Assembly (NCBI RefSeq): GCF_900105385.1
Contig: NZ_LT629772.1
Location: 5,146,001-5,210,000 of the forward strand
Length of the DNA stretch: 64,000 nucleotides
Source: Microlunatus soli
GTDB taxonomy: Bacteria; Actinomycetota; Actinomycetes; Propionibacteriales; Propionibacteriaceae
Direction: 5' to 3'
Below the pieces are notes generated by a model. It ran no database searches. It was not told the DNA's origin and saw nothing but the letters and a program-made list of their open reading frames with translations. The position numbers and the translations under genes were made by a program. Positions 1-64,000 of the stretch are shown piece by piece; the first letter of the stretch is position 1; every line of letters begins with the position of its first letter.

Positions 1-791
1 CCGCGGTCCTGGTGGTGATCACCGTGCTGCTGCTGACCAGGGTGCTGACCGCCGGGCAGAGCCGACGTCGGCCGGTACTGGCGTTGATCTACGGCGCCTG
101 TCCGGCGACGACCCTGGAGGCGGCCAACGGTGCCCACGTCGACACCCTGGCGGCGTTGTTCCTGGCCGCGATGGGACTGGCGGTGCTCCACCGACGGAAA
201 TGGTTGACCGGGCTGTTCCTCGGACTGGCCGGCGCGGTCAAACTGGTGCCGTTGTTGCTGCTGCCGATCTTCCTGCGCCGAGGCCGGCGCGGTTCGCTGC
301 TGACCGCGGTCGGGAGTTTCGCCCTCGGCTACCTGCCGCATCTGATCGCTGTCGGTGGACTGGTGGTCGGCTTCCTGCCCGGCTATCTCGCCGAGGAGGG
401 CTTCGACGGCCGCCGCCGGTTCGCGTTGTTGATCTTGCTCCCTGAGGCCGCCCGGCTGCCGGTCGCGCTGCTGTTGGCCGCTGCGGTGGCGACGCTGGCC
501 GTGCTGCGTACGCGTCGGGAGCCGCTGCTGCAGACCTGTTGCTGGCTCTACGGTGCCGCCTTCCTGATCGCGACACCGGCGTACCCGTGGTACCTGCTGC
601 CGCTGATGGTGCTGGCGATCATGGCCGGCCGGCTGCGGTGGCTGGCACTCTGGCCGGCGGCGTACCTGAGCTATCTGCACGACCACAATCCGTGGCTGCA
701 GTCCGTCGGCTACGGTCTGGCTGCCGTCGTGCTGGTCACAGCGACGCTGCTGGCTGCCCGCGACAGACGTCGGATCGCGGGCGTGAGCTAG
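1..791 (+). CDS. Membrane glycosyltransferase-like protein, 5'-truncated by the window edge
   Basis: The frame is open to the first bases, so the true start lies outside the window. The visible 260 or so residues are almost wholly hydrophobic: at least seven membrane segments separated by short Arg-rich loops. An early loop carries Ala-His-Val-Asp, followed by a Gly-Ala-Val-Lys-Leu-Val-Pro stretch; this pattern is typical of the C-terminal half of GT87/GT39-type polyprenyl-phosphate mannosyltransferases and DUF2029 proteins. The catalytic N-terminal Asp region is missing from view, so the enzymatic role is inferred from family resemblance only. It ends 9 bp before hemW in the same direction and may share its transcript. 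Confidence 0.6.
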   Translation, partial: AVLVVITVLLLTRVLTAGQSRRRPVLALIYGACPATTLEAANGAHVDTLAALFLAAMGLAVLHRRKWLTGLFLGLAGAVKLVPLLLLPIFLRRGRRGSLLTAVGSFALGYLPHLIAVGGLVVGFLPGYLAEEGFDGRRRFALLILLPEAARLPVALLLAAAVATLAVLRTRREPLLQTCCWLYGAAFLIATPAYPWYLLPLMVLAIMAGRLRWLALWPAAYLSYLHDHNPWLQSVGYGLAAVVLVTATLLAARDRRRIAGVS

Positions 792-800
792 CCTGCGGGC

Positions 801-2018
801 ATGCCCTCGACGCTTCCCGACGGTGAGCCGGCGCCGCCGACCGGTGAGCTGCCCGACGCCGCCCGGTCCACGATCGCGGACACGCCGCTGAGCTTCTATC
901 TGCACGTCCCGTTCTGCACCACCCGCTGCGGATACTGCGACTTCAACACCTACACCGCCGCTGAGCTCGGCGATGCGCCCGGCGCCAGTCGCCGCGGCTA
1001 CGCCGACGCGGCGATCGCCGAAGTCGATCTTGCTCGCCGAGTGCTGGGCGACGCCGCGCCGCCGGTCAGCACGGTGTTCGTCGGCGGCGGCACCCCGACC
1101 CTGCTGCCGCCCGATGATCTTGGTCGGATGTTGGCGGCGATCCGGGACCGGTTCGGGCTGACGGCGGACGCCGAGATCACCACCGAGTCCAATCCCGAGT
1201 CGATCGACGCAGACGGTATGCGCCGGCTGGCCGATCATGGCTTCACCCGGATCTCGTTCGGGATGCAATCGGTCCGGCCCCATGTGCTGGCCGTGCTGGA
1301 CCGGGTGCACACGCCCGGCCGACCCGAGCAGGCCGTCGCCGAGGCCAAGCAGGCAGGGATCGCGCAGACCAGTCTGGACCTGATCTACGGAACGCCGGGG
1401 GAGACCCTCGCCGACTGGCAGGCCAGCCTGGCCGCCGCGATCGCCGCCGGTCCCGATCACGTCAGCGCCTACTCCTTGATCGTCGAGCCTGGCACGCGAC
1501 TGGCAACAAGGATCCGCAGAGGCGAGCTGCCGATGACCGACGATGATGATCTTGCCGACAAGTACGAACTCGCCGAGCAGATGCTGTCCGGGGCCGGCTA
1601 CCACAACTATGAGATCAGCAACTGGGCAACGAATCCGGCGACCAAGTGTCGGCACAACCTGGCCTACTGGTACGGACACAACTGGTGGGGTATCGGTCCC
1701 GGCGCGCACAGCCATGTCGGCGGCGTCCGGTGGTGGAACGTCAAACATCCCGCGGCCTACGCCGCCCGGATCGATCAGGGGGTGTCGCCGGCCCACGCTC
1801 GCGAGGTACTGGACGTGGAGGCTCGGCGGACCGAACGGGTGCTGTTGGAGCTTCGACTGGATACCGGACTCGATGCTGCGGTGTTGACCGATCGGGAGCG
1901 GGCCCGGGTGCCGGAGCTGGTCCACCGCGGCCTGGTCACCACCGATGATGATCAACTACTGCTGACACCGGCCGGCAGACTGCTGGCCGACGGCATCGTC
2001 CGCGACCTGCTGGACTGA
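801..2018 (+). CDS. hemW: Radical SAM heme protein HemW (coproporphyrinogen III oxidase-like)
   Basis: 405 residues. The radical-SAM 4Fe-4S motif is C39-x3-C43-x2-C46, after a 30-residue flexible N-terminus. It is followed by the GGGTPTLL SAM-binding stretch and by TESNPES. The C-terminal HemN-type domain is complete. Family knowledge: HemW is a heme chaperone rather than a coproporphyrinogen dehydrogenase, and it lacks the extra N-terminal cysteine of HemN, as here. In actinobacteria it sits just upstream of the DUF3097 gene and hrcA, matching this layout. The ATG at 801 gives the normal family length. Confidence 0.93.
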   Translation: MPSTLPDGEPAPPTGELPDAARSTIADTPLSFYLHVPFCTTRCGYCDFNTYTAAELGDAPGASRRGYADAAIAEVDLARRVLGDAAPPVSTVFVGGGTPTLLPPDDLGRMLAAIRDRFGLTADAEITTESNPESIDADGMRRLADHGFTRISFGMQSVRPHVLAVLDRVHTPGRPEQAVAEAKQAGIAQTSLDLIYGTPGETLADWQASLAAAIAAGPDHVSAYSLIVEPGTRLATRIRRGELPMTDDDDLADKYELAEQMLSGAGYHNYEISNWATNPATKCRHNLAYWYGHNWWGIGPGAHSHVGGVRWWNVKHPAAYAARIDQGVSPAHAREVLDVEARRTERVLLELRLDTGLDAAVLTDRERARVPELVHRGLVTTDDDQLLLTPAGRLLADGIVRDLLD

Positions 2019-2024
2019 CCGGTA

Positions 2025-2081
2025 CTTCGACGAGTTCGGGCCCTGCGACAAGCTCAGGGCCGTGCGACAAGCTCAGGGCCC
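2025..2081. repeat. Three tandem copies of a 19-bp dispersed repeat
   Basis: Units start at 2025, 2044 and 2063, a period of exactly 19 bp. The core of units 2 and 3 is TGCGACAAGCTCAGGG; unit 1 is a diverged CTTCGACGAGTTCGGG. The array fills the gap between the stop of hemW and the convergent DUF3097 gene. Related copies occur on the other strand at 20373-20406 and 25426-25442. Confidence 0.8.
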
Positions 2082-2085
2082 GGGG

Positions 2086-2988
2086 TCAGTCCCGTTGCTG
2101 GTGGTCCTGGGTGACGAAGTCGATCAACATCTCCACCTGGGTGAGCAGATCCCGTTCCAGGTCGGCCCAGCCGTTGACCCGGCCGAGGATCCGCTGCCAG
2201 GCCTTGGCGATGTCGGTCTGGGTCTCGTGCGGCCAGCCGAGGTGGTCGCAGATGCCCTTCTTCCATTCGATCGAACGCGGGATCTGCGGCCAGGCCTTGA
2301 GGCCGATCCGGCCGGGCTTCACGGCCTGCCAGATGTCGATGTAGGGATGTCCGGTGACGAAGACGAAGGCGCCGCCCTTGCCGGCCGTCACCTGGTCGAC
2401 GATCCGGGACTCCTTGCTGCCGGGGACCAGATGATCCACCAGGACACCGAGCCGGCGTCCCTTCTCCGGAGCGAACTCGGCGACGATCGCCGGCAGGTCG
2501 TCGACGCCGCCGAGGTATTCCACCACCACACCCTCGTGCCGCAGGTCGTCACCCCAGACCTTCTCCACCAGCTCCGCGTCGTGCCGACCTTCGACGTAGA
2601 TCCGGCTCGGCAGCGCCACCTTGGCCCGTTCGGCGGGACCGGCGACCGAACCGGAGGCGGTCCGCCCGATCGAGCCCATGCCGTCGGCGACCTTCGGTTT
2701 CAACCCCGGCGTCGACGGACCGGCCAGATGGGCCGGCACCCGCGGCGGTAGTTTCAGCGCCACCGGCTTGCCCTCCAACAGGAATCCGGGCCCGATCGGG
2801 AAGCTGCGCCGCTTGTTCTTCCGGTCCTCCAACACGACCAGCCCGTTCTCCCACCGGACCACCGCGCCGCAGTAGCCGGAGGCGGCGTCCTCCAACACCA
2901 TCCCGACCTCGACCACGCAATCCGCGCTCTTGGTCATGTGGGACTTCTGCCAGCCGTTGGACAACACGTCGCCGGAGTATCGATTCAC
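2086..2988 (-). CDS. DUF3097 family protein
   Basis: About 300 residues from the GTG at 2988. The protein begins VNRYSGDVLS, matching the usual N-terminus of actinobacterial DUF3097 proteins. Later landmarks are PSRIYVEGRHDAELVEKVWG, a Toprim-like stretch with acidic residues, and LVDHLVPGSKE. The function is unknown; the Toprim resemblance suggests nucleic-acid chemistry, which is inference. An ATG at 3081 is in frame and would add 31 residues, but it would leave only 14 bp to the divergent MFS gene and no room for promoters, so the GTG is preferred. Placement beside hemW and hrcA is the conserved actinobacterial order. Confidence 0.85.
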   Translation of the reverse strand: MNRYSGDVLSNGWQKSHMTKSADCVVEVGMVLEDAASGYCGAVVRWENGLVVLEDRKNKRRSFPIGPGFLLEGKPVALKLPPRVPAHLAGPSTPGLKPKVADGMGSIGRTASGSVAGPAERAKVALPSRIYVEGRHDAELVEKVWGDDLRHEGVVVEYLGGVDDLPAIVAEFAPEKGRRLGVLVDHLVPGSKESRIVDQVTAGKGGAFVFVTGHPYIDIWQAVKPGRIGLKAWPQIPRSIEWKKGICDHLGWPHETQTDIAKAWQRILGRVNGWADLERDLLTQVEMLIDFVTQDHQQRD

Positions 2989-3095
2989 AACGAGCAACCC
3001 TACGAACGGGGTGTGCCCGACCGGCTGCACGACACGGATCTGTTGCCGGCCGACGGTGCACGGGTGCAGGCTGGTCGGCAACGAGGGGTGGGGCG

Positions 3096-4595
3096 ATGAC
3101 GGGTGTGGGCCTCCGGTTGCGCAGTGCTCGTGGCCGCTGGGTGCTGGTCGGCGCGATCGCCGGTTCCAGCCTGGCGATGCTGGACGGCAGCGTGGTCAAT
3201 GTCGTGCTCGCCCCGATCAGCGCCGAGCTGGACGTCGGCTTCACCGGGCTGCAGTGGATCACCAACGCCTACACCCTGTCCTTGGCGGCGCTGATCCTGA
3301 TCGGCGGCGTGCTCGGTGACCGGTGGGGCCGGCGGCGGATCTTCCTGATCGGTACGGCTTGGTTCGCGCTGGCATCGCTGATCTGCGCGGCCAGCGTCGA
3401 CGAGTCGATGCTGATCGCGGCCCGCGCGTTGCAGGGCATCGGCGCGGCGCTGCTCACCCCGGGCAGCCTGGCCATCATCTCCGCTTCGTTCGACCCCGAG
3501 GACCGAGGACGGGCCATCGGTGCCTGGTCCGGTCTGGCCGGCGTCGCGACCGCCGTGGCGCCGTTCCTGGGTGGCTGGCTGGCCGACATCAGCTGGCGGC
3601 TGGTGTTCGTGATCAATCTGCCGTTGGCCGCGGTGGTCATCTGGATCGGCGTGCGGCACATGCCGGAGAGTCACGACGAGTCCGCGGCCGGTCGCCGTCT
3701 TGATCTTCGGGGTGCCGCCCTGGTGGTGATCATGCTCGCGGCGTTGACCTGGGGGCTGACCGAGGCCGGCCACGGCTGGTCCCCGCCGGTGATCGGTGCG
3801 CTACTGGTCGGTTGTGCCGCCGGAGTCGCGTTCGTGCTGGTCGAGCGGCGGGTCCGAGATCCGTTGGTCCGGCTCGGACTGTTCGCCGATCGGGTGTTCG
3901 CGGTGACCAACACCGTCACCCTGTTCATGTACGGCGCGTTGTCGCTGTACTTCCTGCTGGTGGTGCTGCAGCTCCAGCTGGTCACCGGCTGGTCCCCGCT
4001 GGCAGCCGGTGTGGCCGGGCTGCCGGTGACCATCCTGATGTTGTTGCTGTCGGCGCGGTTCGGTGCGCTCAGCGAACGGGTCGGTCCGCGGCTGCTGATG
4101 ACCATCGGGACACTGTTGGCTGCCGGTGGATTCCTGCTGGGGTTGCGGATCGGACCCGACGCGAGTTATCTCACCGACGTGCTCCCGGCGGCGATCCTGC
4201 TCGGGCTCGGGCTGTCGACCGCGGTGGCGCCGCTGACCGCTGCGGCGCTCGGCGCGGCGCCGGCCGAGCATGCCGGCGCCGCGTCCGGGATCAACAACGC
4301 CATCGCCCGCAGTGCGGGTCTGCTGGCCGTCGCCGTCGTACCGGTCGCTGCCGGGTTGTCCGGAGTCGCGCCGGGGGACAGCGCCGGCTTCGCGGCGGGA
4401 TACCGGCCGGCGATGATCATCGGGGCAGCCCTGTTGGTCGTCGGCGCCGCCGTCTCCTGGTTCGGGCTCGGTCGCCGGCCCGCCGTCGAGCCGGCGGACG
4501 AGCTGGTGCCGGTGCACCGGTTGAACCACTGTCCGCTGGAGTCACCGGCCGGCCACCCGGGCGGCACCGATGCCTCGACCCGATCTCGCCCCTGA
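3096..4595 (+). CDS. MFS drug exporter, DHA2 (EmrB/QacA) family, 14 TM
   Basis: 499 residues with about 14 hydrophobic helices, the DHA2 topology. The first helix carries LDGSVVNVVLAPI, the DHA2 acidic motif. The loop after helix 2 has GDRWGRRR (motif A). ALQGIGAALLTPGSL is motif B, and GPRLG-type Gly/Pro repeats of motif C are recognisable in helix 5. Family knowledge: proton-driven export of hydrophobic cations and antibiotics. The substrate cannot be read from sequence. It is divergent from the DUF3097 gene, with no regulator next to it. The C-terminal 30 residues are polar and probably cytoplasmic. Confidence 0.9.
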   Translation: MTGVGLRLRSARGRWVLVGAIAGSSLAMLDGSVVNVVLAPISAELDVGFTGLQWITNAYTLSLAALILIGGVLGDRWGRRRIFLIGTAWFALASLICAASVDESMLIAARALQGIGAALLTPGSLAIISASFDPEDRGRAIGAWSGLAGVATAVAPFLGGWLADISWRLVFVINLPLAAVVIWIGVRHMPESHDESAAGRRLDLRGAALVVIMLAALTWGLTEAGHGWSPPVIGALLVGCAAGVAFVLVERRVRDPLVRLGLFADRVFAVTNTVTLFMYGALSLYFLLVVLQLQLVTGWSPLAAGVAGLPVTILMLLLSARFGALSERVGPRLLMTIGTLLAAGGFLLGLRIGPDASYLTDVLPAAILLGLGLSTAVAPLTAAALGAAPAEHAGAASGINNAIARSAGLLAVAVVPVAAGLSGVAPGDSAGFAAGYRPAMIIGAALLVVGAAVSWFGLGRRPAVEPADELVPVHRLNHCPLESPAGHPGGTDASTRSRP

Positions 4596-4628
4596 GAGCG
4601 TCCGATCCGCGGCATCGGGCCGGCTCGC

Positions 4629-5375
4629 TCAGGCCGACGGTATCGGCCGCAGCTTGAAGATCAGGATGCCGAGATACTTGTCCATCCAGGCCTGTTTGTG
4701 CGGGTAGCGGCGGCGGGCATCCTCGGGCAGTTGGGGCTCGACCACGGTCTCGATCCACAGTCCTGCCGCACCGAAGGTGTTCAGTAGATCCGCCATCGTG
4801 TAGGGCTTCTTGGTCAGTTGGACCTGATCGTTCCAGCCGGTGTGCCGGTAGCGGAACGGCTCGGTCGAGAAGTACTCCGCCCCCAACGAGGTCCCGTTCT
4901 GCTCGGCCCGTTCGACCGCGTAGCGGATCGGTTGGGTCCTGGCCAGCAGGATGAATCCGTCGTCGGTCAGCATCGATCGGGCCGCGCGGAGTGTACGTAC
5001 CGGGTCCTCGGCGTAGCCGAACGACTGGAGGAACAGCACCCGGTCGAACGTCCGACCGGCCAGCGCCGGAAGCGCATCCAGCTCGGAGAGGTCGCCGCGA
5101 ACCAGCTCCAGGCCGGCCGGTGGATCGGTGAGGAAGTTGTCGCTGATGTCGATGCCGACGGCGGTGCTGGCACCCTGTTCGATGAGCTCGACGAGTTTGC
5201 CGCCGTTGCCGCAACCGGCGTCCAGCAGACTGCGACCGGCGACGTCACCCAGCAGTTCGCGTTGCGCCGGCCACTCGACGAGCCGGTCCAGGGAATCTTC
5301 CCGGGCACGTGCCTGCTCGTAATCCCCGGCCAGTGCGACCCAGGGTTGGTCCGGCTGAGCGTCGTCCGATGCCAT
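4629..5375 (-). CDS. Class I SAM-dependent methyltransferase
   Basis: 248 residues from the ATG at 5375. SAM motif I is [11 protein letters not shown] at residues 50-60. Next come the acidic end of strand 2 (GIDIS), a motif II-like DRVLFLQSF and the Leu-rich motif III of a UbiE/Met-11 type fold. The substrate is unknown. The tail ([12 protein letters not shown]) completes the seventh strand, so the gene looks intact. It converges on the MFS gene, with 33 bp between the stops. An in-frame upstream TTG could add ten residues, but the ATG fits the family start better. Confidence 0.85.
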
Positions 5376-5489
5376 GCGCAGAAGATATCGCTGATTTCGC
5401 AGCACCAGCGGCCGCGGCCCTGCGCAAAACGGGCAGGGTTGGGCGCAGTGCTGTTGCGTTCTTGGCGGTCGGGACGATCTCGACAGCGC

Positions 5490-6431
5490 TCAGGCCAGCG
5501 GCAGCGTGCTCCGGCCACCGGCGGCGGGATCGGTTGCGGCCGCGGCACGGATCTCGGCATAGCCGGCTCCGATGCCGGCTGCGACGTGGTCGGCCGGGAA
5601 CGGCCAGTCGCCCTGCTCGGCGGCATCGTCCTCTCTGACACCTTCGGAGGACAGTCGCAGGATCTCGACCCGTACGGCGTCGATGGCGTTGCGCTGCTGT
5701 TCGACGAAGTCCCGATCGACCGGTTCACCATGGCCGGGCACGACGATCGTCCGCGGCCCGGTCAACTCGTGCAGCCGGTTGACCGTCCAGGACCACTCGT
5801 CGATCGCCGAATCCGGGCCGTACCAGACCGCCCCCGCATCGATCGACGGGGCGGACTCGATCAGGTCGCCGGCGAAGATCACCCCATCGAAGTCGTCGCT
5901 GCCCGGATCGGTGATGTTGATCACCAGATCGCCGCGGCTGTGGCCGACGCCGAGATGGACGATCTCGGCGACCCGCTGACCGCCCAGCTCGACCACGTCG
6001 GCGACCGAGATCAGGGTCTGCGGAAGCACCAGGTCGGCAGGGTCGACACCCATCCGGCGGGCCCGGTCGAGATTCGGGACGTCTCGCAGCGTATCGGCCA
6101 ACGTCTCGTGCCCGATGCCGGCGACGTCGGTGAACGCCGCCAACCCGAAGGCGTGGTCGAAATGGTCGTGGGTGACCACGACGGCGAGCAGCGGTCGATC
6201 GGTCAGCTCGGCGATCGAGGCCGCGATGTCGGCGCCCTGGGCCGGGCTGGACCCGGTGTCGATCAGCAACGCCCCTTCGCTGCCGACCACCAGCCCGAGA
6301 TTCACCGACGCCGGTTCGGCGACCATCCGGTAGACGCCGTCGGCGATCAGTTCCCACGCTCCGAGCCGGAAGTCCAGTTGCTCGGGGTGGGGCACGTCGT
6401 CGGTTCCGGCGATGTGGGCACTTTCAACCAT
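5490..6431 (-). CDS. MBL-fold metallo-hydrolase
   Basis: 313 residues. The metallo-beta-lactamase motif H88-x-H90-x-D92-H93 is intact ([11 protein letters not shown]). It is followed by a Gly-His-Ser-Arg-Gly-Asp loop, [11 protein letters not shown] (bridging Asp) and VVPGHGEPV (last His). This is the pattern of SoxH/cyclase-like hydrolases that use two zinc ions. The substrate is not predictable. The ATG at 6431 is chosen because it leaves the CIRCE element outside the coding sequence. The gene is divergent from hrcA with a 69-bp shared promoter region, so HrcA could in principle affect it. Confidence 0.85.
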
Positions 6432-6441
6432 ACGATTAGAC

Positions 6442-6466
6442 TGGCACTCACGACCAAGGAGTGCCA
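6442..6466. promoter_or_regulatory. CIRCE operator (HrcA binding site)
   Basis: Inverted repeat TGGCACTC - 9 nt - GAGTGCCA, eight perfect base pairs with the exact N9 spacer of the CIRCE consensus TTAGCACTC-N9-GAGTGCTAA. It lies 34 bp before the hrcA start, and AGGAGG (6491-6496) follows it. Established role: HrcA represses its own operon here and is released on heat shock when GroE becomes limiting. Confidence 0.93.
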
Positions 6467-6500
6467 ATCAGTCGCCGGACGGCTGCCGGAAGGAGGACCC

Positions 6501-7553
6501 ATGCTGGACGACCGCAAGCTGGAGGTCCTTCGGGCGATCGTCACCGACTACGTCTCCAGTCAGGAACCGGTCGGCTCCAAGGCGCTGGTCGACCACCACG
6601 ACCTGGGCGTCTCTCCGGCCACCGTCCGTAACGACATGGCCGCGCTGGAGGAGGAGGGGTACATCACCCAGCCGCACACCAGCGCCGGCCGGATCCCGAC
6701 CGACAAGGGCTACCGGCTGTTCGTCGACCGGCTGGGGTCGGTCAAGCCGTTGTCGGCGGCCGAGCGGCGGGCGATCCAGACCTTCCTGTCCGGCGCGCTG
6801 GACCTGGACGACATCCTGAACCGCACCGTACGGCTGCTGGCTCAGGTCACCCAGCAGGTCGCCATCGTGCAGTATCCGACCCTGTCGCACTCGGTGGTCC
6901 GGCACGTCGAGGTGGTCTCGCTGTCCACCCAACGGCTGATGCTGGTGATGATCACCTCGACCGGCCGGGTCGAACAGCGGCTGGTCGAGGTGGCCGAGAT
7001 CGACGAGGACGAGCTGACCGGGCTGCGCACCCTGCTCAACGAGGCGGTCGTCGGCCAGACCACCGGCGAGGCCGTCCGCAGCCTGTCGATGCTGCTCGGC
7101 GACGTCGACCAGCCCGGCGCGCCGGTGACGCCGGCGGTGACCATGTTGCAGACCAGTCCGCTCGCGAAGCTGTCCGCGGCCACGCTGCTGGAGATGCTCG
7201 GCACCGACCGCAGCAGCCGGGTTGTGGTCGGCGGCGTCCAGAATCTGACCCGGCTGTCGGACGAGTTCGAGACCACCGTCAAACCGGTGCTCGAAGCGCT
7301 GGAGGAGCAGGTGGTGCTGCTCAAGCTGCTCGGTGAGGTCAACCAACCCGACATCGTCACGGTCCGGATCGGCCAGGAGAATCCGTACGAGAGACTCCAG
7401 TCGACCTCGGTGGTCTCCACCGGCTACGGGGGACAACTCGACAACTGGGCAACGCTGGGTATCGTCGGGCCGACGCGGATGGACTATCCGTCGACGATGG
7501 CGTCGGTCCGTGCCGTTGCCCGCTACGTCGGCCGCTTCCTCACCCAGGGCTGA
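6501..7553 (+). CDS. hrcA: Heat-inducible transcription repressor HrcA
   Basis: 350 residues from the ATG at 6501, preceded by AGGAGG six bases upstream. Residues 1-75 form the winged helix: [21 protein letters not shown] and [19 protein letters not shown], then the HrcA signature [17 protein letters not shown]. The rest is the GAF-like dimerisation domain, ending in [20 protein letters not shown], the diagnostic C-terminal motif. A CIRCE site sits directly upstream, so autoregulation is expected. dnaJ follows after 96 bp. The frame stays open upstream to 4818, but that part is only antisense to the two preceding genes. Confidence 0.97.
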
Positions 7554-7649
7554 CCCGGTGACCGGCACAGGCGCATACTCGATCCGAACCCCACTTCTGC
7601 AACCTCGCACATCTGCCACCTCTTCACATCTAGGGATCAACACTCACCC

Positions 7650-8837
7650 ATGAGCTCTGACTACTACGAGATCCTCGGCCTCTCCCGCGAAGCCGGCGCC
7701 GACGAGATCAAGAAGGCCTACCGGCGCAAGGCTCGGGAGATGCACCCGGACGTTTCCGACGATCCGGAGGCGGCGACCAAGTTCAAGGAGGTCAGCCAGG
7801 CCTACGAGGTGCTGTCCGATCCGCAGAAGCGGGAGATGTACGACCGCGGCGGCGACCCGTTCGGCAACGGCGGGATGGGTGGCTTCAACGGGTTCAACGG
7901 CGCCGGTGGCTTCGGCGGCGCCTCCGGCGGATTCGACTTCACCAACCTGGTGGACGCGATGTTCGGCCAGCAGTCTGCCCGTGGACCTCGTCCGCGGGTG
8001 CGCCGCGGTCAGGACGCGCTGGTCCGGATGAGCCTGGACCTGGCCGAGGCGGCCTTCGGTGTCACCAAACCGCTGCCGGTGGACACAGCCGTGTTGTGCC
8101 CGCGCTGCAACGGCTCGGGTTCGGAGAACGGCAAGAAGCCGGTCAGCTGCTCGACCTGTCACGGGCAGGGCGAGGTGACCCACATCCAGCGCTCCTTCAT
8201 CGGTGACATCCGGACCACTCAGGCCTGCCCGACCTGCAACGGCTACGGCTCGGTGATCCCCGATCCGTGTGTCGAATGCTCCGGCGACGGCCGGGTCCGG
8301 TCCAGCCGGACCATCACCGTCAAGGTGCCGGCCGGTGTCTCCACCGGCAACCGGATCCACCTGGCCAGCCACGGCGAGGTCGGTCCCGGCGGCGGCCCGG
8401 CGGGGGACCTGTTCGTCGAGGTGCACGTCAATCCGCACGAGCTCTTCAAGCGGGACGGCGACAACCTGGAGATGGTGATCAAGCTGCCGATGACCGCCGC
8501 AGCGCTGGGCACCGAGATCGACATCCCGACCCTGGAGGCCGACCTGCCCGACGCCGATCCGGAGACCGCGACCGTGCAGCTGGAGGTGCCGGCCGGCACC
8601 CAGTCCGGCACCCGGATCGCGATCGACGACGCCGGTGTTCCGCGGTTGCGGGGTGGCGGACGGGGCGACCTCGGCGTCACCCTGTTGGTGCAGACCCCGA
8701 CCAAGCTGGACGACGACCAGCGCGAGTTGCTCCGGCAGCTGGCCGAGCAGCGGGACGAGACCCGTCCGGAGGGCTCGGTCCAGAAGCACGGCCGCGGTGT
8801 CTTCTCCCGGCTCCGCGACGCCTTCGCCAACCAGTAG
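7650..8837 (+). CDS. dnaJ: Chaperone DnaJ (HrcA-linked copy)
   Basis: 395 residues with the full type-I layout. The J domain covers 1-68 with HPD at 32-34; a Gly/Phe-rich linker covers 68-100. Four CxxCxGxG zinc repeats run from about 150 to 214 ([32 protein letters not shown]). The C-terminal substrate-binding domains follow to 395. It is the co-chaperone that stimulates DnaK ATPase. Linkage to hrcA identifies it as the DnaJ2-type paralogue of actinobacteria; a second dnaJ in a dnaK operon is expected elsewhere in the genome (inference). Confidence 0.97.
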
Positions 8838-8844
8838 CGTCCGG

Positions 8845-8869
8845 CCGGGGTGACTCTCGTCACACCCGG
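8845..8869 (+). terminator. Hairpin after dnaJ
   Basis: CCGGG-GTGAC-TCTC-GTCAC-A-CCCGG: a ten-base-pair stem with a single bulged A and a four-base loop, starting 8 bp after the dnaJ stop. There is no T-run after it, so it is either a GC-hairpin terminator of actinobacterial type or an mRNA-end stabiliser. Confidence 0.55.
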
Positions 8870-8897
8870 TTGAACTCAATTGCGGTTGAAGTATTAC
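8870..8897 (+). promoter_or_regulatory. Putative promoter of the second MFS gene
   Basis: TTGAAC, 16 bp spacer, TATTAC, ending 10 bp before the ATG at 8908, so the mRNA would be nearly leaderless. GGTTGAA occurs twice (8868 and 8884), and TTGA-AC-TCAA is a small palindrome over the -35 box, which could be an operator. No regulator gene is adjacent. Confidence 0.45.
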
Positions 8898-8907
8898 TTT
8901 CCGTGTC

Positions 8908-10320
8908 ATGGAAACCGAGTCCGGCTCCGCGCCCTCGACGATCTTCGGCCCGCAGCTGCGCCGGCTGACCGTCGCGATGCTGGTGTTGATCACCCTCAGT
9001 GCCTTCGAAGCACTGGCGGTGACAACAGCGATGCCGACGATCAGTTCGGACCTGCACGGTCTCCGGCTGTACGCGCTCGCGTTTGCCGCGCCGCTGGCGA
9101 CCGGCGTGTTGGCGATGGTGGTCATCGGCAACTGGTCCGATCGCCGTGGTCCGCGGCTGCCGCTGCTGGTCACGGTGGTGTTGTTCACCGTGGGTGTGCT
9201 GATCTCCGGCCTGGCCGGCTCGATGACGGTGTTCGTGCTCGGCCGGGTCGTCCAGGGTGTCGGAACCGCAATGGTGGTGCCGATGTACGTGGTGGTCGCC
9301 CGGGTCTACCCCGAGGGACTGCACCCGAAGATCTTCGCCGCGTTTGCCGCGGCCTGGGTAGTGCCGTCACTGGTAGGTCCACTGGCCGCCGGTCTGGTCA
9401 CCGAACATCTCGGGTGGCGGTGGGTCTTCCTCGGGGTGGCCGCGCTCGTGCTGCCGGCGGTGGCGCTGCTGATTCCCGGTCTGCGGGACGCACGACTGGC
9501 GGTCGGCTCGCCCGAGGTCGCCTGGGTGCCGCAGCGGATCGTCGCCGGCGTTGTCGTCGGTGCAGCGGTGTTGATCTTGCACACCGTGACCGGCGACGCC
9601 GTCGACTGGCCGCCGATGATCATGGTCGCTGCCGCACTGGCAGCGGTGCTGGCCGTGGTGATCGCGATCCGCCAGTTGGCGCCGGAGCGGACCCTACGCT
9701 TCGGCCGCGGGCTGCCGGCGGTGGTCGGCTATCGGGGGCTGATCGGTGCCGCCTGGATCGCCTCCGAAGTGTACTTGCCGCTGATGTTGAAACAACGGTT
9801 CGGCCTCAGTCCGAGTGCCGCAGGTTTGGTGCTGACCGCGGGTGCGGTCGCCTGGTCGCTCGCGTCGTGGGTGCAAGGACGGATCGGCAGCCGGCGGTCG
9901 GATGTCCTGGTGGTCCGGCTGGGTACTGCGCTGATCGGTGTCGGCGCCGGGATGGCGTTGCTGACCGGCGCGCTCGGACTGCCGCCGCTGGTCGCGATCG
10001 TCAGCTGGGGGCTGGCCGGCAGCGGGATGGGGCTGATGTATCCGCGGCTGTCGGTGCTGCTGCTGCGCTTCTCCACGCCATCCCAACAGGGCTTCAATTC
10101 CTCGGCAGGTCAGATCGCCGAGTTCACCGGCATGGCACTCTCGCTCGCCGGCACCGCAGCCCTCTTCGCGCTCTTGATCAACTCCGGCGTGATCGCCTAC
10201 CTGGCGCCGTTCGCGTTCGCTTTGATCATTGTCGCGGCCGGTGTGCTGATCAGCGGCCGGGTGCTGCCGTCCTCGACGGTGGCCGAGCCGCCGGAGTCGG
10301 TGGCTGAACCGGTCGGCTGA
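8908..10320 (+). CDS. MFS transporter (multidrug-type)
   Basis: 470 residues with 12 to 14 hydrophobic helices. The first helix contains FEALAVTTAMPTI, as in DHA-type efflux pumps. GNWSDRRGPR is motif A, and RVVQGVGTAMVVPMY is motif B. The loop before the last helices is short. The substrate is unknown. The family resemblance is to actinobacterial multidrug exporters, and the sequence differs clearly from the DHA2 pump at 3096. It is preceded by a TTGAAC/TATTAC promoter and by the dnaJ hairpin, so it is probably transcribed alone. It forms the left edge of the accessory block that separates dnaJ from rsmE. Confidence 0.87.
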   Translation: METESGSAPSTIFGPQLRRLTVAMLVLITLSAFEALAVTTAMPTISSDLHGLRLYALAFAAPLATGVLAMVVIGNWSDRRGPRLPLLVTVVLFTVGVLISGLAGSMTVFVLGRVVQGVGTAMVVPMYVVVARVYPEGLHPKIFAAFAAAWVVPSLVGPLAAGLVTEHLGWRWVFLGVAALVLPAVALLIPGLRDARLAVGSPEVAWVPQRIVAGVVVGAAVLILHTVTGDAVDWPPMIMVAAALAAVLAVVIAIRQLAPERTLRFGRGLPAVVGYRGLIGAAWIASEVYLPLMLKQRFGLSPSAAGLVLTAGAVAWSLASWVQGRIGSRRSDVLVVRLGTALIGVGAGMALLTGALGLPPLVAIVSWGLAGSGMGLMYPRLSVLLLRFSTPSQQGFNSSAGQIAEFTGMALSLAGTAALFALLINSGVIAYLAPFAFALIIVAAGVLISGRVLPSSTVAEPPESVAEPVG

Positions 10321-10323
10321 GCG

Positions 10324-10879
10324 TCACAACAGGTGGGCGACGACGGCTGCCTCGGCCATCCTCGCCGCACCGTTGTCGATCTCGGAGCGGTCGGCGAACC
10401 AGAGTGCGGCCTCGACACAGCGAGTCAGCGACCATGCCAGGATCCGTTCGCCGGGGACATCGACGAGTTCGGCGACGATCGTGGTCCGGGCCGCCAGCAC
10501 ATTGCCCGGGTTGTAGTCGCCGTGCACGATCACCTCGCGTTCGGCGCTGCCGGGCAGCGTCCGGAGCAGGTCGATCCCGTAGCTGACCAGCCCGGCGTCG
10601 TACGGCGGCTTGACGGTCTGCATCCGTCGCTCGGCCAGACCCGCCCACTCGGCGGTGAGTTCCTCGTGCTCGCTGATCGGGATGCCCGGACGGCACCGCG
10701 CGATCAGCAACGCGTAGTCGTCGTGATCATGGTCCAGTAACCGGATGGCGCCCCGCCCGTCCCACCAGTGCAATGCATCGGCCGAGTCGCAGACCCCATC
10801 GGCGGACGTAGCTGTCGATCAGCTGGGGGAGTCGGTCCTGCCAGCCGGTCCCGTTTACGCTTCGACTGTACGAGATCAC
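10324..10879 (-). pseudogene. Decayed streptomycin-6-kinase/hydroxyurea-kinase-like gene
   Basis: The C-terminal two thirds is an open frame of about 149 codons with family features: HWWDGRGAIRLLDHD, LLIARCRPG and the catalytic loop VIVHGDYNPGNVL. It has no ATG/GTG start at a sensible position, only a TTG at 10773. In another frame just upstream, from a GTG at 10879, one reads GWQDRLPQLIDSYVRRWGLRLG, which matches the N-terminus of the same family. The roughly 50 residues of the nucleotide-binding N-lobe that should join the two parts are absent, and the frames do not match. This indicates an internal deletion near 10790-10810 with a frameshift. Inactivity is inferred. Confidence 0.65.
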
Positions 10880-10915
10880 CGGTCGGCGGCATCGCACCAC
10901 ACCCGGTGGCCGAGG

Positions 10916-12847
10916 TCAGCCGGGTTGATACTGATCTTGATCGAGGGCAGCCTGCCATACCTGTTGGGGGAAGGTGCCGATGCCGAGATCGTGGTCGCCG
11001 GTGTGATCGGTGATGATCACGCGGCCGAAGCGGGTGCGCCAGACGAGGATGCCTGGCTCGGGTTGTCGGACCGACACCCCACCGTGGGTCTTGTATCGAT
11101 GCTCCGGCCGACTCAGCGGGCCGAGGTTGTGCAGTCCGGTCTGGCCGGGCACGCCGATCCGGTACGGGATCGTGTGGTCGATGTCGCCGTCCCGGCCGAC
11201 CCGATTGCTGAACGGGAACACGCTCCGTGGATGACGGAAGTACAGCGCGTCCCGCATCCGGGGCGGAGCCTCGTAGGCGTCCACGGCGGGGATGCGGTCC
11301 GGGACGAGAACGGGCTGGAGGTTGATCATGGTCCGTTCGCCGAACCAGTCGGTCAGTTGCGCCAGCAGCACCGGCCCGATCTCCTCGATCCGTGCAACGG
11401 CGGCGTCGGTGTCACCGGACGGCCCGAGCGTCGCCGGAGAGTCGGGATGATGGGCGTCATGGCTGAGGAGGGTGGCGATATCGCCGGCAGTGCACTGCAC
11501 ATGCAGGGTGATCGAGGGCAGCAGCCGGCCGGGGTCGAGGTGCTTGATCAACAACCGGACGGCGGCCGTCTCACTCTCACGAGGCGATCGTCCGAACAGT
11601 CCCGGATCGGCGGATGGCGCGGGCCGATGATCGTGATCGTGATTCACCGGCTGCGATGGCCTGGCGATCTCTGCCGGCTCGAACGCGCCGGGCTCGGGGT
11701 GGTGTGGAGCTGTGCTTCTGGTCGGCTCATGGCTGTCGATCGAGTCGCTGCCACCGGTCGACGCCCCAAGGAATTGGCGCTCGCTGCCGTCCATCGCGTC
11801 GTCCGATTGTGTCGACAGCCTGTCGGCGGGACCCCGCGTCCGGTCGTCGGCCTGGTCGACCGACCCGTCGCCGAGACGTTCGGCCGAGCTACTGGCGGGC
11901 TGCTCGTCGAAGCTGTCGTCGGAACCTTGCCGTTCGTCGCTGGCGCGGTCCGTGTCGTCCTCGCTCGACTCAGGTTCGTCCTCCGGTGCTGATTCGGTGG
12001 GGAGAGTGTTGTCGATCTCGGCCGTCAGCAGGTCGAACAACTCGGGCTGCGCTCCGGCGACCAGGACCCGGACCGCGAGGACGGGGTTGGCCAACACGCC
12101 GAGGGCGACCGCGCGCCATTCCTCCAGCGTGGTGGCACCGCGCGGGTTGACGCCGCGGATCGGGGTCGGTGTGGCACGAATGATGCGGGCGATCCGGTCG
12201 ACCATCGCGTCCAGCCAGATCGCATCGGCGGCATCCATCCGCGCATAGACGGTCTTGATCGCGTCCTCGGTCGCTTGTGACAGGTGGACGCCGCGGGACC
12301 GTAGCGCCTGCTCCAACCGTTCCTTCACGCCGTCGGGATCGACGCGCATGATCGCGGCCTGCAACCGGGTCTCCATGGTGTGCAGCTTCGTGCCGGGCAG
12401 TCCGGCGGCCAGGATCTCATCGATCCGACCGACCTGCTCCGCCGACAGCTCTCGAGTGCGGCGGGCGATCGTCCGCACCGGCCACTCGTTGACCTGGCCG
12501 TCGAGGACGAGTTGCCAGATCCGCGGGAAACGATGTCGCAGGTCCAAGGCGTCGGCGATCAACGTCCGTGCCGCACCGACGGTGTCGGCGATCTCGAGGG
12601 CCAGCTCCGCGGCGGCGAACTCGGCGACCGGCGGCGTCCCGGCACCACCCAGCTGCATCGCGCGTTCACCGACCAACGCGACCGGCAGGGATCCCTGCAG
12701 TGGAAGGCCATCCGGCTGATATTGATCGGCCCAGTGCGCCGCGGTGATCAGCACTCGGCATTGCGCCAGCCGCTGCAGCTGACGGCACGCCCGGATCTCG
12801 CCCGCCGACTCCCGGCGATCGAGCTCCACGACGGGCCGATCCATCAT
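10916..12847 (-). CDS. DUF222 / HNH endonuclease domain protein
   Basis: 643 residues. Residues about 20-270 form the helical DUF222 domain (13E12-repeat type): AELALEIADTVGAARTLI, LDGQVNEWPVRTIARRTREL and a MDAADAIWLDAMVD stretch. Residues about 285-430 are a very acidic Ser/Asp/Glu-rich low-complexity insert. The HNH nuclease follows: DIDHTIPY, then GLHNLGPLSRPEHRYKTHGG, with His, Asn and His ligands present. Such proteins are multicopy and mobile-like in many actinobacteria (the REP13E12 group), but their biological role is not established. It stands alone, flanked by a decayed kinase and a 515-bp gene-free stretch, which suggests acquisition. Confidence 0.85.
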   Translation of the reverse strand: MMDRPVVELDRRESAGEIRACRQLQRLAQCRVLITAAHWADQYQPDGLPLQGSLPVALVGERAMQLGGAGTPPVAEFAAAELALEIADTVGAARTLIADALDLRHRFPRIWQLVLDGQVNEWPVRTIARRTRELSAEQVGRIDEILAAGLPGTKLHTMETRLQAAIMRVDPDGVKERLEQALRSRGVHLSQATEDAIKTVYARMDAADAIWLDAMVDRIARIIRATPTPIRGVNPRGATTLEEWRAVALGVLANPVLAVRVLVAGAQPELFDLLTAEIDNTLPTESAPEDEPESSEDDTDRASDERQGSDDSFDEQPASSSAERLGDGSVDQADDRTRGPADRLSTQSDDAMDGSERQFLGASTGGSDSIDSHEPTRSTAPHHPEPGAFEPAEIARPSQPVNHDHDHRPAPSADPGLFGRSPRESETAAVRLLIKHLDPGRLLPSITLHVQCTAGDIATLLSHDAHHPDSPATLGPSGDTDAAVARIEEIGPVLLAQLTDWFGERTMINLQPVLVPDRIPAVDAYEAPPRMRDALYFRHPRSVFPFSNRVGRDGDIDHTIPYRIGVPGQTGLHNLGPLSRPEHRYKTHGGVSVRQPEPGILVWRTRFGRVIITDHTGDHDLGIGTFPQQVWQAALDQDQYQPG

Positions 12848-13362
12848 GAACTCAACCTATTCGGCCCCTCTGACAAAACCCCCTGAACTCGATGCCACGG
12901 CGCACCCGGAATGATCACGAGTTGATCTCATTGACCGATCCGGTCGGAGACTGGTATCCGGGTGTGTCGGAGACGTCGGCGACCGGGCGAAACCTGGGCA
13001 GGGTCCGCATGCGTGGGGCGCAAGCAGGCGGCCCGTTGAGGGGCAAGATCAACATCGTGGTTGGTCATGTTCATTCAGCGCGGCTCCATGATCAGCCGCT
13101 TAAGGCAACCCCTTGCAGGGTGGGCCCGCTGGCGCACTCGGCGATGATCTTGCGGGAGTCGATCCTCGACGCGGTCTGGTGCCACCCCAGCTGGCGCAGT
13201 GTCGGAGTCTGCCGTGCTGGAGAGGGTGACGATGCTGCTCGAGATGCGTGCTCGGCGTCGTCTTCGCCGACGAACGGGACAAACTCGGTTGACCCGACCA
13301 GCGTGACCGTCGCGGCGGAATTCCGATGACGCAACCGTTCAGGACCGCTACCGTCGCTGCTT
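12848..13362. other. 515-bp stretch without a recognisable gene
   Basis: Short frames on both strands (12892-13329 forward, 13092-13334 reverse) have no family features, no Shine-Dalgarno site and poor codon bias. The reverse frame has a modestly protein-like end (RKIIAECASGPTLQGV), so a fragment of a lost gene is possible. No tRNA, no long inverted repeat and no terminator were seen. The stretch must hold the promoters of the DUF222 gene and the downstream kinase. Confidence 0.5.
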
Positions 13363-14271
13363 GTGACGGTGGAGAGCCAGATTCATGCTGCGGCGGTGGA
13401 ACTGATTGCCCCGGGAGCGCGGATCGAACGGGTACACCGCTTCCGTCGGCAGCCGTATCCGTTTCCGGCTGCGTTGCGGTTGGACACCGTGGACGGTCCG
13501 ATCGACTGTGTGGTGAAGACAGCGACCGGACAACGAGAGTTGACCACCGAGGCCGACGCGCTGGTCGTGCTGGCGGAGCTCGATTTCGCTGCGCCGCGAC
13601 TGCTCGCCGGACCGACGGTCGTGGACACCGACGCCGGTCGGATCGAGGTGCTGGTGATGACCCGGCTGCCCGGCGATGCCCTGCCCTGGTTCGGGGTCGA
13701 TGATGTGGCCACCGCCGACCGGACCTGTCGACTGATCATCGAAGCGGTCGACCGCTTGCATGCCCTGACGCCACGGGTGGAGGCGCTGTCGGCCGGGTCC
13801 GCGATCCCGCGCCGCACGCTCGGCCAGGAGTTGACCGACGTGATCGGACGCGACACCGGCTGGTCCTCGACCGACACCTTCACCGACGCAGTGGATGTGC
13901 TGGCCGACGTGCTACCGCGGCACGAGGTGCCGCTGGTGTTCTCCAACGGCGACTACAACCCGGTCAACGCGCTCGCCGACGACACCGGCCTGACCGGCTG
14001 GGTGGACTTCGAGCATGCGGGCCTGGAGGATCCGCTGATCGGCTTTCCCAAGTTCGGGTTCTGGGCGCAGGACAGCGGGTGGCGGCTGGCCAGTCAGGTC
14101 GGCCTGGTCGAACGCTATCTGTATCGGCACCGGGTGCCGCCGGAGACCTTCGCCGTACGGGTCGCTCTCCGAGGGCTGACCCATCTGCACGACTCCGACC
14201 CTGCTGACCCTCCGCTGATCATGATCGACCAGATCGAGCGGGCCGTCGACGAGCTCAAGTCCCGCGGCTGA
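13363..14271 (+). CDS. Phosphotransferase of the aminoglycoside-kinase (APH) fold
   Basis: 302 residues from a GTG. The N-lobe contains CVVKTATGQRELTTEADAL, with the ATP-contacting Lys and a Glu. The catalytic loop is VFSNGDYNPVNAL, in which the usual His of HGDxxxxN is replaced by Asn while Asp and the second Asn are kept. The metal-binding motif is WVDFEHAGLEDP. The substrate could be a sugar, amino alcohol or drug. The change in the loop is common enough in divergent APH proteins that activity is still likely. It lies 80 bp before rsmE, same strand. Confidence 0.8.
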   Translation: MTVESQIHAAAVELIAPGARIERVHRFRRQPYPFPAALRLDTVDGPIDCVVKTATGQRELTTEADALVVLAELDFAAPRLLAGPTVVDTDAGRIEVLVMTRLPGDALPWFGVDDVATADRTCRLIIEAVDRLHALTPRVEALSAGSAIPRRTLGQELTDVIGRDTGWSSTDTFTDAVDVLADVLPRHEVPLVFSNGDYNPVNALADDTGLTGWVDFEHAGLEDPLIGFPKFGFWAQDSGWRLASQVGLVERYLYRHRVPPETFAVRVALRGLTHLHDSDPADPPLIMIDQIERAVDELKSRG

Positions 14272-14351
14272 CGCGGCTGCCCGGGACTTCGCCGTCCGCT
14301 GATGCGAAGCCGGACTTGCCGCGACCTGCCCGAGCAGGGCAGCGTAGTGCT

Positions 14352-15095
14352 GTGACCGATCCTGTGTTCTTGTCCGAGCTGGCCGACCCGCTGCCCGAGA
14401 TCGGTACGACGGTGGTGCTCGACGGCAGCGAAGGACGCCATGCGGCGACGGTGCGCCGGATCGGACCGGGGGAATCGGTGATCATCGCCGACGGCGCCGG
14501 ACGCGGCGTCCGGGGCACGGTGGTCGCCACTACGAAGACCAGCATCGACCTCGAGGTGACCGGCCTGCTGACCAGCGATCAGCCGCCGCTGACGATCACC
14601 GTCGCACAGGCGCTGGCCAAGGGTGATCGATCGGATATCGCCCTGGAGATGATCACCGAACTCGGCGCGGGCACGATCATCCCGTGGCAGGCGTCCCGGT
14701 CGATCGTCCGCTGGCAAGGGGAGCGAGCGACGAAGTCTCATGCCCGCTGGCTGAGCACGGTCCGGGAGGCGACGAAGCAATCCCGCCGACTGCGGGTCCC
14801 CGAGGTGACCCCGGTCGCATCCACCAAACAGCTGACATCCATGATTGCTGATCATGAACTGACTCTGGTGCTGCACGAGGAAGCGACCGAACGGCTCGCC
14901 GACCTGCGACTGCCGCAGACCGGGGCGATCATGATCATCGTGGGGCCGGAGGGTGGCATCGCGCCGAGCGAGTTGGACGCGTTCACCGCTGCCGGTGGTC
15001 GATCGGTGGTGATCAGCGACGGTGTGTTGCGGACGTCGACGGCAGCAGCCGTGGCGATCGCCGGGGTGCTGTTGCGAGGCACCGGAACAGGCTGA
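14352..15095 (+). CDS. rsmE: 16S rRNA (uracil1498-N3)-methyltransferase RsmE
   Basis: 247 residues from the GTG at 14352 (VTDPVFLSEL), the standard family start; an in-frame upstream start at 14316 would add 12 unconserved residues. An N-terminal PUA-like domain (EGRHAATVRRIGPGE) is followed by the SPOUT methyltransferase domain: VAQALAKGDRSDIALEMITELG, then the knot residues IIVGPEGGIAPSELDAF and LRTSTAAAVAI. It methylates 16S rRNA U1498 in the 30S subunit. In actinobacteria rsmE normally follows dnaJ directly; here 5.5 kb of accessory genes lie between them. Confidence 0.95.
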   Translation: MTDPVFLSELADPLPEIGTTVVLDGSEGRHAATVRRIGPGESVIIADGAGRGVRGTVVATTKTSIDLEVTGLLTSDQPPLTITVAQALAKGDRSDIALEMITELGAGTIIPWQASRSIVRWQGERATKSHARWLSTVREATKQSRRLRVPEVTPVASTKQLTSMIADHELTLVLHEEATERLADLRLPQTGAIMIIVGPEGGIAPSELDAFTAAGGRSVVISDGVLRTSTAAAVAIAGVLLRGTGTG

Positions 15096-15227
15096 CCGCG
15101 CACCCGGATCAGGAGCCCGGTGCGATGAGTGCCGTCAACGCACCGTCCACAAGGGTCCTCTCGACCGGCGATGCGCTGCTGTGGCTGGTAGCTGTGGTCG
15201 AGACCGCGCCGGCGTAACGTGCTGTCC

Positions 15228-16736
15228 ATGATCACCGCAGTGCCGGAGAAGACCACCGATGTGCTGATCGTGGGCGCCGGACCGACCGGTCTGATGGCGG
15301 CCCTGGTGCTTGCTCATGCCGGCGTCCGGGCCGAGATCATCGACCCGAAACCCGGCCCGACCCGCGAGTCACGGGCGCTGGGCGTACAGGCCCGGTCGAT
15401 GGAGTTGTACGCCCAGCTCGGCCTGGTCGACCAGGTGGTCGCAGGATCCACCACCGCCGCCGCACTGCAGTTGGGATGGCAGGACCGGCCGGGGCGGCGA
15501 GTGGAGCTCACGTTCCTGCAGCAACGGGTCAGCGACTATCCCGGACTGCACGTGTTCGAGCAGAGTCGCAACGAGACCCTGCTGTACGAAGCACTGCGGG
15601 CCCGCGATCGTGAGGTGCGATGGGGTGATCGGCTGGTCGACCTCACGGTCGAGTCCGACGGTGTCCGGGTGCTGACCGATCATGACGGGGAGCTGTCGCG
15701 GGTGAACGCCCGTTGGTGCATCGGCGCGGACGGCGCGACATCGATGGTCCGCCGTCAGCTCGACGTCCCCTTCGACGGGGTGACCGACCCGGGCCGCTTC
15801 TGGGTCGCCGATGTCCGGCAGGTCCGGGGCCTGCCCGACGACGTGATCAATCTGCGGTTCGGCACCGACGACCTGCTGTTGTCCTTCCCGCTCGGGCCCG
15901 GCGGGCATCATCGGCTGCTCGGTGTGGTCGGTGACGCCGAGCCGACCGCCGAGTCGGTGCTCCCCGGTGTGACGACGACGTACGGAATCAGCTACGGCGA
16001 GATCGACTGGTTCGCTCATTACCGCGTCCATCACCGGGTCGCCGCCCGGTTCCGGCAGGGGCCGGTGTTCCTGGCCGGCGACGCCGCGCACGTACACTCG
16101 CCGGTCGGCGGACAGGGCATGAACACCGGGCTGCAGGACGCTCACAATCTCGCCCTGGCGATCGCCGACGTGGTGGCCGGGCGCACCGACCCGTCCGGCG
16201 ACGAGCTCCGGCTCGACCGCTACCAGACCGAGCGCCGACCGGTGGCCCGCCATCTGGTGGACCTGACCGATCGGGCCTTCACTCTGATGTCCGGACGCGG
16301 TGGCGTGCGCGGAGTGATCCGCCGGCAGTTCGCCACCGGGCTCGCCCCGCTGGTGGCCACCGTGGTGCCGCGGCTGCCGGCCCGTTCCCGGTTCGGTGGC
16401 TACCTCGGCCAGACCCGGATCCGCTATCCGATGCCGAGCAGCGATGACCCGGTCGTCGGCCGACGGCTTCCGCCCGCCGGCGACAACCACGCACTGCTTG
16501 CCGACTTCGGCTGGCAGTTGCATCGCTACGGCGGCACCCGGCAGGCGGGGCGGGACAGCGCAGACGGGATCCCCGGCTGGCTCGGCGAACCGCACCAGTT
16601 GCCGGCCGATCCCACCGGCCGGCTGCAACCCGATCGAACCTATCTGGTCCGGCCGGACGGGTTCGTCGCCGCCTCAGCGGCGATCGGCGACGGATCGGCG
16701 ATCGCGACAGCACTGGCGCAGCACGGTCTGCGGTAA
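15228..16736 (+). CDS. FAD-dependent aromatic monooxygenase
   Basis: 502 residues from the ATG at 15228; a GTG three codons upstream is possible. The N-terminal Rossmann motif is LIVGAGPTGLMAALVLAHAG. The second FAD motif is FLAGDAAHVHSPVGGQGMNTG, with DAHNLALAI after it. It is in the PheA/TfdB (class A flavin monooxygenase) family that hydroxylates phenols, polyketides or rifamycins with NAD(P)H and O2. The C-terminus holds a short thioredoxin-like region with RPDGFVAAS, usual for the phenol hydroxylase and rifampicin monooxygenase branches. The substrate is unknown. A palindromic element follows its stop. Confidence 0.88.
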   Translation: MITAVPEKTTDVLIVGAGPTGLMAALVLAHAGVRAEIIDPKPGPTRESRALGVQARSMELYAQLGLVDQVVAGSTTAAALQLGWQDRPGRRVELTFLQQRVSDYPGLHVFEQSRNETLLYEALRARDREVRWGDRLVDLTVESDGVRVLTDHDGELSRVNARWCIGADGATSMVRRQLDVPFDGVTDPGRFWVADVRQVRGLPDDVINLRFGTDDLLLSFPLGPGGHHRLLGVVGDAEPTAESVLPGVTTTYGISYGEIDWFAHYRVHHRVAARFRQGPVFLAGDAAHVHSPVGGQGMNTGLQDAHNLALAIADVVAGRTDPSGDELRLDRYQTERRPVARHLVDLTDRAFTLMSGRGGVRGVIRRQFATGLAPLVATVVPRLPARSRFGGYLGQTRIRYPMPSSDDPVVGRRLPPAGDNHALLADFGWQLHRYGGTRQAGRDSADGIPGWLGEPHQLPADPTGRLQPDRTYLVRPDGFVAASAAIGDGSAIATALAQHGLR

Positions 16737-16750
16737 CCCACCAAGCAAAA

Positions 16751-16820
16751 CGCGATCTCATCGCCCGCCGCCGTCCGCCTCCACGCCTGACGGCCGTCGC
16801 CGAGGCGTCTTGAGATCGCG
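16751..16820. repeat. 70-bp palindromic element, copy 1
   Basis: Arms CGCGATCTCA (16751-16760) and TGAGATCGCG (16811-16820) enclose 50 bp. Pairing extends outward to AACGCGATCTCA/TGAGATCGCGTT and, past one mismatch, GCA/TGC. It fills the gap between the monooxygenase and tgt. The second copy, with the same arms and the same 50-bp interior, is at 45951-46020. Confidence 0.75.
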
Positions 16821-16849
16821 TTCTGCCTGGGATCTGGCATCCTCGTGCG

Positions 16850-18151
16850 GTGGACTCAAACGATCGCGGGCCCGTCAACGGCCCGGCCGGCTTCTCCTTC
16901 GACGTCGCTGACGAGATTCCCGGTGGCCTCGGCCGGACCGGCGTGCTCCACACACCGCACGGCGACATCGTGACGCCGGCGTTCACCCCGGTCGGCACCA
17001 AGGCCACCATCAAGTCGGTGCTGCCGGAGTCGATGGCCGAACTGGGGGCCCAGGCGCTGCTGGCCAACGCCTACCACCTCTTCCTGCAGCCGGGTTCCGA
17101 CATCGTCGACGAAGCCGGTGGTCTCGGCGCGTTCATGAACTGGCCCGGCCCGACCTTCACCGACAGCGGCGGTTTCCAGGTGATGAGCTTGGGCAGCGGG
17201 CACAAGAAAGTGATCTCGATGTCCCTTGTGGACAAGGGATCCGGTGCCAGCGGAGCGGGGCAGCAACTGCCGAAGGAGGTGTACACCTCGTCGGGCAAGA
17301 GCGGCAAGCTGGTCCAGGTCGACGACGACGGCGTCACCTTCACCTCACACATCGACGGCAGCCGGCACCGATTCACCCCGGAGGTGTCGATGGGCATCCA
17401 GCATCAACTCGGCGCCGACGTGATGTTCGCCTTCGACGAGTTGACCACGCTGTCCGACCCACGTAGCTACCAGGAGCTGTCACTGGACCGGACCACCGCC
17501 TGGGCGCAGCGCTGCCTGGACGAGCACGAACGGCTGACCGCCGAACGCAGCCATCGGCCGTACCAGGCGCTGTTCGGGGTGATCCAGGGTGCGCAGTACG
17601 AGGACCTGCGGCGCAAGGCGGTCCGGGATCTGTTGGCCCTGCGTTCGCCGGCGGATCGGCCGTTCGACGGCTACGGGATCGGCGGTGCGCTGGAGAAGGA
17701 GAACCTCGGGACCATCGTCGGCTGGGTGTGTTCCGAACTGCCCGTCGAGGCCCCCCGACACCTGCTCGGGATCTCCGAACCCGACGACTTCTTCGCTGCC
17801 ATCGAGAACGGCGCCGACACCTTCGACTGTGTGTCACCGGCCCGGGTCGCGCGCAACGCGGCCCTCTACACCCGCGACGGCCGGTTCAACGTGAACACCG
17901 CCGCCCAGCGGCGCAACTTCACCCCGGTCGACGAGGACTGCGACTGCTACACCTGCACCCACTACACCCGCGCCTATCTGCACCATTTGTTCAAGGCACA
18001 CGAGATGCTGGCCAACACGCTGGCCACCATTCACAACGAGCGCTTCATCGTCCGGCTGGTCGACGACATCCGGGCCAGCATCACCGCCGGTGACTTCGCC
18101 GAGCTGAAGGCCGACTTCCTCGGCCGCTACTACGCCGGCCGACGTGGCTAG
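16850..18151 (+). CDS. tgt: Queuine/7-deazaguanine tRNA-ribosyltransferase (TGT)
   Basis: 433 residues from a GTG. DSGGFQVMSLG contains the catalytic nucleophile region, and MFAFDELTTL carries the second Asp. The zinc site is CDCYTCTHYTRAYLHHLF. Bacterial TGTs have about 375 residues; here roughly 45 extra residues follow the FQVMSLG motif, an insertion typical of actinobacterial members. The enzyme exchanges G34 of GUN-anticodon tRNAs for preQ1 or queuine. No other queuosine gene is in the window, so the source of base (de novo or salvage) is open. Palindromic DNA separates it from the upstream gene. Confidence 0.95.
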   Translation: MDSNDRGPVNGPAGFSFDVADEIPGGLGRTGVLHTPHGDIVTPAFTPVGTKATIKSVLPESMAELGAQALLANAYHLFLQPGSDIVDEAGGLGAFMNWPGPTFTDSGGFQVMSLGSGHKKVISMSLVDKGSGASGAGQQLPKEVYTSSGKSGKLVQVDDDGVTFTSHIDGSRHRFTPEVSMGIQHQLGADVMFAFDELTTLSDPRSYQELSLDRTTAWAQRCLDEHERLTAERSHRPYQALFGVIQGAQYEDLRRKAVRDLLALRSPADRPFDGYGIGGALEKENLGTIVGWVCSELPVEAPRHLLGISEPDDFFAAIENGADTFDCVSPARVARNAALYTRDGRFNVNTAAQRRNFTPVDEDCDCYTCTHYTRAYLHHLFKAHEMLANTLATIHNERFIVRLVDDIRASITAGDFAELKADFLGRYYAGRRG

Positions 18152-18160
18152 TCTCGCGCG

Positions 18161-18496
18161 TCAGTCGAAGAGATCCTCCAGGAAGGACTTCTTGCGACGC
18201 TTGCGGTAGCGCGGATCGTAGCCCTGCTGGTGGTAGCCGTAGTCGTCCGGCGAGGGCGGCGACCCGGCCATCCGACGGGACCCGAACGGCTGGACGGGCT
18301 GGGGCGGTACGCCGGGCTGTCGGCCGGTGTCGTACCCGCCGGAATTCCAGCTCTGTTCGGCGGTGATCAGATGGTCCAGCTCGCCGCGGTCGAGGAACAC
18401 GCCGCGGCATTCGGTGCATTGGTCGATGGTGACGCCGTTGCGTTCGTACTGTCGCATCGCCGCGTGACACTTCGGGCAGCTGAGCTCGATAGCCAT
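18161..18496 (-). CDS. Zinc-ribbon (zf-TFIIB type) protein
   Basis: 111 residues. Residues 1-45 form the ribbon: CPKCHAAMRQYERNGVTIDQ, then CTECRGVFLDRGELDHLI, a four-Cys zinc site with the characteristic Phe-Leu-Asp-Arg-Gly-Glu turn. The rest is a Gly/Pro/Tyr-rich tail ending in a basic patch (RYRKRRKK) and an acidic end. The family is widespread and of unknown function; nucleic-acid or protein contact is inferred from the fold. It converges on tgt with 9 bp between the stops. Confidence 0.82.
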   Translation of the reverse strand: MAIELSCPKCHAAMRQYERNGVTIDQCTECRGVFLDRGELDHLITAEQSWNSGGYDTGRQPGVPPQPVQPFGSRRMAGSPPSPDDYGYHQQGYDPRYRKRRKKSFLEDLFD

Positions 18497-18539
18497 GCGA
18501 CCAGGGTAGAGGTCGCGCACAAGGAACGCTTGTGTCGCG

Positions 18540-19325
18540 TCAGGGGCCCGGTTCCAACGTGATCGAACTGAACGGGTACGGATCGACCGCGCCCTTCTCG
18601 ATCCAGGACAGTGACAGCTCCGGATCGGTGGTCTCGAACACGCCGGCCGGATCGTAGTTCCACCACTGCGCGGCCAGCAGCCGGCCGACCAGTTCGTCAC
18701 CGAACCGCATCCGGACCATCCGGGCCGGGTTGCCGGCGACAATCGCATAGGCCGGGACGTCGCGGGTGACCGTCGCGTTCGCCGCGATGATCGCGCCGTG
18801 ACCGATCCGGATGCCCTTGGCCAGGGTGACATCGGCACCGATCCAGACGTCGTTGCCGATCGTCGGATACGGGGCGTCGCCGATCACCGAGAAGGTCTGG
18901 CTGTATTCCTTCACCGCTGGAGTCAGCGCCGGCGCGTACAGCTGGTTCTTGGGCCGGAACAACAGCGCCGACGTCGTGAGCCGGTCGGTCGGGTGGAACG
19001 AGTCGATGAAGCTCAGCCCGCGGGAGATCGAGCAGTAGCGGCCGACCTGCAGCCCGTCGGGTAGGGCGGAGTAGGAATAGCTGAAGGCGCCGATCGTGCA
19101 CAGCCCGGACGAGCCGCGGCCGCCGAGCATCGGGCGGTAGTCGGGTGCGTACAGCGCGGAGTTCTGCTCCAGCCGGACGGTGTGGTGCAGGCGCAGCTGT
19201 TGACCGGCGGTGAGCCAGCCGTAGTGACCTTCAGCCGGTGGGCCGGAGTTGAGTTTGAGCAGCACCGAGTGGTGGTACAGCTGGTCGAGAAGGTTGTCGC
19301 TGATCGTCAGGGTGCTGCCGGCCAT
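18540..19325 (-). CDS. CatB-related hexapeptide O-acetyltransferase
   Basis: 261 residues. The C-terminal half is a left-handed beta helix: VGRYCSISRGLSF, TIGNDVWIGADVTLAKGIRI, GAIIAANATVTRDVPAYAI, then VAGNPARMVRMRF and QWWNYD, as in xenobiotic (chloramphenicol/streptogramin) acetyltransferases. The active-site His is in SFHPTDR. The 75-residue N-terminus is longer than in CatB/VatD and has its own beta pattern. The substrate is more likely a sugar or polysaccharide than an antibiotic, but this cannot be settled here. It overlaps no neighbour and has 43 bp to the zinc-ribbon gene. Confidence 0.82.
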   Translation of the reverse strand: MAGSTLTISDNLLDQLYHHSVLLKLNSGPPAEGHYGWLTAGQQLRLHHTVRLEQNSALYAPDYRPMLGGRGSSGLCTIGAFSYSYSALPDGLQVGRYCSISRGLSFIDSFHPTDRLTTSALLFRPKNQLYAPALTPAVKEYSQTFSVIGDAPYPTIGNDVWIGADVTLAKGIRIGHGAIIAANATVTRDVPAYAIVAGNPARMVRMRFGDELVGRLLAAQWWNYDPAGVFETTDPELSLSWIEKGAVDPYPFSSITLEPGP

Positions 19326-19397
19326 ACGCCCCGATGGTAAAGGTTGCCTACTATTTCTCCGGGATTAGATCGTGTGGCGGACAGTAGCCTCGCAGTG

Positions 19398-19904
19398 ATG
19401 GACGACCGCGATCTGGGGAGCAAGGCTGCCGGCTACCGGCTGTTGCCGGCGAGGAGGAGTGTGCTGATGGACAGGGTGGTGCCGTTCGCGGTGAAGGCGT
19501 TCTTCATGGTGGTGTTGCACACGCCGCTGCACCCGATCCTGAGCAGTCGGTGGGCTTCGCTGGAATTCACCGGCCGTCGCTCGGGCAAGATCTACCGCAC
19601 GCCGATCGCCTATTACCGCGAGGGGGACCGGGTCTGGATCACCACGGGGTCCCGCTGGTGGCTCAACCTGCAGCACGGTGCCCGGGTCCGGCTGCTGCTC
19701 CGGCTGCGTGCCCATGTCGGCGCCGCCGATCAGGTCACCGACCCGGCAGAGGCGGCGCGCAGGCTGCGGCAGATCCTGGACGCGGTGCCGACCCTGGCCT
19801 ACCCGGGAGACGTCCGGATCGTCGACGGCCGGGTCAGCGACGCCGAGCTGGACCGGGTGATCGCCGCCGGCCGGAAGGTGCTGGAGATCCGGCTGCAGTC
19901 CTGA
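19398..19904 (+). CDS. DDN-like nitroreductase family / F420-dependent quinone reductase-like protein
   Basis: 168 residues from the ATG at 19398. The split beta-barrel signature is SLEFTGRRSGKIYRTPIAYYRE, followed by VWITTGSRWWLNLQ, as in actinobacterial deazaflavin-dependent nitroreductases (Ddn, Rv1155 relatives). These use F420H2 or flavin to reduce quinones and nitro compounds. The loop normally reading GxPxNPxWY is WITTGSRWWLNL here, so the line is divergent and the cofactor uncertain. A hydrophobic segment (FAVKAFFMVVLHTPL) precedes the barrel and may anchor it to the membrane. Confidence 0.72.
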   Translation: MDDRDLGSKAAGYRLLPARRSVLMDRVVPFAVKAFFMVVLHTPLHPILSSRWASLEFTGRRSGKIYRTPIAYYREGDRVWITTGSRWWLNLQHGARVRLLLRLRAHVGAADQVTDPAEAARRLRQILDAVPTLAYPGDVRIVDGRVSDAELDRVIAAGRKVLEIRLQS

Positions 19905-19961
19905 GCGGTGCGGCGGCTGGCCCGAGATGACCAGATCGCCCCGACATGGCAGGCTGACGCC

Positions 19962-20366
19962 ATGAGCGAGACGCAGGGTGGATATCAGGTGCCGGAGGAG
20001 TCGGAACAGCTGGATCAGATCCAGGCCGAGGACTCCCTGGTCGACCGTGGCGTGGACGATGTCCTGGACGAGGGGCTGACCACGCCGGAGAACTGGTCCG
20101 CCGGCGAGCGGGACGAACACGAGAACCTCGATCAGCGTCTCGCCGAGGAGGAGCCCGACGTCGGTGCCGACGACGAGGAGCGCGAGTACGACGACTTCCT
20201 CGACGACGGCGAGGTCGGCGGCCGACGCTCCGGCCGTCTGGTCGACCCCAACGAGGGCACCGGCAGCGACGACGAGTCAGAGCTGTACGGCACCGACGTC
20301 GGCATCGACGGTGCTGCCGCCAGCGCAGAAGAGGCAGCCGTGCACGTCATCGACGACGACCGCTGA
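19962..20366 (+). CDS. DUF5709 family acidic protein
   Basis: 134 residues with nearly one third Asp or Glu. The conserved core is SEQLDQIQAEDSLVDRGVDD, LDEGLTTPENWS, and RLVDPNEGTGSDDESELYGTD-type repeats with a C-terminal SAEEAAVHVIDD. The family is confined to actinobacteria and its function is unknown; stress-associated expression has been proposed for some members. The ATG at 19962 starts the conserved region. No membrane segment or signal peptide is present. It is convergent with the downstream TIM-barrel gene, the gap holding a dispersed repeat. Confidence 0.85.
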   Translation: MSETQGGYQVPEESEQLDQIQAEDSLVDRGVDDVLDEGLTTPENWSAGERDEHENLDQRLAEEEPDVGADDEEREYDDFLDDGEVGGRRSGRLVDPNEGTGSDDESELYGTDVGIDGAAASAEEAAVHVIDDDR

Positions 20367-20372
20367 CCGGGT

Positions 20373-20406
20373 CCTGAGCCCGAAGGTCCCTGAGCTTGTC
20401 GAAGGG
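20373..20406. repeat. Dispersed 19-bp repeat, second locus (two units, reverse orientation)
   Basis: CCCTGAGCTTGTCGAAGGG at 20388-20406 is preceded by a shortened unit, CCTGAGCCCGAAGG at 20373-20386. Read on the other strand this is CCCTTCGACAAGCTCAGGG, the repeat at 2025-2081. It lies just after the DUF5709 stop, between convergent genes, the same setting as the first locus. Confidence 0.75.
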
Positions 20407-20444
20407 CTGGAATGCGGCCCGAAAACCCTACCCAGTAAGGGAGA

Positions 20445-21296
20445 TCAGCGAGCAACCAGCTCGCTGACGATCGCGTGTTCGGCGTCCAGCGCGGTCCACT
20501 CGTCGGGGTCCGCGCCGTCGTAGATCAGCGCCAGCGGACCGTCGAAACCGGCGTCCAGCAGCACCTGCAGGCTGCGTCGGTAGTCCTCGGCATCCAGCTC
20601 CACCGACAGCCCGGAGCCGTCAGCGGCTGCGTTCGGCGTCGAGTGGCATTTGGCGTGGCAGGTCTCGGCCGACGGCGCGATCGCGGCGAGCTGGTCGTAC
20701 TTGTCCGGGCCGGTCCAGTTGCCCAGGTCGATCAGCAGGCCGACGTCCTCGCCGGCCCGGTCCAACACGGCTCGTACGGGTTCGGCCGACGGCAGCAGCC
20801 CGAGCCAGTTCTCCGTCACCACCCGGACCGCGGTCTGCCCGGCCGCCAGCCGCCGCAGCCGGTCCCCGCTCTGCGCCAGCCGCTCCGGCGTCGGCGACTG
20901 CTGTCCGGCGATCACCCGGGCTCGCCGGGCCCCGAGCTCGGCCGCGGTCTCCAACCAACCGGCGATCCAGTGCTCGTGCTGGTCGGCGAGGGTGGGGTGG
21001 GTCAGGTCCCCGTCATCGACCAGCACAGCGTCCAGCACGATATCGGCATCGGCCAACGCCGACCGCAGCTCGCCGAGGTAGCCGGCATCGCGGTGCGGCA
21101 GATGGAACTGACAGATCTGCACCGTGTCGTAGCCATGATCGCGAAGCTGGGCCGGCAGTTCGAGCAACGGCACCGCCCCGGCGGTCGGCTCACAGGCCCG
21201 GCGTTGCAGGGCAGCGCCCTCCAGGGATGGCTCCGCTGAGTAGGAGCCGAGAGTGCGGTGCAGTGACCAGGTCGACACCGCGCGGTGCTCTGCCAT
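20445..21296 (-). CDS. Sugar phosphate isomerase/epimerase-like TIM-barrel protein
   Basis: 283 residues from the ATG at 21296 with AAAGGA upstream. The AP-endonuclease-2/xylose-isomerase-like barrel shows VSTWSLHRTLG, QICQFHLPH, DAVLVDDGDLTHP, LLIDLGNWTGPD and CHAKCHS, with the usual metal-site acids and histidines spread over the strands. Such proteins isomerise or epimerise sugars such as inosose; the substrate is unknown. The C-terminus has GFDGPLALIYDG, normal for the family. It shares a 131-bp divergent region with the peptidase gene. Confidence 0.82.
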   Translation of the reverse strand: MAEHRAVSTWSLHRTLGSYSAEPSLEGAALQRRACEPTAGAVPLLELPAQLRDHGYDTVQICQFHLPHRDAGYLGELRSALADADIVLDAVLVDDGDLTHPTLADQHEHWIAGWLETAAELGARRARVIAGQQSPTPERLAQSGDRLRRLAAGQTAVRVVTENWLGLLPSAEPVRAVLDRAGEDVGLLIDLGNWTGPDKYDQLAAIAPSAETCHAKCHSTPNAAADGSGLSVELDAEDYRRSLQVLLDAGFDGPLALIYDGADPDEWTALDAEHAIVSELVAR

Positions 21297-21427
21297 CGGG
21301 GTCCTTTCGAAAGACATCAGCGTTGATGGCCCACGAGCGTACCGACGACGGTTTTGTAGCGTGGGACCGCAGTGCAACCGATTGACGAGCGTGCTCCATC
21401 ATCGTCGCGTCGCGTAGGAGGGCTGCC

Positions 21428-22402
21428 ATGCCGCTGTATCCGCCGATCGAGCCGTATGCGACCGGGATGCTGGACGTCGGGTCCGGTCACCGGCTCTACT
21501 GGGAGGAGTGCGGAAACCCGGCGGGCAAGCCGGCGGTCTTCCTGCACGGCGGACCCGGTGGCGGGTCGGGCCCAGAGGCACGCCGAGCCTTCGATCCGGC
21601 GCGCTATCGGATCGTGCTGTTCGACCAGCGTGGCTGCGGACGGAGCCTCCCGCACGCCAGCAAGCCGGACGCCGATCTGAGCACCAACACCACCTGGCAC
21701 CTGGTGGACGACATCGAACGTCTCCGGATCGACCGCGGCATCGACCGCTGGCAGGTGTTCGGCGGATCCTGGGGGAGCGCGCTGGCCCTGGCCTACGCCG
21801 AGACCCATCCCGACCGGGTCACCGAACTGGTGCTCCGCGGTATCTTCACGCTGCGGCGCAGCGAGCTCGACTGGTACTACAACGGCGGCACCGGCCGGCT
21901 GGTGCCGCAGTGGCGCGAGCGGCTGCTGGAACCGCTCGGCGGACGAGACTTCGACGGCGACGTGATCGCGGCGTACCACGATCTGCTGTTCGATCCGGAT
22001 CCGGCCGTGCACGGCCCGGCGGGCGTCGCCTGGACCACGTGGGAGGCGGCCACGGTCACGCTGGAGGAGGATCCGGACCTGATCCGGGCCTTCGCCGAGC
22101 CGGATTATTCGCTGGCCTTCGCCCGGATCGAGAACCACTTCTTCAGCCATGCCGGCTGGCTGACCGACGGTCAACTGATCGCCGACGCCTCCCGGCTGGC
22201 CGACATCGAGGGTGTCATCGTCCAGGGACGCTACGACCTGGCCTGTCCGCCGACGACCGCCTGGGACCTGCATCGCGCCTGGCCGCAGTCGGAATTGCGA
22301 CTGGTCACCGCCGGACACGCCTTCTCCGAGCCGGCCATCGCCGAGCAATTGGTGGCCGCCACCGACCGCTTCGCGAGCCAGCAGCGAGGATCGAGGGACT
22401 AA
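21428..22402 (+). CDS. pip: Prolyl aminopeptidase
   Basis: 324 residues, the standard length for S33 prolyl iminopeptidases. FLHGGPGGGSGP is the oxyanion motif, and VLFDQRGCGRS and FGGSWGSALALAYAE (nucleophile Ser) follow. Asp is in VQGRYDLACPP and His in VTAGHAF. It removes N-terminal proline from peptides in the cytoplasm; no signal peptide is present. The ATG at 21428 follows a GTAGGAGG-like site. It precedes phoH, but a separate phoH promoter is likely because of the 70-bp gap. Confidence 0.92.
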   Translation: MPLYPPIEPYATGMLDVGSGHRLYWEECGNPAGKPAVFLHGGPGGGSGPEARRAFDPARYRIVLFDQRGCGRSLPHASKPDADLSTNTTWHLVDDIERLRIDRGIDRWQVFGGSWGSALALAYAETHPDRVTELVLRGIFTLRRSELDWYYNGGTGRLVPQWRERLLEPLGGRDFDGDVIAAYHDLLFDPDPAVHGPAGVAWTTWEAATVTLEEDPDLIRAFAEPDYSLAFARIENHFFSHAGWLTDGQLIADASRLADIEGVIVQGRYDLACPPTTAWDLHRAWPQSELRLVTAGHAFSEPAIAEQLVAATDRFASQQRGSRD

Positions 22403-22471
22403 TCCTTGGGCCAGAACTGTTCCGGCCACTAGAATTCAGTCATCCATCAACCTTCGACCAGCGAGGAAGTC

Positions 22472-23563
22472 CTGAGTAGCACACACGGATCGGCCGCCGC
22501 GACGGCACCTGAGTCGACAGCAGCTGTCGACACCACCCCTGCGGCCGGTGACACAGGCCCGACGGGTCAGGACTCCCGCAAGGTCACCATTCCGACATCG
22601 ATCAACATGGTCAGCGTCCTCGGCCCGGGCGATGCGTTCCTGCGCATCCTGGAGCGCGATCTGGACGCCGACATCCACGTCCGGGGCAACGAGATCACCC
22701 TGACCGGCGCTGCGACGGCGACCGCGATGGGGGCCGACGTGATCGGCGAGATCGTGACCATCGTCCGGACCGGTCAGGGGATGACCAGCGACGGCGTGGA
22801 GAGGCTGGTCGGCATGATCGCCGATCGCGAGGACGCCCGGCCGTCCGACGTGCTGACCCACAACATCCTGTCCAGCCGCGGCAAGACGATCCGGCCCAAG
22901 ACGCTGAACCAGAAGCGCTACGTCGACGCGATCGACAAGCACACGGTGATCTTCGGGATCGGCCCGGCCGGCACCGGCAAGACCTATCTGGCGGTGGCCA
23001 AGGCGGTCCAGGCCCTGCAGAACAAAGAGGTCAACCGGATCATCCTGACCCGGCCGGCGGTCGAGGCCGGCGAACATCTGGGCTTCCTGCCCGGCACCCT
23101 GAACGACAAGATCGACCCGTACCTGCGCCCGCTGTACGACGCCCTGCACGACATGCTCGATCCCGATTCGATCCCGCGGCTGCTGACCTCGGGCACGATC
23201 GAGGTCGCGCCGCTGGCCTACATGCGTGGTCGGACCTTGAACGACGCGTTCATCATCCTGGACGAGGCGCAGAACACCTCGATGGAACAGATGAAGATGT
23301 TCCTCACCCGGCTCGGGTTCAACTCCAAGATGGTGGTCACCGGCGACATCACCCAGGTCGATCTGCCGGGCGGCACCCGCAGCGGTCTGCGGGTGGTGCA
23401 GGGGATCCTGGACACCGTCGACGACATCGCCTTCTGCAACCTGACCAACCATGATGTGGTCCGCAACAAGCTGGTCGGCCGGATCGTCGACGCCTACGAC
23501 AAATTCGAGGCACGGTCCTCGGCCGGCGCCGGGCCGAGCGCGACCAACGGGAGCCGACGATGA
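22472..23563 (+). CDS. phoH: PhoH-like ATPase, probable CTG start
   Basis: Walker A is GIGPAGTGKTYLA; Walker B is FIILDEAQNTS. Landmarks RGKTIRPKTLNQKRYV, TRPAVEAGEHLGFLPGTL and VVTGDITQVDLPGG are intact, so the PhoH1 family is certain. Family members have an N-terminal beta strand just before VSVLG; here it is encoded upstream of the first ATG (22607) as KVTIPTSIN. The upstream frame back to the stop at 22430 has no ATG, GTG or TTG. The CTG at 22472, four or five bases after GAGGA, is the only reasonable start and gives 363 residues. With the ATG at 22607 the protein has 318. Its role in RNA metabolism is inferred; it is coupled to ybeY by a 4-nt overlap. Confidence 0.9.
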   Translation: MSSTHGSAAATAPESTAAVDTTPAAGDTGPTGQDSRKVTIPTSINMVSVLGPGDAFLRILERDLDADIHVRGNEITLTGAATATAMGADVIGEIVTIVRTGQGMTSDGVERLVGMIADREDARPSDVLTHNILSSRGKTIRPKTLNQKRYVDAIDKHTVIFGIGPAGTGKTYLAVAKAVQALQNKEVNRIILTRPAVEAGEHLGFLPGTLNDKIDPYLRPLYDALHDMLDPDSIPRLLTSGTIEVAPLAYMRGRTLNDAFIILDEAQNTSMEQMKMFLTRLGFNSKMVVTGDITQVDLPGGTRSGLRVVQGILDTVDDIAFCNLTNHDVVRNKLVGRIVDAYDKFEARSSAGAGPSATNGSRR

Positions 23564-24054
23564 CCGTCGAGATCAACAACGAGTCCGGTTCGGAGGCCGA
23601 CAGTACGGGCTTGGTCCGATTGGCCGAGTTCGCGCTGTCCCAGCTGCGCATCCATCCGCAGGCCGAGCTGTCGATCCTGCTGGTCGACACCGACACGATG
23701 TCGGCCTACCACGAGAAGTACATGGGTGAACCGGGGCCGACCGACGTGCTCAGCTTCCCGATGGACGAGCTGCGGATCCCCGAGGACGACGACGATCCGC
23801 CGTTGGGACTGCTCGGCGACATCGTGCTCTGCCCCGAGGTGACCGGCAAACAGGCCGCAGCCAACGGTCGGACCCCGGACGCCGAGGCCGAGTATCTGCT
23901 GGTCCACGGTCTGTTGCATCTGCTCGGATTCGATCATGCCGAGGCCGAGGAGAAGGCCGAGATGTTCGGGCTGAAGGACAAGATCCTCGCGCTCTGGGAC
24001 GGCGAACGGGGAACCAGCGTGCACGGCCCCTCCGGTACGACTCCCGCGAACTGA
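23560..24054 (+). CDS. ybeY: rRNA maturation endoribonuclease YbeY
   Basis: 164 residues. The zinc motif H116-x3-H120-x5-H126 is present as HGLLHLLGFDH, followed by the family's EAEEKAEMF. The TDVLSFPMDE block at 61-70 is diagnostic. YbeY is a metal-dependent RNase for 16S rRNA 3'-end processing and 70S quality control. It starts in the last four bases of phoH (ATGA), so translation is coupled. The C-terminal 20 residues are low-complexity Ser/Thr/Pro and not conserved. Confidence 0.95.
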   Translation: MTVEINNESGSEADSTGLVRLAEFALSQLRIHPQAELSILLVDTDTMSAYHEKYMGEPGPTDVLSFPMDELRIPEDDDDPPLGLLGDIVLCPEVTGKQAAANGRTPDAEAEYLLVHGLLHLLGFDHAEAEEKAEMFGLKDKILALWDGERGTSVHGPSGTTPAN

Positions 24055-24069
24055 TCGGGCCGGCTGATC

Positions 24070-25410
24070 ATGACGAGTTCTGACTGGCTCCAACTGATCG
24101 TCGCGTTGGTCCTGGTGATCATCGCCGGCGTCTTCGCGGCCGCCGAATCGGCATTGCACTCTTTCTCCCGATCCCGCGCCGAGCGGCTGGTCGAGGAGAA
24201 TCGGCCCGGTGCCAAGCGGGTGCACCAGATCATGGAGGACCCGCCGCGTTACCTGAACACCGCGCTGCTGGTTCGTACGGTGTTCGAGATCTGCGCGATC
24301 GTGCTGGTGGCGGCGGTGATCTTCGGCGAATTCAGCAACGACTGGCCGCGGATCCTGCTGACCGCCGGCATCATGATCGTGATCAGCTATGTCTGGTGGG
24401 GCGTGGCGCCCCGCACCATCGGCCGTCAGCACGCCGACGGTATTGCCGGTGCCGTCGCCGGCCCGCTGGTGATGATCACCGCCGTACTGGGTCCGATCCC
24501 GAAGCTGTTGATCTTGATCGGCAACGCGCTGACCCCGGGCAAGGGCTTCCGCGAGGGCCCGTTCTCCACCGAGGCCGAGCTGCGTGAGCTGGTCGATCTC
24601 GCCGAGGCCAGTGAGCTGATCGAGAAGGGCGAGCGGGAAATGATCCACTCGGTCTTCGAGCTCGGTGACACCATCGTCAAAGAGGTGATGGTTCCGCGCA
24701 CCGACATGGTCTACATCGAGGACCACAAGACCCTGCGGCAGGCGATGTCGCTGTGCCTGCGGTCCGGTTTCAGCCGGGTCCCGGTGATCGGCGACGGCCT
24801 GGACGACGTGGTCGGCGTGATCTACCTCAAGGACGTCATCCGGCGGGTCTACGACTATCCCAAGTCGGAGAACACCGAGAAGGTCAGCCGGCTGATGCGC
24901 AAGCCCGAGTGGTGCCCGGACTCCAAGCCGGTCGACGAGCTGCTCCGCGAGATGCAGCTGAAACGCAGTCACCTGGTGATCGTCGTCGACGAGTTCGGCG
25001 GCACCGCCGGGATGGCGACCATCGAGGACATCCTGGAGGAGATCGTCGGCGAGATCACCGACGAGTACGACGCGGAGAACACCGACATCACCGAGCTCGG
25101 CGAGGGGCGCTTCCGGGTCTCGTCCCGACTCCCGATCGACGAGCTCGGCGAGCTGTTCGGCCAGCAGCTGGACGACGAGGACGTAGAGACCGTCGGCGGT
25201 CTGATGGCCAAGGTGTTGAACAAGGTGCCGATCGCCGGAGCAGTGGTCAAGTACAGCGGGCTGGAACTGGTCGCCGAGCGGTCCACCGGCCGGCGGAACA
25301 AGATCGGCACGGTTGTCGTCGGTCGCGCCGAGGACGATTCCGACGAGGCCGAGGAGGACCGTACGATGACAGCAACCCGGATCGCCGCCGACTCAGCAAG
25401 GGCATCATGA
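24070..25410 (+). CDS. CNNM/CBS domain hemolysin family (CorC/HlyC-like) membrane protein
   Basis: 446 residues. An N-terminal DUF21/CNNM domain (1-190) has about four membrane helices, starting LIVALVLVIIAGVFAAAESAL and including the WWGVAPRTIG loop. The CBS pair (200-325) contains MVPRTDMVYIEDHK, RVPVIGDGLDDVVGVIYLKD and VIVVDEFGGTAGM. The CorC_HlyC transporter-associated domain (340-420) has RLPIDELGELFG and ETVGGLM. Members are linked to magnesium/cobalt efflux. The name hemolysin is historic. It sits between ybeY and the deaminase-like gene, as is usual in actinobacteria, and ends in a 4-nt overlap with the next start. Confidence 0.92.
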   Translation: MTSSDWLQLIVALVLVIIAGVFAAAESALHSFSRSRAERLVEENRPGAKRVHQIMEDPPRYLNTALLVRTVFEICAIVLVAAVIFGEFSNDWPRILLTAGIMIVISYVWWGVAPRTIGRQHADGIAGAVAGPLVMITAVLGPIPKLLILIGNALTPGKGFREGPFSTEAELRELVDLAEASELIEKGEREMIHSVFELGDTIVKEVMVPRTDMVYIEDHKTLRQAMSLCLRSGFSRVPVIGDGLDDVVGVIYLKDVIRRVYDYPKSENTEKVSRLMRKPEWCPDSKPVDELLREMQLKRSHLVIVVDEFGGTAGMATIEDILEEIVGEITDEYDAENTDITELGEGRFRVSSRLPIDELGELFGQQLDDEDVETVGGLMAKVLNKVPIAGAVVKYSGLELVAERSTGRRNKIGTVVVGRAEDDSDEAEEDRTMTATRIAADSARAS

Positions 25411-25775
25411 CTGCAGCCAAGGTTTCTGAGCCTGTCGAAGGACCCAGCGACCCCGAAGACACCAAGATCATCACCCTGGCCCGTTCGGCGCTGGCCCGCA
25501 CCCAGGCGTCCCAGGGGGCCTGTCTGCGGGACACCGACGGCCGCACCTACGCCGGCGCCGCGATCGATCTTGATCATCTCAATCTGTCGGCGGTCGAGGT
25601 CGTCGTCGCGATGGCCGTCTCCTCCGGTGCCGCCGGGGTCGAAGCTGTTGCCGTCTCCGGTGCCCGGCCGAGTGATCATTCGCTGGCCGTGATCGGTGAC
25701 CTGTCCGGCAAGGACGTCGTCGTCTGGGTCACCGACGCCGCCGGCACGGTCGAGCAGCGGATCGACCTCGGATGA
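25407..25775 (+). CDS. Cytidine-deaminase-like protein lacking catalytic residues
   Basis: 122 residues. The fold is seen in LARSALARTQASQGACLRD, GRTYAGAAIDLDHLNLSA and VVAMAVSSGAAGVEAVAV. It stands exactly where actinobacteria place the small cdd-like gene before era. The catalytic HAE and PCxxC motifs are absent: only one Cys is present and no His-Ala-Glu. It cannot bind the catalytic zinc and is unlikely to deaminate. It overlaps both neighbours by 4 nt. Codons 6-12 (VSEPVEG) are encoded by a copy of the dispersed 19-bp repeat, so the N-terminal 20 residues look like repeat-derived extension. Confidence 0.8.
   Translation: MTAAKVSEPVEGPSDPEDTKIITLARSALARTQASQGACLRDTDGRTYAGAAIDLDHLNLSAVEVVVAMAVSSGAAGVEAVAVSGARPSDHSLAVIGDLSGKDVVVWVTDAAGTVEQRIDLG
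25426..25442. repeat. Dispersed repeat, third locus, inside a coding sequence
   Basis: CTGAGCCTGTCGAAGGA, the reverse-orientation form of the 2025 repeat with one transition (AGCCTG for AGCTTG). It is read in frame as part of residues 6-12 of the deaminase-like protein. Confidence 0.7.
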
Positions 25776-26707
25776 CCGGACCCGAGGAAGGCGCGTTCCG
25801 ATCCGGTTTCGCCTGCTTCGTCGGACGACCCAACGCCGGCAAGTCGACGCTGACCAACGCACTGGTCGGGACCAAGATCGCGATCGCCTCCTCCAAACCG
25901 CAGACCACCCGGCACGCGGTGCGCGGGATCGTCAACCGTCCCGATGCCCAGTTGGTGTTGATCGACACGCCCGGGCTGCACAAGCCCCGCACGCTGCTCG
26001 GTGAGCGGCTCAACGATCTGGTCCGGGAGACCTGGTCCGAGGTCGACGTGATCGGTGTCTGCCTACCGGCCGATCAGAAGATCGGACCGGGGGACAGTTA
26101 TCTGGTCTCCGAGATCGCCGAGCTCCCGCAGCGTCCGAAGCTGATCGCGATCGCCACCAAATCCGATCTGGTCAAACCCGATCGGATGGCCGAGCACCTG
26201 GTCCGGATCCACGCACTGGAGACCGAGCTCGGCATCGAATGGGCCGAGATCGTCCCGGTGTCGGCGGTCGGTGATCAACAGCTGGATGTGCTGGCCGACC
26301 TGTTGGTTCAGCAACTGCCGACCGGTCCGCAGCTCTATCCCGACGGCGAGATCTCCGACGAGCCGGAGGAGCAGCTGGTCGCCGAGCTGATCCGGGAGGC
26401 CGCCCTGGAGGGCGTCCGGGACGAGCTGCCGCACTCGATCGCGGTCGAGATCGACGAGATGCGGCTGCGAGCCGACCGGCCCGCGGACAAACCGCTGCTC
26501 GACGTCTACGCCTCGATGATCGTCGAACGGGAGTCCCAGAAGGGGATCGTGATCGGTCACCGGGGCAGCCGCTTGAAGGACATCGGCGCGACGGCCCGGC
26601 AGCAGATCCAGGCGATCCTGGGGACTCCGGTCTATCTGAACCTCAAGGTGAAGGTGCTCAAGGAGTGGCAACGTGACGCCAAGCACCTGAACCGGCTCGG
26701 TTTCTGA
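25772..26707 (+). CDS. era: GTPase Era
   Basis: 311 residues. G1 is GRPNAGKST at 18-26, G2 TTR in SKPQTTRHAV, G3 DTPG, and G4 TKSD (a variant of NKxD), followed by VSAVG (G5). The C-terminal KH domain (about 215-311) has MIVERESQKGIVIGHRG and LKDIGATARQQIQ, ending in VKVLKEWQRDAKHLNRLGF. Era binds the 3' end of 16S rRNA during 30S assembly, which fits its coupling to ybeY and phoH. It starts in the last four bases of the deaminase-like gene. Confidence 0.97.
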   Translation: MTGPEEGAFRSGFACFVGRPNAGKSTLTNALVGTKIAIASSKPQTTRHAVRGIVNRPDAQLVLIDTPGLHKPRTLLGERLNDLVRETWSEVDVIGVCLPADQKIGPGDSYLVSEIAELPQRPKLIAIATKSDLVKPDRMAEHLVRIHALETELGIEWAEIVPVSAVGDQQLDVLADLLVQQLPTGPQLYPDGEISDEPEEQLVAELIREAALEGVRDELPHSIAVEIDEMRLRADRPADKPLLDVYASMIVERESQKGIVIGHRGSRLKDIGATARQQIQAILGTPVYLNLKVKVLKEWQRDAKHLNRLGF

Positions 26708-26918
26708 ATCCTGGCGCCGGCGACTCCGGACTGAGTGTCGCCACAGGACACGACGCGCCGACGTTTCTCCTTGTCATGGCCGGGTCTGGCGGTTTCCTCC
26801 GGATGGCGATCCTGCCGCGGACTATGGTGGATAGCTGTTCGATGATTTGCGATCACCGCGATCTTGAGGAAAGGTGTTCGCTCGGTTTGCCGTGAAGTTG
26901 CTGAGAAAGGCGTGATTG

Positions 26919-28346
26919 ATGTTCGGGCCGGAGAATGTACGCCGGCGGTGGAAGGTCGACGAGATCACCGTCACCAAACCTGACGTGATCAAGCGGGCCA
27001 TCGGGGCAGCCGCGATCGGCAACGTGACCGAGTGGTACGACTTCGGTGTCTACGGCTACTTGGCCGTGACGATGGAGAAGGTCTTCTTCCCGAACCTGTC
27101 CGGGCCGGTCGGCGGTGTGCTGACCGCGGGCCTGTTCGCCGTGGCGTTCCTGATCCGGCCGTTCGGTGGCATGTTCTTCGGCCCGTTGTCGGATCGGGTC
27201 GGCCGGAACAAGGTGCTGGCCGTCACCATGATCATGATGGCGCTGGGCACGTTCTGTATCGGACTCGTTCCGTCCTACGCCACCATCGGACTGGCCGCAC
27301 CGTTCCTGCTGCTGGCCTGCCGGCTGGTGCAGGGCTTCTCCACCGGCGGTGAGTACGGCAACGCGATGACCTTCATCGCCGAGTACGCCCCCGACCGCCG
27401 CCGCGGTTTCCTCGGCAGCCTGCTGGAGGTCGGCACCTTCACCGGCTACCTGCTCGGCGCCGGTGTGTCCACTCTGATGGGTGCGTTGCTGACCGACGAG
27501 CAGATGCTCTCCTGGGGTTGGCGGCTGCCGTTCTTCATCGCCCTGCCACTGGGGCTGGTGGGTGTCTACCTGCGAGCCAAGCTGGCCGACACCCCGGCCT
27601 ACCTGCAGCTGGAGAAGGAGTCGGAGGATCGGGAGAAGGAGAACAAGCAGAAGACCGGTGGGGAGTTCAAGAAGATCTTCCAGCTCTGGCCGAACCTGCT
27701 CGCCTGCATCGGGCTGGTGCTCGCCTGGAACGTCACCAACTACATGCTGACCGCCTACATGCCGACCTTCTTCGCCGACGTCAAGCGGGTGCAGGGGACC
27801 GGCGGCGTCACCGATCTGACCTCGGAGGTTCTGCAGATCATCGTGATGGCGGTCTGTCTGGTGCTGATCCCGGTGATCGGCAAGCTGTCGGATCGCTTCG
27901 GGCGCAAGATCATCGTCAGGGTCGGTGCCGGCGCACTGATCGTGTTGGCCGTTCCGTCGTTGTTGCTGATTCGTGCCGACAGCGTCGCCGCCATCCTGGC
28001 CGGACTGTTGATCATGGGCCTCAGCCTGATCTGCTTCAGCGCGACGATGCCGTCCACACTGCCGTCGCTGTTCCCGACGGTGATCCGCGCCGGCGCCCTG
28101 TCGATCGCGTTCAACATCTCGGTCTCGTTGTTCGGCGGCACCACCTCGACGGTGATGAAGGCGCTGGTCGGTGCGACCGACAATCTGATGTGGCCGGCGT
28201 TCTACCTGATCGCGGCAGGCGTGATCGGACTGATCTCGATCCACAAGGTGCCCGAATCCAACGGCAAGGCGCTGTGGGGGTCGACGCCGGCAGCCGCCTC
28301 CCGCGAGGAGGCCCGCGACATGGTCAAGGAGATGTCCGCGGCCTGA
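26919..28346 (+). CDS. MHS-family MFS transporter (ProP/ShiA-like proton symporter)
   Basis: 475 residues with 12 hydrophobic segments. GNVTEWYDFGVYGYLA in the first helix is the metabolite:proton symporter signature, and LSDRVGRNKVL is motif A. RLVQGFSTGGEYGNAMTFIAEYAPDRRRG is the long conserved block around helix 4-5, split here at its natural loop. Likely substrates are osmolytes (proline, betaine) or organic acids; choice within the family is not possible. The ATG at 26919, nine bases after GAGAAAGG, is preferred over a TTG one codon upstream. Transcription ends at the hairpin at 28368. Confidence 0.88.
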   Translation: MFGPENVRRRWKVDEITVTKPDVIKRAIGAAAIGNVTEWYDFGVYGYLAVTMEKVFFPNLSGPVGGVLTAGLFAVAFLIRPFGGMFFGPLSDRVGRNKVLAVTMIMMALGTFCIGLVPSYATIGLAAPFLLLACRLVQGFSTGGEYGNAMTFIAEYAPDRRRGFLGSLLEVGTFTGYLLGAGVSTLMGALLTDEQMLSWGWRLPFFIALPLGLVGVYLRAKLADTPAYLQLEKESEDREKENKQKTGGEFKKIFQLWPNLLACIGLVLAWNVTNYMLTAYMPTFFADVKRVQGTGGVTDLTSEVLQIIVMAVCLVLIPVIGKLSDRFGRKIIVRVGAGALIVLAVPSLLLIRADSVAAILAGLLIMGLSLICFSATMPSTLPSLFPTVIRAGALSIAFNISVSLFGGTTSTVMKALVGATDNLMWPAFYLIAAGVIGLISIHKVPESNGKALWGSTPAAASREEARDMVKEMSAA

Positions 28347-28367
28347 CCTGTCAACCACCACCCGAAA

Positions 28368-28411
28368 TTGTCGGAACGTCGTTGGCCTAATGCGCAACGA
28401 CGTTCCGACAA
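28368..28411. terminator. Perfect 17-bp hairpin between convergent genes
   Basis: TTGTCGGAACGTCGTTG at 28368-28384 pairs without mismatch with CAACGACGTTCCGACAA at 28395-28411; the loop is 10 nt. It lies between the stops of the MHS transporter and the tandem-GNAT gene, so it probably terminates both transcripts. Confidence 0.8.
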
Positions 28412-28417
28412 CGTCGG

Positions 28418-29422
28418 TCAGAGTTTGCGTTGGTAGGTGTCGTAGATCCGGTTCAGCCGGTAGCCGATCTTCTCGTTGACGCTGATCATGTAGTCGTTGT
28501 CGGCGTGGTTCCAGGTCTCGATCCGCTCGATCTGCGGCTCCGCCTTGGCCAACCAGCGCATCATGTCGATCTTGAGCAGCATACCGAGCCGGTGGCCGCG
28601 ATGATCACGATGCACTGCGGTGTCGTACTGGTTGCCGTAGGTCGGCAGCGACGGCTGCACCATCATGATCGTGTGTCCGCCGACCTTGCCGGTGTCCCGA
28701 TGCCGGGCGAAGGTGCGGTAGAGCTTCTCACCCTTGCCCAGGGCTGCGGCCTCGAAATCCTTCAGGCGTTGCAGATCGAACTTCTCGTCCTCGAAGTCGA
28801 GCTCGCCCATCGGGGCATCGTTGATCGCGGCCGTGACCTCGATCAGTTCGGTCAACAACTCGTCATCGCTCGGTGCCGTGGTGCGGATCAGTTCGTAGTC
28901 CGACGCCGCCTGCTCGGCGGTGCGATACAACTCGTCGAGCTGATCGTGATCCACCCGGTCCGGCCATTGGTAGCGGCGGGCCTCGTGGCTGGCGTAACCG
29001 AAGCCGTTGGCGGTCAGGAATGCTGCCGCGCCCTCGTCGTCATGAGCGCAACCGGCCCAGAGGATGGTGCGGCCGATCTCCTGCGCACGACGGATCGCCT
29101 CGGACATCATCGCCGTGCCGTGGCCCGCCCGACGATGGTCGGGATGGGTCGTCACCCCGATGTCCATCAACTGCAGGTTGTCCCGCTGCGGCGCATGGAC
29201 GCTCAGGGTCCCGACCACTGCGGCGTCGGCCGACGGCCGATAGAGGAAGCGTTCGCTCGGCTCGAGATCCCAACCGAACTCGAGCTGGCGGCCGAGCAGA
29301 TCGGCCGGAATCGGTGGTGAGTCGGGATCGTCGACGGCACCCGCGGCGTTGATCAGCTCGGCGAGCTGGGCGATCGCGTCGGCATCGCCGGGACTGACGC
29401 GCTGGAAGAGACCGGATGTCAT
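28418..29422 (-). CDS. Tandem-GNAT acetyltransferase
   Basis: 334 residues. The N-terminal GNAT domain has MDIGVTTHPDHRRAGHGTAM, the acetyl-CoA-binding Arg/Gly loop, and ends in AAFLTANGFGY. The C-terminal GNAT domain has YDTAVHRDHRGHRLGMLLK, the equivalent R/G loop, ending in NEKIGYRLNRIYD. The double architecture resembles MshD (mycothiol synthase) and other actinobacterial two-domain acetyltransferases, but mycothiol-specific positions cannot be checked by eye. The substrate is unknown. It is convergent with the MHS transporter and divergent from the hydrolase gene. Confidence 0.82.
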   Translation of the reverse strand: MTSGLFQRVSPGDADAIAQLAELINAAGAVDDPDSPPIPADLLGRQLEFGWDLEPSERFLYRPSADAAVVGTLSVHAPQRDNLQLMDIGVTTHPDHRRAGHGTAMMSEAIRRAQEIGRTILWAGCAHDDEGAAAFLTANGFGYASHEARRYQWPDRVDHDQLDELYRTAEQAASDYELIRTTAPSDDELLTELIEVTAAINDAPMGELDFEDEKFDLQRLKDFEAAALGKGEKLYRTFARHRDTGKVGGHTIMMVQPSLPTYGNQYDTAVHRDHRGHRLGMLLKIDMMRWLAKAEPQIERIETWNHADNDYMISVNEKIGYRLNRIYDTYQRKL

Positions 29423-29529
29423 GCAACCAGGGTGCCTGGAGGCGGTCGGGGTCGTCCACTGGTTTCGGCCACCGGTGAGCCGTGCTCGGGCTGCCGGGTC
29501 GCGGAGCCCCTGGAACTAGGGTGGGGCGG

Positions 29530-30315
29530 GTGTACGTGACAGCCGCCGACGGCGTACGGATCAGCTTTCAGGTGACCGGTAACGGCCCGGAGACGCTGCT
29601 GCTGCTGGCCGGCCAGGCCAACAACCACCACTGGTGGGACCGGGTCCGGCGCGACTTCGACGGCAGCTTCCGGACGGTGACCCTGGACTGGCGCGGCACC
29701 GGTGACAGTGACAAGCCCGACACCGACAGCTACGCCACCCGCGACCTCGCCCGGGACGCGGTCGCGGTCCTGGACGAGCTCGGTGCCGAGACCACCCTGC
29801 TGTACGGCGCTTCGATGGGCGGTCGGGTGGCCCAGTGGATCGCGGCCGACCACCCCGATCGGATCGACCGACTGATCCTCGGCTGCACCTCACCGGGCGG
29901 TGAACACGGCATCGAACGATCCGACGAGGTGCGGCGTGCCCTCGCGGTCAGCGATCCTGCGGCGGCCCGGCAGACACTGCTGGAGCTGATGTACAGCCCG
30001 ACCTGGTTGGCGCGGAATCCTGGTCCGTACTTCACCCTCGGCGATCCGGACATGCCGGCGCACGCCCGGCGCCGACACCGGATCGCCAGTGCCCGGCACG
30101 ACGCCTGGGACGTGCTGCCGACGATCACCGCACCGACCATGATCATTCACGGCACCGACGACCGGTTCAATCCGACCGCCAACGCTGCTCTGTTGGGATC
30201 TCGGATCCCTCGATCCCGGGTGCAGCTGATCGCCGGCGCTCGGCACGCCTACTTCGACGAGGCACGAACCCAGGCGAGCCCACTGGCCTCGGACTTCCTC
30301 AGCCGACGCGACTGA
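29530..30315 (+). CDS. Alpha/beta hydrolase
   Basis: 261 residues from the GTG at 29530 (VYVTAADGVRISF), the usual family beginning; an earlier in-frame start at 29482 would add 16 unconserved residues. The oxyanion region is LLAGQANNHHWWD, the nucleophile elbow GASMGGRVA, the acid is in IHGTDDRFNP and the His in IAGARHAYFDE. It resembles 3-oxoadipate enol-lactonase and haloperoxidase-like hydrolases; the substrate is not predictable. No signal peptide. It is convergent with the glucosidase gene, with 9 bp between stops. Confidence 0.85.
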   Translation: MYVTAADGVRISFQVTGNGPETLLLLAGQANNHHWWDRVRRDFDGSFRTVTLDWRGTGDSDKPDTDSYATRDLARDAVAVLDELGAETTLLYGASMGGRVAQWIAADHPDRIDRLILGCTSPGGEHGIERSDEVRRALAVSDPAAARQTLLELMYSPTWLARNPGPYFTLGDPDMPAHARRRHRIASARHDAWDVLPTITAPTMIIHGTDDRFNPTANAALLGSRIPRSRVQLIAGARHAYFDEARTQASPLASDFLSRRD

Positions 30316-30324
30316 GCTGGGTGA

Positions 30325-31998
30325 TCAGGACTCCTGCAACCAGGCCGTGGCGTTTCCCGGAAGCAGGCCGATCGGCCCCGGCTCGCTGAGCAACAACACC
30401 TCACCCGCGGGCAGCTGCACCGGCTCGGAGCCGAAGTTGGTGACCGACAGCCAACCGCCCGGACGACGGAACACCAACAGATCGGGTTCCGTCGCGACCC
30501 ACTCCAGTTCCTCCGAGCCCTGCAGCCGGTGACGCAGCTCGAGTGCGCGTCGATACAGCTCCAGGGTCGATCCGAGGACGCCGTCCTGCCGGTCGGCGGC
30601 GAAATCGGCGAACCAGGCCGGCTGCGGCAGATGGGCCTCGGAGCCGCCGAAGCCGAAGGTCGGACCGTCGGAGGTCCAGGGCAGCGGCACCCGACAACCG
30701 TCCCGGCCGATCTGATCGCCCGCGGTCCGGAAGAACGTCGGATCCTGTCGCCGGTCGGCGGGGATGTCGGCGACCTCGGGCAGCCCCAGCTCCTCGCCCT
30801 GATAGAGATAGGCGCTGCCGGGCAGTGCCAGGGCGAGCAGCGTCGCCGCACGCGCGCGAGCCAGCCCGAGCGCGCGATCCTCCCGATCGGCCGGGCCGCC
30901 GTCCTTCAACCAGTCCCGTCCGGCGACCGGCAGCAGTGAGTCCGCATCCAGCTCGTCGGAGGCCAGGCCGAAGCGGGTCGCATGCCGGATTACGTCGTGA
31001 TTGGAGAACACCCAGGTGCTGGAGGCGCCGGACCGTCCGGCGAGCTCCAGGTTGTCGGCGATGATCTTCTTGAACTGATCGCGATCCCACAACGCCTGCA
31101 ACAGGTCGAAGTTGAACGCCTGGCCCAGACCGTCGGGACTGGCATAGCGGACTCGCCGATGGGCCGGCACCCAGGCCTCGGCAACGGCGGCCAGCGGCGG
31201 ATCGTAGGAGTTGAAGACCTTCCGCCAACCGGCGTACACCTCGTGCACCTCATCGCGGTCCCAGATCGGGTGCGCACCCTCGGCAAAGGCGCCGTCGGCG
31301 TGGAGTTGATCTTGGGAAGGCAGCTCGTCGGGGAGGTCCTTGGTGAGGGCATGGGCGACGTCGATCCGGAAGCCGTCGACACCGCGATCCCCCCAGAACC
31401 TCAACGTGGTCAGGAAATCCTCGCGCACCTCGTTGTTGGACCAGTTCAGGTCCGGCTGTTCCGGGGCGAACAGGTGCAGATACCACTGGCCGGCGGGGAC
31501 GCGTTGCCACGCCGAGCCGCCGAAGACCGACTCCCAGTCCGACGGCGGCTGGTCCCCGTTCGGCCCGCGGCCGTCGCGGAAGATGTAGCGGTCCCGTTCG
31601 GCGGAGCCGGGTTCGGCCGCCAGCGCCTCGACGAACCAGGCATGCCGATCGGAGCTGTGGTTCGGCACGATGTCGATGATCATCTTGATCCCCACCGCAT
31701 GCAGCCCGGCGACCAGGATGTCGAACTGATCGAGGGTGCCGATCTTGGGATCGACGTCACGGTAGTCGTCCACGTCGTAGCCGCCGTCGGCCAACGCCGA
31801 CGGGTAGAAGGGGCTGAGCCAGACCGCATCCACGCCGAGAGCAGCGAGATAGTCGATCCGGGAGATGATCCCACTCAGGTCGCCGATCCCGTCGCCGTTG
31901 GCGTCGGCGAAACTGCGCGGATAGATCTGGTAGACCACCGCCTGTCGCCACCAGTTCGGGTCAAGGGCTGCTGTGCGATCCACCGGTCGAGTCGTCAT
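30325..31998 (-). CDS. GH13 alpha-glucosidase (oligo-1,6-glucosidase/sucrose-hydrolase type)
   Basis: 557 residues from the ATG at 31998. WWRQAVVYQIYPRSFADANG starts the barrel. Conserved GH13 regions are DIVPNHSSDRHAWF (I), GFRIDVAH (II, nucleophile Asp), AVAEAWV (III, acid Glu) and VFSNHDVIRH (IV). The B domain calcium-site-like stretch NGDGIGDLSGI is present. It probably hydrolyses alpha-1,4 or alpha-1,6 gluco-oligosaccharides in the cytoplasm; no signal peptide is seen. Family subtype cannot be fixed without alignment. It is divergent from leuA and close to no sugar transporter, so it probably works alone. Confidence 0.92.
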   Translation of the reverse strand: MTTRPVDRTAALDPNWWRQAVVYQIYPRSFADANGDGIGDLSGIISRIDYLAALGVDAVWLSPFYPSALADGGYDVDDYRDVDPKIGTLDQFDILVAGLHAVGIKMIIDIVPNHSSDRHAWFVEALAAEPGSAERDRYIFRDGRGPNGDQPPSDWESVFGGSAWQRVPAGQWYLHLFAPEQPDLNWSNNEVREDFLTTLRFWGDRGVDGFRIDVAHALTKDLPDELPSQDQLHADGAFAEGAHPIWDRDEVHEVYAGWRKVFNSYDPPLAAVAEAWVPAHRRVRYASPDGLGQAFNFDLLQALWDRDQFKKIIADNLELAGRSGASSTWVFSNHDVIRHATRFGLASDELDADSLLPVAGRDWLKDGGPADREDRALGLARARAATLLALALPGSAYLYQGEELGLPEVADIPADRRQDPTFFRTAGDQIGRDGCRVPLPWTSDGPTFGFGGSEAHLPQPAWFADFAADRQDGVLGSTLELYRRALELRHRLQGSEELEWVATEPDLLVFRRPGGWLSVTNFGSEPVQLPAGEVLLLSEPGPIGLLPGNATAWLQES

Positions 31999-32082
31999 GG
32001 AGCGAGCGTAGGCCGTAACCCGGCGCCACCGGCAAAGTTGGCAGAACGCGGTTGGGAACAACCCCGGAGGTGGGTGGGGGTG

Positions 32083-32111
32083 TTGGCGATGAGAATGCTG
32101 CGGGCTAGAGT
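32083..32111 (+). promoter_or_regulatory. Putative leuA promoter
   Basis: TTGGCG (32083-32088), exactly 17 bp, TAGAGT (32106-32111). The expected transcription start, 6-8 bp after the -10 box, falls at 32118-32119, the first base of a GTG that opens the leader peptide. The earlier in-frame ATGs (32089, 32095) would then lie in the promoter spacer. Confidence 0.6.
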
Positions 32112-32118
32112 GTGCCTC

Positions 32119-32166
32119 GTGGCTTACCGCCTGCTCCTCCTTCGCTGCCGTAGCGAGGCCCACTAA
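32119..32166 (+). CDS. leuA leader peptide with four consecutive leucine codons
   Basis: GTG GCT TAC CGC CTG CTC CTC CTT CGC ..., 15 codons and TAA: VAYRLLLLRCRSEAH. Four adjacent Leu codons ahead of a leucine-biosynthesis gene mark a ribosome-mediated attenuator. A longer version from ATG 32089 (25 codons) is possible if transcription starts farther upstream. The start has no Shine-Dalgarno site, consistent with a leaderless start at the predicted transcript end. CCTCGCT at 32177-32183 can pair with GTAGCGAGG at 32150-32158 in the leader, or with the same nine bases at 32225-32233 at the leuA ribosome site. Confidence 0.8.
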   Translation: MAYRLLLLRCRSEAH

Positions 32167-35152
<2,986 letters not shown>

Positions 35153-35179
35153 CAGCGTGCTCGTCGGCAACCCCGGTGA

Positions 35180-36253
35180 TCAGATCTTCCACCCCTCCGG
35201 CACCGTCAGGTGCAGCGGCCGGTGGTCCTTGCGGGTCACGGGTGTGAGCTGCTTCGGAAAGGCATAGTCGACGACATTGGTCTGCTGAGGGTCTTCCTTC
35301 GGTTGACCGTTCTCGTCCAGCAACGCGGTGGCTCTGATCTTGCTTGCTGTGGGCAGCAGCGTGCCGGGATCGATGTAGTAGATCGCGTGCAGGCCCTGTC
35401 CGCCGGCGAACTGGTCCGGCATGAACGGCCACTCCGCGACGTCGCCGACGGCATCTCGGAAGGCCCAGATGAAGATCTGGTCGCCCCAGTAGTACTCGTC
35501 CGCGAGCTTGCGAGGCTTGAAGTCCACCACCTGGCGGATGTAACGATGGCCGCCCGTCGTGATGACGGTCGGTCGCTGCGGCACGACGAAGCCGGAGAAA
35601 TCCTTGGTGCGCAGTGCGCTGATGTAGGCGGTGGCCTGCCGGTCGGACAGTCCGTTCGGGGTGATGCCGTCGCTGCTGGGCATGCCCAGCCGGACCTTGG
35701 TGAGATCACAGGACCCGACGGTGTCCACCTGCCAACCAGGGCGATATCCGGACGCCGGCAGGTTGTAGGTGTAGGGCGTCCCACGGTCGCAACGGGTCAC
35801 CGACGTCGGCCGCCCCTCGCGGTACCCCGTTATGGAAACGGTCGACTTCTTGCTGTGCACGTCGGCGCCGGTGCGATGGTCGATGCCGACCTGGTAGATC
35901 TCCAGAGGCTCACGGTGCGCGAAGCTTTCCGGGGTCAGGAACAGCGAGCTCGTCACGACGCCGACCGGTTGTGTCATCTGGCGGCGGAGGAGATCGAAGT
36001 AGAAATCGTCCGGTGAGACCTTGGCCAGGGTCCGATCGTCGATCGGTTGTCCTGGGCGGAGCGGTGGGCCGTGCCGGATCGGCGCCGACGGCGAGGCCGT
36101 CGGACGCGCATTGAACGGGTACGGCAGTTCGGATCGGTTGACCGTGAGGTAGACCGCGGCTCCGATCGTCAGGGCCAGCACGGCAGCGATCGCGGTGCCG
36201 ATCACGATCGGCGCGCGTCGGGATCGCCGGGGTTGCGGAGCGTGGGGGTGCAC
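35180..36253 (-). CDS. Membrane-anchored hypothetical protein
   Basis: 357 residues. A basic N-terminus (PRRSRRAP) is followed by one membrane helix (IVIGTAIAAVLALTIGAAVYL) and a Pro/Ser-rich linker, then a 280-residue outer domain with no recognised motif: RLGMPSSDGITPNGLSDRQATAY, YYWGDQIFIWAF, DYAFPKQLTPV and LTVPEGWKI at the end. It is probably a surface-exposed, signal-anchored protein. A short copy of its C-terminal end lies directly upstream at 36366-36468, so it arose as, or lost, a tandem duplicate. No function is assigned. Confidence 0.75.
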   Translation of the reverse strand: MHPHAPQPRRSRRAPIVIGTAIAAVLALTIGAAVYLTVNRSELPYPFNARPTASPSAPIRHGPPLRPGQPIDDRTLAKVSPDDFYFDLLRRQMTQPVGVVTSSLFLTPESFAHREPLEIYQVGIDHRTGADVHSKKSTVSITGYREGRPTSVTRCDRGTPYTYNLPASGYRPGWQVDTVGSCDLTKVRLGMPSSDGITPNGLSDRQATAYISALRTKDFSGFVVPQRPTVITTGGHRYIRQVVDFKPRKLADEYYWGDQIFIWAFRDAVGDVAEWPFMPDQFAGGQGLHAIYYIDPGTLLPTASKIRATALLDENGQPKEDPQQTNVVDYAFPKQLTPVTRKDHRPLHLTVPEGWKI

Positions 36254-36365
36254 GGCAATCAGTGTGCGGAGCGACGGGCCAGATCAATCGCGTTTCGGAC
36301 ACGACCGAAACGGGGCGCCGTCGGCCGTCGGACCGGCGTTGGTGAGCCACTGCCGCCGGCCCGAC

Positions 36366-36468
36366 TCACGCCGCGAACTTCCAGCCTTCCGGCAGTGTCA
36401 GCTTCAACGGCTTGGTGTCCTTCAGATCGAGCGGCTGCAGCCGCTCGGGAAACGCGTAGTTGCCAAAG
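36366..36468 (-). pseudogene. C-terminal remnant of a paralogue of the preceding protein
   Basis: Reading the minus strand gives NYAFPERLQPLDLKDTKPLK then LTLPEGWKFAA and a stop. This aligns with DYAFPKQLTPVTRKDHRPLH then LTVPEGWKI at the end of the 35180-36253 gene. Only about 33 codons remain, with no start. It is the tail of a second, tandem copy that has been deleted. Confidence 0.75.
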
Positions 36469-36514
36469 CACCCATTGTGCGGGGCGGGTGGGTCAGGGTG
36501 CTGGCTGATCCAGG

Positions 36515-37480
36515 TCAGCTCACTGTTGCCCGGAGTCGCCGCCAGCGCTCGGCGAACGGAACGAACGGTCCCGGGCGCAGGAAGATCCGCAGCCGATCAT
36601 CGCCCCGGATGTAGATCCCTTCGAACAGCCAGTGATCATGGACCTGGCTGAAATGCCAGTTCCCGGCCGCCAGATCGAGTTCGGCGGTCGTGATCGGCCG
36701 CAGGCTGCGGTAGCCGCTGAGCAGGGCGGCGGACAGCTCGGGCTGCAGCTGCAGGGCGAGGTCGAGGGTTCGGACGACTTCGGCGACCGGCCATCCGGAC
36801 TCCGCCTTGTCCCAGTCGATCACGTCGACGACCGTGCCGTCTTCGTCGAAGAACAGGTTGGACTCCTGATAGTCGCCGTGGATCAGCTGCAGGGCATCGG
36901 CCGGTGGTTGCTGCCATTGCGGTGGGGTAGCGGTGCGCAGCCAGGCCGCCTTGCTGCGCAGGTGTTCTGCGGCCCACTGATCCTGCTCGGACCGTCCCGT
37001 ACGACGGTCGATCCGGTCCAGCAGCGTCGTGACGGTGCTCGCGACCGGTGCCAGGTCCGGCGAGCGATCGCTCGGCGGTCGCACCGGGACCGCGAAGTCG
37101 GCCAGCGCGAGATCCAGCGTGGCCAGCATCGTGCCCATCGAGCGGGCGTGCCGCACAGTTAACTGTGCTCGGGGCAACTGGTGGCCGCGGGCGAAGTCGA
37201 ACAAGGAGTGGAAGACGCCGTCCTGCTCGACGATCACCTCGCCCTCGGGCGTCGGGATCGCTGCCGGAGCCGGGATCCGGTTCGCTCGGGCGTGGGCGAT
37301 CACGGCATGCTCGAATTCGACCTGATCACGACGGGGGCGGCGGTGCCTGCGGAACACGACCCGTCGCCGGTCGGTGGTGATCAGATAGGTCTCGTTCATC
37401 ACACCGCTGGTCGCGCGCTCGATCGAGACCGTCGGTTCGAGCTGCCAATGCTGCAGGGCGCGGCCGATGTCATTGATCAT
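36515..37480 (-). CDS. Phosphotransferase of the APH/homoserine-kinase type II fold
   Basis: 321 residues from the ATG at 37480; a GTG at 37522 would add 14 residues. The N-lobe has SGVMNETYLITTDRRRVVFR. The catalytic loop LQLIHGDYQESNLFFDEDG has the canonical H-x-D-x4-N, and VIDWDKAESG provides the metal Asp. A C-terminal helical region ends in GPFVPFAERWRRL. It is an ATP-dependent kinase of small molecules; the substrate is unknown. It runs in the same direction as the Gfo/Idh and ABC genes but is separated from them only by 45 bp, so it may be the last gene of that operon. Confidence 0.82.
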   Translation of the reverse strand: MINDIGRALQHWQLEPTVSIERATSGVMNETYLITTDRRRVVFRRHRRPRRDQVEFEHAVIAHARANRIPAPAAIPTPEGEVIVEQDGVFHSLFDFARGHQLPRAQLTVRHARSMGTMLATLDLALADFAVPVRPPSDRSPDLAPVASTVTTLLDRIDRRTGRSEQDQWAAEHLRSKAAWLRTATPPQWQQPPADALQLIHGDYQESNLFFDEDGTVVDVIDWDKAESGWPVAEVVRTLDLALQLQPELSAALLSGYRSLRPITTAELDLAAGNWHFSQVHDHWLFEGIYIRGDDRLRIFLRPGPFVPFAERWRRLRATVS

Positions 37481-37525
37481 CTGCCGCGCCCTGTCGTCAT
37501 CGGAGCACCCTACCGGGCGCACTGT

Positions 37526-38854
37526 TCAGCGGGCCAGATCGACTCCGAGATCGAGATCGGCCAGCGTGATCGGGCGGCCGGTGGCCAGTGATTCGTTGCC
37601 CATCATTCCGACGCTGATGGACCGCAGCCCGTCCTTGTAGTCCGATGGGCGTTCCAGCGGATCGTCCCCGGGGCCCTGGAAGACGTCACGGAGCAGCAGC
37701 ACGTCGCCGCCGCCATGGCCGCCGGACCCCTCGGTGATCGTGATCTCCTCGGCGGGTTGCCAGTGCCTTTGCAGGGTGAGTTTCTGGCCACCCTGGCGGC
37801 CGGCGCCCTCGGGCAGTGCGCTCGGGTCGACGACGATGTTGCCCTCGCCGTCGGTCAGCACGGCGGCACGTTCGACGACCTCGAGCTCGGCGCGACCCTC
37901 GGTGCCGTTGACGGCGACCCGGTAGCCCTCCCAGGGGGAGTGCGCGTTGAGGGCGTAGGACAGCGTGGGCCCGGCGGCGTAGTCGACGATCACTGCGAGG
38001 TTGTCCTCGGTCGTGACACCCGGGCCGAAGACGTCCTGATCACGCAGGTAACCGTCGTAGGACTCGTTGTCCAGGTAGGTGGCCTTGAGCCGGTCATCGG
38101 TGCGCAGGTCGAGTTCCCACGGCGTGTGCGGCCCGTCGTGGGTACCCCGTGGCTGCCGATCGGGGAGCGTCTTGGCAGTGTCCCCGGCGTCGCCGTAGAA
38201 CCGGACGCCGCCGCGGGCGTAGACCTGCTGTGGGACGTCGGCGATCCACCAGTTGACCAGGTCGAAATGGTGTGATGCCTTGTGGATCAGCAGGCCGCCG
38301 GAATTGGCCTTGTCCCGATGCCAGCGGCGGAAGTAGTCCGCACCGTGTGCGGTGTCCAGCACCCATTCGAACGTGACCGATAGCACCCGGCCGATCGTGC
38401 CGGACTTGATCAACTCCTTCAGCGCACTGTTGCGCGGGGAGTAGCGGTAGTTGTGGGTGACGACGACCTGATTGCCGGTCCGGTCCACCGCCTCGACGAT
38501 CGCCCGCGCAGATGCTGGGTTGATCGTCAACGGCTTCTCCACCACGACGTCGACGCCGGCGTTCAGACCGCGGACGATGTAGTCGGCGTGGGTGAAGTCG
38601 GGGGAGGTGATGATCACTCGGTCGGCGCTTCGGTCGGCGATCACCTTCTCCAGATCGTCCCCGGAGCCGGTGACCACGGCGGAGGTGTCGAAGCCGTCGG
38701 ACTGCAGTTGTTCGAGGTGGTAGGCGATCCGGCCGGGATTCGAGTCCAACAGCCCGACCAGCTCGGCGTCGGCAGCATGATCACCGGCGATGGCGCCCAG
38801 ATACATCCGGACCCGTCCGCCCGCGCCGACCACGACGTAGCGTCGCTTGCTCAC
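37526..38854 (-). CDS. Gfo/Idh/MocA oxidoreductase of the sugar ABC operon
   Basis: 442 residues. The Rossmann motif is VVVGAGGRVRMYLGAI and the EKP motif is VVVEKPLTINPAS. VTHNYRYSPRNSALKELI and NSGGLLIHKASHHFDLVNWW, with the family's substrate-site His, follow. It resembles oxidoreductases that act on glycosides or uronate-like sugars and on glycosyl hydrolysis products. Directly downstream of the permease genes in the same direction, it probably oxidises the imported sugar. It has no signal peptide and works in the cytoplasm. Confidence 0.86.
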   Translation of the reverse strand: MSKRRYVVVGAGGRVRMYLGAIAGDHAADAELVGLLDSNPGRIAYHLEQLQSDGFDTSAVVTGSGDDLEKVIADRSADRVIITSPDFTHADYIVRGLNAGVDVVVEKPLTINPASARAIVEAVDRTGNQVVVTHNYRYSPRNSALKELIKSGTIGRVLSVTFEWVLDTAHGADYFRRWHRDKANSGGLLIHKASHHFDLVNWWIADVPQQVYARGGVRFYGDAGDTAKTLPDRQPRGTHDGPHTPWELDLRTDDRLKATYLDNESYDGYLRDQDVFGPGVTTEDNLAVIVDYAAGPTLSYALNAHSPWEGYRVAVNGTEGRAELEVVERAAVLTDGEGNIVVDPSALPEGAGRQGGQKLTLQRHWQPAEEITITEGSGGHGGGDVLLLRDVFQGPGDDPLERPSDYKDGLRSISVGMMGNESLATGRPITLADLDLGVDLAR

Positions 38855-38891
38855 TGTTCTGTTTTCCCTTCGTTGGGTTGGGAGGAGGGGG

Positions 38892-39812
38892 TTATTTGAT
38901 ACCTGTGGTGGAGATGCCCTTGATCAAGAACCGCTGGCCGAACAGGAAGGCCAGGAAGACCGGCAACAGGGACACGATGGACATGGCGAACATGGCGCCC
39001 CAGTCGCTGCCCGAGGTGGCGTCCAGGAAGGATCGCAGGGCGACCGGGGTGGTGTACTTCGACGGGTCGGTGAGGTAGATCAACGCGGTGAAGAAGTCAC
39101 CCCAGGTCCAGATGAACGTGAAGATCACGGTGGTGGCGATCGCCGGCACCATCAGCGGCAGGATGATCCGGGAGAAGATGCCCCAGTGTCCGCAGCCGTC
39201 GATCCGGGCTGCTTCGTCGAGGTCCTTGGGGATGCCGCGGATGAACTGCACCATCAGGAAGACGAAGAAGGCGTCGGTGGCCAGGAACTTCGGCAGGATC
39301 AGCGGAATGAAGGTGTTCACCCATTCCAGGTTGTTGAAGATGATGTACTGCGGCACGACCACGACGTGGATCGGCAGCATGATGCTCATCAGCATGATCG
39401 CGAACCACAGTGTCCGGCCCCGGAATCGCAGCCGGGCGAAGGCGTAGGCGGCCAGCGTGCAGGAGATCACGTTGCCGATGATCGCGCCGATCACCACGAT
39501 CGCAGAGTTGATCAAGTAGTGCCCGAACGGAGAGCTCAATGCCACCCAGCCGTGGGTGTAGTTGGCCAGCGTCGGGTCCTTCAGCCACAGTCCGGGCGTC
39601 CGGAAGATCACGTTGGTCGGTCGGAACGAACTGACCAGCATCCACAGCAGCGGATAGATCATCACCAGGCTGGCGGCGATCAGGATCACGTGTTTGATCA
39701 CCGACCGGATCCGCGAGGTGAGCAGGTACCTGCGGTGTGCCGCGGTGGCATCGGGGGACCCGGACGGACCGGACGAGGTGCCGGTCGAGGTCGTCGTCGC
39801 GAGACTAGTCAT
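38892..39812 (-). CDS. ABC sugar permease, MalG type
   Basis: 306 residues, six membrane helices. The EAA loop is FIRGIPKDLDEAARIDGCGHWG, in the penultimate cytoplasmic loop, followed by IFSRIILPLMVPAIATT. The end GQRFLIKGISTTGIK is the usual MalG terminus. It overlaps the stop of the upstream malF-type gene by 8 bp, so the two are coupled. Together they form the channel of a carbohydrate importer. No ATPase gene is in the operon, so a shared MsiK-like ATPase elsewhere is expected. Confidence 0.92.
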   Translation of the reverse strand: MTSLATTTSTGTSSGPSGSPDATAAHRRYLLTSRIRSVIKHVILIAASLVMIYPLLWMLVSSFRPTNVIFRTPGLWLKDPTLANYTHGWVALSSPFGHYLINSAIVVIGAIIGNVISCTLAAYAFARLRFRGRTLWFAIMLMSIMLPIHVVVVPQYIIFNNLEWVNTFIPLILPKFLATDAFFVFLMVQFIRGIPKDLDEAARIDGCGHWGIFSRIILPLMVPAIATTVIFTFIWTWGDFFTALIYLTDPSKYTTPVALRSFLDATSGSDWGAMFAMSIVSLLPVFLAFLFGQRFLIKGISTTGIK

Positions 39813-40764
39813 CGTAGAACACCCAGTACTTGGAGAAGAAGAAGTTGACGGCGGTGAAGGCGCCGACGATCAGCACCAGCAACCAGGCCATTGCCGAGGC
39901 GTAGCCCATGTCGAGATTCTGGAAGCCGCGCTTGTACAGGTACAGCGTGTAGAACAGCGTCGAGTCCGACGGCCCGCCGGTGCCGCCGGAGACGACGAAG
40001 GCCTGGGTGAAGGACTGGAAGGCACCGATGATCTGCAGCACCAGGTTGAAGAACACGATCGGCGACAGCAACGGCATCGTGATCCGGGCGAACCGTGTCC
40101 ACCGGGTCGCGCCGTCGACGGCGGCGGCCTCGTAGTACATGGCCGGGATCTGCCGCAGCCCGGCCAGGAAGATCACCATCGGCGAACCGAAGGTCCAGAC
40201 GTGCAACAGGATGATCGTCGCCAGAGCGTACTTCGGGTCGGAGATCCACCCTGTGTTGGTGTGGATCCCGATCGCGCCGAGCAGCTGGTTGACCAGGCCT
40301 TCGGTGCCGAAGATCTGTCGCCAGAGCACCGCGATCGCGACCGAACCGCCGAGCATCGACGGCAGGTAGAAGATCGACCGGTAGAACGACAACCCCTTCA
40401 TGCCCTTGTCCAGCAGCATCGCCACGGCCAGCGCCAGCGCCAGTTGCAGCGGAACGCCGACGATCACGTAGATGAAGGTCACCTTGAGCGACTGGTGCAG
40501 CCGCTCGTCGGTCAGCATCGTCTTGAAGTTGTCCAGCCCGACCCACTCCGGTGGTTGCAGCAGGTTGTAGTCGGTGAAGGACAGGTACAACGACGCCAGC
40601 ATCGGCCCGACGGTGATCACCAACAGGCCGATCAGCCAGGGCAACAGGAACAGATAGCCGGCCTTGTTGTCCCGGCCGTCCTCCTTGCGTTGCAGGCGAC
40701 GTTCTTCACGCGTCTTCGGCCGCTTCTTGCGGCTCAGCGAAGACAGCTCGGAGATCGCACTCAT
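39805..40764 (-). CDS. ABC sugar permease, MalF type
   Basis: 319 residues with a basic N-terminus (SRKKRPKTREERRLQRK), then six helices beginning GYLFLLPWLIGLLVITVGPML. The EAA loop is YYEAAAVDGATRWTRFARITMPLL. The FYRSIFYLPSML stretch is typical of MalF/UgpA partners. It pairs with the downstream MalG-type subunit. It starts 10 bp after the stop of the binding protein, as part of the same transcript. Confidence 0.92.
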   Translation of the reverse strand: MSAISELSSLSRKKRPKTREERRLQRKEDGRDNKAGYLFLLPWLIGLLVITVGPMLASLYLSFTDYNLLQPPEWVGLDNFKTMLTDERLHQSLKVTFIYVIVGVPLQLALALAVAMLLDKGMKGLSFYRSIFYLPSMLGGSVAIAVLWRQIFGTEGLVNQLLGAIGIHTNTGWISDPKYALATIILLHVWTFGSPMVIFLAGLRQIPAMYYEAAAVDGATRWTRFARITMPLLSPIVFFNLVLQIIGAFQSFTQAFVVSGGTGGPSDSTLFYTLYLYKRGFQNLDMGYASAMAWLLVLIVGAFTAVNFFFSKYWVFYDD

Positions 40765-40774
40765 AAGGTGCCCA

Positions 40775-42070
40775 TCAGCCCTTCAGTGCGGTGTTGAGCT
40801 CATCGATGATCTTCTTGGCGGCGCTGGGCACCTGATCCTTGCCGAACAGGATGTCGTTGGTGTGCCGCATCAGGATGTCACCCATCTCGCTGCCGCCGGG
40901 CGGGGGAGCGACCGGGTTCTTGCCGAGTTCGGGCTTGATGTCGTCGAGGTACTTCACCGACGTCTTGCCGGATGCAGTCAGCTTCGGGGTGACCTCGGTG
41001 ACCATGTCGCCGTTGGCCGGCACACCCCGTTCGTCCAGGCAGATGTCGGCGCAGGCCTTGTCGTTGACCCACCAGTTGATCAACTTGCCGACGGCCTCGG
41101 GATCCTTGCTGCCGGCGTAACCCGACCAGAGCATCGACGCTTTGTACCAGGCGTTGCGCTGTTTGGCGTCGCCGGCGACCGTCGGCGGCCGGAGCATCTT
41201 CATCGAGGTGCCGGAGGCCTCGTTGATCGCTGCGAGCTGGTTGGACCAGAACAGGCAGAAGCCCTGGGTGCCCTTGGCGAATGCGGTCTGGTCCAGCGAC
41301 TTGCCGACCTCCTCGTTGATCGCCGACGCGTTGGGGATCGCCTTCTTGGTCTTGAACTTGACCATCAGGTTGAGGTACTCGCCGAGCTGGTCGGCGGTGA
41401 AACCCAGTCCGTTGGCGGAGAAGGTGTCGGCGCCGTTCTGCCGGAGCCAGATCTGCAGCAGGTTGTCACTGCCGAAGGAGCTGGCGGTGCCGGTGGTGCC
41501 CTTCGGGCCCTTGGCCTGCAGCTCGGCCGCGATCTCGATGTAGTCGTCCCAGGTCCAGGTCATGTCGTCGGGCAGGTCGACACCGGCCTTCTTGAACACG
41601 TCCGGGTTGGCCAACAGGGTCAACGAGTTGACGCCGGCGTTGACGCCCACCAGCTTGTCATCGAGGATGCCGGGCGCTGCCGTGCCCTCGGTGAACTTCG
41701 AGGTATCGACGCCGTACTTCTTCAGGTCGAGCAGCACGCCGTTGTCGGCGTACTCGGAGATGTAGGCCATGTCCATCTGGATCATGTCCGGTGCGTTCTT
41801 GCCTGCCGTCTGGGTGGACAGCTTGTCCCAGTAGCTCGACCACTCGCCCGGCTGGGCCTTGATGCTGACCTTCGGATTGGTCTTCTGGTACGCCGCGATG
41901 GCCTCGTTGGTCTGCTTGTTGCGGACATCGTTGCCCCACCATCCCAACGAGATGCTGGCCGATCCGTCACTGCTCCCCGAGTCGCCACCACTGCATGCCG
42001 AGAGGCCGAGGGTCGTTGCCGTCGCGGCTACCGCCGCGCCGCCGAGGAACTGCCTTCTGTTGACCGTCAT
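40775..42070 (-). CDS. ABC sugar-binding lipoprotein, family 1
   Basis: 431 residues from the ATG at 42070, with GGAAGG eight bases upstream. The signal is Tat-type: NRRQF, a hydrophobic run, then the lipobox LSAC at residues 24-27, so it is exported folded and anchored by lipid. SGGDSGSSDGSA is the linker. The mature domain has SISLGWWGNDVRN, AAYQKTNPKVSIKAQPGEW and WSNQLAAINEAS, typical of MalE/UgpB proteins. It binds a mono- or oligosaccharide of unknown identity. It is the first gene of the four-gene unit and has LacI-type sites upstream. Confidence 0.92.
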   Translation of the reverse strand: MTVNRRQFLGGAAVAATATTLGLSACSGGDSGSSDGSASISLGWWGNDVRNKQTNEAIAAYQKTNPKVSIKAQPGEWSSYWDKLSTQTAGKNAPDMIQMDMAYISEYADNGVLLDLKKYGVDTSKFTEGTAAPGILDDKLVGVNAGVNSLTLLANPDVFKKAGVDLPDDMTWTWDDYIEIAAELQAKGPKGTTGTASSFGSDNLLQIWLRQNGADTFSANGLGFTADQLGEYLNLMVKFKTKKAIPNASAINEEVGKSLDQTAFAKGTQGFCLFWSNQLAAINEASGTSMKMLRPPTVAGDAKQRNAWYKASMLWSGYAGSKDPEAVGKLINWWVNDKACADICLDERGVPANGDMVTEVTPKLTASGKTSVKYLDDIKPELGKNPVAPPPGGSEMGDILMRHTNDILFGKDQVPSAAKKIIDELNTALKG

Positions 42071-42091
42071 GCCGGTGCCTTCCACATTGAA

Positions 42092-42192
42092 TAACCGCTT
42101 TCCGGAAGAAGGTAAGCGCTTAACCCGTCCGCGGTCAACCGCCGCTTGTAAGGTTTCAATGCATCGTAGCCGAGGAGTCTGTTAAACGCTTT
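42092..42192 (-). promoter_or_regulatory. LacI-family operator-like sites upstream of the sugar ABC operon
   Basis: TAAGCGCTTA at 42113-42122 is a perfect 10-bp palindrome. TAACCGCTTT (42092-42101) and TAAACGCTTT (42183-42192) are related half-matches with the central CG and the ACGCTTT half of LacI operators. Spacing between centres is about 21 and 70 bp. Such sites normally bind a sugar-responsive LacI repressor. No lacI gene is in the window. Confidence 0.6.
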
Positions 42193-42204
42193 CCGCAAGG
42201 CCGC

Positions 42205-43815
42205 TCAGGCCAGGCCGTTCTCAGCGGTCTCTGCCGGCGCGGTCCGGCCCGACATCCAGGCGGCGAAGAACGGGTCGAGGTCGACCCCGGTATAGGTCTG
42301 TGCCGCGGCCATCCAGTCCTCGACGCTCTCGGTGCCGCCCCGTGCCCAATCCCGGGAGAACCGGAAGAAGGCGTCGTCGCCCATCACGTTGCGCAAGGCC
42401 TGCAGGGTCATCGGGCCGCGGTAGTAGACGGCGTCGAAGAGATGCTGCTTACCGGGGTCGGTCATCGTGACCTCCCAGAAGTCTTGATTGTCCTTCACCC
42501 GGTCGTAGGTGCTGTGCAGGGCATCGTCGGCGCTCGGGCCGCCGGTGCGTTCGGTGCGCAGCCATTCCGAGAACGAGGCGTAGGCCTCACTGTTGAAGAT
42601 GTCGTTCCATTGCTCGAGGGTCACCTTGCCGCCGAACCACATGTGCGCCAGTTCGTGGGTGATCAGATCCGCCCCATCGCCCTGGATGATCGAGCGCGCG
42701 TCGTAGACGGGGCGGGTCGCGGTCTCCAGACCGGCGAACCAGAGCTGATGGGCCGGCACCACGCCGCCGAACTGCTGGTACGGATAGCGGCCCCACATCG
42801 CTTCCAGATCGCGGATGATCTGCGCGCTGGTCGCCAGATTGGCGAATGCCCGTTTGCGGTCGTCGGCCGGCAGCTGGTCCGACACCGCATACACGTACCG
42901 ACGACCGTCTGTGGTGCCCTGTCGGAGCTCGTACTGGCCGATCGACAGCAGTGCCTGGTAGCTGCTCATGGTCTGGTCGCAGACCCAATGCCAGGTGGCG
43001 AAATCCTGGTCGTTGTCGGCGTCGGAGCTGACCAGCCTGCCGTTGCTGATCACTTCCATCCCGGCCGGCACCCGTACCGAGACGTCGAAGCTGGCGGGGT
43101 CGGCCGGGTGGTCGTTGCCCGGATACCACCAGGCCGCACCCTCCGGCTCGCCGGCGGCGGTCACTTCGTCACCGGTGACCCACCACGGGGTGTCCTTGTC
43201 GATCTTGTGTTCGGCCGGCCGGCCACCGTAGGTGATCATCACCTCGAAGGCCGCGTTGTCCGCGATCGGGTCCTTCGGGGTGATCTTGACGTCGGTGGCA
43301 TTGCTCCGTTCGAAATCGGCCTCCTCGTCGTCGACCGTGACGCTGTTGACCGGCAACATCAGATCGACGTAGAAGGACCGCAGCATCTTCGTCGAGCGGG
43401 CAGTGATCACCGCACTGCCGGTGAGGGTCTGACTCTTCGGGATCCATTCCAGGGATACGGTGTAGCGCTGCGCGTCGTAGCCGCCATTGCCGTAGTCGGG
43501 GTAGTAAGGATCGCCGACGCCGGAGCTGCCGTCGTACCGACCGCCGGGGTCGACGGGGGCCGTCGGATCGGATCTGTTCGGGCTGGTGATCCTGCTGATC
43601 AAGGAATCGGGGATCAGCGGAGCCACCACCAGACCGGCGATCATGATCAGCACGGTGGCGATGATCATGATGGTGGAGGGGAGGATGCGGCGACCGGTCC
43701 GGCGGACCGGCTGACTGGCCGGAGGTCCCCAGCTCGGACCAGGGCCTGCCGGCCGGCCGAAGGATCGGGGAGGCCGGTCCGCCGGCGGTCCGGCCGGCGG
43801 CTCAGCGCTCGACAT
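42205..43815 (-). CDS. M1-family metallopeptidase (aminopeptidase N-like), membrane-anchored
   Basis: 536 residues. Residues 1-80 hold a Pro-rich, Arg-containing cytoplasmic tail and one membrane helix (TIMIIATVLIMIAGLVVAPLI), so the enzyme faces outward. The beta-sandwich domain follows (YTVSLEWIPKSQTLTG). The zinc site is HELAHMWFGG, with the third ligand Glu in NDIFNSEAYASFSEW. The catalytic Tyr region is in DAVYYRGPMTLQAL. This is the short, bacterial, ERAP-like M1 form. Its start overlaps the recO stop by 14 bp, so the two are translated from one mRNA. Confidence 0.88.
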   Translation of the reverse strand: MSSAEPPAGPPADRPPRSFGRPAGPGPSWGPPASQPVRRTGRRILPSTIMIIATVLIMIAGLVVAPLIPDSLISRITSPNRSDPTAPVDPGGRYDGSSGVGDPYYPDYGNGGYDAQRYTVSLEWIPKSQTLTGSAVITARSTKMLRSFYVDLMLPVNSVTVDDEEADFERSNATDVKITPKDPIADNAAFEVMITYGGRPAEHKIDKDTPWWVTGDEVTAAGEPEGAAWWYPGNDHPADPASFDVSVRVPAGMEVISNGRLVSSDADNDQDFATWHWVCDQTMSSYQALLSIGQYELRQGTTDGRRYVYAVSDQLPADDRKRAFANLATSAQIIRDLEAMWGRYPYQQFGGVVPAHQLWFAGLETATRPVYDARSIIQGDGADLITHELAHMWFGGKVTLEQWNDIFNSEAYASFSEWLRTERTGGPSADDALHSTYDRVKDNQDFWEVTMTDPGKQHLFDAVYYRGPMTLQALRNVMGDDAFFRFSRDWARGGTESVEDWMAAAQTYTGVDLDPFFAAWMSGRTAPAETAENGLA

Positions 43816-44545
43816 GGGCCAACGACTTGAGATTGCGATCCAGGTGCCAGGTCGCGTACGCCGCGGTCAAGCCGCTGGCCTGCCGCACGGCGAACGGTTC
43901 GACCTCACGGGTGGCAGGCCAGTCGCCCTCCAACAGGGCGCCGAGCAGAGCCAGCGTCTCGGCGGCCGGACGTGCCGAACCCGACGGTCGGCAGATCTCA
44001 CAGACCACGCCGCCGGCCGGAGCCGAGAAGGCCTGGTGTGGCCCGACGGTGCCGCAGCGGGCGCAGGGTCCGAAACTCGGGGCGTAGCCGGCCACCGCCA
44101 GCGACCGCAGCAGGTAGGAGTCCAGGATCATCGACGCCGGCCGGGGGCCGTCACTGGTGGAGCCCTGTTCCAACACCCGCAGCGCACCGACCAGCAGGCG
44201 ATACTGCTGCAGCGCCGGTTCGCGCTCCTCGGCGACGAGCCGGTCGGCCATCTCCAGCATCGCCTCGCCGGCGGTGTAACGCGGGTAGTCGCCGATCAGC
44301 CGCTGGCCGAAGGAGTCGATGCTGACCACCTGGGTGACCACGTCGAGGGTGCGGCCCGCGGCGAGCTGGATGTCGATGTGACTGAACGGCTCCAGCCGGG
44401 CGCCGAACTTGGACGACGTCCGGCGTACGCCCTTTGCCACCGCCCGCAGCTTGCCGTTCTCCCGGGTGAGCATGGTGACGATCCGATCGGCTTCGCCCAA
44501 CTTGTGGGTGCGCAGCACGACGGCCGCATCGCGATAGGTCGGCAC
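43802..44545 (-). CDS. recO: DNA repair protein RecO
   Basis: 247 residues from the GTG at 44545 (VPTYRDAAVVLRTHKLGEAD), the family start; an ATG at 44563 would add six residues, while GGAGG sits too near the GTG to help. The OB-fold N-domain has VAKGVRRTSSKFGARLEPFS. The zinc site is CARCG and CEIC. It loads RecA with RecF/RecR. In actinobacteria recO normally lies downstream of leuA in the same direction; here it is inverted relative to era and uppS. It overlaps the M1 peptidase. Confidence 0.95.
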   Translation of the reverse strand: MPTYRDAAVVLRTHKLGEADRIVTMLTRENGKLRAVAKGVRRTSSKFGARLEPFSHIDIQLAAGRTLDVVTQVVSIDSFGQRLIGDYPRYTAGEAMLEMADRLVAEEREPALQQYRLLVGALRVLEQGSTSDGPRPASMILDSYLLRSLAVAGYAPSFGPCARCGTVGPHQAFSAPAGGVVCEICRPSGSARPAAETLALLGALLEGDWPATREVEPFAVRQASGLTAAYATWHLDRNLKSLAHVER

Positions 44546-44653
44546 ACCTCCATTGTTCCTCATCCTGCGGACAACGCCGTCGGGGACGCGTTCCGTCGGC
44601 TCACCGACCGCGCCCGGTGCGCGGCGGCGGGGCGGACTTGGCAGGATGGGCGG

Positions 44654-45175
44654 GTGGAAACCGGCGGACGTGACGGCAGCGGCGATGGTCGCCGACCGCG
44701 CCGCCGCCTGCTGCGGGTGGCGGCGATCGCGTACACCGTCGTGATCGGCCTGGTCACCCTCACGCCGGGCGCGATCGACCCGAACCACCGCGGACCGATC
44801 GGCCGGCTGCTGGACCTGCTGGCCCGGCATCCGGTGACCGGCTGGCTGACCTTCGATCGGGTCGAGAAGCTGGCCAACGTCGCGATGTTCGTACCGTTCG
44901 GGTTCCTGCTGGCGTTGCTGGCCGGTCGCCGACGCTGGTGGGTCGGGCTGATCACCGGCGCGGTCTTCAGCTGTCTGATCGAGGGCATCCAGGGCACGCT
45001 GTTGGCCGCGACCCGGGTTGCCGACGTCAGCGACCTGATCACCAACACGATCGGTGCCGGGATCGGTGCCCTGGTGGCGATTGCGGTCACGACCCGTTCG
45101 GGCAGTCCGGAAGCTGAGATCGTGGCGCGTCAGTCGAGCGTCCTCGGTGCCGACCAGCAGGACCGCGACGGGTAG
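44654..45175 (+). CDS. VanZ-family membrane protein
   Basis: 173 residues from the GTG at 44654. Three to four helices: RVAAIAYTVVIGLVTLTPGAI, VEKLANVAMFVPFGFLLALL, WVGLITGAVFSCLIEGIQ and a last one after TRVADVSDLITNTIGAGIGALV. The N-x-x-x-F-x-P-x-G-F and S-D-x-x-x-N-T-x-G motifs are those of VanZ, which gives low-level teicoplanin resistance; most members have no known role. It is divergent from recO with 108 bp between them. Confidence 0.85.
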   Translation: METGGRDGSGDGRRPRRRLLRVAAIAYTVVIGLVTLTPGAIDPNHRGPIGRLLDLLARHPVTGWLTFDRVEKLANVAMFVPFGFLLALLAGRRRWWVGLITGAVFSCLIEGIQGTLLAATRVADVSDLITNTIGAGIGALVAIAVTTRSGSPEAEIVARQSSVLGADQQDRDG

Positions 45176-45238
45176 CCGGCGGCGCGCCGGTCGAGCTTTC
45201 CGATGGCGGCACGACCGGGATCTCCTATCCTGAGCGGG

Positions 45239-45854
45239 ATGCCAGCATTCGACGCTCAGCCGCAGACGGCGCACTCGTCGGCCGCGTTCGACGGCAGGTT
45301 CGATGCCGCGCAGGAGATGATCAGGACCCAGCGACACCGCCGCGAGGAACCACTCCGCGATGGCGGTCGCTGGCCGGTCAGCGTGCTGTTGGCGCCCGAT
45401 CCGGCGTCGACCGTCTCGGTGACCTTGGACCGGATGCTGGCCGAGGCGGTGGCATTCGCCGGCCCGGAACACTGGCGGACCGGTCGGCCCGGGACCGCAC
45501 ACCTGACCGTCCGTGCGTTGGAGTGGCGTCGCAACCAGGTCACTCCCGATGACCGTGCTGTGCAGCGCTATGCCGCCGCGATGAAGCGAGCAGCGAGGCG
45601 CCGACGCCTGGTTGGAAGCCGCCACCGGTGTGCGGGACATCTGGTACCTGAACCTCCTGCACTTCGCCGGACCGATCGCCGATCCGGACGGTCTGCTCGA
45701 CTGGGTGGAGTCCCACCGGGAGACGTTCATCGGCACGATCACGATCGACGAATGTCGCTTGATCCGTTGGGATTATCGGGTGATCGACGGCCGCTACGAC
45801 CTGCTGCCGGTGACGCTGGCGGCCAGCACCTTCACCCAGCCGAACCTCCGGTAG
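45239..45854 (+). pseudogene. 2'-5' RNA ligase-like gene with internal deletion and frameshift
   Basis: The first part (ATG at 45239) reads to AAAMKRAAR, with GTAHLTVRALEWRR giving the first HxT-type motif. The second part, in a different frame from about 45598, reads GADAWLEAATGVRDIWYLNL, LHFAGPIADPDGLLDWV and AASTFTQPNL. Together they look like one ligase/phosphodiesterase-like domain in which about 30-40 middle residues and the frame have been lost near 45590-45600. It is probably nonfunctional. Confidence 0.65.
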
Positions 45855-45950
45855 GACAGCAAGCTTCGTGTGAACCTCGCCGCCTTGAGTGTGTGATCGA
45901 CTTGCTGGGGACGTCGTCCACAACCGTTCAGCCGGTGGATCCCGCGAATT

Positions 45951-46020
45951 CGCGATCTCAGCAGCCGTCCTTGAGTCCACGCACGCTTGGAACGTTCGAA
46001 TGGGCCGCGATGAGATCGCG
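45951..46020. repeat. 70-bp palindromic element, copy 2
   Basis: CGCGATCTCA (45951-45960), 50 bp, TGAGATCGCG (46011-46020): identical arms and spacer length to the copy at 16751. Pairing extends outward to 20 bp (CCCGCGAATT and TATTCGCGGG flanks) with one mismatch. CCGTCC and TCCACGC occur in both interiors. It lies between decayed genes. Confidence 0.75.
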
Positions 46021-46055
46021 TATTCGCGGGGTGCCGGGTGAGCGATCGAGCCGGC

Positions 46056-46403
46056 CTACAGCGAGCCCAAGTCCTTGCGCATCAGCGTGTACATCATGGT
46101 GGAGGTCGTGACGGAGCCGTATTCGGCTACCGGATCCCAGGTGCTGGTTTCACGGCCGTGGGCGACATAGCCGAGACGCTCATAGAGAGCGCGGGCCCGT
46201 ACGTTCGGTTCGTCGACACCAAGTTCCGCGCGACCTACCCCGCGCGCCCTCATTCGCTGTTCGAGCGCGTTGATGAGAATCCTCCCGATCCCGCACGACC
46301 GCAAGGCCGGGTGGACCGACAGCTGCCACAGCGTTCCCGCGCCCGGGATCTCGTTGTAGATCGCGCCACCCAACGCGACTGGCACCTCCGATGGTGGGCA
46401 CAC
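46056..46403 (-). pseudogene. N-terminally truncated GNAT acetyltransferase
   Basis: About 115 codons in the core GNAT form: LWQLSVHPALRSCGIGRILI carries the acetyl-CoA loop (R-x-x-G-x-G), then NVRARALYERLGYVAHGRET. Upstream the frame stays open to about 46445 and gives YRSEPVHRGEVDYLVV, clearly GNAT-like, but with no start codon before a stop. The first helices and strand are missing. The break meets the truncated start of an epimerase gene on the other strand. A short protein from the GTG at 46403 could still be made, but would lack part of the fold. Confidence 0.6.
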
Positions 46404-46441
46404 GACGAGATAGTCGACCTCGCCACGGTGGACAGGCTCGG

Positions 46442-46844
46442 ATCGATATGTTCGACAACAACGTGATCAGTGCACACAACGTGCTCCAGGCTGCCGGGGA
46501 CCTTGGTGTGCGGCGAGTGGTGTACGCCTCGAGCGAGATGGCGACCGGCCTGCTCACCGAAGGGGTAGTTCCGTCGCAGATCCCGTTCGACGAGTCCGAG
46601 AGACGGCCGTCGCCGAACGCCTATGCCTTGAGCAAGTACATCAGTGAAGTGATCGCCGAGACGCTTGTGCTGGCTCATCCACAAACTGCCTGGGTAGGGC
46701 TGCGGATCAATGGCCGAGCACTACGACAGCTTTGCCGACTTCGCCGCGGACTACGTCGATCCGCAGTCCGCGTTCGACTGTACGAAGATGCGCACGTTGG
46801 TCGGCTGGACCCCGCCCCACAGCTGGCGAGACCAGCTGGACTGA
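46442..46844 (+). pseudogene. Fragment of an NAD-dependent sugar epimerase/dehydratase
   Basis: It starts in the middle of the Rossmann domain: FDNNVISAHNVLQAAGDLGV, RRVVYASSE and the catalytic YALSK. The Gly-rich NAD motif is missing. After TAWVGLRIN the frame changes to AEHYDSFADFAADYVDPQS and AFDCTKMRTLVGWTPPHSWR ending in DQLD, the C-terminal tail of the family. The substrate-binding middle is deleted. Two deletions thus remain in one gene remnant of an extended SDR. Confidence 0.7.
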
Positions 46845-46856
46845 CGCGGTTGAAGA

Positions 46857-47168
46857 TCAGACGCGCTCCGCAGGCCCGGATGTGGAGCTGACAACGTCGC
46901 CGATGGCGACAGCGGGGAAGACGTTGGTGTAGTTGGCGACGTCGGCTCTGATCTTGCCGGTCGCGGTGGCCGCCGCCCAGGCTTCGGCGTTCGACACCAG
47001 TGTCCAACCGATCGCCTCGTACGGGCCGCTGGTGATCTTGTCGGCGCCCCAGCCGTGACAGTCATTGCCGAGTGTGGCGGCGAGCATCGGCATGTGTGTC
47101 GACGTGTAATAGTCCATGTCGAAGGTCGACTCGGCGGTCTTCGGATAGAGGAACGTCACCCGGATCAT
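46857..47168 (-). CDS. EthD-family protein
   Basis: 103 residues: VTFLYPKTAESTFDMDYYTS, then HMPMLAATLG, GWGADKITSGPYEAIG and VSNAEAWAAATATGKIRADV. This matches the EthD/ferredoxin-like dimeric alpha+beta barrel fold (length 100-110). Members act in ether or polyketide chemistry; most are uncharacterised. The ATG at 47168 is the only sensible start. It lies just beyond the decayed gene block and 65 bp from the divergent kinase. Confidence 0.8.
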   Translation of the reverse strand: MIRVTFLYPKTAESTFDMDYYTSTHMPMLAATLGNDCHGWGADKITSGPYEAIGWTLVSNAEAWAAATATGKIRADVANYTNVFPAVAIGDVVSSTSGPAERV

Positions 47169-47233
47169 TCGCCGAGTATCGCACGGTGAATTCCACTGGC
47201 CGGGCTCGCCGCCGCGACGTACGGTGATCCTCG

Positions 47234-48235
47234 ATGATCACCGATCCGTTGCCCGCCGGCGAGTTCGTGGCCGAGCTGTTCGGCTGGTCGTCGCCGTTGG
47301 CGATGACGCTCGCGGGTGAAGGGCACATGGGCCGGATCTGGCACCTGGAGACCGGTGCCGGATCGTATGCCGTGAAGGAACTCCATTGGGCGCGGGACGT
47401 TGCCAAGGAGGAAGCTGCCGTCACTCGTCAGGTCGCCTTCTGTGATGCGGCTCGAGCCGCCGGCGTGCGAGCACCGGGAAGTCTGCGCACCGTTGACGGT
47501 CGGTATGTGACCGCGTTGCCGATCGAGCATGGCGGTCGGCTGGTCCGGGCCTACGAGTGGGTTGACGCTCGACCACTTGATGAGTCCGACCGTGCGGTGT
47601 CGGCGTGGGTCGGGGAGACCACCGCGATCATCGAAGGTCTCGCCCACCCGGTGGGCGATCAGGACCTCGATGCGTGGTTCACAACCCCGCCGTCGGCCGA
47701 CCACTGGTCAGACCTGGTCGAACGGTGCGACGCCGCCGGCCAGCCGTGGGCGGGGATGCTTCGTGACGTGGTGCCGGGACTGCTCGCTCTTGCGGATCGG
47801 TTGGAGATGCCGGCGGACGAAGACTTGATCATCGCGCACACCGACTTCACCCGCCAGAACGTGCTGGTCGAGCCGGACGGGCGGTTCGTGCTGTTGGATT
47901 GGGACGACGCGTGCCCGGCGACGCCGAGCCGGACCCTCGGGCAGGTGATCAACAACTGGCACATCGGTCGGTCCGTCGTTGATCTTGAAGGACTCCGGCA
48001 GACGATGCGTGGCTACCGGGACGCCGGCGGCACGGCCGAGATCAGGACCGTCGCCGACCTCGGCGATTCGATCTGCGCCTTTCTGAACCACCTTGCGTCC
48101 CAGGCGAACCTGTCGCTGGACCGTGAGCAGCCCGCTGCCCACACCGAGGGTGCCAGCCGCCGAATGCCCGGCCTGTTGCAACATCCGACACTCGACATCT
48201 ACGCCGAAGCCGTACGAGCAGCGGCGGCGCTCTGA
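47234..48235 (+). CDS. Phosphotransferase of the APH fold
   Basis: 333 residues. The N-lobe has GHMGRIWHLETGAGSYAVKE, the Lys of ATP binding. The catalytic loop IIAHTDFTRQNVLVEPDGR has canonical H-x-D-x4-N, and VLLDWDDACPA the metal Asp. RLVRAYEWVDARPL is a hinge typical of this kinase group. The substrate is unknown. It is followed after 42 bp by a DinB-like gene in the same direction, probably one transcript. Confidence 0.85.
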   Translation: MITDPLPAGEFVAELFGWSSPLAMTLAGEGHMGRIWHLETGAGSYAVKELHWARDVAKEEAAVTRQVAFCDAARAAGVRAPGSLRTVDGRYVTALPIEHGGRLVRAYEWVDARPLDESDRAVSAWVGETTAIIEGLAHPVGDQDLDAWFTTPPSADHWSDLVERCDAAGQPWAGMLRDVVPGLLALADRLEMPADEDLIIAHTDFTRQNVLVEPDGRFVLLDWDDACPATPSRTLGQVINNWHIGRSVVDLEGLRQTMRGYRDAGGTAEIRTVADLGDSICAFLNHLASQANLSLDREQPAAHTEGASRRMPGLLQHPTLDIYAEAVRAAAAL

Positions 48236-48277
48236 AGAACCCGCGACGGTGGTCGTCCCACGGTCTACGTTGAGGTC

Positions 48278-48811
48278 ATGGACTATGCAGAGTTGCCGGT
48301 CGATGAGTGTCTGCTGGGCGGGGACGGTGAAATGCTGTGTTTCGCCCTGGATCGGGCGCGGAAGGAGTTCGCCTGGAAGACCGGCGGTCTCGATGCGATA
48401 CAGCTTCGCCATCGGATTCCTACCTCGACCATGACCTTGGCCGGGCTGATCAAACACCTGGCGTTCGTCGAGGACGGGTTCACCGCCATGGCCCAAGGCC
48501 GCCCGTCCGGACATCTCCAGGAGCAGCAGCCGGCCGACGCACCCGACGAGTGGGAATCGGCGTTGACCGAGGAGCCGGACGCGCTGTACGCGGTGTGGTA
48601 CGGCGCAATCGAACGATCACGGAACGCCTGGGCCGAGATGATCAAGAATGGCGGACTGGACACGATCGTTGACGATCCGGACCCGGCGTGGAACAAGAAT
48701 CGGCGGCGGATCCTCGTCGACCTGTTGGAGGAGAACCTGATCCACCTCGGTCATGTCGATCTCCTGCGGGAGGCGGTCGACGGCCGCCGCGGACACGGCT
48801 GGCCGGAGTAG
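48278..48811 (+). CDS. DinB/DUF664 family protein
   Basis: 177 residues. Four-helix bundle: LCFALDRARKEFAWKTGGLD, STMTLAGLIKHLAFVEDGF (metal His), AWAEMIKNGGL and DLLEENLIHLGHVDLLREA, with two further His in the ENLIHLGH motif. The DUF664 branch includes thiol-dependent S-transferases of the mycothiol/bacillithiol group, and the three-His pattern is intact. A mycothiol-linked detoxification role is plausible but not shown. It is 42 bp after the kinase gene. Confidence 0.82.
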   Translation: MDYAELPVDECLLGGDGEMLCFALDRARKEFAWKTGGLDAIQLRHRIPTSTMTLAGLIKHLAFVEDGFTAMAQGRPSGHLQEQQPADAPDEWESALTEEPDALYAVWYGAIERSRNAWAEMIKNGGLDTIVDDPDPAWNKNRRRILVDLLEENLIHLGHVDLLREAVDGRRGHGWPE

Positions 48812-48836
48812 TGACACAGGGCCGGCGAGCAGACGG

Positions 48837-50681
48837 TCAGCGGAGGCGGGTCACTCGGACGTAGTCGAAGGCGGACGTGTAGCCGGACCCGGACATCGAG
48901 ACCAATCCGATCTTGGTGTCGGCGGTAGTGTCCTGTCGCCAGGTCGCGCCCTTCACCCAGTCATCACCGTCGAGGCTGCTGAAGGCGGTGTAGCAGGTGG
49001 TCGAGCCGCAGCTGCGCGCGACGAGGCGCAGATAGGTCCAGTCACCGACGGGCCCGACGACGCCGTTTCCGTAGCTGGGGTATCCCGGCTCCGGGTCGAC
49101 GTGCTTGCCGATCTCGGTCTGCCGGGTCGCACCGATCGAGACCGACACCAGCTTCAGGTACGTCGCGTCGCTGTTGTAGATCATCATTCCGCCCTGCACG
49201 TAGTTGTGCACCGTCGTGTCGTCCGGCGTGTTCACCGCGACCTTGGTCTCGACCATGTAGTCCCCGGACGGTGCCTTCTCGGTCAGCACGGACGCCAGCG
49301 TCGAGGCCGGCGGCTGGATGTCGGCGGGCTGGGTCTGCCACCGCAGGCTGCCGCCACCGACGCTGTAGCTGTCGGCGGCAGGTTCCCTGACCCAGCTCCA
49401 GCGGCTGCTCAATTGGCTGCCGCTGAAGTCATCGGACAGGCCCGGGATGGGGCGGCCGGGTTGCGGTTCGTGCAGCGGCTGTGGCTGGTAGGCCTCGCGT
49501 TGGCCGGGCCGGGCGGCCGGGGCCGGTTGTGCCGTGTCCGACGGGCCGCTGCCGGAACGGACCGACGGCCAGCCGTCGACCCAATCGACGGGATCGATCA
49601 GGCCGGGACGCTTGGTGTAGCCGACCGCGTCCTGATAGTAGGGATCGTTCACGTCGATGCCGTGATAGATCATCCAGTCCTGGCCGGCGTCGTCGGTGAG
49701 CATCGTGTTGTGCCCGACGCCGACCCAGCGGTTCCCGTTCTGCGCCACGACCGGGGTGCCACCGACCCGGGGTGCGGTGATGGCACGTCCGGTGGCATCC
49801 CGGAAGGTGCCCAGCAGCGTCTTGGACCGGGCCGCGAAGACGGTGTAGCCGGTGAGCGGACCGTTGCAACAGTTGGTCGAGGAGGCCAGCAGATACCACC
49901 AGGCGCCATGCCGGGTGAGGTAAGCACCCTCGTAGCGGTCGCCGACCGCGAGCCGCTGCTCCGAGGCAGGATCACTGGTGGTTCCGTCCGCGCTCAGCCT
50001 GCGGATCCACAGGCCGCCGCCGAATCCGCCGTACGCGATGTAGTTCTGGCCGTTCTCGGTGACCACCTCGGGGTCGATGGTCGATCGGCGGGAGTCGGTG
50101 CCCGGGATGTTCGACGGCTCGACCACGGGGGTCTGCGAGACGGTGAACGGTCCGGCCGGCGTCGGACCCGTGGCAACGCCGATCGCGGCGCCGGCTCCGG
50201 GCAGATTCGTGTTGGAGACGGCGAAGTAGAGCCGATAGCCGTCTGAGGTCTTGACGATGTCCGGCGCCCAGATGCCGGCACCGGTTGCCGCATACGACGG
50301 GGACGTCGGGAACGAGGCGTGCAGCCAGGTCCAGTGCACCAGGTCGGTGGAGCGATAGATCGGGAGCAGGCCCGGCTCCGGCCCGCCGGGTGCGTCGGTG
50401 CCGCGATCGCTGGTGCAGAAGAGATACCAAGCGGTGTCGGATCCGCTGCCTCGGATGACGTCCGGATCGGCGCAACTGGCGGCGTGGAAGCCGCCGGGCA
50501 GGTTCAGCGTCATCGGATTCGTGTACGTCCCGGGTCGCTGAACCGTCGGGGCGACCTGCGGCTGGGGTGCGGCAGCGGACACCGCGGGATGGGACAACCC
50601 GAAGCCGGCGATCGCGGCCACGGCGGTGAGGATGGCGGCGGCGCGACGGAGTCGGCGCCCGGAACGGGGGAGGATACGCAT
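48837..50681 (-). CDS. Secreted GH43 glycoside hydrolase with C-terminal beta-sandwich
   Basis: 614 residues from the ATG at 50681, with GGAG eight bases upstream. Signal peptide: RRLRRAAAILTAVAAIAGFG, cleavage probably after VSAAAP. The five-bladed propeller domain has CADPDVI (base Asp), STIDPEVVTENG (second Asp) and RYEGAYLTRHG (acid Glu), the GH43 triad. A Pro-rich linker at about 395-425 leads to a second domain of about 190 residues (DDFSGSQLSSRWSWVREPAAD) of GH43 C-terminal/laminin-G type. Arabinan or xylan side chains are the usual targets. It acts outside the cell and is divergent from nothing close; it lies 105 bp beyond the regulator. Confidence 0.9.
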   Translation of the reverse strand: MRILPRSGRRLRRAAAILTAVAAIAGFGLSHPAVSAAAPQPQVAPTVQRPGTYTNPMTLNLPGGFHAASCADPDVIRGSGSDTAWYLFCTSDRGTDAPGGPEPGLLPIYRSTDLVHWTWLHASFPTSPSYAATGAGIWAPDIVKTSDGYRLYFAVSNTNLPGAGAAIGVATGPTPAGPFTVSQTPVVEPSNIPGTDSRRSTIDPEVVTENGQNYIAYGGFGGGLWIRRLSADGTTSDPASEQRLAVGDRYEGAYLTRHGAWWYLLASSTNCCNGPLTGYTVFAARSKTLLGTFRDATGRAITAPRVGGTPVVAQNGNRWVGVGHNTMLTDDAGQDWMIYHGIDVNDPYYQDAVGYTKRPGLIDPVDWVDGWPSVRSGSGPSDTAQPAPAARPGQREAYQPQPLHEPQPGRPIPGLSDDFSGSQLSSRWSWVREPAADSYSVGGGSLRWQTQPADIQPPASTLASVLTEKAPSGDYMVETKVAVNTPDDTTVHNYVQGGMMIYNSDATYLKLVSVSIGATRQTEIGKHVDPEPGYPSYGNGVVGPVGDWTYLRLVARSCGSTTCYTAFSSLDGDDWVKGATWRQDTTADTKIGLVSMSGSGYTSAFDYVRVTRLR

Positions 50682-50786
50682 GCTCAGCTCCAGTGATGAG
50701 TCAAGACGGACCATTAGCGCGCCCTGACGAGCCACCGATGGGCGCGGGTTGAGTCTGGCCCTACCTTCCATCGTTGTAAAGAGGCT

Positions 50787-51509
50787 TCAGGGATCTGGTG
50801 TGGACCTCTGCAGGAGCTCTCGTCGCTGTTCGGCAGCGTTTGTCATGTCCTCGGCGAGGAGCCGGAAGAAGTCACTGGTTCGGCGGAGCCGAGCACCTGC
50901 CGGTGTCGAAGCGCCGAGGATGGCGGTGCCTTCGTCGGCTGCTGTCGCCCACAGCATGATCGACCTGGTGCTGGCCAGCCAGGTGCGATACCAGGCGTCG
51001 TCCTCGATCACGTATCGCTCGCGCCGGGTGCCGCTGTGGCGGTCGCGGGTGATCAGTTCGAGTTGTTCCAGGTAGCCGACGGCCTTGGAGATCGACGCCG
51101 GACTGACCCGGAGGCGTTCGGTGAGCTCCGCGGCAGTGAAGGCGCCGTCGTCGCTGGTGAACAGACAGCCGAACACCTTGGCCGACATCGGCGGCAGCCC
51201 GGTTCGGATCATCAGCGCGGTGAACTCCTCGGTGAAGTCGCCGACCGCCGCCGGATCCCGACCGTACGCCGCCGCTTCCGGTCGCCGCGCCGCCGAACCG
51301 CCCGTTCCCGTGCGTCGCGCTCGTCGCCGGGTCGCCTGCTGCGCGGCCGCGGCTCGATAGCCGTCGGGCCCGCCGTTGCGTTCCAGTTCGCGGTTGATCG
51401 TCGACCGTGGCCGGCCGAGTCGGCGGGCGATCTCGGCCCGGCCGACGCCACGGCGGAGCCAGCTCGCGATCTGTTGTCGATCATGGAGGGTCAGACGACC
51501 GCCGGGCAT
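50787..51509 (-). CDS. GbsR/MarR-type regulator with N-terminal IS30-like HTH
   Basis: 240 residues from the ATG at 51509, six bases after GAGGAG. Residues 3-60 form a helix-turn-helix of IS30 transposase type (RLTLHDRQQIASWLRRGVGR, then AEIARRLGRPRSTINRELERNGG). A basic linker follows. Residues 110-200 are a GbsR/MarR winged helix (MSAKVFGCLFTSDDGAFTAAEL, ASISKAVGYLEQLELI, RDRHSGTRRERYVI). The combination is known in actinobacteria; the ligand is unknown. TTGCAAC repeats upstream may be its own operator and could also control the divergent SDR gene. Confidence 0.85.
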   Translation of the reverse strand: MPGGRLTLHDRQQIASWLRRGVGRAEIARRLGRPRSTINRELERNGGPDGYRAAAAQQATRRRARRTGTGGSAARRPEAAAYGRDPAAVGDFTEEFTALMIRTGLPPMSAKVFGCLFTSDDGAFTAAELTERLRVSPASISKAVGYLEQLELITRDRHSGTRRERYVIEDDAWYRTWLASTRSIMLWATAADEGTAILGASTPAGARLRRTSDFFRLLAEDMTNAAEQRRELLQRSTPDP

Positions 51510-51549
51510 GGCTGGCTCCTCATCTCGAGATGCGTTCATCGACAAGTCA

Positions 51550-51599
51550 TTGCAACAATCTAGCCAGGGCGTGTTGCAACGACCGTTCATCATTGCAAC
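51550..51599. promoter_or_regulatory. Three TTGCAAC repeats between divergent regulator and SDR gene
   Basis: TTGCAAC starts at 51550, 51574 and 51593, all in the same orientation, twice within CATTGCAAC. TTGCAA is itself a palindrome. Position, 40-90 bp upstream of the GbsR/MarR gene, suggests an operator. Confidence 0.55.
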
Positions 51600-51707
51600 G
51601 ATATCGCGTTATTCATCGAGTGATTAGGGCCACGTTCTCTACTGTTGTGATCGGAGATGCGAGTAGCTTTCGCAGCAAGGAAAGATTCTGGAGAAGGGTC
51701 GCGTGAG

Positions 51708-52517
51708 ATGAAGGTTTGTCTGGTCACCGGGGCATCGTCCGGGATCGGGATGGCGACGGCACTCGATCTGTTGGCGGCCGGTCACGTCGTCTACGGCGCC
51801 GCCCGCAGGGTGCAGAAGATGGAGCCGATCACGGCCGCCGGCGGCCACGTCCTCGCGTTGGATGCCCGATCCGACGGCGATCTCGAGCAAGCAGTCGCAA
51901 CGATCATCGCCGAGCAGGGACGCATCGACGTCTTGATCAACAACGCCGGGACGGTGCTGCACGGTGCCGTCGAGGACGTCCCGCTCGATCTTGCCCGCGA
52001 TCAGTTCGAGGTCAACCTCTTCGCGCCGGCTCGACTCGCTCAACTCGTGCTGCCGCAGATGCGCGCACAACGTTCCGGCACGATCATCAACGTGTCCTCG
52101 ATCGGTGGCGAGATCGCGCTACCGCTCGGATCCTGGTACTACGCGGCCAAGCACGCGCTGGAGGCGTTCTCCGACACGCTCCGGATGGAGGTCAAGCCGT
52201 TCGGCATCGACGTGGCGATCATCCAGCCGGGCATCATCCGGACCGAGTTCGAGGATCAGACCTCGGCCCAGATCCTGGAGTTCTCCGGTGACGGCCCCTA
52301 CCGCCAGTTGGCCACGGCGATGGCGAAGAGCGCCGAAGGAGGTCTGGCCGGCGGCTCCGATCCGGCCGTCGTCGCCGAGGTGATCCGAGAGGCGATCGAG
52401 TCCGAACAGCCGCAGACCCGCTACCCGGTCGGCTGGCTGGCCGACCGACTCCTCGAACTCAACCGGACGCTGCCGGACCGCGAGTTCGATGCCATGGTGA
52501 CCCGGGTTGCCGAGTAG
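51708..52517 (+). CDS. Short-chain dehydrogenase/reductase
   Basis: 269 residues from the ATG at 51708, with GGAGAAGG upstream. NAD(P) motif TGASSGIG; INNAG; catalytic Ser in VSSIGGE; and Tyr/Lys in SWYYAAKHALEAF (Y-x-x-x-K). This is a classical SDR; the cofactor is probably NADPH because Ala-Arg-Arg follows the second strand (GAARRVQKM). The substrate is unknown; the family match is to ketoreductases. It is divergent from the GbsR/MarR gene, which probably controls it. Confidence 0.88.
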   Translation: MKVCLVTGASSGIGMATALDLLAAGHVVYGAARRVQKMEPITAAGGHVLALDARSDGDLEQAVATIIAEQGRIDVLINNAGTVLHGAVEDVPLDLARDQFEVNLFAPARLAQLVLPQMRAQRSGTIINVSSIGGEIALPLGSWYYAAKHALEAFSDTLRMEVKPFGIDVAIIQPGIIRTEFEDQTSAQILEFSGDGPYRQLATAMAKSAEGGLAGGSDPAVVAEVIREAIESEQPQTRYPVGWLADRLLELNRTLPDREFDAMVTRVAE

Positions 52518-52585
52518 CGGGCTGGGATCCGTCGCCCCCGTAGCTGAGGCGGTCGTTGCCGCGGACGATCTTGGAGATGTCGCGT

Positions 52586-53335
52586 CTACCAAGGGACGGG
52601 GCCGCTGTCTCGTCGGTAGCCGCCGGTCTCGGTCGATGCGGTGGTAGCGAGCTCGATCACGATCCTGGCCCCCTCGGCGGGAGTGCGGGTCACGTCGGCC
52701 CGCCCGCTGCGACCGAGCGCGGTCGCCGTGGGGCCGGGATCGGCGGCGTTGACGAGGATGCCCTCCTCTCGCAACTGTTTGGCGTACTGGACGGTGATCT
52801 GATTGAGCGCGGCCTTGGACGGCGGATATCCGAGCCATCCAGGCAGACCGCTGAAGTAGTGATCCGGATCGCTCATCAGGGCAAGGGATCCGATGCTGGA
52901 GGAGAGGTTGATGATCCGAGCGCGTTCGGATCGCCGCAGCAGCGGCAGCATGGCCTCGGTGACGGCAACGACACCGAACACGTTCGTCTCGAAGACGGCG
53001 CGGACGGCATCGAGCTCGGCCGTCCCCGCGGTCTGCAGGCTCGGCTCTCCCGGCGTTCCGGCGTTGTTGACCAGCACGTCCAGCCGTCCGGCGCTCCGCT
53101 GCACGCTTGCGGCGGCTCGTTCGATGCTGCCCGGGTCTGTCACGTCGAGCTGTACGTCGCGGACATCCAGCCCCTGCGCTCGCAGTGACGCCGCGCGCTC
53201 CCGGGCGGCATCGGCGTCGCGGGCGCCCAGGAATACCGTCATCCCGGTCCGGGCCAATCCCTCCACTGCGGCATATCCGATGCCGCGGTTGGCGCCGGTG
53301 ATCAGAGCCACGGGGGGAGTCGGTTCTCCAGGCAT
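52586..53335 (-). CDS. Short-chain dehydrogenase/reductase next to a TetR gene
   Basis: 249 residues from the ATG at 53335. NAD(P) motif TGANRGIG; LVNNAG; NLSSSIGSLAL; catalytic Y-x-x-x-K in LGYPPSKAALN. The second-strand stretch GARDADAARE favours NADPH. An Arg-Gly-rich tail (TETGGYRRDSGPVPW) ends it, as in many NADPH-dependent SDRs of the plant carbonyl-reductase-like group. A TTG at 53377 is in frame but would cover the operator. It is divergent from the TetR regulator and probably its target. Confidence 0.88.
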   Translation of the reverse strand: MPGEPTPPVALITGANRGIGYAAVEGLARTGMTVFLGARDADAARERAASLRAQGLDVRDVQLDVTDPGSIERAAASVQRSAGRLDVLVNNAGTPGEPSLQTAGTAELDAVRAVFETNVFGVVAVTEAMLPLLRRSERARIINLSSSIGSLALMSDPDHYFSGLPGWLGYPPSKAALNQITVQYAKQLREEGILVNAADPGPTATALGRSGRADVTRTPAEGARIVIELATTASTETGGYRRDSGPVPW

Positions 53336-53359
53336 AGTCGTTGCCGCCTCTCGGTTCGA

Positions 53360-53378
53360 ATTGGAGGTATCGTCCAAT
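53360..53378. promoter_or_regulatory. Probable TetR operator in the SDR/TetR divergent region
   Basis: ATTGGA - 7 nt - TCCAAT inverted repeat, 25 bp from the SDR ATG and 38 bp from the TetR start. Divergent TetR regulators usually bind such a site and repress both genes. Confidence 0.6.
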
Positions 53379-53415
53379 TGACAGCTTACGGCTTACTTGG
53401 AGGGAAATTCCATCT

Positions 53416-54027
53416 GTGATCGCTTCTGCTTCACGGATCGATGGCCGTCGCCGCCGCGAATCGCTGCTGGATGCCGCGCTGGCGTGCTTCGGCGAGGCGG
53501 GTGTGATGGCGACCGGCATCGAGCAGATCCGTCGGCGCGCGGGTGCCAGCCCGTCGAGCGTCTACCACCATTTCAAGGGTCTTGACGACTTGAGCGCGGC
53601 GCTGCTCCTGCGCACCTTCGAGCGGGCGATCGGCCACATCACTGACCAGGTTCGGAGCACCAGCGTTGCCGCCGACGCGGTCCGCGTCCTGGTCCGCTCG
53701 TATCTGGAATGGGCCTTCGCGCATCCCGACGAGGCGAGGTACATGTACCAGGCGACTGCCGTCGAGCTCAGCGGATCGCGTCAGCACGACGTGCTGCTGG
53801 CCAAGGCGCAGCTCTACGAGCCCCTTTTCGCGCAGCTCGAAGAATTCGCAGTCGAAGGGACGCTGCCGCCATGGCCCGGGTCGGCGATCATTGCCGTCGC
53901 GCTCGGACCCAGCCACGACGTCTGCCGTCAGCTCCTTGCGGGCGGCGACGTCGACACGGACTGGGCACTCGGCGAGCTCCCTGAAGTCGCCTGGCGTTCA
54001 CTAGGGCGCGTCGCTAAATCCGGGTAA
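53416..54027 (+). CDS. TetR-family transcriptional regulator
   Basis: 203 residues from the GTG at 53416, with GGAGGGA 11 bases upstream. The N-terminal HTH has RRESLLDAALACFGEAGVMATG, EQIRRRAGASPSSVYHHFKG (canonical TetR helix 2-3), DDLSAALLLRTFERA. The C-terminal ligand domain resembles TetR_C of the AcrR/LmrA group (YLEWAFAHPDEARYMY). The ligand is unknown. Divergent orientation to an SDR and the palindrome between them suggest control of that SDR. Confidence 0.88.
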   Translation: MIASASRIDGRRRRESLLDAALACFGEAGVMATGIEQIRRRAGASPSSVYHHFKGLDDLSAALLLRTFERAIGHITDQVRSTSVAADAVRVLVRSYLEWAFAHPDEARYMYQATAVELSGSRQHDVLLAKAQLYEPLFAQLEEFAVEGTLPPWPGSAIIAVALGPSHDVCRQLLAGGDVDTDWALGELPEVAWRSLGRVAKSG

Positions 54028-54046
54028 GGGGCAAGGGCAGTCGGTG

Positions 54047-55375
54047 TCACCAGGACGGCTGGGTCCATTCCGGATGAACCCTGCGCATCGCCACACCGTC
54101 GTCACGATCCCGGATCGGCGAGCCCGCCCAACGTTGATGCAAGCGCTGCAACGAATCCCGGTCCAACTCGATCCCCAGACCGGGGGTGCCGGTGACCGGC
54201 AGCTTGCCGTCGGCGAAGACGTGCGGCGTGGTGATCACATCCTCGGTCTGCCACGGCCGGTGAGTGTCGCAGGCATAGCGCAGGGTCGGGATGGTCGAGG
54301 CGACCTGGGTCATCGCGGCCAGGCTGATCCCGAGGTGGGTGTTGGAGTGCATCGACAGGCCGACATCGAAGGCATCGCAGATCGCCGCCAGGTCCTGAGT
54401 GGCGCGCAGGCCGCCCCAGTAGTGGTGATCTGACAGCACCACCTGGACAGCGTCGGTGCGGAACGCTTCGCTGATCTCTTCGGTCGAGGTGACACACATG
54501 TTCGTCGCCAGCGGCAGCGACGTGCCCCGCGCGACCTCGGCCATCTGTGCGGTGCCGGTGGTCGGGTCCTCCAGGTATTCCGCGATCGACTCCAACTCGG
54601 CGGCGACCCGCAGACTGGTCGCTACCGACCAGGCACCGTTGGGATCCAGCCGCACCGGTCGGCCGGGGAACGCTTCGGCCAGAGCCTTCGTCGCGGCGAC
54701 CTCCTGATCGGGCGGGAAGACGCCGCCCTTCAGTTTGAACGAGGTGAAGCCGTAGTCGCGGACCATTCGCCGGGCCTGCTGCACCACCTGATCGGGGTCG
54801 AGTGCAGCGCCCCAGTCGTCGTGCGGGACGTCCGATCCGTAGCCGTCCGGATGCTCGGCCCAGCGGTAGAACAGGTAGGCGCTGAAATCGACGTCGTCGC
54901 GAACCTTGCCGCCGAGCAGCGCGTGCACCGGCAACCCGGCCAGGTGTCCGAGGGCGTCATAGATCGCGACCTCGAACGCCGAGGCGACGCTGCAGGCGAT
55001 CTTGTTCAGGCTTCGCGGTCCGCGCAGACCGCCGGCGTCGACTGCAGCGTCCACTCGCTGCAGCTCGACCGACTCGGTGCGCGCTCGGACCCTGCCCCGC
55101 AGGCCGTTCACCGACAGCGGGGACCCGACAAGTTCGGGGGCGAAGGCCTGCGCGACGGACAGGTAGTCGGTGTCACCGTAGGTCTCGCCGACACCGATCT
55201 CACCGGTGTCGGTCTCCACCTCGATGATCGCGCGCGGTGCGTACGGTGCGTGGACGCCCTGGATGTTCAATAGCGGCGGATCGGCGATCAGGATCGGGGT
55301 CACTCGTACCTGGGTGATCTTGCTGTTGATCTTGGCGCTGATCTCGACGGTGTTCTCAGTCATGATCATCTTCAC
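54047..55375 (-). CDS. gudD: Glucarate dehydratase
   Basis: 442 residues, enolase superfamily. [20 protein letters not shown] is the N-terminal capping domain. FKLKGG carries the catalytic Lys pair; metal ligands are in RLDPNGAW and EYLEDPT, and [16 protein letters not shown] has the His of the MR/glucarate subgroup. It dehydrates D-glucarate or L-idarate to 5-keto-4-deoxyglucarate. It starts (GTG) in the last four bases of the gene encoding the next enzyme, so both are coupled. ATG codons two and four codons downstream are alternatives. Confidence 0.9.
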
Positions 55376-56286
55376 CTGACTTGGTCGATCAAGGCGACCA
55401 GCTCATGGTCGTCGGACGGTCGGAGGTCGATCAGTGGTGGTCGGACCGGGCCGGCGGGACGGCCGACGGCACGCATCCCGGCCTTGACGATACTGACCGC
55501 ATATCCCTTGCCCCGGTTGCGGATCGCGACGTAGGGCAGCACGAAGTCGGTAAGCAGACGATAGACCGTTTCATGATCGTCCTCGGTCACTGCTCGGTAG
55601 AAGTCCAGCGCGAACTCGGGCAGGAAGTTGAAGATCGCGGAGGAGTAGGTGCTCAGTCCGAGCTGCTTGTACGGCAGGGCGAACACCTCTGCGGTCGGCA
55701 GCCCACCGACGTAGATCAGCCGATCCCGCAGTCGGGCATAGATCTGGGTCATCTGTTCCAGATCACCGATACCGTCTTTGAGTCCGATCAGGTTGGGGCA
55801 GTCATCGGCCAGTCGGGCAACGGTCTCGGCGGAGTAGCGGGCGTTGCCGCGGTTGTAGATGATCACGCCCAGTGAGGTCGCCGCACAGACGGCGCGGACG
55901 TGATCAGCAAGCCCGCCCTGCTCGCTCTCGGTGAGATACGGCGGGAACAGTAGGATCCCGTCGGCGCCGGCGGTCTCGGCCGACCGGGCCAGCTCGATCG
56001 CGGTGCCGGTGTCCCGTCCGGATGGGGCGAGGATGGGCAGGCCCGCGGGTGCGGACTGCACCGCCGCCCGGACGACGTCGGTCACGTCGGCCGGGGTCAG
56101 CGAGAAGAACTCTCCGGTGCCGCCGGCGGCGAACAGCCCAGCCACCGGATGATCGGCGAGGTGGGTGATGTTCGCCCGATATCCCTCCTCGTCGAACGAG
56201 TGATCCTGGTTGAAATGCGTCACCGGGAAGGACAGCAGCCCTGTCGGCAGCCGCGCGGCCAGGTCCGCGGGGGCATAGGAGGTCAT
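55372..56286 (-). CDS. kdgD: 5-dehydro-4-deoxyglucarate dehydratase
   Basis: 304 residues from the ATG at 56286. DHDPS/NAL class-I aldolase barrel: [30 protein letters not shown] (active Tyr) and [13 protein letters not shown] (Schiff-base Lys). The GGTGEFFSL form, as opposed to the GTTGE of DapA, marks KDG dehydratase. It dehydrates and decarboxylates 5-keto-4-deoxyglucarate to 2-oxoglutarate semialdehyde. It is followed in the same mRNA by gudD. The final dehydrogenase to 2-oxoglutarate and an uptake gene are not in the window. Confidence 0.9.
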
Positions 56287-56399
56287 GGATCCGACCGTAC
56301 GGACGCCTGTGGTGCACGTCCAACACCGGTTCGGCATGGACTGATGCCGCCCGCGCATCAACCGGTCGCCCTGTCAGTGCCGGCAACCAGGATGGCGAT

Positions 56400-57065
56400 A
56401 TGAGTCGACGGTTCAGCGGTTGGCCGGTCACGGCATTCGACGTCCTCCTGGAACTGGACGGCGATCCGCCCGCGGCAGTGCGCGAGGACTGCCGCGAGGA
56501 CCGTGAGCAGCTGGTCCGGGCACCGATGATCGCGTTGCTGCAAGACCTGGCCGACGCCGACGACGATTACGACGACTTCACCGTCGAGGGATACGTTTCG
56601 CCCTACTACGGGCGATGGCAGCATCAGTACGCGACGATCCGGATCGCCCGATACGTCGCCATCGATCTGGCGTTCGACCTCGACGGCCTCCGGCTGTCCG
56701 CCCGGTGGTGGCCGGCCGACGCCGATCAACGGGACCGATACCGAGCGGCGGTCGACGACAACCGCAGTGGCAGCGAGCTTGCCGACATCGTGGTGACGCT
56801 GCAGCGCCGTGGGTGTCGGATCAGCGGCGACCTCATGAAACGGACCCCGCGAGACTATTGTGCCGATCATCCCCGCGGCGAGCTGTTGCGCCGCCGGTCG
56901 CTCATCTGCGAACTCCCACTCGGTTGTGAGGAATGGCTGCACACGCCGGAAGTCGTCGAGCGGGTCCTGGCCGCAGCGGCGGAGCTGGAACCGCTGACCT
57001 CCTGGCTCGCCACCCACGTCGCTCTTCATCAGCCGGCACGGTCGGGGCGCCGGCTCAATCCGTAG
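56400..57065 (+). CDS. DUF2461-like protein
   Basis: 221 residues. [58 protein letters not shown] and [20 protein letters not shown] match DUF2461 landmarks (F-x-G-x-P-x-x-A-x-x-F, R-x-P-x-x-x-L-L, R-x-A-I/V-D-x-x-x-x-G). The centre, normally FRPYRDxRFSKDKSPYK, is replaced by [18 protein letters not shown], so the member is divergent. The function of the family is unknown. It ends 35 bp before uppS, same direction. Confidence 0.7.
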
Positions 57066-57100
57066 CGCTCGTCCGTCGGCCCGGCGGTAGTCTCGTCGCC

Positions 57101-58279
57101 GTGCCGAGACGAGAACCGAAGAGTCGTCGTTCACCTCGACCTGGGCAGGTCGAGCCACCCAAGCCGCATCCGTCCGGCGCACGGCCGCCGGCCATCCCGG
57201 CCGACAAGCTGCCGCAACATGTCGCAATCGTGATGGACGGCAACGGCCGCTGGGCCAAGGCGCGCAACCTGCCGCGGACCGACGGGCACGCCGCGGGGGA
57301 GGCGTCACTGTTCGACGTGATCGAGGGCGCCATCGAGGTCGGGGTGAAGTATCTGTCGGCCTACGCGTTCTCCACCGAGAACTGGCGCCGGTCGCCCGAC
57401 GAGGTGCGCTGGTTGATGGGCTTCAACCGGGACGTCATCCATCGCCGCCGCGACGAGCTCGACGCGATGGGGGTGAGGATCCGCTGGGCCGGTCGCCGAC
57501 CCCGGTTGTGGCGCAGCGTGATCAACGAACTGGAGTCGGCCGAGGAGCAGTCCGACGGCAATGACGTGCTGACCCTGCAATTCTGTGTGAACTACGGAGG
57601 CCGCGCGGAGATCGTCGATGCGACTCGACGGATCGCTGCCGAGGCAGCTGCCGGCCGGCTCCATCCGGACAAGATCACCGAAGATCGTTTCCGCCGGTTC
57701 CTGGACGAGCCGGAGATTCCCGATGTCGATCTTTTCGTCCGGTCGTCGGGTGAGCAGCGGACCTCGAACTTCCTGCTCTGGCAGTCCGCCTACGCCGAGC
57801 TGGTGTTCCTTGATCAACTCTGGCCGGACTTCGATCGCCGCGACCTGTGGCGGGCGATCGAGCTGTATGCGTCCCGGGAACGTCGCTACGGCGGCGCGAT
57901 CCCGAACGCGACCGGCGACGGCCGGCACGCCGCCGAACAGGCCCAGGCTGCAGCCCTGATCGAGATCTTCAACGCCGCGATCGGCGACGGCGACTGGGCG
58001 GCGTTCCTCGAGCGTTTCGCCGACGATGCGGTGCTGAGCTTCGCCGGGCTGGGCGACGGAGATGGGCCGGGTCCGTTCCGGGGCCGGAACGCGATTGCCA
58101 CGGCGTACCGGGACAATCCGCCGGACGACACCCTGCGGGTGCTGGATTCCCGGCATCAGGAGGGATCATCGGTGATCACCTTCGCCTGGTCCCGTGGCGG
58201 GACCGGGGCGATGCGGCTGCGCTGGGCGCAGGACGGTCGACTGGCCGAACAGCACGTCCGGTTCCATCCCGAACCCTGA
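57101..58279 (+). CDS. uppS: Undecaprenyl diphosphate synthase fused to a C-terminal NTF2/SnoaL-like domain
   Basis: 392 residues from the GTG at 57101; the normal length is about 250-275. Residues 38-270 are a complete cis-prenyltransferase: [20 protein letters not shown] (catalytic Asp46), [35 protein letters not shown] and [10 protein letters not shown]. Residues 283-392 continue in frame as an NTF2/SnoaL-like domain: [57 protein letters not shown]. There is no stop or frameshift between. It makes the C55 lipid carrier for peptidoglycan. The extra domain has no known role here. Confidence 0.93.
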
Positions 58280-58281
58280 GG

Positions 58282-58875
58282 TCAGTGCGGGCGGCGGAGC
58301 AGCCAGTCGATGAAGCTGCGCCGCGGGTAGCGTGCCTTGATCACGCCGGAGGCTACCGAACCGACCACCCGGACCGTGTGGCTGGCCGTGGTCGGGTCGC
58401 GCTGGGCGACTTTGTTGGTGATGGTGCCGCTACCGCTGGTGACGTCGTCCATCACGACGGCCCAGTCGGTGGGGACGACCAGCACGACGCTTCCCGACTT
58501 CGCCGTGGCGTGCACGGTCACCTCCCGTTGCGGGACGCGGGCTCCGGTGAAGTCGATCTTGATCGAACCGGACGTGCACTGTGCGACGATCTCGACCGGA
58601 GCCGTCCAGCTCCCGGTCCGCCGCAACGAGCCGCTCTTGGTGCGCAAGGTCAGCGGTTTGGTCTCCAGCACGCCGGGCTCGAGATCGTGGGTCACCGTGG
58701 CCAGCTCGGCGCGGGTCTTGGCCTGATAGACCGCGGTCAGCCGTTCGTCCAGTTCGGTCAGGTCGAGGCGCCCGTCGGCCACCGCCGTCCGGAGGTGTTC
58801 GGCGGCCGTTTCGCGTTCGGCGTCACTGGCCCGGGCGACCGGCACCGGCGCTGCGCCCTCGGCATCGTGAGTCAT
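58282..58875 (-). CDS. DUF1707 and LiaF-like C-terminal domain protein
   Basis: 197 residues from the ATG at 58875. The DUF1707/SHOCT-like part is ARASDAERETAAEHLRTAVA, DGRLDLTELDERLTAVYQAKT. A beta-rich LiaF/DUF2154-like domain follows (SGSIKIDFTGARVPQREVTV, KSGSVVLVVPTDWAVVM). No membrane helix is present, so it is cytoplasmic or peripheral. The LiaF family relates to cell-envelope stress, which would suit a place beside uppS. It is convergent with uppS, with 2 bp between stops. Confidence 0.85.
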   Translation of the reverse strand: MTHDAEGAAPVPVARASDAERETAAEHLRTAVADGRLDLTELDERLTAVYQAKTRAELATVTHDLEPGVLETKPLTLRTKSGSLRRTGSWTAPVEIVAQCTSGSIKIDFTGARVPQREVTVHATAKSGSVVLVVPTDWAVVMDDVTSGSGTITNKVAQRDPTTASHTVRVVGSVASGVIKARYPRRSFIDWLLRRPH

Positions 58876-58938
58876 CGCCGCCAAGTCTAGAGGGTGAACC
58901 GATTCCTGGCGGGGTAGGACGGATGGCAGGATCGCGGC

Positions 58939-59511
58939 ATGGCAAGCGTGGCGGTCGGTGACTTCGAATTGACCATGGACGAGTTGCGGGTCGTGGCTCG
59001 CTTCGCCACCGAGAGCGCCGAAGAAGTCCTTCCCATCTTCGAGGATGCCGTACCCGGTGATCATCGTCCGCGGTCCGCTGTCGAAGCGGCGTGGGAATTC
59101 ATCAACGGCGCACAGCGGACCAAGCTGCAGCGCGTCACCTCGTTGGAGGCCCATCGAGCCGCGAAGGACGCAACGACAGAGATGGTGGCGTTGGCTGCCC
59201 GTTCCGCCGGCGATGCGGCGTCGGCCGCCTACCTGCACCCGATCGCGAAGGCCAGCCAGGTCGGCCACATCCTGCGAGCCACTGCCAGTGCGGCACGAGT
59301 CGCCGAGCTGAACGCTGCCGATGATCACTCCGCCGGAGAGTCGGTGATCAACCGAGCGGCCGAGCGCGCGACGCCGGTGCTGATTGATGTCCTCTGCCGC
59401 TATCCGGTCGCAACGACAGCCAACAGTCGCGTCGCGCAGCTGATGAGCATGCTGGACGCTGTGCTCAGGGCCGAGCGGGTGTCTGAGGTCCGCGGCACGC
59501 TGGAGGAATGA
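58939..59511 (+). CDS. Imm5-like putative immunity protein
   Basis: 190 residues, mostly helical. ELRVVARFATESAEEVLPIF, EDAVPGDHRPRSAVEAAWEF, AHRAAKDATTEMVALAARSA and SAAYLHPIAKASQVGHILRA follow the Imm5-like pattern (A-x-x-x-L-P-x-F-E-x-x-x-P-x-D-x-R-P-R). Such proteins are often filed as immunity proteins or, wrongly, as SbcC. No polymorphic toxin gene is near. The stop overlaps the start of the DNA polymerase gene by 4 nt, so the two are co-translated. Confidence 0.65.
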   Translation: MASVAVGDFELTMDELRVVARFATESAEEVLPIFEDAVPGDHRPRSAVEAAWEFINGAQRTKLQRVTSLEAHRAAKDATTEMVALAARSAGDAASAAYLHPIAKASQVGHILRATASAARVAELNAADDHSAGESVINRAAERATPVLIDVLCRYPVATTANSRVAQLMSMLDAVLRAERVSEVRGTLEE

Positions 59512-60554
59512 GCCTCCTGCACGCCGATGCGGACTGCTTCTTCGCGTCGGTCGAGCTGCAGCGTCGCCCCGAGTTGGCCGACCGGCCGGTCGCGGTCGCG
59601 ACCCACATCGTGATGTCGGCGACATATCCGGCACGGGCCCGCGGCGTGCGTGGCGCGATGCCGCTTCGGCAGGCGCTCAAGCTGTGCCCCGAACTGGTGG
59701 TGCTACCACCTCAGGCCGACTATCAGTCGGCCGGTGAAGCGTTGATGGGGCTGTTCTGGCGGTTCGCCGTTCAGGTCGAGCCGGGGTCGATGGAGGAGGC
59801 GTTCATCGACCCCGGCGACGCCGACCCGGTGGCCACCGCCGCGGCCATCCGGGCAGCGGCCCGCGACGAGCTCGGGCTGCCGGTGACGGTCGGTGTGGCA
59901 CGGACCAAACTGTTGGCCAAGCTGGCCTCCCGCCGGGCCAAACCCGATGGCCTGCTGGTGATCACCGGGACCGAGGAGGCTCGTCTCCGGGCGACGCTGA
60001 CGATCGACGACCTGTGGGGTGTCGGGCCGACTACGGCCAACCGGCTCGCCGATGCCGGCGTCACCAGGCTCACCGAGCTGGAGGGCTACGACGAGGCTCG
60101 GTTGCGGTCCGTGGTCGGTACGGCGATGGCGCGCCGGCTGCTGTCGATCCGGGACGGCACCGACGACGCGACGGTCCGCCAACTCGGTCCGCGGCGTACG
60201 GTGTCGGCTTCCCGGACCGCGATGCGCCCGTCGAGTCGCTGGGCCGACATCCAAGCTCACGCCGACGGCGTGATCGACCTGGCGTTGCAGCGGCTCGCGG
60301 AGTCGCACGACGGGCAGGCCGTCACCCACAGGATCGACGTGCAGGTGACCTACGCCGACCGCGGTCAGTGGAGCACCGAGCGCAGGTTGCCGACCGCCAC
60401 CCGTGATCGGAATGTGCTGCGCCGACACTGCCGGGAGATGATCACGTCCAGTGGTGTCCAGGCGGCCGACCGGCCGGTGTTGTTGATCATGGTCGCGTTC
60501 CGGTTGACCGGCGTCTCGGGAAGTCGGCAGCAAAACGCCCTACCGCTGTTCTGA
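59508..60554 (+). CDS. dinB: Y-family DNA polymerase IV with altered catalytic motif
   Basis: 348 residues. The first catalytic Asp (D7) is in HADADCFFASVE. Palm motif S-x-D-E reads GSMEEAFID (E96-E97), so the Asp is replaced by Glu. The finger region ATYPARARGVRGAMPLRQA is unusual but in place. Helix-hairpin-helix (DLWGVGPTTANRLADAGVTR) and the little-finger domain follow. The extreme C-terminus QQNALPLF is a beta-clamp-binding motif. It is a translesion polymerase; activity may be altered. It is coupled to the Imm5-like gene. Confidence 0.88.
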   Translation: MSLLHADADCFFASVELQRRPELADRPVAVATHIVMSATYPARARGVRGAMPLRQALKLCPELVVLPPQADYQSAGEALMGLFWRFAVQVEPGSMEEAFIDPGDADPVATAAAIRAAARDELGLPVTVGVARTKLLAKLASRRAKPDGLLVITGTEEARLRATLTIDDLWGVGPTTANRLADAGVTRLTELEGYDEARLRSVVGTAMARRLLSIRDGTDDATVRQLGPRRTVSASRTAMRPSSRWADIQAHADGVIDLALQRLAESHDGQAVTHRIDVQVTYADRGQWSTERRLPTATRDRNVLRRHCREMITSSGVQAADRPVLLIMVAFRLTGVSGSRQQNALPLF

Positions 60555-60644
60555 ACTCCGTCATCCGCAGCTGCGGGTGGCCCTGCTGCGCCCGGTGGAA
60601 AAGCCGACGACCCTCGGACTGCCCCCCGGGTAGCATCGTCGGTC

Positions 60645-61157
60645 ATGATCAACTATGTCCTCGGCGCGCCCGGCTCCGGCAAGAGTCTGATCATCCCGAG
60701 GCTGCGTCGACTGATGCCCGACCGGGTGGTGCTGGATTGGGATGCCCTTATGGAGCCGGCCGGCGACCTCGCCGGCGCTCCGATCCCTCAGACCCCGCGG
60801 ACCTGGGAACCCTACGGGCGTCTGGTCCGGACCGTCGTCGACGCGATCCTTCCGGTGGATCTGGTGCTGCTCGGAGTCTGCACCCCGGCCGAGCTGGCCG
60901 ATTGGCCCACGGGCTCGTGGCTCCTGTTGGACTGTTCCGACGAGGTACGTCGGCAGCGGCTGACTGCGCGCAACGAACCAGATGACATCGACGACGTGCT
61001 GCGCGATGCCGCCAACTACCGGGCACTCGGCCTGCCGGTCGTCGACACGACCTACCTCTCGCCGGACGAGGTAGCCACCTCGGTGGTCGACAGGACGAGT
61101 CGAGCGGCACCGACGTTCAGAAGGGACCAGCAGGTGCCGAAGATCTCGAGCTCGTGA
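60645..61157 (+). CDS. P-loop kinase-like ATPase
   Basis: 170 residues. Walker A is LGAPGSGKSLI at residues 6-16; a Walker-B/DxD region VVLDWDALMEP comes early, as in small AAA/shikimate-kinase-like proteins. LLLDCSDEVRRQRLTARNEP is the LID-like region with Arg residues, and the last helix is PDEVATSVVDRTSR. The last dozen residues (DQQVPKISSS) are encoded by DNA antisense to the fur remnant, so the tail is probably new and not part of the original fold. The substrate is unknown. Confidence 0.75.
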   Translation: MINYVLGAPGSGKSLIIPRLRRLMPDRVVLDWDALMEPAGDLAGAPIPQTPRTWEPYGRLVRTVVDAILPVDLVLLGVCTPAELADWPTGSWLLLDCSDEVRRQRLTARNEPDDIDDVLRDAANYRALGLPVVDTTYLSPDEVATSVVDRTSRAAPTFRRDQQVPKISSS

Positions 61158-61235
61158 TCGACGTCGCGGAAGCCGTGCGCGGGTGGCGATCGAGGTCGCC
61201 CACTTCTCCACGGTCGGCTCAACGACCTCATCATC
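61126..61235 (-). pseudogene. Truncated, frameshifted duplicate of the fur/zur 3' end
   Basis: On the minus strand the DNA reads TVEKWATSIAT, then, in a shifted frame, HGFRDVDHELEIFGTCWS. The intact gene at 63289-63699 ends TVEKWANSIATEHGFRDVNH and ELEIFGTCSSC. About 105 bp align at high identity (61126-61229 with 63296-63400), with one extra G in the run near 61180 that breaks the frame. No start, no HTH. It is a partial segmental copy lying in the same orientation about 2.2 kb from its source. Confidence 0.85.
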
Positions 61236-61274
61236 CCCACGATCTCATTCAGCCGTTGGGTAGTGCATACCTCC

Positions 61275-61303
61275 GAGACAGTCATGAGCCTCTGGTCTAG
61301 GCT
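61275..61303 (+). promoter_or_regulatory. Putative tyrS leader promoter
   Basis: GAGACA (61275-61280), 17 bp, TAGGCT (61298-61303). The expected transcription start, 7-8 bp downstream, is at 61310-61311, the ATG of the leader peptide. The geometry is the same as at leuA. Confidence 0.55.
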
Positions 61304-61310
61304 GAGCGCC

Positions 61311-61373
61311 ATGCTGCATGGCTTCGCGTATAGGGACGGCTCTGGTGTGAGTCGTGCCCGCGTGCGTCGCTGA
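61311..61373 (+). CDS. Putative tyrS leader peptide
   Basis: ATG CTG CAT GGC TTC GCG TAT AGG GAC GGC TCT GGT GTG ..., 20 codons and TGA: MLHGFAYRDGSGVSRARVRR. A single Tyr codon (61329-61331), just ahead of the hairpin-forming GGCTCTGG (61338-61345), is where a ribosome would stall if tyrosyl-tRNA is short. There is no Shine-Dalgarno, fitting the predicted leaderless start. The call rests on position and structure only. Confidence 0.5.
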   Translation: MLHGFAYRDGSGVSRARVRR

Positions 61374-61437
61374 TCAAGTCTCGGCACATCCCAGAGCCCA
61401 AGGTGAGGACCATCCGGTTCTCACCTTCTTCGTTTTC
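61338..61437 (+). terminator. tyrS attenuator with rho-independent terminator
   Basis: Stem 1: GGCTCTGG (61338-61345) with CCAGAGCC (61391-61398). Stem 2: AAGGTGAGGACC (61400-61411) with GGTTCTCACCTT (61416-61427), 12 pairs including one G-T, 4-nt loop, then CTTCGTTTTC. The terminator stands 63 bp before the tyrS ATG. A leader codon for Tyr just before stem 1 suggests tyrosine-dependent readthrough. Confidence 0.7.
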
Positions 61438-61490
61438 AGGGCGAGGAATGCTGCTGGGAGTTCTTCGCTCGTGACGTGAAGGAGAACTCC

Positions 61491-62702
61491 ATGACCACGC
61501 CCGACCAGGTCCTCGACCATTTGAGTCGAACAACCGATCAGATCTTCGGACGTGACGACTTTCGGGACCGGCTCGCTTCCGGTCGACGGCTGCGGATCAA
61601 GTTCGGCGTCGACTGCACGGCACCCGATCTGCATCTCGGGCACGCGGTGAACCTGTGGATGATGCGTTACCTGCAGGATCTCGGTCATGTCGTGGTGTTC
61701 CTGCTGGGCGATACGACGACGCGGATCGGAGACCCGACCGGCCGAAACACGACCCGTCCGGTGCTGACCGAGGACGAGATCGACCGAAACGCCAGCGCCT
61801 TCCTGGAGCAGGTGACCCTGGTGCTTCGCAACGACCCCGACGTGCTGGAGATCCGGCGCAACTCCGAGTGGTACGACCCCATGACAATCACCGATCTGAT
61901 CGGGCAGCTCAGCATGGTGACGCACAGCGAGTTGCTGGCCCGGGACATGTTCCAGAAGCGACTGCGGGACCATCGTGAAATCGCCATGCATGAGTTGATC
62001 TACCCGGTACTGCAGGGCTACGACAGCGTTGCCTTGAAATCAGACGTCACCATCGTCGGCTCCGACCAATTGTTCAACGAAACGATGGGACGGAACCTGC
62101 AGTCCAAGCACGGACAGGTTCCGCAGACCGTCATCACCAGCATGATCACTCCCGGCCTGGACGGCGGTTCCAAGCAATCGAAGTCGCTGAACAACTACGT
62201 CGGACTAGCGCGGAGCGCCGATGAACAGTTCGGTCGCCTGATGACCCTCAACGACGAGCTGATCGAGACCTGGGCGACGGTCTACACCGAGCTTCCCCGT
62301 GAGCAGGTCGAAGACCTGGCTCGCCGGGCCGCGCGCGGCGGCGGAAGCGCACGCGACGCGAAGCTCGAGCTTGCCGAGGCGATCGTGACCAGGTACCACG
62401 GCCTGCTCGCAGCGGCACGTTCGCGGCGGACGTTCCTTGATGTCTTCTCGGAGCGCAGGCTGCCGGAAAGCATTCCCGAACTGTCCGTCACCGATCTGCG
62501 GCCGACGATGCTGGACTTGGTGGCTGCGGCACGCCCGGACCTGACCCGGTCCGCCGTCCGCCGTTTGATCGTCGGCGGTGGAGTCCGCCTCGATGGCCGA
62601 CAGCATCAGGACCCGCTTGCTCAGGTCGCAGTGGCGACCGGCGCAGTCCTACAGATCGGTAGACGCCGCTGGCACCGGTTGAAGATCGAACACGGCGAGT
62701 GA
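61491..62702 (+). CDS. tyrS: Tyrosyl-tRNA synthetase
   Basis: 403 residues from the ATG at 61491, with AAGGAG six bases upstream; an in-frame GTG five codons earlier overlaps that site and is rejected. HLGH (the HIGH motif) is at about 48-51, and GGSKQSKSLNNYVG is the KMSKS loop with Gln for Met. QGYDSVALKSDVTIVGSDQL is the tyrosine/ATP pocket. An S4 RNA-binding domain at about 340-400 (SAVRRLIVGGGVRLDGRQ) follows. KQSKS places it near the TyrZ-like branch, so a second tyrS may exist. An attenuator precedes it. Confidence 0.93.
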   Translation: MTTPDQVLDHLSRTTDQIFGRDDFRDRLASGRRLRIKFGVDCTAPDLHLGHAVNLWMMRYLQDLGHVVVFLLGDTTTRIGDPTGRNTTRPVLTEDEIDRNASAFLEQVTLVLRNDPDVLEIRRNSEWYDPMTITDLIGQLSMVTHSELLARDMFQKRLRDHREIAMHELIYPVLQGYDSVALKSDVTIVGSDQLFNETMGRNLQSKHGQVPQTVITSMITPGLDGGSKQSKSLNNYVGLARSADEQFGRLMTLNDELIETWATVYTELPREQVEDLARRAARGGGSARDAKLELAEAIVTRYHGLLAAARSRRTFLDVFSERRLPESIPELSVTDLRPTMLDLVAAARPDLTRSAVRRLIVGGGVRLDGRQHQDPLAQVAVATGAVLQIGRRRWHRLKIEHGE

Positions 62703-62770
62703 TCAGCGGGAGCGGCGGGCTCTGGACAGGTAGCTTCTGGAGTGTGTCGTCGAAGGATCGTTGGTGTGAG

Positions 62771-63250
62771 ATGGCTCTGGCGGTCCTTGACCGGGTGACC
62801 GGAATCGAGTTGGACAAGCGGGCCGCCGAGGTGGCGCAGAGTCGGTTCGCTGACGACGCACGCGTGCAGGTATGCCAGGCATCGTTCGACGACCGACCAT
62901 CCGGTACGTGGGATCTGGTGACCCTCGTCGCCGTCCTGCACCATCTGCCCTTGCAGCGGACCCTGGTCGACGCAAAGGCGCTGGTGAATCCGGGCGGCCG
63001 CCTCGTCGTTGTGGGACTGTCGCGCGACAGCCCGGGACTGTGGTCACTCATTTCGATCTTGCTGAATCCACTCGTCGGGATGCTGGCTCATCCGCGCGGC
63101 GACGGTGCGTCGCCACAGTCGGCGATCGCGCCGGCCCGACCCGCTACGGAGTCGCTTGCCGAGATCAGAGCCGTTGCCACGAACGTTCTGCCTGGGGTCC
63201 AGGTGCGGACCGGCCCGTTCTGGCGGTACACGCTGGTCTGGACGGCGTGA
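62771..63250 (+). pseudogene. N-terminally truncated SAM methyltransferase
   Basis: The frame reads VLDRVTGIELDKRAAEVAQS (strand 2 with its acidic end), WDLVTLVAVLHHLPLQRTLV (motif II), NPGGRLVVVGLSRDS and VLPGVQVRTGPFWRYTLVWT, the C-terminal half of a Methyltransf_11/25 domain. The 40-50 residues with the Gly-rich motif I (DxGCGxG) that should come before are absent; the DNA before it runs straight into tyrS. Without motif I it cannot bind SAM normally. It may be a broken gene caught when the tyrS/fur segment was rearranged. Confidence 0.65.
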
Positions 63251-63288
63251 CCGCGTACCGGAAACTCCACCGCCGGTCGGGCGGATGA

Positions 63289-63699
63289 TCAGCAGGACGA
63301 GCAGGTACCGAAGATCTCGAGCTCGTGGTTGACGTCGCGGAAACCGTGCTCGGTGGCGATCGAGTTGGCCCATTTCTCCACGGTCGGGCCACTGACCTCG
63401 ACCGTACGGCCACAGCTGCGGCAGACCAGGTGGTGATGGTGACCGCCGGAACAACGCCGGTAGCTCATCTCGCCGTCGACGTTGCGGATCGCATCCAGCT
63501 CACCGCTGTCGGTCATCGACTGCAAGGTCCGGTAGACGGTGGTCAACCCGACGCGTTCCTCGGAGTGCCGGAGCTCGTCGTGGATCTGCTGGGCGCTGCG
63601 GAAGTCCGAGGCGGCGTTCAGGATCTTGTCGACGGCGGCCCGCTGCCTGGTCCGACGTTGCGGTGCTGCCGACTCGGGTTCTCTGATCTGGTTCATCAT
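63289..63699 (-). CDS. zur: Fur-family regulator, probably Zur
   Basis: 136 residues. HTH: RTRQRAAVDKILNAASDFRS, AQQIHDELRH and GLTTVYRTLQSM. Metal region: RRCSGGHHHHLVCRSCGRTV, with the structural CxxC, and FGTCSSC, the second CxxC at the end. The adjacent zinc ABC permease gene makes zinc (Zur) more likely than iron. It would repress zinc uptake with Zn bound. It starts 8 bp after the permease stop, in one operon. A decayed partial copy is at 61126. Confidence 0.88.
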   Translation of the reverse strand: MMNQIREPESAAPQRRTRQRAAVDKILNAASDFRSAQQIHDELRHSEERVGLTTVYRTLQSMTDSGELDAIRNVDGEMSYRRCSGGHHHHLVCRSCGRTVEVSGPTVEKWANSIATEHGFRDVNHELEIFGTCSSC

Positions 63700-63707
63700 C
63701 TGCCCCC

Positions 63708-64000
63708 TCAGTGCTCGTCGTAATGATCGCGATGGACGGCGTGCCGATGTCCGTCGTGCAGGTAGTCGACATGATCACCGTGGGTGACCGACGGGTGATC
63801 ACAGTCCGGGTCGCCATGGGTGTGCTGATGAGTGCCGGCCAGCACGTGGGGCGTCGGGATCCCTGCCGGGGCAGGGGTTTCGGGTAACACCACCGGTTCT
63901 CGTCGGCGTCGTCGCAGCAGCGCCGAGACCGGCCAGCTGATCGCGAACACGACGATCGCCAGCACCACGATCAGTGCGCCGGGCGCGGCATTGGCATAGA
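63708..64000 (-). CDS. znuB: Zinc ABC transporter permease (ZnuB-like), C-terminal part with His-rich tail
   Basis: The frame is open to the window edge; the beginning is outside. ANAAPGALIVVLAIVVFAI and SWPVSALLRRRRREP are the last membrane helix and its positive end, as in ZnuB/TroC permeases. About 60 residues follow with 14 or so His, many in HxH or HxxH form (HQHTHGDPDCDH, HDGHRHAVHRDHYDEH). Such a tail can buffer Zn2+ on the cytoplasmic side. Its partner regulator is the next gene. Confidence 0.85.
   Translation of the reverse strand, partial: YANAAPGALIVVLAIVVFAISWPVSALLRRRRREPVVLPETPAPAGIPTPHVLAGTHQHTHGDPDCDHPSVTHGDHVDYLHDGHRHAVHRDHYDEH

Follow-up and report, generated by a model that had tools for sequence, protein, structure and literature searches.

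A cis-prenyltransferase of Microlunatus soli joined in frame to a C-terminal NTF2/SnoaL domain

Introduction

UppS-type enzymes are the source of the lipid carrier used in cell-wall synthesis and are drug targets. To our knowledge, little is known about the post-translational control of their output. In Microlunatus soli, a gene of this type continues without a stop codon into a second domain of the NTF2/SnoaL class, which raises the question as to where this domain came from, whether it is maintained, and what it may do for the enzyme that carries it. We examined the gene within a 64,000-nucleotide stretch of the genome (contig NZ_LT629772.1), hereafter the window, starting from a preliminary description made from the sequence alone. 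The genome of the window is denoted G000, and G006, G007, and G012 are relatives of the same genus. The features discussed below are as follows.

57101..58279, + strand: fused gene, cis-prenyltransferase (UppS type) with a C-terminal NTF2/SnoaL domain; 392 amino acids, putative GTG start
57101..57892, + strand: cis-prenyltransferase part, residues 1-264 (Pfam match 44-264)
57884-57892, + strand: RXG motif R262-Y263-G264, at the end of the cis-prenyltransferase part
57893..57925, + strand: tether, residues 265-275, with limits inferred from those of the domains
57926..58276, + strand: NTF2/SnoaL domain, residues 276-392, 117 codons; absent en bloc from G006
58277..58279, + strand: stop codon of the fused gene, where homology with the DNA behind the unfused uppS of G006 restarts
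58282..58950, - strand: DUF1707 protein, putative start; aligns with the DNA directly behind the unfused uppS of G006
43805..44545, - strand: recO, the usual divergent neighbor of uppS in the genus
63292..63681, - strand: fur-type regulator, close downstream of uppS in several members of the genus

A UppS-type enzyme with an additional domain

The frame at 57101-58279 is open from end to end, both of its parts match Pfam families, and G007 carries the same fusion, which confirms the in-frame joining of UppS and an NTF2/SnoaL domain reported in the preliminary description. That the fusion is an artefact of assembly or sequencing is scarcely conceivable, as its presence in G007, an independent genome, already counts as refuting this explanation, and the genome of the window is a single contig rated 100% complete. 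We found no point in support of such an artefact.

The enzyme part matches PF01255 (UppS) over the full profile (positions 1-219 of 219, residues 44-264; 259 bits vs a gathering score of 27, E 4e-77). It passes the cut-off of the NCBIfam isoprenyl transferase model PRK14829 (413.4 vs 372 bits) and stays below that of PRK14827, the model of the mycobacterial-type decaprenyl diphosphate synthase (410.6 vs 535 bits). As the profile scores put the enzyme nearer to the mycobacterial-type long-chain group (PRK14829, PRK14827) than to E. coli UppS, it may make a C50 product instead of C55. The closest solved structures are 7cpm/7cpn and those of M. tuberculosis Rv2361c (2vg2, 6ime), with E 4e-128 to 1e-115 and a match across the whole UppS part. 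The catalytic Asp (D46), the Ser/Asn shuttle (S91, N94), and the C-terminal RXG motif (R262-Y263-G264) are all present and can be aligned with Rv2361c, and these residues, Y263 excepted, are invariant across 27 aligned cis-prenyltransferase sequences. However, Rv2361c ends two residues past the RXG motif, whereas the fused protein has 128 more, most of which form the folded NTF2/SnoaL domain.

Three cis-prenyltransferases were found in the genome of the window, and the fused one is the only one that fits PRK14829. The second belongs to PRK14828 (364 vs 348 bits); the third comes closest to the same group but stays under its cut-off. As the only PRK14829 member found in this genome, the fused gene is the best candidate there for the housekeeping long-chain enzyme, and it is presumably essential. 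The enzyme part has kept its active-site and RXG residues, and no other member of its subfamily turned up in the genome, so that, to judge from its sequence, it should still be active. The extra cis-prenyltransferase of this genome (L002) is divergent and PRK14828-like. Three cis-prenyltransferase places each were counted in G000, G004, G006, G007, G009, and G012, a group that takes in both fused species and their closest unfused relatives; the other 14 genomes of the genus have one or two.

The C-terminal part had been assigned to the NTF2/SnoaL class, and a Pfam check bears this out. With the full protein as query, both SnoaL_4 (30.2 bits vs a gathering score of 24, E 5e-7) and SnoaL_2 (27.8 vs 27 bits, E 4e-6) score above the gathering threshold, with SnoaL matches spanning residues 279-372, and the alpha+beta cone fold of the NTF2/SnoaL superfamily was recognized. 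Sequence identity to ketosteroid isomerase (KSI) and to the NTF2 fold is 9-23%, and the sigma factor model TIGR02957 is matched weakly (E 0.017, far under its cut-off). In a full-length predicted model built on an alignment of 24 rows, the UppS part is poor (mean pLDDT 70), and residues 261-271 are below 50.

Distribution of the fusion and of the domain

The whole-protein search covered 57 genomes, 20 from the genus, 13 from other genera of the family, and 24 from the order. Two of them, the genome of the window and G007, have a single open match that spans both parts. The scan of UppS homologues suggested in the preliminary description thus recovered the same fusion once more, but confined it to two species among the genomes searched.

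As for the domain alone, it is present in three of the 20 genus genomes, the third copy being a weaker one (E 1e-11) in Microlunatus parietis (G009), far from the uppS of that genome. It was found in 2 of 147 genomes of the family, in 7 of 394 of the class at E 0.001 (several of these matches being weak), and by profile search in 59 of 391 of the order, 27 of them weaker than E 1e-10. None of 18 loci encoding relatives of the domain has UppS within about 10 kb, and no open match joining UppS and the domain occurs in 26 genomes picked from the class and order matches, some of which are of the same species as some of the 18 loci. The apparent UppS matches that reach furthest into the domain in these genomes, those of G597, G576, and G196, have stops there and no homology to the domain, and were rejected as fusions. 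No relative was found on viral contigs. It had been proposed that homologues with the second domain as a separate gene would speak against the fusion. The domain is indeed unjoined to UppS in the 18 loci and the 26 genomes, yet this shows the source of the domain and does not undo the fusion, which stands.

The preliminary description knew of no UppS with this architecture, and this agrees with our literature search, as the two search terms never occurred in one paper among the open-licence full texts searched. Both halves belong to known families; what is new is their combination and its place beside the RXG motif.

Origin of the fused gene

The empty site is visible in G006, which shares 92.7% identity with the window in the UppS core. 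Its DNA aligns up to window position 57925 and again from 58275 into the DUF1707 gene (72% over 601 columns). The block without counterpart in G006 measures about 350 bases (~117 codons), with an uncertainty of one or two codons at its ends; the G006 tail is one codon longer, which gives a net difference of 116 codons, and the stop codons of the two genes lie no more than 2 bases apart in the alignment. The DNA of the two fused species can be aligned throughout, linker included, with the same junction (74.5% over 1273 columns).

A tree of 26 domains groups the two fused copies as sisters (ultrafast bootstrap 95) among Kribbella proteins, apart from the M. parietis copy; the placement of the pair beside any single Kribbella group has weak support. 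Free-standing NTF2/SnoaL proteins of Kribbella, Actinoplanes, and their relatives show 33-49% identity to the fused domain and share its conserved positions, but they are encoded by separate genes, have about 105 residues, and stand among varied neighbors. At the Kribbella locus L044, the domain gene follows what we take to be a RarA-like ATPase gene and precedes a gene that we read as alaS. At eight other loci, where 10 of 16 flanking frames were scanned, the neighbors differ from locus to locus and point to no common pathway; among them are an MMPL-family transporter, an ABC transporter ATPase, and members of the AHSA1, DinB_2, and flavin reductase families.

Within the genus, recO is close to and divergent from uppS at 14 of 20 loci (in about 1.5 kb of flank). 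The fur gene follows uppS on the opposite strand after 16-60 bases at five of the 20 (G002, G005, G010, G012, and G015), lies no more than 670 bases from it in three more (G001, G006, and G013), and was not seen in the flanks of the remaining genus loci. The order recO-uppS-fur is likely ancestral. In the window, other genes separate uppS both from recO (43805-44545) and from fur (63292-63681); viewed against this order, the fused gene is best read as the vertically inherited uppS. We propose that an intact, vertically inherited long-chain cis-prenyltransferase would have gained at its C-terminus a free-standing NTF2/SnoaL protein of the actinobacterial type in a Microlunatus lineage, a capture that, from the sequence comparisons, probably happened once. 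The locus would thus present a domain capture caught in a presumably essential gene, with the empty site still visible.

The domain is absent from G006 and from G012, which both the UppS and the RecO tree place as sister to G007; it is therefore dispensable on the scale of lineages. The UppS protein tree and the sites split two against two pair G000 with G006 and G007 with G012 (nine protein sites in favor, two for G000 with G007); RecO alone and UppS combined with RecO place G006 outside the other three. As G012 is the sister of G007 in all trees, the domain would either have been lost in G012 or the end of its uppS would have been replaced or transferred by recombination. In G012, fur lies 16 bases behind uppS, much as in G005, G010, and G015 (16-33 bases), a spacing that fits a replacement or a retained old state as well as a deletion. 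Decayed remnants of the domain were sought by tblastn (E up to 5) in seven unfused relatives, in stretches of 20 kb, which produced many chance matches. The best among the matches listed (E 3e-4 and 5e-4) are kilobases from uppS, and near uppS nothing better than E 0.002 was found among them.

Possible constraint on the added domain

The absence of the domain from two of the closest relatives and its rarity (2 of 20 genus genomes carry the fusion) would be expected of a tolerated appendage, that is, an independently folding domain on a flexible tether that has little or no effect on the enzyme, persists since its fold keeps it from aggregating, and is occasionally lost. The NG86 omega between the two fused species also favors this explanation, being 0.61 (95% interval 0.36-1.01) for the domain vs 0.10 (0.06-0.15) for UppS at saturated synonymous sites; their identity, 53% in the domain vs 87% in UppS, speaks against the functional module preferred below. 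Since an omega of 0.61 could mean relaxation, the contrast between domain and UppS was also measured in Kribbella, which has the domain as a separate gene. The log-distance ratio, domain over UppS, is 4.66 for the fused pair and has a median of 4.77 in Kribbella (5-95%: 3.47-7.01; 98 of 120 pairs from 16 genomes, 22 pairs with UppS identity of at least 0.97 being left out). The fused domain therefore changes about as fast as its free-standing relatives and no faster, a match that comes from one fused pair and that we consider the strongest evidence that the domain is maintained.

The pattern of conservation also speaks against an idle appendage. In 24 non-fused relatives, 22 positions reach a conservation of at least 85%. 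Of these, 21 are kept in G007, which departs at A60 (Gly), and 19 in G000, which departs at H11 (Leu), V19 (Ile), and P47 (Gly, beside a four-residue insertion); the three losses and the insertion in G000 count against the functional module preferred below. The domain retains most of the conserved aromatic and Gly/Pro positions of its own family, and it is open and complete in both genomes despite 13% divergence in UppS. On balance, such an appendage is possible but doubtful. We also considered dating the joint descent of both parts by NG86 dS between the fused species (0.76 for UppS and 0.64 for the domain), but this argument was dropped because dS is saturated, free-standing pairs across taxonomic families having similar or smaller values.

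Possible role of the domain

Proteins of the SnoaL/KSI fold are often enzymes, and the set of residues conserved in the family suggests a pocket, so the protein could be bifunctional, with the SnoaL domain catalyzing its own reaction on a small molecule related to the UppS product. However, the positions equivalent to Tyr16 and Asp40 of KSI, which along with Asp103 we take to be its catalytic residues (P. putida numbering), are Phe in nearly all members of the family, including the fused domain (F290 and F314); the alignments stop short of Asp103. This makes a second catalytic activity very unlikely. Proteins of the NTF2/KSI fold are usually dimers, which suggests another role, namely that of an oligomerisation device in which the NTF2-type domains pair through their sheets and turn UppS dimers into tetramers. 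According to extracts of PMC7573591, the C-terminal helix-turn-helix of human DHDDS builds a dimer of heterodimers. Such a device, which overlaps with the partner-binding form of the explanation preferred below and is not exclusive of it, seems quite unlikely.

The position of the domain next to the RXG motif provides a further clue. In Rv2361c and its relatives, extracts of PMC6450523 describe the C-terminal RXG motif as catalytically important and the substrate sites as lying near the dimer interface. In the human enzyme, NgBR sends its RXG tail across the dimer interface and into the active site; transverse contacts of this kind are reported for homodimeric enzymes as well (PMC7573591, in extract). 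As the RXG tail of one subunit in this family completes the active site of its partner, a tether of about 11 residues should leave the domain hanging at the mouth of that site. Human DHDDS, as described in the same extracts, resembles the fused protein in having an extra C-terminal domain after the last cis-prenyltransferase helix. However, that domain is a helix-turn-helix without an NTF2 fold, which comes straight after the helix and is described as incompatible with the transverse tail network, and the RXG motif is supplied by NgBR, whereas the fused protein has kept its own. ECF41 sigma factors also carry a SnoaL-like domain at the C-terminus of a working protein, where such extensions are inhibitory modules (PMC8999054, in extract); as the partner there is an ECF sigma factor and not a cis-prenyltransferase, the principle alone is comparable.

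On the basis of the RXG-tail geometry and of the analogy with the inhibitory SnoaL modules of ECF41 factors, we infer with moderate confidence a ligand- or partner-responsive module; the poor UppS part of the full-length model and the fact that G006 and G012 do without the domain weigh on this confidence. A built-in control module is possible given that a related species has the fusion too and most of the family-conserved residues are kept, and binding of a lipid, ligand, or partner by the added domain is plausible. In the explanation that we prefer, a captured, non-catalytic SnoaL module on board a working enzyme would bind a small hydrophobic ligand or a partner and thereby tune or organize the enzyme; taken as a whole, we give this reading an even chance. 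A more specific version, in which the domain is a ligand sensor whose binding moves the RXG tail into or out of the partner's active site, thereby determining the rate or the chain length of carrier-lipid synthesis, is unlikely; if true, it would amount to direct allosteric control of cell-wall supply, absent from UppS enzymes without the domain. The preferred reading would place a candidate regulatory domain at the partner active site of a carrier-lipid enzyme, and the unfused natural relatives in G012 and G006, which are 87-93% identical to the fused enzyme in the enzyme part, offer a ready comparison with and without the domain.

Other features of the locus

A search of 56300-58700 for a promoter or terminator consensus found none. 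About 12.5 kb separate recO from uppS in the window (44545-57101), and the stretch examined, 53341-57065, contains genes of the mandelate racemase/enolase type and of the DHDPS family, together with a TetR regulator and a DUF2461 gene. Downstream, an Imm5-like putative immunity protein (58939-59511, + strand; PF21805, E 7e-16) is encoded directly before a Y-family polymerase gene (59508-60554). A partial second copy of the 3' end of fur (61124-61229, - strand; ~106 bp at 87% identity, with a one-base shift) lies ~2.17 kb before the intact fur and has the appearance of a scar left by an insertion or duplication. Between the two copies, 61476-62702 (+ strand) encodes what we read as a tyrosyl-tRNA synthetase; as its sole other match in the genome is distant (28% identity), it is probably a second, divergent type of this enzyme.
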